NCBI GenBank assembly: GCA_025355165.1
Contig: JANYAD010000064.1
Coordinates: 1-32,999, forward strand
Reading direction: 5' to 3'
DNA length: 32,999 nt
From: Gammaproteobacteria bacterium
Lineage (GTDB): Bacteria; Pseudomonadota; Gammaproteobacteria; Steroidobacterales; Steroidobacteraceae
Position numbers and translations under genes: made by a program. A model generated the notes under the pieces. It saw nothing but the letters and a program-made list of their open reading frames with translations. It was not told the DNA's origin and did not search any database. Below are positions 1 through 32,999 of the stretch, in pieces. Position 1 is the stretch's first letter. Every line of letters begins with the position of its first letter.

Positions 1-1648
1 GCCGAATGAACCCCGCCACGTTGTCGTGCAGCAATTTCAGCGATGAGTCCTTCGCATAGACCATGTGTCCTGAATCGTAGAATTTATATTCGATATTCGC
101 CTGCAGGCTGGCGGGCATGGGCAGATGATGCATCTCGTATATGCCCTGATAGAACGGCGTCGCGAGATCGAAATAGCCTGCGTTCAACTGCACCTTCAAG
201 TTCGGATTGATCTTCATCGCATTGGCAAGGTCCGGCATGACATTGGACCCCTGCCGCGACGATGAGGGCCGCTGCGTTTGACCGGGCTGCTGATGAACCC
301 AATTCCAGCTTCTGCCGGCCTCAATAGAGTGCTTGAAGTCCTTTCCATCGCCGAAGCGCAGGTCCCTGCGCACATAGTCGTTAAATGCGGAAACATAAGC
401 CGATCCCAAAGCCGTGGATTGCGGATCATAGTCGGCACGTTGGCTCAAAGGATCGATGTCGGGCCCTGAAAAGCGCGTGTCGAGCCGACCCGTAGTCAGC
501 CCATCGGCCTCCTGCAAATTCTGTCGAAATTCACCCCCATCGATGCGCAGGTCGGCCTTAACGATGTAGTCCACCGAAAGGCCGGTGTACTGATGAAGCT
601 TTTGTGCGATTGTCCGTCGCTCCGCTGGCGCAAGATCCGACCCAGCCGCCAATGCGCGTCCGTAATCGCCCATGGCGAATTGTTCGACCTCCGAAAGAAG
701 CGCTTCCAAATCGCCGTGCTCCTCGGGCAGCTTCTTGTGATACCACGCGGTCGCCGCATAGGTGGGCAACACGGTCTGGTATGGAAGATCGACGCCCGGA
801 TTGCCGGTTGGACGATCAGGACTGAGATCAAAGTTTAGAATCTGCGACAGCAGAATTACGCCATTGAAGTCGATCGCGCGATCGGACTCGAGCTGGTTGA
901 TGATCACCGCCGAGCGCGGCGTCCCATAACTCTCGCCGAATAAGTACTTGGGCGAATTCCAGCGGCCGTATTTCGATAGAAATTGCGAGATAAATTCGGA
1001 AAAGGCATAGGCATCTTGATCCACGCCGAAGAACGCCTTCTCCCTGTCTTTGCCTGCGATGCGGCTGAAACCGGTACCGGGCGCATCGATAAAGACCAAA
1101 TCCGTAGCATCCAGCAAGCTCGAAGCGTTGCCGACCACCGAGTACGGGGCCGCCGGTGTATGGCGGTTGGTAGCCGTGACTATGCGGCGCGGTCCAAAGG
1201 CGCCCATGTGCAGCCAGACTGTAGATGAGCCCGGACCGCCGTTGTAAATGAACGTGACGGGTCGAACGCCCCCGCCGGTCTTGAAGTAAGCCACATAAAA
1301 CATCGATGCTTCGGCCGAGGGATTTCGCGGCTCTGCCCCCTCCTCGGCCGGGGACGGTCCCCGCTCGGTTTTTGGATCGCGTGGCACGTCATCCCAATCT
1401 TTCGGATGGATGACCAGCGTTCCCGCCACCGCTTGATAGGGGATGGATTGGCCGCCAACGATAACCGTGCCGGTGCTGGTGACAGACTCGGGCTTGAAGG
1501 GCTGAAACTTCCCCGCTTCCGTTTTCTCCGTGTCGCTCTCTAGTTTCTTGTCCGGAGTGCTCGGTGCGCTAGGCGCGGCCAACAATTGCGCGGGCAAAGC
1601 AAGTGCAAATACCGCACATAGGCATGCGACCATTTTAAATCGACTCAT
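1..1648 (-). CDS. Secreted S10-family serine carboxypeptidase (3' end outside window)
   Basis: Reading the minus strand from the ATG at 1648 gives an uninterrupted frame of 549 codons to the window edge, so the C-terminus is missing. Residues 1-24 form a signal peptide with a likely cut after LLA, implying export. The S10 hallmarks are present: the oxyanion-hole motif NGGPGSS at 136-142, the nucleophile in GESYGT (Ser240), a candidate catalytic Asp in YFDLATP (Asp493) and a candidate His in DSGHMVY (His528). In this family such residues form the Ser-Asp-His triad that removes C-terminal amino acids from peptides. A charged, low-complexity stretch (about 26-50) follows the signal peptide. The gene is divergent from the secreted protein at 1784. 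All active-site residues lie inside the window, so activity is plausible; its substrate is not predictable. Confidence 0.88.
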   Translation of the reverse strand, partial: MSRFKMVACLCAVFALALPAQLLAAPSAPSTPDKKLESDTEKTEAGKFQPFKPESVTSTGTVIVGGQSIPYQAVAGTLVIHPKDWDDVPRDPKTERGPSPAEEGAEPRNPSAEASMFYVAYFKTGGGVRPVTFIYNGGPGSSTVWLHMGAFGPRRIVTATNRHTPAAPYSVVGNASSLLDATDLVFIDAPGTGFSRIAGKDREKAFFGVDQDAYAFSEFISQFLSKYGRWNSPKYLFGESYGTPRSAVIINQLESDRAIDFNGVILLSQILNFDLSPDRPTGNPGVDLPYQTVLPTYAATAWYHKKLPEEHGDLEALLSEVEQFAMGDYGRALAAGSDLAPAERRTIAQKLHQYTGLSVDYIVKADLRIDGGEFRQNLQEADGLTTGRLDTRFSGPDIDPLSQRADYDPQSTALGSAYVSAFNDYVRRDLRFGDGKDFKHSIEAGRSWNWVHQQPGQTQRPSSSRQGSNVMPDLANAMKINPNLKVQLNAGYFDLATPFYQGIYEMHHLPMPASLQANIEYKFYDSGHMVYAKDSSLKLLHDNVAGFIR

Positions 1649-1783
1649 GATCAAGCTCCTGGCTAAGTCTTCCTTTTGGGCCAAGTTTAGCGGTACCACC
1701 GCTCAGAAGTAAGCTGCGCAGTAGTAATACGCAGGTTGTGCGACACTCGAAGTGGATAAAAAATGTAAAATGAGGACTCAACG

Positions 1784-3106
1784 ATGAAAGCGACAATTTG
1801 CTTGGCAGTGGCGTTCGCGATCGCGCTCAGTACTCAAGCCTGTGCCGATTTACCCACTCAACAGGATGCCGACGGCCCGTATTTCCCGCCCGCCATTGGC
1901 CAAACCGAGAGCGACGAATACACGCGCTACGAATTGTTGGCGCCTGAGACGGCGAGCTTCAAGATCTATTATGAAGTCTCAGCGACTACGCCGGGGGCGA
2001 AGTATTTCTATAACCCTATCCGCCGCGGCAGCGCTGCGAGCGAGGAAAGCGTGTATGACGCCATGCTCGGGACGCCACTGCGTTTTGAAATCGTGAGCGG
2101 CGCACACGCCCGAATGGACGCTTTGATGCCGGACGCCGATCTGGCCACCAGCTACATCAAGGTCGCCCTGGCGCGGCCGGTGGCGCCGCACGGTCAGGGT
2201 CGCGTGATCATCGTCAAAACCTACCAGGATCCTAAGAGCTATTACCTCGATGGCAAGACCCTCGTGTTTAATCGACCCCTGGGTGTCAAGCGCAACAAAG
2301 TGGTGCTGCCACCCGGGTACGAAGTGGTCGGCTTGACGGTACCATCGCAGATCTTGACGCAGAAAGACGGCCGTATTGCCATCAGTTTTATGCACGCAGG
2401 AGCGGGCGAGGCTCCGCTGCTACTGCGCGCAAGTTTGGGCGCGCAGGTCGGGGCCGCTGCTTTGCCGAAGCCGCCGACGGCACAGAGAAGCTGGGAAGCC
2501 CCTTTTGCCGGCGAGACCGAGCAAGAGCGGCTGTCGGAGCGCGCACATCAGGATAGAGACATTGTTTATTTTCTGCAGCAGCCTGAAACTCACGCGTTCA
2601 GTCTCTACCACGATTACACCGAATCCAGACCCGGCATCAGTGGCTATGCGAATGTGGTGCGCGAGGGCAGCGTCGCCAGTCATCCTTCGGCAAGAATCCT
2701 GGATACGGGAGAGATCTTAAAAACACTGGAAATGAGCGGCGCGGAGCTGACCTCGTCGAAAATCAATGTGGGTGAATCAGTTGCGGCGGCTGCTCACGTT
2801 GTCGTCATCCCCTTCTCGCCGCTGCAGCAAGGTCAAACGTTGAGACTGCGCATAGCAGAGACGTACACCGCGCCCGCGAGCTACAAGCTCGATGGCGAGG
2901 AGCTGGTCTTCGACCGAAGTCTAGGACGACCGCGAAACGCCGTGGTGTTGCCCTCGGGCTGGTACTGCACATTCAGCGCGGCACCTGCAACCGTGACCCA
3001 GCTGCCTGATAAGCGAGTGCGGTTGGATTATTGGGATGATCGGCCTGAATCGGTGGCCGTGTTGATGAAGGCCAAGCGGCGATCGGCTAAGGACGTGTCT
3101 GACTGA
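1784..3106 (+). CDS. Secreted protein of unknown function with two homologous halves
   Basis: 440 residues. The start is supported by a GAGGA ribosome-binding site at 1772-1776 and a signal peptide (about 1-21, cut after TQACA). I do not recognise the family. The mature part is an internal duplication: repeat 1 at about 45-220 and repeat 2 at about 257-430. Both contain PET..F..Y, then PG...Y.N..R.GS.AS, a middle segment, and then a paired block: KTYQDPKSYYLDGKTLVFNR at 145-164 matches ETYTAPASYKLDGEELVFDR at 359-378, each followed by LG..RN.VVLP.G. Alternating hydrophobic and polar residues suggest beta-sandwich-like domains, which is inference. No catalytic motif is evident. The 3' end overlaps the convergent lipoprotein gene by 20 bases. 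It may act in the periplasm or on the surface, perhaps with the neighbouring peptidase, but nothing proves that. Confidence 0.85.
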   Translation: MKATICLAVAFAIALSTQACADLPTQQDADGPYFPPAIGQTESDEYTRYELLAPETASFKIYYEVSATTPGAKYFYNPIRRGSAASEESVYDAMLGTPLRFEIVSGAHARMDALMPDADLATSYIKVALARPVAPHGQGRVIIVKTYQDPKSYYLDGKTLVFNRPLGVKRNKVVLPPGYEVVGLTVPSQILTQKDGRIAISFMHAGAGEAPLLLRASLGAQVGAAALPKPPTAQRSWEAPFAGETEQERLSERAHQDRDIVYFLQQPETHAFSLYHDYTESRPGISGYANVVREGSVASHPSARILDTGEILKTLEMSGAELTSSKINVGESVAAAAHVVVIPFSPLQQGQTLRLRIAETYTAPASYKLDGEELVFDRSLGRPRNAVVLPSGWYCTFSAAPATVTQLPDKRVRLDYWDDRPESVAVLMKAKRRSAKDVSD

Positions 3107-3518
3107 CGGTCGGAACTTGCGGGTTTTTCGGCGGCGGCGTCGCTTCCACGGGAATCACGGGCAGGTGGTAGGCGTCCAGCTTGCCCTTGGACTCGAGCTC
3201 TTGGCGTTTCTTCGCTTCGGCGAGCCGCAATTGCTCACGGCTCTTTTCGAAATCCTCAACCCGCTTGGCCTCCTCGGCCGGATCGATTCGCGCGGCAAGC
3301 CGTTCGATTGCAATACGCGCATTCAAGCATTCTGAATTAGAGCGGGCCTTCCCGGGATCACGGTTGCACTTCATGAGAACCCCATCGAGCAGAACACGAT
3401 CTTCCATCAAATCGGCTACCGTCAAAGGCGGAATGCGCCGCGGACTGCAGGCTGCGGCGAGCAACACAAGCGCAGCAAGGCATGCGCCGGCGGTCATTGA
3501 TTTGATTGGATTTCGCAT
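3087..3518 (-). CDS. EexN-like lipoprotein with charged C-terminal tail
   Basis: A 143-residue product starting at ATG 3518, preceded by GGTGGG. An upstream in-frame start at 3674 would add 52 residues ahead of the signal peptide and is unlikely. Residues 1-23 are a lipoprotein signal ending in LLAAAC, so Cys24 is the predicted lipidation site. Residues about 32-75 (TVADLM, Cys51 in MKCNRDPGK, Cys64 in NSECLNA) match the pattern of EexN-family lipoproteins, whose founding members mediate entry exclusion on conjugative plasmids; many chromosomal homologues have no known role. The two cysteines could form a disulfide. An unusual Lys/Glu-rich, probably helical segment (about 80-115) and a Pro-rich tail follow. 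No conjugation genes are nearby, so a conjugal role is not supported here. Confidence 0.78.
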   Translation of the reverse strand: MRNPIKSMTAGACLAALVLLAAACSPRRIPPLTVADLMEDRVLLDGVLMKCNRDPGKARSNSECLNARIAIERLAARIDPAEEAKRVEDFEKSREQLRLAEAKKRQELESKGKLDAYHLPVIPVEATPPPKNPQVPTVSQTRP

Positions 3519-3571
3519 ATGGTTTCCCACCAGCAATGTTACCGAAAAGCGGCCGTCAAGCGACCCCGTGG

Positions 3572-3621
3572 TTGTGACGTGTCTCACGGCTTGACCATGT
3601 TGCGTCTGCCGCACGTCACAA
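3572..3621. promoter_or_regulatory. CRP-like site inside a 10-bp inverted repeat
   Basis: In the gap between the divergent lipoprotein gene and xseB, TGTGA (3573-3577), six bases, then TCACG (3584-3588) matches the CRP consensus TGTGA-N6-TCACA at 9 of 10 positions. The same bases start a perfect inverted repeat: TTGTGACGTG at 3572-3581 and CACGTCACAA at 3612-3621, separated by 30 bases. This could be an operator for a CRP/FNR-type dimer with a second half-site. Regulation of either gene is inference. Confidence 0.35.
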
Positions 3622-3630
3622 GTGCTGCGT

Positions 3631-3659
3631 TTGACCCCGCCGGAGCGCATGTGTACCGT
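3631..3659 (+). promoter_or_regulatory. Possible promoter for xseB-ispA
   Basis: TTGACC at 3631-3636 is a 5 of 6 match to the -35 consensus. A 17-base spacer leads to TACCGT at 3654-3659, a poor -10. Transcription would begin almost at the xseB ATG (3668). That would fit the absence of a visible Shine-Dalgarno sequence there, that is, a leaderless or near-leaderless message. Weak evidence. Confidence 0.25.
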
Positions 3660-3667
3660 TCCTAACC

Positions 3668-3943
3668 ATGCCAATACCTAAAACAACGACCCTCGAGACG
3701 CCGGACTTCGAAACGGCCATGCGCGACCTCGAGGAGTTAGTGCAGCGTCTGGAACACGGAGAGCTACCGCTGGAGGAATCTTTAGCGGCGTTCGAACGCG
3801 GTGTCATGTTGACACGAGCCTGCCAAAGCGCCCTCAAAGAAGCCGAACAGAAAGTTGAGATCCTGCTAAAAAGGGCCGGCGAGCCCGCAATCGAAACCTT
3901 CATGCCCGACGAACAGAACAACGGCTCTCAGACAGGCTCCTAG
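3668..3943 (+). CDS. xseB: Exodeoxyribonuclease VII small subunit
   Basis: 91 residues, close to the usual size of about 80. The conserved XseB signature spans residues about 13-65: [20 protein letters not shown], then [14 protein letters not shown] and [16 protein letters not shown]. The family forms helical hairpins, several copies of which bind one large XseA subunit to make exonuclease VII, which degrades single-stranded DNA from both ends. No Shine-Dalgarno sequence is visible before the ATG. The stop codon overlaps the GTG of the next gene (TAGTG), so xseB and ispA are probably translationally coupled, as in many Gammaproteobacteria. xseA is not in the window. Confidence 0.95.
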
Positions 3944-4842
3944 TGAATGCGGCCGCGATGGAAGCGCGAATGCGTGCGTACCAATCGCGCGTGCAAGCCG
4001 TATTGGCCGCAGCGCTGCCGGCGGCAGATTTGGCGCCGCAGCGACTGCACGCGGCGCAGCGCTACGCAGTGCTGGGCGGCGGCAAGCGATTGCGCCCTTT
4101 GCTGGTCTACTTCACGGGCGAAGCGCTGAATATCTCCGCGGCGTTGCTCGATGCTCCCGCCGCAGCGGTGGAACTCATTCATTCGTATTCGTTGGTTCAC
4201 GACGATCTGCCGGCAATGGATGATGATGATTTGCGCCGCGGGCAGCCCACTACGCACCGCGCCTTCGACGAGGCCACGGCAATCCTGGCGGGCGATGCGC
4301 TGCAAGTGTTGGCATTCTCGTTGCTCTCTCGCGATCTAACTGCAGACGTGGGAGCAGAGGCTCGCTTAAAGATGATTCAGATCCTCGCCGACGCCAGCGG
4401 CACCGCCGGCATGGCAGGCGGCCAAGCCCTCGACTTGGCGGCCGTCGGACGCGCGCTGACTCTGGAACAATTGGAGGCGATGCACCGCTTGAAGACCGGC
4501 GCCCTGATCCGAGCAAGCGTGCTGATGGCCGCCACCTGCGCGCCCGATCTAGGTGCCGACGCCTGGGATGCACTGGATGGTTACTCGCAGGACATCGGGC
4601 TAGCCTTTCAAATTCAGGACGACATTCTGGACATTGAAGGCGACACTGAAGAAATTGGAAAAACCAGCGGTGCGGATGCGGCACGGGCCAAACCGACCTA
4701 TCCCAGTGTGCTCGGTCTGGAAGCCGCCAAGCATCGAGCTCGGCAGCTTCGGCAACGAGCCTCCGAGAGGCTGGTTCCGCTCGGAGCACAGGCCGGCGTG
4801 TTGGACTGGCTGGCCTCCTATGTTATTGAGCGCCGCGTTTGA
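3943..4842 (+). CDS. ispA: Farnesyl diphosphate synthase (short-chain polyprenyl synthase)
   Basis: 299 residues from GTG 3943; an ATG at 3958 is an alternative. The first aspartate-rich motif DDLPAMDDDD is at 87-96, followed by LRRGQPTTH. GGGKRLRP at 46-52 is the isopentenyl diphosphate-binding region. The second aspartate-rich motif DDILDIEGD is at 226-234, followed by GKTSGADAARAKPTYP. These define the IspA family, which condenses isopentenyl diphosphate with allylic diphosphates to make farnesyl diphosphate for quinones and undecaprenyl carrier lipid. It is coupled to xseB. The dxs gene that often follows ispA is absent; a 142-base gap leads to folE2 instead. Product chain length (C15 or C20) cannot be read with certainty. 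Confidence 0.93.
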   Translation: MNAAAMEARMRAYQSRVQAVLAAALPAADLAPQRLHAAQRYAVLGGGKRLRPLLVYFTGEALNISAALLDAPAAAVELIHSYSLVHDDLPAMDDDDLRRGQPTTHRAFDEATAILAGDALQVLAFSLLSRDLTADVGAEARLKMIQILADASGTAGMAGGQALDLAAVGRALTLEQLEAMHRLKTGALIRASVLMAATCAPDLGADAWDALDGYSQDIGLAFQIQDDILDIEGDTEEIGKTSGADAARAKPTYPSVLGLEAAKHRARQLRQRASERLVPLGAQAGVLDWLASYVIERRV

Positions 4843-4984
4843 CGCGCCCCTGAGCCTAACCGCCCGCCGCTTGCCGCTCCTGGCTTGACTCTTAGGCCCA
4901 ACTCGAGCGGAATGGTTTAACATCCTTGAGATAGCCGGTTCCGTCACCACTTACGGTGCGTAACCGCCTGAATAGGACCGAAAC

Positions 4985-5812
4985 ATGAACGTTGCCGTAC
5001 CCGCTAAAAAGCCGAAGGTTCACTCCGTGGAGGATGTTCAGGGACACCCTGACAACCGGCGGATCCCTATCAATAAGGTCGGTATCAAAGACATTTTTCA
5101 CCCGGTGAAAGTCAAAGATCGGGCGCGCGGTGAGCAACACACCATTGCCAATTTCAACATGTACGTAAATTTGCCGCACGATTTTAAAGGCACGCACATG
5201 TCGCGCTTCGTGGAGATTCTGCATCGCCATGAGCGTGAAATATCGGTGGAGTCGTTCGGCATCATGCTGGCGGAAATGACCGAGCATCTGGCTGCCACTT
5301 CCGGCCACATTGAGATGAGCTTTCCCTATTTCGTCATGAAGAAAGCGCCGGTCTCCGGCGTCGAGAGCCTGATGAACTATCAGGCTACAATTTTCGGCGA
5401 GCACCGCGACGGCCACACCGAAGTTTGGCTCAAGGTCGTCGTGCCGACGACCAGCTTATGTCCGTGTTCCAAGGAAATCTCGGACTTTGGCGCGCACAAT
5501 CAGCGCGCGCACATCACCTTGACGGCGCGGCTCAACGAGCATATGTGGCTTGAAGAATTAATCCAGATCGCGGAGCGCGAGGCTTCCTGCGAGGTTTACG
5601 GTATTTTGAAGCGCCCTGACGAAAAATTTGTTACTGAACGCGCTTACGAAAACCCGAAATTCGTCGAGGATACGGTGCGCGATGTCGCAGTGGCGCTCAA
5701 CAAGGACAAGAGGGTGCGGGCGTATATCGTCGAGGCAGAGAACTTCGAGTCCATTCACAATCATTCAGCCTATGCGATGATTGAGCACGACAAAGAAATG
5801 ACAGGCTCCTAA
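4985..5812 (+). CDS. folE2: GTP cyclohydrolase IB (FolE2)
   Basis: 275 residues, a typical length. The diagnostic FolE2 segment [18 protein letters not shown] is at 159-176 and contains the conserved Cys and His residues near the metal site. [17 protein letters not shown] and the C-terminal [13 protein letters not shown] are also family-typical. The enzyme converts GTP to 7,8-dihydroneopterin triphosphate, the entry to folate and, where present, queuosine-type pathways. It uses varied divalent metals rather than strictly zinc, which in several bacteria makes it the zinc-limitation substitute for FolE. AGGA lies about 10 bases before the ATG. The stop overlaps the convergent kinase gene by 4 bases. 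No Zur box was identified upstream. Confidence 0.95.
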
Positions 5813-7128
5813 GAGGCGCTGCGCTCCGCGCTCTGCAGTCGCCCTATCATGCTGCGCAAAAAGACCTGGTTGAATCGCAACTGACACTCGGCCGACACCT
5901 GTTCCAGCAGCGTTGAACTGACTTTCATCACGGTCACCGATCCGGATGCGAAAATCGTCGCAGTGCGTTTTGCGCCGCGAACATAGCTCGTTTCCCCGAA
6001 ACAATCGCCGCTTTCCAGATAACCCAAGGCTTTCGCATTGCGCTGAACGCCGACGCGGCCCTGCACGATGATGTAGAAGCGGTCGTCCATCTCGCCTTCC
6101 TTGACGATCTCTTCGGCATCCGCATAGTCCTGCCAGCTGCTGGCGCGCAGAACTTCCCAGATCTCGCCGTGGGAGAACTCATGGAAGAACTTCAATTTGC
6201 GCAGCAGGCTGAACTGCTCTTGCTGATCGATACGATTGTACTGAGCGCGCAACTTCTGATGCACTCGGGTCAGCTCCGCGGCGAAATCGAGTCCGGTCTT
6301 GTAGCGCTTCGCCGGGTCCTTCTGCAGCGCCATGGCAGTCACGTTTTCGAGCTCCTCTGGGATCTCTGGGCGCAGCGTGTGGATGGGCGGCGGCGTGGCG
6401 AAGACGATCTGATGCAACAATTTCTGAAGATTGCCTGCCCTGAATGGCCTGGTTCCGGTTAAGAGCTCGTACATCACCGCGCCGAGAGAATATAAGTCCG
6501 AGCGATTCGTCAATTCGATCGACTGGACTTGCTCGGGCGACATATACGATGGGCTGCCCGCAATCCCTTCGATGCGCGAGATCTCCGAATCGGCAACCAG
6601 CGCAATTCCGAAGTCGATAATTCGCACATCGCTTTCGAGGGTCAGCATGATGTTGCTGGGCTTGATATCCCGGTGTATCACACCGCGGCTGTGTGCATAG
6701 TGCAGCGCGCGTGCCGCTTTATAAACTAACTCTACGACATCGTCGATGCGCAGCAGATTGTCCGGACGGCAATAAGCGGCCAGCGTACGCGCTCCGTGCA
6801 CATGCTCGGTAACGATGTAGCAATGGCCATTTTCTTCACCCGCATCGTATATCGGGAGAATGTTCGGGTGCTGCAACATGCCCACCATATGGGCTTCGGA
6901 GAGAAACATTTTACGCGCGATTCGTTTGCGATTCTCATCACCGCTGGCATCGACGTTGTACACCTTGATGGCGACGTCGCGGCCGTAGTAGGGATCATGC
7001 GACAAGTACACAACCCCGGTACTGCCGCGGCCCACTTCATTGATGATCACATACTTGCCGATTTTTTCCGGCAGCGATCCATGGCCCGGTTGGGCTTTCA
7101 CAAGACTGGTGGAGCGAGTATTGATCAA
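5809..7128 (-). CDS. Serine/threonine protein kinase with C-terminal cyclic-nucleotide-binding domain
   Basis: 439 residues. Kinase domain about 25-290: glycine loop GRGSTGVV (33-40), catalytic Lys55 in [13 protein letters not shown] with Asp154, DFG with Asp172, then GSPSYMSPE in the activation segment. All key residues of a Hanks-type kinase are intact. Residues about 310-430 form a cNMP-binding domain: [18 protein letters not shown], then [15 protein letters not shown], a complete phosphate-binding cassette with Glu379 and Arg388. No transmembrane segment is seen, so it is predicted cytosolic. The likely mode is cAMP- or cGMP-gated phosphorylation, which is inference. The apparent start is TTG 7128 without a clear ribosome-binding site, so the first 20 residues are uncertain. 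It lies 65 bases downstream of thiL on the same strand. Confidence 0.92.
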
Positions 7129-7193
7129 TGGTAACCGTGCGCTGCGCAGCGTTGTTCAAGTTCAGTGACCCGAGGATACTGGGGTGGCTGGCG

Positions 7194-8201
7194 CTAAACT
7201 GTGATTTGGGTCGAGGCTCGGCCAAAGTGGTCGTATCCTGAGACGCGGGGTAAGAATTCCCCGCCCTTTAATGAGTACGTCACACCTTCGCCGGAACGCA
7301 GCTCTCCGATCGCGGACAACGTTAAGTTCAATTGAGCTGCCGCGGCCTGCAATTCAGCGAAGCGACGCGCGGGAACGGCAAACAACAATTCGTAGTCATC
7401 GCCTCCGCCCAACGCCAAATCAAGCGCTCGCGCCTGCGAGCTCTCGGCGCTGCGCAAGGCAAGGGATAAGGGCAACTGTTCGACACGAACGTGCGCCGCC
7501 ACGCCGCTCGCAGCCGCCAGTTTCGGCAAATCTCCGACCAAGCCGTCGGACAAATCCATGGCCGCCCTCGCAACCCCTCGTGCTGCTAAGCCGAGTTGCA
7601 CTCGGGGCGTCGGATAATCAAAGCGCCGGATGAGTTCGTCCACATCGCTTCGCGCCAAGCGCCGCGGCGCCTTCAGAAAGGCAAGACCGGCCGCCGCATC
7701 TCCCAAAGTACCGCTCACGGCTAATAAGTCTCCTGCCTGCCCGCCGCTTCGTCGCAACGCGGTTCCGTGCGGCACGCCGCCCAAAATCTGCACACTGACG
7801 GTGAGGGGACCGCGCGTCGTATCGCCGCCGACCAGCGTAACCCCGTGCAAGTCGGCAAGATCCCTAAACCCCGCCGCGAAGCCGTGCAGCCACTCAGGAT
7901 CGATGCTAGGCAAGGTCAGCGCAAGGGTCGCCCACAAGGGTGCGGCTCCCATGGCAGCGATGTCGCTCAAATTCACTGCAAGGGATCGATGGCCGATCGA
8001 GCGGGCATCGGCTCCCTCCAAAAAGTGGTGGCCGGCCACAATCGTATCCACGGCAGCCACCAGGTCGGATCCGTTCGGCAGCTCGAGCAAGGCGGCGTCG
8101 TCACCGATGCCGAGGATCACTCCGGATCTGGCGCCCGTATCGCGCACGAAGAATCGGCGGATCAACTCGAACTCGCCTAAATGCGACGCATCGAAGCTCA
8201 T
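7194..8201 (-). CDS. thiL: Thiamine-monophosphate kinase
   Basis: 335 residues, a normal length. ThiL motifs: GIGDDAALL (31-39), VDTIVAGHHF (51-60), NLSDIAAMGA (77-86), GGDTTRG (125-131), AMDLSDGLVGDL (about 213) and GGGDDYELLF (about 264). The enzyme phosphorylates thiamine monophosphate with ATP to give thiamine diphosphate, in the cytosol; the aspartates bind magnesium. The ATG overlaps the nusB stop by one base (TAATG), with GGTGGAG just upstream, so the two genes are coupled. nusB-thiL after the rib genes is a classical gammaproteobacterial order. pgpA, which often follows, is replaced by the kinase gene. Confidence 0.95.
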   Translation of the reverse strand: MSFDASHLGEFELIRRFFVRDTGARSGVILGIGDDAALLELPNGSDLVAAVDTIVAGHHFLEGADARSIGHRSLAVNLSDIAAMGAAPLWATLALTLPSIDPEWLHGFAAGFRDLADLHGVTLVGGDTTRGPLTVSVQILGGVPHGTALRRSGGQAGDLLAVSGTLGDAAAGLAFLKAPRRLARSDVDELIRRFDYPTPRVQLGLAARGVARAAMDLSDGLVGDLPKLAAASGVAAHVRVEQLPLSLALRSAESSQARALDLALGGGDDYELLFAVPARRFAELQAAAAQLNLTLSAIGELRSGEGVTYSLKGGEFLPRVSGYDHFGRASTQITV

Positions 8202-8650
8202 TACTCCACCGGACGGCCGTACTCTTGCGGGCGCAACTCCTGGGCGGCTCGATCCAACACCGCGTTGACGAACTTATGTCCGTCCGTCGCGCCAAACTGC
8301 TTGCTCAAGAGTACGGCTTCGGCGAGGGCCACTCGATACGGCAGCTCGGGACAGGACTGCAGTTCATACAACCCCAGCCACAAAAGAGCATGTTCGATTG
8401 GATCAAGCTCCTGAGGCGGAATCTCGCACAAGCCTGACAGCCGCTGGTCTAAGACATCGCGAGTCGGTGCGATAGCTTCGATCAGGCCGCGAAAATATGC
8501 ACGATCGACCCGCTCCGCCTCCGGGTCTGCAGAAAATTGCTGCAGCACATCCTGCCAGGGCAGCGGATTCATCTGAATCTGATAAAGCGCCTGAAGCGCA
8601 AGGCGACGGGCGAGGCTCCGAGCTCGATGGGCCGTGGCCCCGACGGACAC
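8201..8650 (-). CDS. nusB: Transcription antitermination factor NusB
   Basis: 149 residues. The N-terminal RARSLARRLALQALYQIQ (10-27) is the arginine-rich boxA RNA-binding part, followed by helices that include DVLDQRLSG. The conserved C-terminal half contains PPQELDPIEHALLWLGLYEL, PYRVALAEAVLLSKQFGATDGHKFVNAVLD. NusB pairs with NusE (S10) on boxA of rRNA leaders and promotes antitermination. The start is GTG 8650, immediately after the ribH stop (TAAGTG), with no strong ribosome-binding site, so coupling to ribH is likely. thiL follows with a one-base overlap. Confidence 0.94.
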   Translation of the reverse strand: MSVGATAHRARSLARRLALQALYQIQMNPLPWQDVLQQFSADPEAERVDRAYFRGLIEAIAPTRDVLDQRLSGLCEIPPQELDPIEHALLWLGLYELQSCPELPYRVALAEAVLLSKQFGATDGHKFVNAVLDRAAQELRPQEYGRPVE

Positions 8651-9133
8651 TTAATTGTCCAGGCGGCGCAAGAGGTTAGCCATCTCAATCGCCACTATCG
8701 CAGCATCGGCACCCTTGTTGCCGGCCTTGCCTCCGGCCCGATCCATCGCCTGTTCGGCCGTATCGGTAGTCAGCACTCCGAAGGAAATCGGCACCCCGGA
8801 CTCCAAGCTGATCCGTGCTATCCCTGAAGCGCACTCCCCCGCCACATAATCAAAGTGCGGCGTTTGGCCTCGGATCACGGCTCCTAGCGCAATCAGCGCA
8901 TCGTAGCGTTGCGACATCGCGAGTTTGCGGGCGATGATGGGGATGTCGAAGGCACCCGGCACGCGCACGATTTCAATCTGCTTCTCTGCGACCCCATGTC
9001 GCTTCAACGCATCGAGGGCACCGCGCACCAACACTTCCACCACGAAGTCATTGAACCTGGCGGCAACGAGCGCAAAGCGCAAGTCGCGGGCCAATAGTTC
9101 TCCCTCGATTACCTTAGGCTGATCATTCGGCAC
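8651..9133 (-). CDS. ribH: 6,7-dimethyl-8-ribityllumazine synthase
   Basis: 160 residues from GTG 9133. I prefer this start because GAGGA at 9140-9144 sits six bases before it; the longer form from TTG 9148 begins within three bases of that site. Family motifs: [19 protein letters not shown], the substrate loop [25 protein letters not shown] with the catalytic His, then [16 protein letters not shown] and GNKGADAA. The enzyme joins 5-amino-6-ribitylaminouracil to 3,4-dihydroxy-2-butanone 4-phosphate, the penultimate step of riboflavin synthesis. Family members form pentamers or 60-mer capsids. It lies 47 bases downstream of the ribBX stop. Confidence 0.95.
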
Positions 9134-9139
9134 AAAAAA

Positions 9140-9144
9140 TCCTC
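9140..9144 (-). promoter_or_regulatory. Ribosome-binding site that fixes the ribH start
   Basis: On the minus strand GAGGA is followed by six T residues and GTG (9133). The spacing is ideal for that GTG and unusable for TTG 9148, so the short RibH is preferred. Confidence 0.6.
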
Positions 9145-9180
9145 GCAATGGCGGTACCGCAGTATAAGCCCAGGCGCCGC

Positions 9181-10284
9181 TCAGTCATCGCCGTCTACGT
9201 AGCTGGTGATTTCAAGCTCAAAGGCAGCAAGTCCCTGCAGCTGTTTCGGGGCGCTTAGCACGCGCATTCGCTTGAGCCCCAAGTCCTTGAGTATTTGGGC
9301 GCCGATACCGTAGGTTCGCACCACGGTCGCCCCCCCGCGTTGCTGCGCGGGCTTGGCATCCAACTGTCCAATACTCTCCATGAATTCTCGCGGAGACTCT
9401 TCGGGCCGCAATATGACCACAACGCCGGAAGGCTCCTTGGCGACTCGCAGCATGGCCGCCCGCAGCGGCCAGCCAAGCCGCTCGCTACTGACGCCGACCA
9501 CGTCGCGCAGGGTGTCTTTGATATGCACCCGCACCAGCGGTGGCAAACTTGAATTCAGGTCGCCTTTGACCAAGGCAATGTGCACCGTTTTGTTGACGTG
9601 ATCCTCATAGCAGCACAAGCGGAAACACCCGTACTCCGTATCGACCGGCTGGTCGTAAATCCGCTCCACCGAGCGCTCATTTTTCAACCGATAGCGGATC
9701 AAGTCCGCGATCGTCCCGATCTTCAAGCCATGATTGGGAGCAAACAACTCGAGGTCCGGCCGCCGCGCCATACTGCCGTCGTCATTCAATATTTCAACAA
9801 TCATTGCGGCTGCGGAAAAGCCGGCAAGCCGCGCCAGATCGCAACCCGCCTCGGTGTGGCCGGCCCGGGTCAGAACCCCGCCCGGCTGCGCCATCAGCGG
9901 AAAGATATGCCCTGGCTGGCGCAAGTCTTCAGGCCTGGCACTCGGTGCGACCGCCGTTTTGATCGTGTGCGCCCGGTCATGAGCCGAGATTCCCGTGGTC
10001 ACCCCTTCAGCCGCCTCGATCGACAAAGTGAAATTGGTACGATGGCTGCTGTCGGTATCGCTCACCATGAGCGGCAAGCGCAGCTGACGACAGCGCTCGC
10101 GAGTGAGGGTGAGGCAGATAAGCCCGCGGCCGTATCGCGCCATGAAATTCACGTCCTCGGGGCGCACGCATTCGGCGGCCATGATCAAATCGCCCTCGTT
10201 TTCCCGATCCTCATCGTCCATGATCACTGCCATCTTGCCGCGGCGCAAATCCTCAAGGATTTCATCGATCGTGTTGAATGCCAT
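9181..10284 (-). CDS. ribB: 3,4-dihydroxy-2-butanone 4-phosphate synthase with degenerate GTP cyclohydrolase II domain (RibBX type)
   Basis: 367 residues. The N-terminal RibB domain (about 1-205) is intact: [16 protein letters not shown] (23-38), [13 protein letters not shown] (79-91), [20 protein letters not shown] (126-145) and [16 protein letters not shown]. It converts ribulose 5-phosphate to 3,4-dihydroxy-2-butanone 4-phosphate plus formate. The C-terminal part (about 210-367) has the RibA fold outline (VRVH at 251-254, [12 protein letters not shown] at 325-336), but the three zinc cysteines of GTP cyclohydrolase II are gone: the usual RCDCG reads SERLG at 267-271, and the RxEGRGIGL catalytic stretch is replaced. 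This matches the RibBX variant described in Proteobacteria. A separate RibA must therefore exist elsewhere. It sits between ribE (7-base gap) and ribH. Confidence 0.93.
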
Positions 10285-10291
10285 GTGTCGC

Positions 10292-10888
10292 CTAGGTACC
10301 GGTTTTAGTCATGAGTTTTTCAAGATAGCGCGCGATGACGTCGATCTCGACGTTGACCGCGTCGCCGATCCGTAATTCGCCCAATGTCGTGACGGCGTGC
10401 GTGTGCGGGATGATGTTTACGTCGAATTGCTCGCCCTCGATGTGATTGACCGTCAGACTTACCCCATTCAAGGATATCGATCCCTTCGCCGCCACGAATC
10501 GCGTCAGGGACGGCGGCAGCTCAAAGACCAAGCGCCATGACCGCGCATCCTGTTCGAGACGCAGCAGGTGTCCCACCGCATCGACGTGGCCGCTCACCAT
10601 ATGACCGCCCAGGGGATCGCCGGCGCGTAAGCTTGATTCCAGATTGACGTTCGAAGAGACTTTCAGCTTTCCCAAAGTGGTCTTGGCCAAGGTTTCCCGC
10701 GATACGTCCGCGAAGAAACACGCGCCTTGGATACGCGTCACAGTGAGACAAACCCCCTCAACACAGATGCTGTCGCCGATCGCGGTGCGCGCAAGGTCAA
10801 GTCCGGCCGCATCAACACCTAATTCCAAGTCCCCTCGTTCTGCGAGGGAGATGACGCGGCCCTTGGTCGCTATGATCCCGGTGAACAT
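10292..10888 (-). CDS. ribE: Riboflavin synthase, alpha subunit
   Basis: 198 residues. It starts with the invariant MFTGII and contains two tandem lumazine-binding repeats: residues 1 to about 97 ([22 protein letters not shown]) and about 98-190 ([40 protein letters not shown]). The family is a homotrimer that dismutates two ribityllumazine molecules into riboflavin and the pyrimidine precursor. The gene lies between ribD (3-base gap) and ribBX (7-base gap). No ribosome-binding site is obvious apart from AAGAAG inside the end of ribD, so coupling is likely. Some annotations call this gene ribC. Confidence 0.95.
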
Positions 10889-10891
10889 TCG

Positions 10892-11965
10892 TTATGTCTT
10901 CTTCAGTTGCAAAGTCAGGCGTACATCATCGCCGAGCTGGCGCAGATCACGGAACTCGAACGATGGCGGCACAGTTAAGCTGCTTAAGCGAGTGCGTATC
11001 AGCGGTGCCGCCGCCTCGCCAAGTAGTTTCGGTGCGACATACAGTACCATCTCGTCGACCAGATGCTTGGCGATGAAGGACCCTGCCAGGGTGGGCCCGC
11101 ACTCGAGCAACACTTCGTTTATCTCGCGTGCGCTCAAATGTTGCATTACAGCCGCAAGATCCAATCCGCCTTCGGCACGCGCAACCCTTTCCACTTGAAG
11201 ATCCTTAAATGCACCGAGCGGTGCTTCAGCGGCGGCAAATATCAGGGTCCCCGTATCGCTGAATATTTTCGAAGCGCGCGGCGTCGTGAGCATGGTGTCC
11301 AGCACGACCCGCAGTGGCTGTCGCACCGCCGGGCCATAGTTCAAACGCACGTTGAGCTTTGGATTGTCGCTGCGCACCGTACCTGAGCCGGTGAGCACGG
11401 CGGAACTGCGCGCACGCCAGCTCTGGACATCCGCCCGCGACGCCTCGCCGCTAATCCACGTTTGGCCACCCGTGTCTAGCGCCGTGCGCCCGTCCAGACT
11501 CATCGCGAGCTTTAAGCGTACGTAGGGCCGGCCCCGCTCGAATCGCGAAAAAAAACCCGGGTTGAGCCTGCGGGCCTCATCGGCGAACATGCCCACTTCC
11601 ACCGCGATGCCGGCTTTGGTCAGACGTTCGATTCCGCCGCCTGCGACTAAAGGATTGGGATCGCGAGTGCAGCAAACCACGCGGACTATGCCCGCCGCGA
11701 TCAAGGCCTCGGCGCACGGGGGAGTGCGTCCGGTATGGCTGCACGGCTCCAAAGTGACATAGGCCGTCGCACCACGCGCATCCCCTCCGGCATTGCGCAA
11801 TGCGAGCACCTCGGCATGGGGCTCGCCGGCCCGAACATGCCAGCCTTCCGCCAGCGCCCCTTGTGCGCCCGCGATGACGCACCCAACACGGGGGTTCGGA
11901 TCAGTGGTGTAGAGCCCGCGCGCGGCCAACTCCAGTGCACGCGCCATATGGGTACGATCAGTCAT
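10892..11965 (-). CDS. ribD: Bifunctional pyrimidine deaminase/reductase RibD
   Basis: 357 residues from ATG 11965. The frame stays open upstream to 12124, but that extension is a shadow of nrdR. Deaminase domain 1 to about 145: zinc ligands His50 in PHAEVLALR, Cys75 in [12 protein letters not shown] and Cys84. Reductase domain about 148-357: [44 protein letters not shown]. It deaminates and then NADPH-reduces the GTP cyclohydrolase II product in riboflavin synthesis. The start overlaps the nrdR end by 8 bases and the stop is 3 bases before ribE, so translation is tightly coupled. No FMN riboswitch fits upstream. Confidence 0.95.
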
Positions 11966-12482
11966 CCTCATCCTCGGCCGTCGCGCCCGGCAGCAAAGGC
12001 AGTTGGTCTTTGCTGGGTTCGCGCCGACGGCGATGCCGCCGCAACTGCTCGATTTCAGTGCGGAAGGCATCCAAATCTTGGAAGCTGCGGTACACCGACG
12101 CAAAACGCACATACCCCACTTCATCCAGGTGGCGCAGCTCCTCCATCACCATTTCGCCAATGCTGCGAGCGGCCATTTCCCGCTCGCCCAAGCTGCGCAA
12201 CTTGTGACAAATTCTGGCCGCAGCCGCCTCGATCGCTTCGCGAGAAACAGGGCGCTTTTCCAACGCCTTGTGCATACCCGTGAGCAGCTTTTTCTCATCG
12301 AATGGTTCGCGGCTGCGATCGCCCTTAACCACCGTCGGCAGCAACAGCTCCGCGGCTTCGAAAGTGGTGAATCGTTCGGTACACGCAAGACATTCGCGGC
12401 GTCTGCGAATTTGCCGCCCCTCGCCGGCGAGGCGAGAGTCAATTACCTTAGTCTCGCTGTGACCGCAAAAGGGGCAATGCAT
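11958..12482 (-). CDS. nrdR: Transcriptional repressor NrdR
   Basis: 174 residues, slightly longer than the usual 150 or so because of a charged tail ([13 protein letters not shown] ... DEDD). The N-terminal zinc ribbon has Cys3, Cys6, Cys31 and Cys34 ([29 protein letters not shown]). The ATP-cone (about 49-139) starts [16 protein letters not shown] and includes IGEMVMEEL and [10 protein letters not shown]. The family senses ATP/dATP and represses ribonucleotide reductase genes by binding NrdR boxes. It is 19 bases downstream of glyA and overlaps ribD; this glyA-nrdR-ribD order is common in Gammaproteobacteria. Confidence 0.96.
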
Positions 12483-12501
12483 TCTGGATTCTCATCGATG
12501 C

Positions 12502-13755
12502 CTACCCATAGACGGGGAAGCCCCTGCAAATCGCCAACACTTCGTTTCGGGCACGCTCGACGGCCGATTCATCACCCATGTGATCGAGCACATCGGCGAT
12601 GCATTTCGAAAGCTGCTGAACTTCGGGCTCTTTGAAGCCGCGCGTCGTCACCGCAGGCGTACCGATCCGCAACCCACTGCTGATGGAAGGTGGCCGTGGA
12701 TCGTTGGGCACCGCATTTTTATTGACGGTCATGTGCGCTCGGCCCAAGGCCGCATCCGCGTCCTTGCCGGTGATGTTCTTATCGATCAGATCGACCAAGA
12801 ACAAATGATTGTCGGTGCCGCCCGATACGATCTTGTAGCCGCGTTGCTGCAGTACTTGGGTCATGGCCCGCGCGTTGGCAATCACCTGCGAGGAGTAGGA
12901 TTTGAATTCAGGCTGCAGCGCCTCCAGGAAAGCGACGGCTTTGGCGGCGATCACATGCATAAGGGGGCCGCCCTGAGTGCCCGGGAACACCATGGAGTTA
13001 AACTTTTTGTGCAAGTCGGCGTGCGGCCGCGCCAGAATCAGGCCGCCGCGCGGACCGCGCAGGGTTTTATGCGTGGTCGTCGTTACCACATCGGCGATCG
13101 GTACCGGGTTCGGATACAGGCCTGCGGCGATCAAACCGGCAACGTGCGCCATGTCGACGAATAGGTACGCGCCGATCGAATCGGCAATCGCGCGGAAGCG
13201 CGCCCAGTCAACCACGCGTGAATAAGCCGAGAACCCGGCGACGATCATCTTGGGGCGGTGTTCTTGCGCGAGACGATCGACTTGATCGTAATCGATCAAA
13301 CCGGTGTCCGGCACGATCCCATATTGCACAGGCTTGAAAAACTTGCCCGAGAAATTGACCTTCGCGCCATGAGTCAAGTGCCCTCCGTGATCGAGACTCA
13401 TGCCTAGTATGGTATCGCCGGGACTCAACAGGGCGAAATACACCGCCGCATTAGCCTGCGAACCCGAATGCGGCTGAACGTTGGCATAGGCGGCCCCAAA
13501 TAACTGCTTTGCGCGATCGATCGCCAAGGTTTCCGCTATATCGACAAATTCACAGCCGCCGTAATAGCGCTTCCCTGGATATCCTTCGGCATACTTGTTG
13601 GTGAGCACCGAGCCCTGGGCTTCGAGAACTCTCGGACTCGCATAATTCTCCGAGGCGATCAGCTCGATGTGATCTTCCTGGCGACCTCGCTCGCTTGCAA
13701 TTGCTCGGGCCAGTTCAGGATCGAAGCCGGCAATTGACATTTGTGCGCTAAACAT
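12502..13755 (-). CDS. glyA: Serine hydroxymethyltransferase
   Basis: 417 residues, standard length. The PLP lysine is in [14 protein letters not shown] (Lys230). Other motifs: [61 protein letters not shown]. It interconverts serine plus tetrahydrofolate with glycine plus methylene-tetrahydrofolate and supplies one-carbon units for purine and thymidylate synthesis. The chosen ATG has GGAG eight bases upstream; a second in-frame ATG at 13740 lacks this. It is the first gene of the long minus-strand run and is divergent from ettA. Codon 230 and all cofactor-contact motifs look intact. Confidence 0.97.
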
Positions 13756-13781
13756 GACTTAACTCCAGTAGATAGCCGGTA

Positions 13782-13787
13782 ATTGTA
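13782..13787 (-). promoter_or_regulatory. Possible -10 element for the glyA-rib-nusB-thiL run
   Basis: On the minus strand TACAAT (5 of 6) lies 26 bases upstream of the glyA ATG, with a weak -35 candidate (TAGGGA) 17 bases further up. The position suits a short leader carrying the GGAG site. The -35 is poor, so this is tentative. Confidence 0.35.
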
Positions 13788-13826
13788 GCTTAATCGACTA
13801 AGGTTCCCTAGCGAGTAGCCTGCATC

Positions 13827-13855
13827 GTGACAAGCACCGGCGACTCGCGGATAAT
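13827..13855 (+). promoter_or_regulatory. Sigma-70-type promoter for ettA
   Basis: GTGACA at 13827-13832 (5 of 6) and GATAAT at 13850-13855 (5 of 6) are separated by exactly 17 bases. Transcription would start near 13862, leaving a leader of about 45 bases before the ettA ATG at 13908. This is the best-formed plus-strand promoter I found. Confidence 0.6.
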
Positions 13856-13907
13856 TCGTACAGTTCCCCGCGATTTCACGGGATCACTTCAAAATATAGG
13901 TTAATAG

Positions 13908-15581
13908 ATGGCTCAGTTCATTTACACCATGAACCGGGTTGGCAAGGTCGTGCCGCCCAAGCGCATCATTTTGCGCGATATCAGCCTGAGTTTTTTCCCC
14001 GGCGCGAAAATCGGCGTGCTGGGACTGAACGGGTCCGGCAAATCCACCTTGCTGAAAATCATGTCCGGCCTCGACAAGGACATCGAAGGCGAGGCTCGTG
14101 CCCAATCGGGCATCAAGGTCGGCTACTTGCCGCAAGAACCTGCGCTGGATGAAACCAGAACGGTGCGAGAGGTCGTTGGCGAAGGGGTAAGCGAGGTGCA
14201 AAGCCTGTTAGATCGCTTCAATGCGATCAGCGACAAATTCGCCGAACCCCTGTCGGACGATGAAATGAACAAGCTCATGGAAGAGCAGGCCAAGATGCAG
14301 GACAAAATCGATGCGGTGGGCGGCTGGGAACTGGAGCGAAAGCTCGAAATCGCCGCCGATTCGCTGCGCCTACCGCCGTGGGATGCGCTGGTCGGAAAGC
14401 TTTCCGGCGGCGAGAAGCGCCGCGTCGCTTTGTGCAGGCTGCTGTTATCCAAGCCCGACATGTTGCTGCTCGACGAGCCCACCAACCACTTGGATGCGGA
14501 ATCGGTAGCCTGGCTCGAGCACTTCTTGGAGGAATATCCGAGCACGGTGATCGCCGTCACGCACGATCGCTACTTCCTCGACAATGTAGCCGAATGGATC
14601 CTGGAGCTGGATCGCGGCCATGGGATCCCGTGGCAGGGCAACTACTCGTCGTGGCTGGAACAGAAGGGCCAGCGGCTGGCACAGGAGGAGCGCCAGCAAG
14701 ATGCGCTGGCTAAAACCCTCAAGCGCGAGTTGGAATGGGTGCGCACCAACCCAAAAGCCCGCCAGGCCAAATCCAAGGCTCGCTTGCAGCGATATGAGGA
14801 ATTAGCCTCTCAAGACTTTCAAAAACGCAACGAGACCAACGAAATCTATATCCCGCCGGGAGATCGTCTCGGCGATCTGGTGATCGAATGCAAGAACTTG
14901 AGGAAGGGCTACGACGATCGGCTGCTGATCGACTCCTTGAGCTTCAATCTACCCCCCGGGGGGATCGTGGGCATCATTGGACCCAACGGTGCCGGGAAAA
15001 CCACGCTGTTCCGCATGCTCTCAGGGATCGAAAAGCCGGACAGCGGCGAAATTCGCCTGGGCCCGAGCGTCAAGCTCGCCTATGTAGATCAATCGCGGCA
15101 AGCGCTGAATGATAAAAACACGGTTTGGCAAGAGATTTCCGGCGGGCTGGATCTTATCAAGGTCGGCAACTATGAGACCTCATCACGCGGTTATGTGGGC
15201 CGCTTTAATTTTAAAGGGGTACAACAGGGACAAAACATCGGCGAGCTGTCCGGGGGCGAGCGCAACCGGGTTCACCTCGCAAAGGTATTGAAGGCGGGCG
15301 GCAACGTCTTATTGCTCGACGAGCCGACCAACGATCTGGATATCGAGACGCTGCGCGCTCTGGAAGATGCGCTGGTGGCGTTCCCGGGCTGCGCGGTGGT
15401 CATTTCCCACGATCGCTGGTTCCTCGATCGGATCGCGACCCATATATTGGCATTCGAAGGCGACTCGCAAGTCGTGTGGTTCGAGGGTAACTACCAGGAA
15501 TACGTCGATGACTACAAAAAACGCAAAGGGGAAGATGCCAATCAGCCCCACCGGATTCGTTACAAACCACTCTCGGGCTAA
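13908..15581 (+). CDS. ettA: Energy-dependent translational throttle protein EttA (ABC-F)
   Basis: 557 residues, matching EttA. Two ABC domains without membrane segments: Walker [10 protein letters not shown] (39-47), signature [12 protein letters not shown] (about 165) and Walker [12 protein letters not shown]; then Walker [10 protein letters not shown] (about 359), signature [12 protein letters not shown] (about 446) and Walker [12 protein letters not shown]. Between them is the charged P-site tRNA-interaction linker (about 240-300, [21 protein letters not shown]). Family members bind the ribosomal E site and gate the first elongation cycles according to ADP/ATP ratio. The start [13 protein letters not shown] is typical. 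A DUF4145-like gene follows 3 bases after the stop. Confidence 0.96.
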
Positions 15582-15584
15582 TCT

Positions 15585-16292
15585 ATGAGCATTTACATCA
15601 CGCCCCAAGACGAGCTGCATGTCGAATACCACGGCATTGCCCTGACTTGCCCGCATTGCCAGACCCTTACACATTTGACGCCGGTCGCGGTGCCAAAATT
15701 CGAAGATCTCAGCCGCCGCAAGCCCAAGCACGTCGGGATCGTGTTTCGCTGCGATACATGCGCGGAGCCGATTTTCCTCAAGTTCCTCACCAAGGCGTAC
15801 ACCGCTTTGCGCGTGGAACTCGCTGCCAGTTATATGGAGATCGAGCGGGCGCGAGAGAGTTTTCCTTTGACCTACTTGCCCGAAGAAGCCGAAGGCTTGT
15901 TCAAAGAGGCCCTCAATTGCTATTCCGCCGCGTGCTACAACGCGTTCGGCTCGATGAGCCGGCGCACCGCGCAGTCCTTGTTTCGCGAGCTGGGCGAGCG
16001 CGGCAAACTGGAGCTTTTCGATACCCTGCAGGAGATCCGCTCGCTGGCGGACCTCGACGATGACACCTTTGCGACCCTGCGGGCCCTGCTTTTCGGCAGC
16101 GACAGCGACCCGTGGCCCAATCAGCCCAACTTGGATTCAGAGCAAGCGGGCATACTACTGGAAGTTATGCGCGACCTGCTCTATCAGACGTTTGTGCGCA
16201 AAGCGCGACTGGTACAGGCGATGACCTTTCGCAGGTTCGTCGCCCCCAACCAAACTGAGCCGGTGTTCATGCCGCCAACCGCAGTACGCTGA
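15585..16292 (+). CDS. Zinc-ribbon protein with DUF4145-like domain
   Basis: 235 residues. Cys22-x2-Cys25 (TCPHC) and Cys56-x2-Cys59 (RCDTC) look like a treble-clef or zinc-ribbon site. The middle part, about 95-160 (PEEAEGLFKEALNCYSAACYNAFGSMSRRTAQSLFREL), resembles DUF4145 helical regions, a domain often found in restriction or other nucleic-acid-associated proteins and as stand-alone hypotheticals. The residues after Cys59 (IFLKFLTKAY) suggest a beta hairpin. It starts 3 bases after ettA, so the two are probably co-transcribed, hinting at a translation- or stress-related role; that is inference. It converges with purL, leaving about 30 bases with no visible terminator. Confidence 0.8.
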   Translation: MSIYITPQDELHVEYHGIALTCPHCQTLTHLTPVAVPKFEDLSRRKPKHVGIVFRCDTCAEPIFLKFLTKAYTALRVELAASYMEIERARESFPLTYLPEEAEGLFKEALNCYSAACYNAFGSMSRRTAQSLFRELGERGKLELFDTLQEIRSLADLDDDTFATLRALLFGSDSDPWPNQPNLDSEQAGILLEVMRDLLYQTFVRKARLVQAMTFRRFVAPNQTEPVFMPPTAVR

Positions 16293-16322
16293 TTACTACC
16301 TCGCACTGATATCGTTCGGTTG

Positions 16323-19300
16323 TTACGCGACGAATACCCGAGCGTTGCGGAACAATCGCATCCAGCCGCCGTCGTGCGACCAGTCTTTTGAAACCCAGGA
16401 GTTTTGCACGCTGCGAAATACGCGCTCCGGGTGCGGCATGACGGCCGTGACGCGCCCATCGACGCTGCACAGCCCCGCGAGACCCAGCGCCGAACCGTTG
16501 GGATTGAATGGATATCTCTCGGTAGGCCGATCTCGATTGTCCGCGTATTGAAGGGTCGCGATACCTTGGGCCAGCAACGTGTCCGGACCCGATCCGGCAT
16601 CGAATTCTGCTTTGCCCTCGCCGTGCGACACGGCAATGGGCAGCACCGAGCCGTGCATGCCGCGGAACAGTACAGACGTGGATTTCGGAATATGCACCAG
16701 CGACAACCGCGCTTCGAATTGTTCCGACGTGTTGCGCACGAACCGCGGCCATGCGGACGCGCCAGGGATCAATTCTTTCAGTGCGGCGAGCATCTGGCAG
16801 CCGTTGCATACCCCCAAAGTAAACGTCGCCTCGCGAGCAAAGAACGCGGCGAACTCCTGACGCGCCCGCTCGTTAAAAAGAATGGACTTTGCCCATCCCT
16901 CGCCGGCACCCAAAACATCGCCGTAGGAAAAGCCGCCGCACACCACCAGGCCGTGGAATCTGCCCAAGGCCACCCGGCCCGCCAAGATATCGGTCATATG
17001 GACATCGTATGCATCGAAACCCGCCCGTGTGAACACCGCTGCCATTTCAACGTGGCTGTTGACTCCTTGTTCCCGCAACACCGCGATCGCCGGCCGTGCC
17101 CCGGTGACGATGAAGGGTGCGGCCACATCGGCATCCGGATCGTAGCTCAAGCTCGCGTGCAGTCCGGGATCGGAGGCATCCTCGAGCCGCGAATATTCCT
17201 CGCGCGCACAATTCGGATTATCGCGCAGCTGCTGCATTCGAAACGACACCTCGCTCCAGCGCCTATGTAAAGCGATGCGTGAGGCTGAATAGATTACCGC
17301 GCCGTTTGCGTTTACCTGCACCTCGGAGCCTGGCGTAGGCTCGCCAATGTCGCGGATCATCTCTTTGAGTCCATGCTGGTCAAATATGCTGCGCACTTGC
17401 GCCAGTTGTTTCAGTGATACTTGGATCACCGCGCCCAACTCTTCTGAAAAGCAGGCGGCGATCGTATCGGTGACTGCACCTAAGTCGATTTGCAGTCCGC
17501 AATGTGCGGCAAATGCCATTTCCAGAACCGTCACCATCACACCGCCGTCCGATCGGTCATGGTAGGCAAGTAGCAGGCCCTGATCTTTCAGCTCGCGCAG
17601 CGCGGCAAAAAATCCTCCCAGCACTTCGGGCCTGTCCAGATCCGGTGGGTTGCCGCCGCTTTGCATCTGCACCTGCGCCCAGCAAGAACCTCCCAGGCGA
17701 TTCTGACCCGCACCTAAATCAACGAGCAACAGACGTGAGGGCTGCGACAAAACAAGCTCGGGCGTCAGCGTCTTGCGCGCATCCTCGACGGGCGCAAATG
17801 CCGTGACAATCAGCGAAACGGGAGCGAGCACGGTACGCTCGCCGCGCGCATCGCGCCACGTAGTCTTCATCGACAAGGAGTCCTTTCCCACCGGAATGGT
17901 GATGCCAAGCGAGGTGCACAATTCGCTCACGGCGCGCACAGTGGCATACAAATCGGCATCTTGCCCGGGCTCACCGCACGCGGCCATCCAGTTTGCCGAT
18001 AAGCGAACGTCGCTCAAGCGACGCACGTCCGCTGCCAAGATGTTGGTGAAGGCCTCCGCGACAGCCAGCCTTCCCGATGCCGGCGGATCCAACAGCGCCA
18101 CTGGAGCACGTTCCCCCATCGCCATCGCTTCGCCGCTATATTCATCGTAGCTGCTCAAAGACACAGCAACGTCCGCGACGGGCACCTGCCAAGGGCCAAC
18201 CATTTGATCGCGGCTGATCAAGCCGCCGACGGTGCGATCGCCAATGGTGATCAAGAACGACTTATCCGCAATGGTCGGCAGAGACAGCAGGCGATCCAGA
18301 GATTCCCCCACACTCGCCGTACCGGTGGTCACGGAGCGCTGGCGCTTGGGTAGGGATCGCACATCGCGCATAGTGCGCGGCACCTTGCCTAACAGCACCT
18401 GAAGGGGCATATCGACCGGTACGTCCTTAAGCAGCGGATCGAAAACCTCGAGCAATCCGTCGCCGGTAATCTCGCCCACCACGGCGTATGGGCAGCGTTC
18501 GCGTTCGCAAAGCGCGGCAAACTGATCGACGCTCCCCGGCACCAGAGCCAGCACGTAACGCTCCTGCGCCTCCGTGCACCAGATCTCCAGCGGCGAGAGC
18601 TCCGATTCGGCGCTGGGTATCTTGCGCAAATCAATGCGCCCGCCGCGTGCGCTATGCGCGATAGCCTCCGGCAACGCATTCGACAATCCGCCCGCACCCA
18701 CATCATGAATCAATAGAATCGGGTTGGCCTCGCCGAGCGCGACGCAGCGATCGATGACCTCTTGCGCGCGCCGCTGCATCTCGGGATTGCCGCGTTGTAC
18801 CGATGCAAAGTCCAAATCGGATGAGCTTTCGCCGCTGCCTAGAGAGGAGGCAGCGCCGCCGCCTAATCCGATCAGCATCGAGGGGCCGCCGAGCACTATG
18901 AGCGGCGCGCCCAAGACGACATCTTTTTTCTCTACGTTTTGGCGGCGCACATTACCGACGCCGCCGGCAACCATGATGGGTTTGTGGTAGCCGCGAGCCA
19001 GCGCGCGGCCCGCATCTTCACTCACTTGCTCGAACACTCGGAAATAGCCGCAGACAGCCGGACGTCCAAATTCATTGTTAAAGGCGGCAGCCCCCAGCGG
19101 CGCAGCGATCATGATGTCGAGCGCGGAGGCAATTCGGTCCGGTTTGCCGAAATGCTCTTCCCAAGGCTGCAACATGCCCGGGATCCTCAAGTTGGATACC
19201 GAAAAGCCGGTCAATCCAGCCTTGGGCTTGGCGCCTATCCCGGTGGCGCCCTCATCTCGAATTTCGCCCCCCGACCCAGTGGCGGCACCGGGAAATGGCG

Positions 19301-20237
19301 AAATAGCGGTGGGATGATTGTGAGTCTCGACCTTCATCAAGATATCGATCGATTCCGTGCTACCGCCATAGCGCCGCGTCAGGGGATCGGCGAAGAAACG
19401 AGTGGCGCTCGCGCCTTCGATAACAGCCGCATTATCCCGATACGCCGACAATACGCCCTGAGGATTGCGTGCATAAGTTGCGCGAATCATGTCGAATAGC
19501 GACAGCGGCATCGGCTCGCCATCGACGATGAACTTGGCATTGAATATTTTATGGCGGCAATGCTCGGAATTGGCTTGCGCGAACATCATCAGTTCGACAT
19601 CGGTTGGATCTCTGTCCAAGTTAGCGAATGCCTGCACCAAGTAATCAATTTCATCGGCCGATAAAGCCAGTCCCCATTCTTGGTTAGCCCGCGCCAACGC
19701 TTGATGACCGTCAGCGCCCAGGTCGACACGGCGCAGGCCTCGCGGTGGCGCGGCGTGAAACAGACCAACGGGCTCAACCGTATTGAGCCAGACGGATTCG
19801 ATCATGCGATCATGCATGTGCGCTGCGAGCTTTTTCAGATCCGCACTGTCGAGTGCAACTTCGGACTCGACTGAATAGAGGGTGCCGCGCTCGACGCGCG
19901 TCACAGCATTCAACCCGCACACATGCACGATGTCGGTGGCCTTACTGGACCAGGGTGATTCTGTTCCCAAGCGCGGCGTGACTAATATGCGCTGGCCCTC
20001 GCTGCCGGCACCCATGTGGCCGCCATCGCGGTGGCCGCACGGCGATTCGCGGGTGCCGTACGTTAGCAGCTTTCCCAACACCTGAAGTTCAGGTTCACCC
20101 AGCGCGCGGGAGACATCTAGGAAATGAACCCAGCGGGTTGACACGCCAAGGATCCGCGGCTCTTCCGTCTTCAGTGCTCGCAGCAGCTGATCGAGACGAA
20201 ATTTCGACAGCGCCGGTGCGCCGAAAAGGCTAAACAT
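16323..20237 (-). CDS. purL: Phosphoribosylformylglycinamidine synthase, single-chain
   Basis: 1304 residues, the long gammaproteobacterial form (FGAR amidotransferase). An N-terminal PurS-like region (1 to about 150) is followed by a linker and the synthetase core: [42 protein letters not shown] (about 285-315) and [15 protein letters not shown]. The C-terminal class I glutaminase domain (about 1045-1304) has nucleophile Cys1144 in [10 protein letters not shown] and His1269/Glu1271 in PHPER. It makes formylglycinamidine ribonucleotide from FGAR, glutamine and ATP, step four of purine synthesis; ammonia is channelled between domains. It starts 21 bases after the DUF1820 gene ends, so the promoter at 20634 probably serves both. 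No frameshift seen. Confidence 0.97.
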
Positions 20238-20258
20238 GCGGCATTCTACAGGATGCGC

Positions 20259-20600
20259 CTATTTGCGGGCGCTGGAGTCTCCGCCGGGTGTGTAGATGGG
20301 CACGGGAAACTGGGCAACGTTGGAGCCTTCCAGCGCCACGATCTTGCTCACGCCCTGTTTCTTGACTTCATCGATGCGCAGCACCGAATGCATCGGCAGA
20401 TAGGTGCGCTTGACTTCGTTGAATTCGGCCTTGATCTTCTCTTCGGCAGGATCCACCACCACCGTGGAGCGCTCCCCGAACACCAATTCCTCCACCTCGA
20501 TGAAACCGAATAGGCCGCCGTGACTCACTTTGCGGGCGTAGATCTCATAGACCTTGCCCTGATTTACGAACAGAACTTTAAAAATGTGACTCGCTGCCAT
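20259..20600 (-). CDS. DUF1820 family protein
   Basis: 113 residues from ATG 20600, chosen because GGAG lies eight bases before it and the family begins with HIFKVLFVNQGKVYEIYAR as here; an upstream in-frame start at 20633 adds 11 hydrophobic residues and is unlikely. The body GLFGFIEVEELVFGERSTVVVDP, EEKIKAEFNEVKRTYLPMHSVLRIDEV is the conserved DUF1820 pattern, a small cytosolic beta-rich protein common in Gammaproteobacteria, of unknown function. It is followed 21 bases later by purL on the same strand and is divergent from the tagH-like gene. Confidence 0.88.
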   Translation of the reverse strand: MAASHIFKVLFVNQGKVYEIYARKVSHGGLFGFIEVEELVFGERSTVVVDPAEEKIKAEFNEVKRTYLPMHSVLRIDEVKKQGVSKIVALEGSNVAQFPVPIYTPGGDSSARK

Positions 20601-20633
20601 AGTGTAGGCTCCAACCATTGCTAGCATTACCAT

Positions 20634-20639
20634 ATTATA
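20634..20639 (-). promoter_or_regulatory. -10 element upstream of the DUF1820-purL pair
   Basis: A perfect TATAAT on the minus strand lies 33 bases before the DUF1820 ATG, leaving room for a leader that includes the GGAG site. No convincing -35 is seen at 16-18 bases. The overlapping plus-strand TATTAT (20633-20638) could serve the divergent FHA gene. Confidence 0.5.
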
Positions 20640-20683
20640 CCGGCACTTAGCGCAAACCTTGAGACCCGCTGGATGGATTGACT

Positions 20684-22039
20684 ATGGCCCTGCGCTTACG
20701 CGTCGTCAGTGAACACTCAACCCGCCTCGGAGGACTTGCAACGAAAGTCTTCGGTGTCCATGGAGGCACCATCGGTCGCGCCACTGACAATGAGTGGATT
20801 CTACCCGACCCGGAGCGATACCTCTCGGGCAAACACATTCGCATTGATTTTCGGGCCGGCCACTACATTTTGGTCGATACCAGTTCCAATGGTACCTATG
20901 TCAACGGCGCGCAAGTTCCCTTGGGCAAGTACCACGACTACCCGCTCCAGGATGGGGATTACGTACGGCTGGGCGAGTACGAGCTTCTGGTCAGCATCGA
21001 CAAAAGCAACGACTTCCCGCCCGAGGAAAGCGCCATTGTCGCCTATGACGGGCAATCGCCTTCCTCCGCCGCCAAGAAATCCACCGCGGATGATTTGGGC
21101 GCCGACCTTGACTTAAGTCAGCTGCTGGAACCAAGCAATTTGCTCGCCGGCGATGCGGGCGGCCCCCGAGATGCGTATGGACAACCGCTGCCCACGCTGG
21201 CTCGGCCGGCCGCGGCCGCAGAAGCAGCCGCGACGCCCTGGCACATGATGACGCGGCCGTTGAAGGTCGACGCGCCCAAATCAAAAGCCGCGCCCGCGCC
21301 GGCGCCGGCGCCGGTGAGTGACAACGCGCCGGGTGTGCCGAGCGCTCACTTGTCGCGCTCGCAGGGCCTTGCACTGTACGAAGGCGACTTCGACATCGGC
21401 CTATCCTCATTCTGCCGCGGCGCCGGAATCGATCCCAGCTCCATCAGCTCCGAGGCGCGTGGCGCCGCCCTGCAGCTGGCCGGGCAAATGCTGCGTGAAG
21501 CGGTGCTGGGATTGATGGAACTGAATCAAGCCCGCAATGAGTTTCGCAATAGGTTCAGGATCGCAGCGCCAGCTGAGGATTCTGCCGAATCGCCCTTGAA
21601 TTTCTCGCGAGGCGTCGATGAGGCTCTGGTGCGATTATTGAGCACCGTCTCGACCCGCGCGGGATCGGTTGAGGCGATCCGTGAAAATTTACGCGAGCTC
21701 AAAGCTCAGAATGCCGCGACGCTCACCGCGACACGGGCCGCCTTCGAAGAATTCTTGGGCCGTGTCGACCCTAAGGAACTCGAAGAGCGCTTCGAACGAG
21801 TGGGCAAGCGCGGCGTCTTTGGTGGCCAAAACAAAGCTAAATACTGGGACCTGTACGCCGAACTCTACTCAGGCCTCGCGCAACGCCCCGCCGATGGGTT
21901 TCCTCACTTGTTCACGGAGACTTTCGCAAAGGCATATGAGGCGAAGCTGCGCGCCTTGGTTCCGCCGCGCCGCACCGGCTTCGGCACGGACCGAGAAGAG
22001 CCAAGCAATGCCGCCAGCCACGCCATCGGCGATCCTTAA
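20684..22039 (+). CDS. tagH: TagH-like FHA-domain protein (T6SS-associated family), orphan
   Basis: 451 residues from ATG 20684, preceded by GGATGG; TTG 20678 is a longer alternative. FHA domain about 25-105: GGTIGRATDN (27-36), LPDPERYLSGKH (40-51), DTSSNGTYVNG (65-75), with Arg32, Ser48 and the asparagines that read phosphothreonine in this fold. A long Ala/Pro-rich linker (about 110-225) follows, with an APAPAPAP run. The C-terminal helical domain (about 230-435: LALYEGDFDIGLSSFCRGAGID; VFGGQNKAKYWDLYAELY; FTETFAKAYEAKL) matches the TagH/ImpI C-terminal domain. Characterised relatives bind phosphorylated partners in the threonine-phosphorylation control of type VI secretion. No other T6SS gene is in the window. 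Confidence 0.85.
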   Translation: MALRLRVVSEHSTRLGGLATKVFGVHGGTIGRATDNEWILPDPERYLSGKHIRIDFRAGHYILVDTSSNGTYVNGAQVPLGKYHDYPLQDGDYVRLGEYELLVSIDKSNDFPPEESAIVAYDGQSPSSAAKKSTADDLGADLDLSQLLEPSNLLAGDAGGPRDAYGQPLPTLARPAAAAEAAATPWHMMTRPLKVDAPKSKAAPAPAPAPVSDNAPGVPSAHLSRSQGLALYEGDFDIGLSSFCRGAGIDPSSISSEARGAALQLAGQMLREAVLGLMELNQARNEFRNRFRIAAPAEDSAESPLNFSRGVDEALVRLLSTVSTRAGSVEAIRENLRELKAQNAATLTATRAAFEEFLGRVDPKELEERFERVGKRGVFGGQNKAKYWDLYAELYSGLAQRPADGFPHLFTETFAKAYEAKLRALVPPRRTGFGTDREEPSNAASHAIGDP

Positions 22040-22060
22040 AGATAGTTAAGGGCGCTGCCC
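22034..22060. repeat. Two small adjacent hairpins after the FHA gene
   Basis: CCTTAA (22034-22039) and TTAAGG (22046-22051) form a six-base stem, immediately followed by GGGC-GCT-GCCC (22050-22060). Neither is followed by a T run, so they are not a clear intrinsic terminator. They occupy the 36-base gap before the response regulator and could attenuate read-through. Confidence 0.3.
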
Positions 22061-22075
22061 GTAGTAAAGTGACGC

Positions 22076-22747
22076 GTGCGGCTTTTACTAGTGGAAGATG
22101 ATGATCTCGTTGCCGATGCCATCCTGCGCGGTTTGAGCGCGGCCAATTATTCCGTGCACCGGGTCATGAGCGCAGAGGCCGCCCAGGCGGCAATCGCCAA
22201 CGAAGAGTTCGCCATGGCCGTGATCGATGTGGGACTGCCGGGCGCCGACGGCTTGACGCTGGTACGTCGGCTGCGCAGTGCCGGCAAATCCCTTCCGACG
22301 CTCATTCTCACGGCGCGGTGCACCCTCTCCGATAAGGTCAAAGCGCTCGACCTCGGAGCCGATGATTTTCTCAGCAAACCATTCGAGGCGGCCGAGCTCG
22401 CGGCGCGATGCCGCGCGCTCATGCGCCGCTCCCACGGCGCAGCCAGCGGCATGGTCAAACTCAATCGAATCAGCGTCGACCTTGCGGGTAAACGCCTGTG
22501 CATAGATGAGGCGGAGGTCGAGCTCACCGCCCGCGAATGGCTGGTGCTCGAGTGCCTGGCACGGCGCATTGGGCAAATCGTCCCCAAGGAGCGTGTGCAG
22601 CAGGCCGTCGCGGGCCCTGACCAAGACATCACGGCCAACGCCGTGGAAGTGCACATCTCGCGGCTGCGCGCCAAGCTTGGCGATGCGGCCATTATCCGCA
22701 GCCTGCGGGGACTTGGCTATCGCCTGGAAGAGGCGAAAGCCGCGTGA
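22076..22747 (+). CDS. OmpR/TctD-type response regulator
   Basis: 223 residues from GTG 22076. The receiver domain (1 to about 115) has the acidic pair in LLLVEDDD, phosphoacceptor Asp51 in AVIDVGLPGADG, Thr79 in LILTARC and Lys101 in DDFLSKPFEAAEL. The C-terminal winged helix (about 125-220) ends with the recognition region ITANAVEVHISRLRAKLGDA and wing RSLRGLGYRLEE. It is a DNA-binding regulator activated by phosphorylation. Its partner kinase begins inside the stop codon (GTGA overlap). Closest in architecture to TctD/QseB-like regulators. The minor pilin operon starts about 1.4 kb downstream on the same strand and is a candidate target; this is inference. Confidence 0.93.
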   Translation: MRLLLVEDDDLVADAILRGLSAANYSVHRVMSAEAAQAAIANEEFAMAVIDVGLPGADGLTLVRRLRSAGKSLPTLILTARCTLSDKVKALDLGADDFLSKPFEAAELAARCRALMRRSHGAASGMVKLNRISVDLAGKRLCIDEAEVELTAREWLVLECLARRIGQIVPKERVQQAVAGPDQDITANAVEVHISRLRAKLGDAAIIRSLRGLGYRLEEAKAA

Positions 22748-24096
22748 CCTCCTCCATCAGCCGCCAGTTGATCTTGTGGCTGGCAATCCCACTCATGCTG
22801 GTGGCGGTATGCGGCGCCCTGATTCATTACTTGAATAACGTAGCGCCAGTGGTAATCAGCAGCGACCGGCGCTTGAAGGACGCGGCGAATTCATTGATGG
22901 CCCATGTGGTCGTCAAGCAAGGCCAAATCGCGCTGGATCCTTACATCCAGCCATTTTTGCCGCACGCCGATTCGATCAGGTATGCACTGCGCGATGCCCA
23001 GGGCCGCCTGCTGGCGGGTGACCCACAACTGCCGATCGTGGCCATGGGCGGTGAGGGGACACAGCTGCTGGCGATGGCGCTGCTCGATGGCCGCAACGTT
23101 CGCACTCTAACCACGCGCTTCGACTCACCCCGCGGACCCATCACCATGACGGTGGCTGATGTCAGGGCAACCACCGAACCGGAGGCGCGGTTCGGCCTGA
23201 TGAGTACGCTGCTGTGGGACTTTGTGCAGCTCGATATCACGTTGGTGCTGGTCTGGGTCGGCATTCAGTTGGGGTTGCGGCCGATCAAACGGTTGCGCGA
23301 TGAAATCGCTCGGCGCTCGCCGCTCGATCTGCGGCCCATCGTGGAAACTTCCGGGCCGCGCGAAATTGCGCCGGTAGTGGTAACGCTCAATCGCTTATTT
23401 GGAATGCTGCGCACATCAGTGCAGTCGCAGCAACAGTTCATCGCCGATACCGCGCATCAGTTGCGCACACCGATCACCGGAATGCAGGCACAACTCGACC
23501 TCCTCATCGCAGAACCCGCGGCGCAGCCTATCAGGACCCGACTACTCACCTTACAGGAAGGCGTGAAACAGCTTGCGCACTCGGCTAATCAGCTGCTGAC
23601 ACTGGCGCGTGCCGATCCTTCGGCCAACATCAGCGCCAGGAATCAAAGCGTGGATTTGCAGACCATCGTCAATGAGGTCGCCGCTAAATTCTTCGATCGC
23701 GCCTTGCAATCGAATATCGACTTAGGAGTCGACGCGACCCCAGTTGCGATACGCGCCGATGCGTCGCTGCTGGACGATTTGATGAGCAATCTGGTGGACA
23801 ATGCGCTCAAGTACACTCTTGCCGGGGGCAGCGTCACGGCCATGGCCGGAGAAAAGAATGGCAGGCCATACCTCGCGGTGGTTGACACCGGATCCGGCAT
23901 TCCCGAAGCCGAGCGCCATCGCGTGCGTCAGCGATTTTACCGAATGCCGAACTCGCCCGGACACGGCAGCGGACTGGGTCTGGCGATCGTGGACGAGATC
24001 GCGCGCTTATACGATTGCTCGATGAGCATCGAGGCGGGGCCGCATGGAATTGGCACCCGCGTGTCGATCCAGTTTCCACCGCGATCCGTGAACTAG
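22744..24096 (+). CDS. TctE-like sensor histidine kinase
   Basis: 450 residues from GTG 22744, overlapping the regulator stop by 4 bases. Two membrane helices (about 8-30 and 155-178) flank a periplasmic sensor of about 125 residues whose features (VVISSDRRLKDAANSLMAHV; DPYIQPFLPHADSIRYAL; GPITMTVADV) fit the 2CSK_N domain of TctE/QseC-like kinases. A HAMP-like linker is followed by the H box with His238 in FIADTAHQLRTPITGMQ. N box LMSNLVDNALKYT, G1 DTGSGIPEAERHRV, F box RQRFYR and G2 GSGLGLAIVDEIARLY are intact. It should autophosphorylate and pass phosphate to Asp51 of the upstream regulator. Relatives sense organic acids, but the ligand here is unknown. Confidence 0.93.
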   Translation: MTSSISRQLILWLAIPLMLVAVCGALIHYLNNVAPVVISSDRRLKDAANSLMAHVVVKQGQIALDPYIQPFLPHADSIRYALRDAQGRLLAGDPQLPIVAMGGEGTQLLAMALLDGRNVRTLTTRFDSPRGPITMTVADVRATTEPEARFGLMSTLLWDFVQLDITLVLVWVGIQLGLRPIKRLRDEIARRSPLDLRPIVETSGPREIAPVVVTLNRLFGMLRTSVQSQQQFIADTAHQLRTPITGMQAQLDLLIAEPAAQPIRTRLLTLQEGVKQLAHSANQLLTLARADPSANISARNQSVDLQTIVNEVAAKFFDRALQSNIDLGVDATPVAIRADASLLDDLMSNLVDNALKYTLAGGSVTAMAGEKNGRPYLAVVDTGSGIPEAERHRVRQRFYRMPNSPGHGSGLGLAIVDEIARLYDCSMSIEAGPHGIGTRVSIQFPPRSVN

Positions 24097-24166
24097 GTCG
24101 CATTCTAAAACGTTTGCTGCCTGCCTGACAGGTTCGAGCAAGCTTGTCTCCCTAGTATGCCAACCC

Positions 24167-24718
24167 ATGAAACTTCCCGCACCCGGCTTTACGTTGATCG
24201 AACTCATGGTGGCCATCACCGTCGCCGGAATTTTGGCCGCCATTGCGGTACCTTCCTTCAGAAGTTTTTTGCTGAACGATCGCGACGCCGGTCAAGTCAA
24301 TTCGCTGGTTGGCAGCTTTAGCTACGCACGCAGCGAGGCTGTGAAACGCGCGTCCTCCAACGGTATTACGGTATGTCCCTCGCCAAATGGGCTGGTTTGC
24401 GGCGCGACGCCATGGAGCGGCGGCTGGATCGTGACTTACATCGACCCGCTCAACGCCGGGAATAACGTGGTGCTGCAGGCGGTGCCGGCGCTGGGGGGGA
24501 CAAACACCGTGACACCCGTGGCCGGCCCTGCCGGCGGTATAACGTTCTTGTCGAGCGGACTCACCTCCGCACCTGCACCGGGATTGACGATTCGCATCTG
24601 TGATGTACGCGGAGCGGCTTTCGCGCGCCAAGTCGAAGTCCTTTCCACCGGCCGCGTCGCGGCGTCGCAAAGAGCTGGATTCGCCGTCGACGGCGTCACG
24701 GCGCTGGCGTGCCCCTAA
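24167..24718 (+). CDS. fimT: Type IV pilus minor pilin, FimT/GspH family
   Basis: 183 residues. Short prepilin leader MKLPAPG cut before FTLIELMVAITVAGILAAIA, with Phe+1 and Glu+5 for PilD processing and a 20-odd residue hydrophobic helix that anchors the subunit in the inner membrane. The globular part includes FSYARSEAVKRASSNGITVCPSPNG, typical of GspH/FimT pseudopilins, and four cysteines that could pair. First gene of the minor pilin operon, in the place of fimU/fimT in Pseudomonas. In that system the minor pilins form the priming complex at the pilus tip with PilY1. No clear ribosome-binding site precedes the ATG. Confidence 0.9.
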   Translation: MKLPAPGFTLIELMVAITVAGILAAIAVPSFRSFLLNDRDAGQVNSLVGSFSYARSEAVKRASSNGITVCPSPNGLVCGATPWSGGWIVTYIDPLNAGNNVVLQAVPALGGTNTVTPVAGPAGGITFLSSGLTSAPAPGLTIRICDVRGAAFARQVEVLSTGRVAASQRAGFAVDGVTALACP

Positions 24719-24738
24719 CCATGTGCGGCGAAAATATC

Positions 24739-25287
24739 ATGAATACCATTGATCGCAGCACGCCCTGCAGCCGCTCTGGCGCTCGCGGATTCACGCTGGT
24801 GGAGGTTCTGGTTTCGTTGGTGATCTTGAGCATTGGCCTCTTGGGCATTGCCAAGCTCATGCTGCTGTCATCCCATTCGAACGACAGCGCCTATCTGCGC
24901 AGTCAAGCGACGGACTTGGCCTATGAAATGCTCGATTACATGCGGGCCAACAGCGTGCAGGCCAATATTGCCCTCGGACCCTATAACACAGCGTTGGGCG
25001 CCGGTCCGGTCGATCCCGGCTTTACCTGCATTGCCGCAGCTCCCTGCGCCAATCTAGCTTTGTACGATGTGTATCAATGGAAGCTTCGTTTAAATGCGAC
25101 CAGCGGACTGGTGCCCGCGGGCGCGCTGCCGAATGGCCAGGGGTCCGTGGCCACCGTCGTCGCGGGGGGGCAAACCACGGCTACCATCATCGTGAGCTGG
25201 GATGACTCAGTGGCCGAGAAGAGTCTGAATGTGGGCGCAGCGGCGGCCGCCAACACGCAATCGATCACGCTGGAGACAGTCCTATGA
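24739..25287 (+). CDS. pilV: Type IV pilus modification protein PilV
   Basis: 182 residues from ATG 24739; in-frame starts at 24721 (ATG) and 24709 (GTG, overlapping fimT) are possible because no ribosome-binding site is decisive. Prepilin cut after GARG, before FTLVEVLVSLVILSIGLLGIAKL, the PilV-type hydrophobic helix. DSAYLRSQATDLAYEMLDYMRAN is the conserved PilV segment. Family members are minor pilins needed for pilus priming. The TGA overlaps the pilW ATG (ATGA), so translation is coupled. A long mature domain with two nearby cysteines (FTCIAAAPCA) follows. Confidence 0.9.
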   Translation: MNTIDRSTPCSRSGARGFTLVEVLVSLVILSIGLLGIAKLMLLSSHSNDSAYLRSQATDLAYEMLDYMRANSVQANIALGPYNTALGAGPVDPGFTCIAAAPCANLALYDVYQWKLRLNATSGLVPAGALPNGQGSVATVVAGGQTTATIIVSWDDSVAEKSLNVGAAAAANTQSITLETVL

Positions 25288-26369
25288 GTCGGCAGCGCGG
25301 CTTCTCGCTGGTGGAGTTGATGATCGCGATCACGCTCGCGCTGATCGTCACGACCGGCGTGATCTCGGTGTTCATCGGATCGCGCTCTGCTTATAACGCC
25401 ACCTCCGGCACGGCTGAACTGACGGATGGCGGCCGCTTTGCGCTCAATTTCATTTCAAACTCCGTTCGCGGCGCCGGTTACATGGCCTGCACCACCGCGC
25501 CGATGTTGCAGGGAACGCTGAACGCCGGTCCTACGCCCTTGACCACGGCATTTACCTTTGGACTCGGCGGGTTTGAGGCGGTGAATACCGGCAACGGCAA
25601 TGCCTATAACATTGCCCCTTCTACCCCGTTGCCAGTGGCCGCCGATGGCAACAACGGCGATTGGGTGGGCGGCCTTGATAATGCATTGAACGCTCTGCCG
25701 GTCAAGAACAACGACGTTTTGGTCGTACGTTCGACATTGGGTAACGCGCAGCCCGCCTATGTCTCCGTCATCAACGCTGGGTCGAGTCAATTTACCATCA
25801 ATGCGCCGCCGGCCTCGCTTGCCAGCGGGCAACTCGCCGTCTTATCGGACTGCTCGAAAGGCGTGATATTTCAAATCAGCAACGTCGGGCCCGGCGCCAA
25901 TCCGATCGTCACGCACAACGGCGGCGGCGGTCCCCCGGGCAATGCAACCTCCGTGTTTCAGCCGGCCTTCGCGCCCGGCGCCGTGGTGATGCCCGTGGAC
26001 GTGATGGCGTACTACATCGGCGTTGGTGCTGATGGAGATGGCGCGCTGTTTGTCTACAGTTCGAACGCCACAGGCGTTTACGCCTCAACCGAATTGGTAC
26101 CCGATATCGAAGCGATGCAAGTTCTATACGGTGTGGATACCAACCTGACGCAAACAGTGGGTAAGTACGTTACCGCCGATCAGGTTGGAAATTTCAACTT
26201 GGTAATGAGCGTGAAAGTTGCGCTGCTGGCGGCCAGTGCACCGGGGGCCGGGCGCCCATCCATAGCGGCGACCTATAACCTGCTCGGCACTACCGTGACG
26301 CCGCCGGTCGACTCACGGTCGCGCCAAGTGTTCGAAGAAACCATTGCCGTGCGCAATTCGCTGCATTAA
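25284..26369 (+). CDS. pilW: Type IV pilus assembly protein PilW
   Basis: 361 residues. Prepilin leader MSRQRG before FSLVELMIAITLALIVTTGVISVF; GGAGA lies about eight bases upstream of the ATG. SAYNATSGTAELTDGGRFALNFISNSVRGAGYMAC is the PilW hallmark following the helix. The large Gly/Asn-rich globular region is typical of this largest minor pilin, which with PilV, PilX and PilE forms the tip complex under PilY1. It overlaps pilV by 4 bases and is 11 bases from pilX. Cys69 (YMACTT) and a later Cys (SDCSKG) are disulfide candidates. Confidence 0.92.
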   Translation: MSRQRGFSLVELMIAITLALIVTTGVISVFIGSRSAYNATSGTAELTDGGRFALNFISNSVRGAGYMACTTAPMLQGTLNAGPTPLTTAFTFGLGGFEAVNTGNGNAYNIAPSTPLPVAADGNNGDWVGGLDNALNALPVKNNDVLVVRSTLGNAQPAYVSVINAGSSQFTINAPPASLASGQLAVLSDCSKGVIFQISNVGPGANPIVTHNGGGGPPGNATSVFQPAFAPGAVVMPVDVMAYYIGVGADGDGALFVYSSNATGVYASTELVPDIEAMQVLYGVDTNLTQTVGKYVTADQVGNFNLVMSVKVALLAASAPGAGRPSIAATYNLLGTTVTPPVDSRSRQVFEETIAVRNSLH

Positions 26370-26380
26370 AGGCCCCCCTC

Positions 26381-26920
26381 ATGCGCAACCATTCTTATCC
26401 TCTCGGCGCCTCCTGCAAGCAAAGCGGGGTCGTCATGTTCATCGCCTTGATCCTGCTATTGATATTGAGCCTGCTGGGCGTCACCGCGGCACGCATGCAA
26501 ACGGTTGAAGAGCGCATGGCGCGCAACGACAACAATCGGCAGCTTGGCGCGCAGGCCGCGGAAGCCGCATTGCGCGCCGCCGAGGTGGGAATCCTCACTG
26601 GACTCTATGTGAATTTTGCCGGCAACACCAATGGGCTGTATGCGCCGCTGCTATCCGCCGGAAGTCCGTTGACAGGGATGAACTGGGCTGCGCCGGCAGC
26701 GACGCTTCCCTACGCAGGTCCTGCCCTTAACAATCTACCCGCTCCATCCCAGGCACCCAAGGCGGTCATCGAAACCATGCCCCCCGTGGCGGTTGCGGGC
26801 GATGACATTTCGGTTACGGGTTTGAACAGCCCCACTCCTGTCAGCGTTTTTCGAGTGACTACACAAGGCGTCGGTGCCGACAATTCATCGACGACCATGC
26901 TCCAGACGATTGTCCGTTAG
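26381..26920 (+). CDS. pilX: Type IV pilus assembly protein PilX
   Basis: 179 residues, ATG preceded by AAAGG. The N-terminus KQSGVVMFIALILLLILSLLGVTAARM is a PilX-type helix with an atypical processing site (Gly then Val, no Glu at +5), which is normal for PilX. TVEERMARNDNNRQLGAQAAEAALRAAE is the conserved following block, with the Asn-rich turn and alanine-rich helix. PilX is a minor pilin that links the tip complex to PilY1 in characterised systems. It is followed 23 bases later by pilY1 and is part of one transcription unit. Confidence 0.9.
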   Translation: MRNHSYPLGASCKQSGVVMFIALILLLILSLLGVTAARMQTVEERMARNDNNRQLGAQAAEAALRAAEVGILTGLYVNFAGNTNGLYAPLLSAGSPLTGMNWAAPAATLPYAGPALNNLPAPSQAPKAVIETMPPVAVAGDDISVTGLNSPTPVSVFRVTTQGVGADNSSTTMLQTIVR

Positions 26921-26943
26921 GCCAAGGTAGCAAGGATTTATTT

Positions 26944-29900
26944 ATGCAAAGACTGATATCAAGGACTACGCAACAGCGATGCGCGCACATGCTGGCATCT
27001 GGGTGCTACACATTACTCGTGTGCTGGTCCTCCAACGTGATGGCGGCACCGGCTGCGCCGATCTCCATATCGCAAATCCCGCTGACGGTAACGATCCCCG
27101 CCCATCCTCAGATCCTGCTGGCGTTGGGAAACTCTGAATCGATGGATGGCGATTTAAGCGGCGCCATCCGCACCGGTTCCGGATCCATTCCGCACCCCCT
27201 GCTCTTTCCCACATCCTCGCCGCGCAATTTCACCATTCCTGCAGGGTTCACGCCGCCGCTCAACCCGGGCGCGGCAGGTCAGGCCCCCTACACGGTCGAC
27301 ATCGGCGGCGGAACTCTCGCCGATAACTCTGCCAGCCGCTTGAACGTCGCTAAAGCGGGTCTTACGGCCGTACTCAATGCCTATATCGACAGCGCGGATT
27401 TCGCGCTCGTCGATTACAACGTGGGTGGATTGACCGAATCACCGACCTACGTCTATCAAATGAGCCCACCGGGGGGGTTCGTCTTTACCAACGCGCCAGT
27501 GGGTGAATACATTCTCAACCCTTGCTACCACATTAATATCTTCGGTTTCTTCGCGGTGGAACAGAATTGCTCGCAGCTGGCTGGTTTTTATCCCACCCAA
27601 AGCATCACCACGAAGCAGTACATACTCGTGAGCGCGAGCAGCGATGACCCCGCTGTGAATGACGTCTTTTATGACGTTTTCCATTCCGGATACAGCCCGG
27701 TTTGCACGACCTACAACGGACCCAACCCCGCCCCCAACCCGTTCCCGCCGCAGTACTCACTGGGGGACTATGAAAACGGCAATGTGCAAGAGGGCTATGG
27801 ATCGGCACTGAATTTCTGTCCGGGCGCCACCGGCCCGACCAATGCCGGCTTTGTGCCCTATTCGCCGGAAGTGCTTTATGAGGCGCGCGGTTGGGGCTAT
27901 TACACCTTTGGCGAGAGCGCGAACGATGGCACTACGGTTGTGCCCATGACCTCCTCGGGCGCCATCCCCGACGCCGGCAGCGTGGCTGCGGCCATCGCGC
28001 AATTTACACCCTACCTTGCGCCCGAAACGAATGACGCGGGTACGCCCGACATCAAAGCGTCCGCGACCCAGTCGCCGACCGCCGGCTTGTTGGTACAGGC
28101 ACAGAATCTTTTTTCAGGTAACCCGCCCACCACCAACGGATGCGTGACTCACCGCTACGTCGTACTCGTGACGGACGGCTTACCGACGATGGATCTCAAC
28201 CACCGCAACTGGCCGCCACTGGGCAGTACGTCTGCGGCCGGGTATGGCGTCACCGCCACCTTCAACACGCCCGGCGATGGCCACTTGTTAGCGACCAATG
28301 ACCAGGCGCTAACCGATGTGATCACTCAACTGGCCGCATTGAACAGCGGCGCTAATCCGATCCAGACCTACATCATCGGTGTGGGTGCGGGGGTCGACCC
28401 CAGCAAGAACCCGCAGGCAGCAGCGACGCTCACCGCCATGGCGGTGGCGGGCGGAACGGCGACGTACTTTCCTGCAGTCACGCCCCAGGCGGTTACGAAT
28501 GCCTTGGAAACCATCATCACCCATATTCTCGCGGTCACCGAATCGACCGCCTCTGCCGCCGTCAACACCACAGGCCTTAACGTCAATTCGGTGGTTTACC
28601 AGTCCCAATTTGTCACCTCCGATGCCTACCAAGACTGGACCGGAAACGTCCTTGCCTACCCCATCAATCCACTTACCGGCATTGTCGACACGGTGCCGGC
28701 AGACAATGTTTGGTCGGCCCAAACCCAATTGGACGCGCAGGCATCGCGGTTAATCGCGACATGGGACCCCGCACAAGGCAAGGGAATCCCCTTTGAATGG
28801 CATAACGGCAACCCCCCGAATTGGATAGCCAACAGCACCGCCCTTGGGGCAGCGCTGAAGACGTATGCGCCGGACTCGAGCGGCAGCGATGTGGTGGACT
28901 ATTTGCGGGGCTCGACCGCACTCGAACAGCGTAACGGCGGCACATTCCGCAATCGCGCGCATATTCTTGCCGATATAGTTGACAGCAATCCGGCCTACAT
29001 CGGTCCATCAAGCGAGAACATTCAATCCTCAACCTATCTGGCTTTCGAGAACACGACGGCGTTGCGGCCGCCGACTCTCTACATCGGCGGAAATGATGGC
29101 ATGCTGCATGCCTTTGACACGGGGACCGGCAATGAACGATTTGCTTATATTCCTCGGGGCTCTTACGCGAACCTCGTCAATCTAGTCTCCCCTTTCTACA
29201 ATGCGCAGCATAAGTTCTATGTAAACGGTTCGCCGCAGGCGGCCGATGTGCAATTTAGCGATATGACCTGGCATAGCGTGCTGGTTGGAACGGAGGCGCA
29301 AGGTGGCAACAGCGTTTTTGCATTGGATATCACCGACCCGGGCTCGATAAACTCCGAAGCGACCCTCGCCAACGAGGTACTGTGGGACTTCATCGATTTG
29401 GATATGGGACTGGGATTCAGCAGTCCGGCCATCGCCAATACCAATAGCGGCTGGCAGGTGTTTGTCGGCAACGGCTACAACAGCACCAACGAGAGGCCGT
29501 TTTTGTATGCACTGGACCCGCAGCTTGGCACGATGAATGCGAAGATCGATTTATGCGCAGCGGTACCCACCGCCTGTAATCTCGCCGTCGCCAATGGCCT
29601 TTCAAGCGTAATTGCGGTGAATACCAGCGGGGCAGTCACTTCATACGCCAACATCGTTTATGCCGGCGACCTGCAAGGCAATCTATGGCGGGTGGACATA
29701 TCGAATGCCAATCCGGCTATGTGGGCGGCAACGGTCATGTTCCAAGCGACCGATGGCGCAGGTAATCGGCAGCCAATAACGACCAAGCCTGTAGCCACCC
29801 TCAATCCCCGCTTCCCCCAGGTATTGGGCACTTTAGTGATGTTCGGTACCGGTCAATATTTGGGACTTCCCGACATCGCCAATGCAAAAGTGCAGTCCAT

Positions 29901-30498
29901 CTATGGGGTCTATGATCCGCCGGCCGGCTATGTTGCCGCGATCGATCGATCGAGCCTGCTGCAGCAGACCCTGGCGACCGCGATGCTTGGCACCTCCCAG
30001 GTGCGCACCATTACCGGAACTGCCCCTGTCTATCCGGCAAACAAAGGATGGTTCATGGATTTGAATCTGCTGAGTGGCGAGCGCGTGATCAACAGCCCGC
30101 GTCTCTTCACGGGCGGAGAATTGATCCTGACCACTTTCCGGCCCATCCCTCCCGCAGCGGGCGTATGTACGACTCTGGGCAGCTCTTATCTAATGGTCTT
30201 GAACTTTGCCACCGGCGGTGGTTTCACGACGCCTCGCTTCGATGCGAATGGCGATGGCCATATCAACGCCTCTGACCTGGTAATGGTGGGCGGCGTCGCC
30301 GTTACTCCTGTCGGATTGTCGCTCGGCAATGTCTATGCCTCCGGCGTCACGAATCGAACCGGCGCACTCGGCCTCGGCGGGTCGGGAGTCGCCATCGTCA
30401 CGACGACAGGACTGCCCAACGGTGGTACAAACGTCAACAGTTACGGCGTAGGTCCGCCTCCAAAAGTTCGCACAGCATGGTGGGAGATACGTCCATGA
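26944..30498 (+). CDS. pilY1: Type IV pilus tip adhesin/assembly factor PilY1
   Basis: 1184 residues with AAGGA eight bases before the ATG. Signal peptide about 1-34 (cut after VMA). The N-terminal region is von Willebrand A-like: IPAHPQILLALGNSESMDG (51-69) replaces the usual MIDAS DxSxS with GNSES, while RYVVLVTDGLPTMDLN (about 403-418) keeps the central strand. The C-terminal half is the PilC/PilY1 beta-propeller, starting TLYIGGNDGMLHAFDTGTGNE (about 712) and then FAYIPRGSYANL. A calcium-loop motif DANGDGHINASD sits at 1100-1111 near the C-terminus. Homologues sit on the pilus tip and control extension, adhesion and surface sensing. The stop overlaps the next gene (ATGA). Confidence 0.94.
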   Translation: MQRLISRTTQQRCAHMLASGCYTLLVCWSSNVMAAPAAPISISQIPLTVTIPAHPQILLALGNSESMDGDLSGAIRTGSGSIPHPLLFPTSSPRNFTIPAGFTPPLNPGAAGQAPYTVDIGGGTLADNSASRLNVAKAGLTAVLNAYIDSADFALVDYNVGGLTESPTYVYQMSPPGGFVFTNAPVGEYILNPCYHINIFGFFAVEQNCSQLAGFYPTQSITTKQYILVSASSDDPAVNDVFYDVFHSGYSPVCTTYNGPNPAPNPFPPQYSLGDYENGNVQEGYGSALNFCPGATGPTNAGFVPYSPEVLYEARGWGYYTFGESANDGTTVVPMTSSGAIPDAGSVAAAIAQFTPYLAPETNDAGTPDIKASATQSPTAGLLVQAQNLFSGNPPTTNGCVTHRYVVLVTDGLPTMDLNHRNWPPLGSTSAAGYGVTATFNTPGDGHLLATNDQALTDVITQLAALNSGANPIQTYIIGVGAGVDPSKNPQAAATLTAMAVAGGTATYFPAVTPQAVTNALETIITHILAVTESTASAAVNTTGLNVNSVVYQSQFVTSDAYQDWTGNVLAYPINPLTGIVDTVPADNVWSAQTQLDAQASRLIATWDPAQGKGIPFEWHNGNPPNWIANSTALGAALKTYAPDSSGSDVVDYLRGSTALEQRNGGTFRNRAHILADIVDSNPAYIGPSSENIQSSTYLAFENTTALRPPTLYIGGNDGMLHAFDTGTGNERFAYIPRGSYANLVNLVSPFYNAQHKFYVNGSPQAADVQFSDMTWHSVLVGTEAQGGNSVFALDITDPGSINSEATLANEVLWDFIDLDMGLGFSSPAIANTNSGWQVFVGNGYNSTNERPFLYALDPQLGTMNAKIDLCAAVPTACNLAVANGLSSVIAVNTSGAVTSYANIVYAGDLQGNLWRVDISNANPAMWAATVMFQATDGAGNRQPITTKPVATLNPRFPQVLGTLVMFGTGQYLGLPDIANAKVQSIYGVYDPPAGYVAAIDRSSLLQQTLATAMLGTSQVRTITGTAPVYPANKGWFMDLNLLSGERVINSPRLFTGGELILTTFRPIPPAAGVCTTLGSSYLMVLNFATGGGFTTPRFDANGDGHINASDLVMVGGVAVTPVGLSLGNVYASGVTNRTGALGLGGSGVAIVTTTGLPNGGTNVNSYGVGPPPKVRTAWWEIRP

Positions 30499-30788
30499 AA
30501 TCAGCAAATATGAAGTCGATGATCGGCACGCTGGCCCTCGGGCTGTTCTTGCAGCCCACGGTGGGGTGGAGTAGCCGGGCGGTCACTGCGCCCATTACCG
30601 GCACGGTAACGGCAGCGCCCTCGAACAACAGTATCGAGGTCGACCGGCGCACTTATCACGTCAAGGCAAACAGCGCCGCTGCGAAGACACTGAGCAACTT
30701 TTACGTGGGGGAAACTGTCGATATGGTACTCGACGGGCCGCCGAACGCCCCCGAGGTGACTTCAATCATGCAGCACCCTGGGTCATGA
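30495..30788 (+). CDS. Small secreted protein in the pilY2 position
   Basis: 97 residues from ATG 30495, which overlaps the pilY1 stop by 4 bases; ATG 30510 is an alternative. The hydrophobic segment MIGTLALGLFLQPTVG suggests a signal peptide. The rest is a compact, probably beta-rich domain: APITGTVTAAPSNNSIEVDR, TYHVKANSAAAKTLSNF, VGETVDMVLDGPPNAPEV. It lies exactly between pilY1 and pilE, where Pseudomonas carries pilY2, but I cannot confirm homology from sequence alone. Its alternating strands and VG..VD..LDG look like a small OB- or SH3-like fold, which is inference. Its end overlaps the pilE region. Confidence 0.75.
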   Translation: MKSANMKSMIGTLALGLFLQPTVGWSSRAVTAPITGTVTAAPSNNSIEVDRRTYHVKANSAAAKTLSNFYVGETVDMVLDGPPNAPEVTSIMQHPGS

Positions 30789-30790
30789 GG
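30787..30790 (+). promoter_or_regulatory. Ribosome-binding site that favours the inner pilE start
   Basis: GAGG is followed by six bases and ATG 30797. It lies downstream of the alternative start at 30785, so the shorter leader (MVKNG) is preferred. Confidence 0.5.
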
Positions 30791-30796
30791 CTCACC

Positions 30797-31213
30797 ATGG
30801 TCAAGAACGGGTTTACCCTGGTGGAGTTGATGATCACGGTGGCGATTGTGGCCATCCTCGCGATGGTTGCGGTTCCTTCATACACGCAATATGTCAGACG
30901 GGCGAATCGCACAGACGCGACCAAGACCATGACCTTGGATGCGCAAGCGCTCGAGCGTTGTTACTCGCAAAGCTTTCAATATACGAACTGTCCCAACGCT
31001 GCCGCCGGTGCGCTGCCCTCTCCGCAGGGAAAATACACCGTGACGATCACGATCCCGGATCCCTTAGTTCCAGCGCCGAGTTTTTCGATCACCGCGGTTC
31101 CCCTGGCGCCCTCGCAACAAGCAGATGCTCCTTGCCAGACGTTCACGCTAAACACGGCGGGCGCGCAAGGGGCAACTCCCGCCGGCAGTCAAACCTGCTG
31201 GGGTTCAACCTAG
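30797..31213 (+). CDS. pilE: Type IV minor pilin PilE
   Basis: 138 residues from ATG 30797 (GAGG six bases upstream); ATG 30785, overlapping the previous stop, would add four residues. Prepilin leader MVKNG cut before FTLVELMITVAIVAILAMVAVPSYTQYVRRANRTDATKTM, with Glu+5 and the conserved YVRR/ANR motif of PilE-type minor pilins. ALERCYSQSFQYTNCPN carries a cysteine pair, and a second pair near the C-terminus (PCQTF, QTCWGS) may close the D-region loop. Last gene of the operon; a bidirectional terminator follows 30 bases after the stop. It could also be called a ComP/PilA-like pilin, but the operon position favours PilE. Confidence 0.9.
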   Translation: MVKNGFTLVELMITVAIVAILAMVAVPSYTQYVRRANRTDATKTMTLDAQALERCYSQSFQYTNCPNAAAGALPSPQGKYTVTITIPDPLVPAPSFSITAVPLAPSQQADAPCQTFTLNTAGAQGATPAGSQTCWGST

Positions 31214-31243
31214 GCGTTGCATTCTGCGAATCTAGTGGCCCAA

Positions 31244-31275
31244 AAAAAAGCCGCGCTTCTTAGCGCGGCTTTTTT
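31244..31275. terminator. Bidirectional intrinsic terminator between pilE and the Gly-rich gene
   Basis: AAAAAAGCCGCGC (31244-31256), loop TTCTTA, GCGCGGCTTTTTT (31263-31275). This is a perfect 13-base inverted repeat with a GC core and A/T flanks, so it works as a rho-independent terminator in both directions for the two converging genes. Confidence 0.92.
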
Positions 31276-31291
31276 GTCGTTCTGGGACTTG

Positions 31292-32134
31292 TTATCGGGC
31301 GCTGTACCCTCGACCTTCCACGCACGCCACCATCGCGCGACTGTAGTCGGAGCCGTTCTGGGCCACTTGGCCCGCCTGATCGGAGGCCCACCGCTGGCAC
31401 TCAGCCTTGTCGGCCGACTGCTGCTCAGAGCTCTGGCCATTTTTCGGGTACATGAAAATCTGCCAAGCGGACCCCTGACCTTGATCCGCACCGACCGCAT
31501 CGTTTGCAGCCGAGGCTGCGCCCTCAGCTGAACCGCTCAAGTCCGCGACGGGCGGCGGGTCGGTGACCACGTAGCCCTCATAGGAGGGGTTATAGGTGTA
31601 GTACACGTCGTTGGCGTAGTAGTAAGGCACGCCGCTATACCAATAGGTCGCATAGGCCAACGGCAGAATAGGCAGGAACCAGGCAAATCCCGCGCCGTAA
31701 TAGCAGCGGGGCCAGAAACCGCCATGCCAATAGCCGCCATGCCAACCGCCTCCCCGCCGGCCACCGCCGTAGCCGTAGCCGCCGCGATAGCCAGTCGAAT
31801 AGCCGTGGCCGCCGCCGTAGCCACCCCGCCCGGCGTAGGCACTGTGGTAGGCGCCGCTATAGTGCCCTGCACCGCCCGCGTAGTAGTGACCCGCGCCTCC
31901 AGCATACCGAGCGGATCCGGCGAAATGGGCGCCGCCCCCGAAGTGGCCTGCGGAGCTATGTCCGCCCCCGCCATGCGCCCCGCCACCCCCACTGGGATGT
32001 CCACCTCCTCCACCACCACCGCCACCGCCATGCCCTCCTCCGCCGCTGTGCTGAGCGAACGCAGGGCCGGCCCCGGCCAAGATCAATCCCAGCGCGCCAA
32101 ACGCCAACAGACCGCCTTTGCCTTTGATTATCAT
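31292..32134 (-). CDS. Exported Gly/His/Tyr-rich protein (DUF6515-like)
   Basis: 280 residues. A clear ribosome-binding site GAGGAGAG (about 32139-32146) precedes the ATG. Signal peptide 1-27 (cut after AFA). Residues about 28-140 are a low-complexity Gly/His/Tyr/Ser region (HSGGGGHGG, GAGHYYAGGAGHYSG). A hydrophobic/aromatic stretch (about 148-165), then SGVPYYYANDVYYTYNPSYEGYVVTDPPP, which resembles DUF6515-type proteins, follows. The C-terminal part (about 230-280) has a domain with MYPKNGQSSEQQSADKAECQRWA and ACVEGRGYS, a pattern of two cysteines found in small cell-envelope proteins. Probably periplasmic or outer-membrane associated; the glycine-rich part may bind metal or self-associate. 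Function is unknown. Confidence 0.85.
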   Translation of the reverse strand: MIIKGKGGLLAFGALGLILAGAGPAFAQHSGGGGHGGGGGGGGGGHPSGGGGAHGGGGHSSAGHFGGGAHFAGSARYAGGAGHYYAGGAGHYSGAYHSAYAGRGGYGGGHGYSTGYRGGYGYGGGRRGGGWHGGYWHGGFWPRCYYGAGFAWFLPILPLAYATYWYSGVPYYYANDVYYTYNPSYEGYVVTDPPPVADLSGSAEGAASAANDAVGADQGQGSAWQIFMYPKNGQSSEQQSADKAECQRWASDQAGQVAQNGSDYSRAMVACVEGRGYSAR

Positions 32135-32220
32135 TTGCCTCTCCTCACTAAAACCGCTCGCCGTCGCTTTTTAAGCGTTCATCAATAAGACCTTATAAGC
32201 ACAACGCGGTTCAAGCGCTT

Positions 32221-32237
32221 TGGTGTACATAACACCA
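32221..32237. repeat. Short hairpin after the TonB remnant
   Basis: TGGTGT (32221-32226), loop ACATA, ACACCA (32232-32237). It lies just past the stop of the TonB receptor fragment on the minus strand. There is no T run behind it, so it is at most a weak terminator. Confidence 0.3.
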
Positions 32238-32239
32238 GC

Positions 32240-32917
32240 TTAATTACGCAGCGCTGCATTGAACATAACGTAGGCTGTTCGCCCGGGCGCAGGCTCAAAA
32301 TATCGCGCGTTGGTCTCGTTGACGATCACCGATCCCACATAAGCCCGATTTGCCAGATTATCAAGGCGGCCAAATTCGCTCAGGTGCCAATGTTTGGTGT
32401 CCTGTTCGAATCCTGCCCGCCAATTGACCACCCAGAAACCTCTCGCCGCATCCGTGTTGCGGTCATCCGCGTAGATTTTCGACCTGCCGTCGGTTTCGAG
32501 CGTAGTTGAAAAGTGCAACGGAGCGAAGTGCCAGGTGAGACCCAAGTGCAACGCGTTGCGCGCAATTGCGGGTAGGAGATTTCCCGCAGCCACCGGCAAG
32601 AAATTGGGCGCAGCTTCTCCGGTGCGACTCGCCAGGGGATTGCAAGGCGTCCCCACACAAGTGAAATAGGACTGCGCCACCGCCGCGCGAATATAGGTAT
32701 AGGCCAGTTGAGCGTCGAATCCCCCGGCTAGGGTGACATCGGCCTCGGCTTCCAAGCCGCGCCGTGTAGTCTCGCCGATATTCTGATTCACGCTGCGGCC
32801 GCTGAAATTTTGCAGCACCGCCAGTTCATCCGTCGTTTTGATGTAAAAGGCCGCCAGAGTGCCACGCGCATAGTCATTGCCGGCCTTGATGCCGCAGAGC
32901 CTCTCGAGGTCCTTCAT
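32240..32917 (-). pseudogene. C-terminal remnant of a TonB-dependent outer-membrane receptor
   Basis: 225 residues from the first ATG. The sequence is the end of a TonB-receptor beta-barrel: IKAGNDYARGTLAAFYIKTTDEL, NIGETTRRGLEAEADVTLAGG, LEFNLTW-like strands such as LHLGLTWHFAP, and the terminal FGRLDNLANRAYVGSVIVNETNARYFEPAPGRTAYVMFNAALRN with a C-terminal Asn-ending strand. Complete receptors are about 650-900 residues with an N-terminal plug and TonB box; these are absent. The same frame upstream is closed by a stop near 32968, within an AT-rich stretch, and no other frame continues a barrel. So I read it as a truncated gene rather than one merely cut by the window edge. It might still be expressed but could not form a working receptor. 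Confidence 0.75.
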
Positions 32918-32940
32918 ATTGCCATTCGAATAGACCTGGA

Positions 32941-32999
32941 CATCAAATCGATTTAAAATGTTATATTAATGATTGATAATTAGTATTTAATGTACTTTG
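32941..32999. other. AT-rich stretch at the right edge, upstream of the TonB remnant
   Basis: These 59 bases are strikingly AT-rich compared with the rest of the window. On the minus strand they contain ACTAATTATCAATCATT, weakly reminiscent of a Fur box, and a nine-codon frame (ATG at 32943, MSRSIRMAI) that ends at 32914. This could be the former promoter and start of the receptor gene left after an internal deletion, or part of an inserted element. Both are speculative. Confidence 0.3.

Follow-up and report, generated by a model that had tools for sequence, protein, structure and literature searches.

A TagH-like FHA protein kept beside purL in an order mostly lacking type VI secretion, and its probable kinase partner

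Genes of the window

The DNA analysed here, which we call the window, is a stretch of 32,999 nucleotides from a MAG of 4.16 Mb (271 contigs, 100% complete). Its forward strand carries a tagH gene that runs from an ATG at position 20684 to a stop codon ending at 22039 and encodes a protein of 451 amino acids. The list of open reading frames begins the gene two codons earlier, at a TTG, but the ATG agrees with the conserved N-terminus in 37 aligned rows. The TIGR03354 (TagH) profile aligned over its full length (1-420 of 420) to residues 3-423 with 256.1 bits, above the curated cut-off of 120.25, and both an FHA domain (PF00498, 7.4e-15; residues 29-97, positions 20768 to 20974) and a T6SS_FHA_C domain (PF20232, 1.8e-37; residues 245-420, positions 21416 to 21943) scored over their cut-offs, which bears out the earlier note's description of a complete FHA domain followed by the TagH C-terminal domain.

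Residues G31, R32, S48, H51, N69 and G70 are invariant in all 37 aligned rows; of these, R32, S48, H51, N69 and G70 are the predicted contacts to phosphothreonine, the role that such residues have in FHA domains. All 59 TagHs from the purL locus described below have the core pattern of the FHA domain, which by our definition is missing in 6 of 15 TagHs from genomes with a type VI secretion system (T6SS) and in 2 of 25 rows from outside. The linker between the two domains contains the sequence WHMMTR (residues 186-191, positions 21239 to 21256), whose threonine may be a phosphorylation site. It is an instance of the pattern W[HQA][ML]xTR, which 25 of the 59 purL-locus TagHs have in their linker and which all 43 other TagHs lack. 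Comparison with seven close orthologues gave dN/dS ratios of 0.05-0.10 for the FHA domain, 0.045-0.066 for the C-terminal domain and 0.09-0.12 for the linker; dS was near saturation in these comparisons, and saturated in one of the linker, and three closer pairs agreed (0.03-0.09). The TagH protein is intact and under purifying selection. The T6SS_FHA_C domain was all-helical in an AlphaFold model built from 16 sequences, a model of such low confidence (pLDDT 43.3) as to be unusable, and a sequence search of the PDB with TagH matched the FHA part alone. The numbers of promoters and terminators were within the range of shuffled sequences.

Divergent from tagH on the reverse strand lie a gene for a DUF1820 protein (20259 to 20633; PF08850, 2.5e-40) and a gene at 16323 to 20237 that, following the earlier note, we take to be purL, encoding phosphoribosylformylglycinamidine synthase. 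On the other side, all on the forward strand, a gene for an OmpR-type response regulator (22076 to 22747; PF00072, PF00486) starts 36 bp behind tagH and is overlapped by one for a sensor histidine kinase with a 2CSK_N domain (22744 to 24096; PF08521, PF00512, PF02518). A fimT/GspH-type minor pilin gene (24167 to 24718; PF12019, PF07963) comes next, followed between 24709 and 31213 by pilV, pilW, pilX, pilY1, an unnamed open reading frame (30477-30788) and a ComP/PilE-type pilin gene (TIGR02523 PilV; PF16074, PF14341, PF05567, PF16732). The flanks are thus as previously described, except that the label tctDE for the two-component system is not supported: of the NCBIfam two-component models listed, none scored above its cut-off, the best being PmrA with 201.7 against 330 and TctD with 177.9 against 337.

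The Ser/Thr kinase that had been pointed out elsewhere in the window is real (5809 to 7128, reverse strand; Pkinase, 2.7e-50), and to the earlier description we add a C-terminal cyclic-nucleotide-binding domain (cNMP_binding, 9.7e-14). In each of the 15 rows examined, the catalytic domain has its VAIK, HRD, DFG and SPE motifs intact and the cyclic-nucleotide-binding domain keeps the FGE...R of its cassette, the residue that follows the R being variable. Among the best PDB sequence matches were cGMP-dependent kinases, over the catalytic domain, with the bacterial PknB scoring about equally. A distance of 13.6 kb, occupied by housekeeping genes, separates the kinase gene from tagH, and no PP2C phosphatase was found among the 19 open reading frames of the window that were scanned with Pfam.

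TagH at the purL locus and the genes of type VI secretion

In the window's genome the TagH protein gave a single hit, as did the TagH alignment at E <= 1e-25, and TssC gave none. TssK was found in 0 of the 23 genomes of the genus, and TssL in 0 of 23 above the cut-off, G101 having one sub-threshold stretch of 22.7 bits. The statement that there is no type VI cluster holds as far as TssC goes in the genome and TssK and TssL in the genus, these being the core components covered. A full T6SS lacking a TagH of its own, of which the window's gene might be the displaced member, was sought through the same three components and not found.

We surveyed 247 genomes of the order, each at least 90% complete, scoring TagH as present at a best E value <= 1e-20, a threshold set by us, and counting any TagH, those of T6SSs included. 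TagH was present in 198 of the 247 genomes (191 over the curated cut-off) and TssC in 21; 180 genomes had TagH without TssC and 18 had both, and the two genes are not associated (phi 0.04). Taken with the absence of TssC, TssK and TssL described above, these counts support well the earlier claim that this TagH is independent of a T6SS, and we regard its freedom from such a system as almost certain. Although TagH is named as T6SS-associated, its presence by itself would be a misleading sign of a T6SS in this order.

The surroundings of TagH were compared in 39 representative loci, hand-picked among the TagH matches with TssC contigs avoided; a further region, L083, consisted of 100 filler bases and is not among them. 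TagH was divergent from the (DUF1820-)purL genes, with purL beside it in 39 of 39 loci and DUF1820 in 38, the exception being L059. When the 30 best loci by TagH score were considered instead, 17 had DUF1820 and/or purL within ~1.5 kb, and the other 13 came from T6SS-bearing genomes or represented the second TagH of genus g18. In the class as a whole, 42 of 370 genomes matched the TagH profile at 1e-25; none of the 30 class-wide loci that were fetched, with flanks of ~1.5 kb, had DUF1820 or purL beside TagH outside the order, the five positives all belonging to the order itself. TagH is no stray gene, and it occupies the same site on the chromosome throughout an order in which a T6SS is mostly lacking.

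Loci without TagH were picked among genomes with a reported DUF1820 position. All 20 that were fetched had DUF1820, and 19 had purL, with no match to TagH; in a few, less than 0.8 kb of sequence was available beyond DUF1820. The same TagH-less picture was seen in seven g25 genomes and in G042, G043, G046, G047, G056, G058, G062, G066, G128 and G133, the last with little sequence past DUF1820. For the most part, then, the absence of TagH at these loci is real.

A conserved order of tagH, two-component system and fimT had been proposed, and the part of it that stands is confined to the vicinity of the window's genus. Fifteen named relatives, MAGs of uncultured Gammaproteobacteria or Proteobacteria, had purL, DUF1820 and TagH in common; the regulator followed TagH in 14 of them, and a fimT-type match lay at the locus in 11, with two others cut by contig ends. 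Beyond the genus the proposed synteny was rejected: the regulator followed TagH in 3 of the 39 representatives, exactly the three from the window's genus, so that the operon of two-component system and minor pilins adjoins TagH near that genus alone, and the conserved neighbour across the order is DUF1820-purL. No order-wide operon partner was seen downstream of TagH, where the following genes vary between genera; this survey relied on calling the longest ORFs, a method crude enough to overlook even TagH in several loci. The one named relative without the regulator behind TagH (L044) has the same gene order as G170, which belongs to another genus.

A tree was computed from 102 TagHs, 15 of which were labelled T6SS (10 shared a contig with TssC and five a genome alone). 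The purL-locus TagHs of the window's own family fell into one starred group of 41 (support 97), and those of other families formed further groups. Of the 15 labelled TagHs, which come from members of the order with a T6SS, 14 clustered with TagHs of other orders (SH-aLRT 89). The tree left unplaced L021, which lies beside TssC in G001, and two long-branched purL-locus rows, L068 and L081. Judged by the tree, the purL-locus TagHs lie apart from 14 of the 15 T6SS TagHs.

Co-distribution of TagH, the kinase and type IV pili

The kinase of the window was scored as present at E <= 1e-70, again a threshold of our own, and was found in 207 of the 247 genomes, compared with 231 at E <= 1e-20; identity among the matches listed was 68-97%. 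Both genes were present in 191 genomes, TagH only in seven, the kinase only in 16 and neither in 33 (phi 0.69), and DUF1820 was kept in 28 of the 33 genomes without either. Exclusion of 14 genomes without DUF1820, which may reflect assembly gaps, changed these counts to 188, 7, 10 and 28 of 233 (phi 0.72). The association hinges on the 1e-70 threshold, because other kinases count at the looser 1e-20, where a match is found in 198 of 198 TagH genomes and in 33 of the 49 TagH-less ones. Six of the kinase-only genomes (G026, G086, G105, G138, G184 and G210) also lack DUF1820, and purL is absent or a contig-end fragment in five of them and cut at the contig start in G026; the missing TagH is therefore probably an assembly gap in these six. 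In G191 and G192, where neither TagH nor the kinase was found, several of the genes that lie between the two in the window stay beside purL and DUF1820, and the joint absence in these genomes is thus not explained by one deletion between them. The link between kinase and TagH that had been suggested from their presence in one window gains from this co-distribution, while the phosphorylation and binding steps stay putative, and we consider the kinase to be probably the partner of TagH.

We also recorded pilM and flhA as indicators of type IV pili and flagella. With PilM scored as present at E <= 1e-60, likewise our own setting, TagH and pilM occurred together in 189 of the 247 genomes, TagH only in nine, pilM only in 20 and neither in 29 (phi 0.60), and phi was 0.67 for the kinase and pilM. 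For flhA the values were 0.23 with TagH and 0.19 with the kinase. The association with pilM depends on the threshold, phi falling to 0.46 for TagH and 0.54 for the kinase at 1e-30, and to 0.37 and 0.43 when any match at 1e-3 is accepted. Eight g25 genomes scored as pilM-less at 1e-60 do match at 1e-31 to 1e-40. The pattern in genus g20 does not depend much on this threshold. Its sole keeper of TagH (at the purL locus), kinase and pilM (1e-118) is G179, which is basal in the purL tree; TagH and the kinase are absent from the other 12 g20 genomes, in which PilM gave no match or matches of 4e-4 to 8e-4 and flhA is kept in 11. Nine TagH genomes are pilM-less at the strict threshold, and they are mostly isolated among pilM-bearing relatives. 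Among genomes with DUF1820 assembled, 10 have the kinase without TagH, seven TagH without the kinase and nine TagH without pilM. In sum, TagH tends to be absent from the same lineages as the kinase and, less clearly, as type IV pili.

To count independent events we used a purL tree of 122 rows, 120 of them scored; the genomes were chosen to take in most of the absences and are accordingly not a random sample. The numbers of changes on the tree were 10 for TagH, 11 for the kinase, 15 for pilM and 26 for flhA. Nine independent pairs differed in TagH. Over these pairs the kinase changed in the same direction in 4.4 and in the opposite direction in 0.0 (median p 0.125, range 0.06-0.38), pilM in 4.9 and 0.0 (p 0.0625), or 2.9 and 0.0 (p 0.25) at the looser threshold, flhA in 3.7 and 0.4 (p 0.25) and TssC in 0.2 and 0.5. 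The comparison of kinase and pilM was mixed, with 4.4 in the same and 2.5 in the opposite direction. The associations of TagH are thus consistent in direction over three to five independent losses, none of them reliably significant, and since the losses are few and the flagella lean the same way on this test, general streamlining may also account for them.

A possible phosphothreonine pathway and its output

Two T6SS precedents bear on what such a TagH might do. In Agrobacterium, PpkA is reported to phosphorylate TssL, and the binding of Fha to the resulting phosphothreonine activates secretion (PMC3953482). V. cholerae TagH, which sits in a T6SS cluster and serves the T6SS as a regulator, is reported also to repress hemolysin (HlyA), and this further role requires the phosphopeptide-binding residues of its FHA domain (PMC8993066). 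P. aeruginosa Fha1, A. tumefaciens Fha and V. cholerae TagH share with the window's TagH the two-domain architecture and intact residues for phosphothreonine binding; the window's protein differs from them in that no TssC, TssK or TssL accompanies it in the genome, in its purL-DUF1820 locus, in forming lineages of its own and in its linker motif.

Reasoning from domain content, gene neighbourhood and distribution, we tentatively suggest a T6SS-independent threonine-phosphorylation pathway that comprises the cNMP-domain kinase and TagH and acts on type IV pili. A cyclic nucleotide would gate the kinase through its C-terminal domain; the kinase would phosphorylate a threonine of TagH, for which the WxMxTR sequence of the linker is a candidate, or of a pilus protein. 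TagH would bind the phosphothreonine so formed through its FHA domain, and its helical T6SS_FHA_C domain would nucleate or license type IV pilus assembly or localisation, by analogy with Fha and the T6SS membrane complex. The combination of a catalytic and a cyclic-nucleotide-binding domain recalls the eukaryotic cGMP- and cAMP-dependent protein kinases. In those enzymes the sensor domain is N-terminal, whereas that of the window's kinase is C-terminal.

The putative pilus output is plausible. It had been proposed on the basis of the adjacent operon, and it draws on that operon and on the overlap with pilM, but the operon is found beside TagH near one genus alone and phi declines from 0.60 to 0.37 as the threshold is relaxed. 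Another possibility, to which, as to the pilus reading, we give somewhat less than an even chance, is that TagH reads phosphothreonine with the cNMP-domain kinase, independently of a T6SS, on a target other than the pilus (envelope assembly, metabolism or transcription), and that the correlation with pilM reflects lifestyle. The tighter association of TagH with the kinase than with pilM favours this reading, as do g42 and G062/G063, which have pilM and neither TagH nor the kinase, the restriction of the pilin operon, and the fact that the further role reported for V. cholerae TagH does not concern a pilus (PMC8993066). However, pilM hardly ever opposes TagH on the tree, at either threshold, and in the window's genus the minor pilin genes lie directly downstream. 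A broader form of the proposed pathway, in which the cyclic-nucleotide-gated kinase and the TagH scaffold would make up a relay from second messenger to phosphothreonine that controls type IV pili throughout the order, the threonine-phosphorylation module of the T6SS having been redeployed to, or perhaps having first served, a different envelope machine, seems to us rather doubtful.

It is also conceivable, and in our judgement unlikely, that TagH acts alone or with another kinase, and that the distribution of the window's kinase reflects common lineage and genome reduction. The window's genome has at least seven kinase matches at 1e-20, the independent losses are few (median p 0.125), and 10 genomes in which DUF1820 is assembled have the kinase without TagH. 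Against this explanation, the adjacent DUF1820 is retained in most of the genomes that lack both TagH and the kinase (28 of 33), the co-distribution of TagH with flagella and TssC is weak or absent (phi 0.23 and 0.04), and flhA persists in 11 of the 12 g20 genomes devoid of both genes. The recurring divergent arrangement might mean that TagH controls the DUF1820-purL pair, and so purine supply, or is regulated together with it; this is very improbable, as genomes without TagH retain both DUF1820 and purL and the arrangement may be just that of a stable block of housekeeping genes. A T6SS remnant without function, or a T6SS component displaced from its cluster, would fit the family and name of TagH and the few relatives with a T6SS (TssC in 21 of 247), an explanation that we reject as scarcely credible in view of the absence of TssC, TssL and TssK, the 180 TssC-negative genomes with TagH, dN/dS of ~0.05-0.10 with invariant FHA residues, and the other-lineage TagHs, G001 being unplaced, that the order's T6SS-bearing genomes carry.

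If the proposed pathway of kinase, TagH and pilus exists, the phosphothreonine switch of the T6SS would be a portable module, the role of the T6SS_FHA_C domain could be studied in a simple genetic setting with no T6SS around it, and there would be a route to learning how, in bacteria, a cyclic nucleotide may be linked to Ser/Thr phosphorylation and to a machine of the envelope. Our literature search, which covered titles and the opening parts of abstracts, brought up no paper dealing with a TagH free of a T6SS, with the function of DUF1820, or with a cNMP-domain kinase in connection with FHA proteins or pili.

A second T6SS-free arrangement was encountered in genus g18. The window's kinase resembles the PpkA-PppA-Fha system in being a Ser/Thr kinase that tracks an FHA protein, but it does not share an operon with TagH, has a cNMP-binding domain and lacks a T6SS target. 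The second TagH of g18 likewise resembles that system, standing in a row of genes for TagH, PP2C, Ser/Thr kinase and prolyl-tRNA synthetase in G158, G159 and G161; G158 and G159 are TssC-negative, and G161 has one TssC elsewhere. A TagH and pilM are on one contig, 15-18 kb apart, in G159, G161, G162, G165, G168 and G169, of which the contigs of G159 and G161 were opened, and on different contigs in G158; a block of pilM, pilN, pilO, secretin, aroK and aroB was read directly in G159. This nearness to pilus genes, one arrangement in one genus, may be due to chance. The second TagHs of G158, G159 and G161 branch among the T6SS TagHs, which makes this use of the module without a T6SS distinct from that at the purL locus.

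The second TagH module of genus g18

In genus g18, a second gene for a TagH protein (FHA plus T6SS_FHA_C) adjoins genes for a PP2C phosphatase and a Ser/Thr kinase (8559-12235 of locus L092, from genome G159; likewise in loci L093 and L098), and in these loci the set lies upstream of the prolyl-tRNA synthetase gene. The module is present in G158 and G159, from which the type VI secretion marker TssC is absent, and was also found in G161.

Two genomes of genus g44, G062 and G063, carry TssC, and their best matches to the TagH profile reached only 1.3e-7 and 2.2e-8; this pattern is the opposite of the usual case in this comparison.

TagH and the pilus genes

Match coordinates place a TagH gene and pilM 15-18 kb apart on one contig in six g18 genomes. 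In the relative L037 (3083-13957), the pilin block behind tagH and the genes for the response regulator and histidine kinase is inverted, with the pilE, pilY1 and fimT matches on the other strand, which speaks against co-transcription in this locus. The PilM matches in genus g25 (G005-G012) were all distant (1e-31 to 1e-40); these genomes may have another kind of pilus machinery, or their PilM may have diverged.

Neighbors of purL

The DUF1820 gene that adjoins purL in the window (20259-20633) has counterparts in 233 of the 247 genomes of the order, and the two papers found to name DUF1820, judged by titles and the opening of abstracts, do not deal with its function. The window also encodes an ABC-F type ATPase (13908-15581) directly followed by a conserved protein (15585-16292; the pair spans 13908-16292). 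This protein matched no Pfam family in a search at 1e-4, and many of the loci that were read have a relative of it beside purL.
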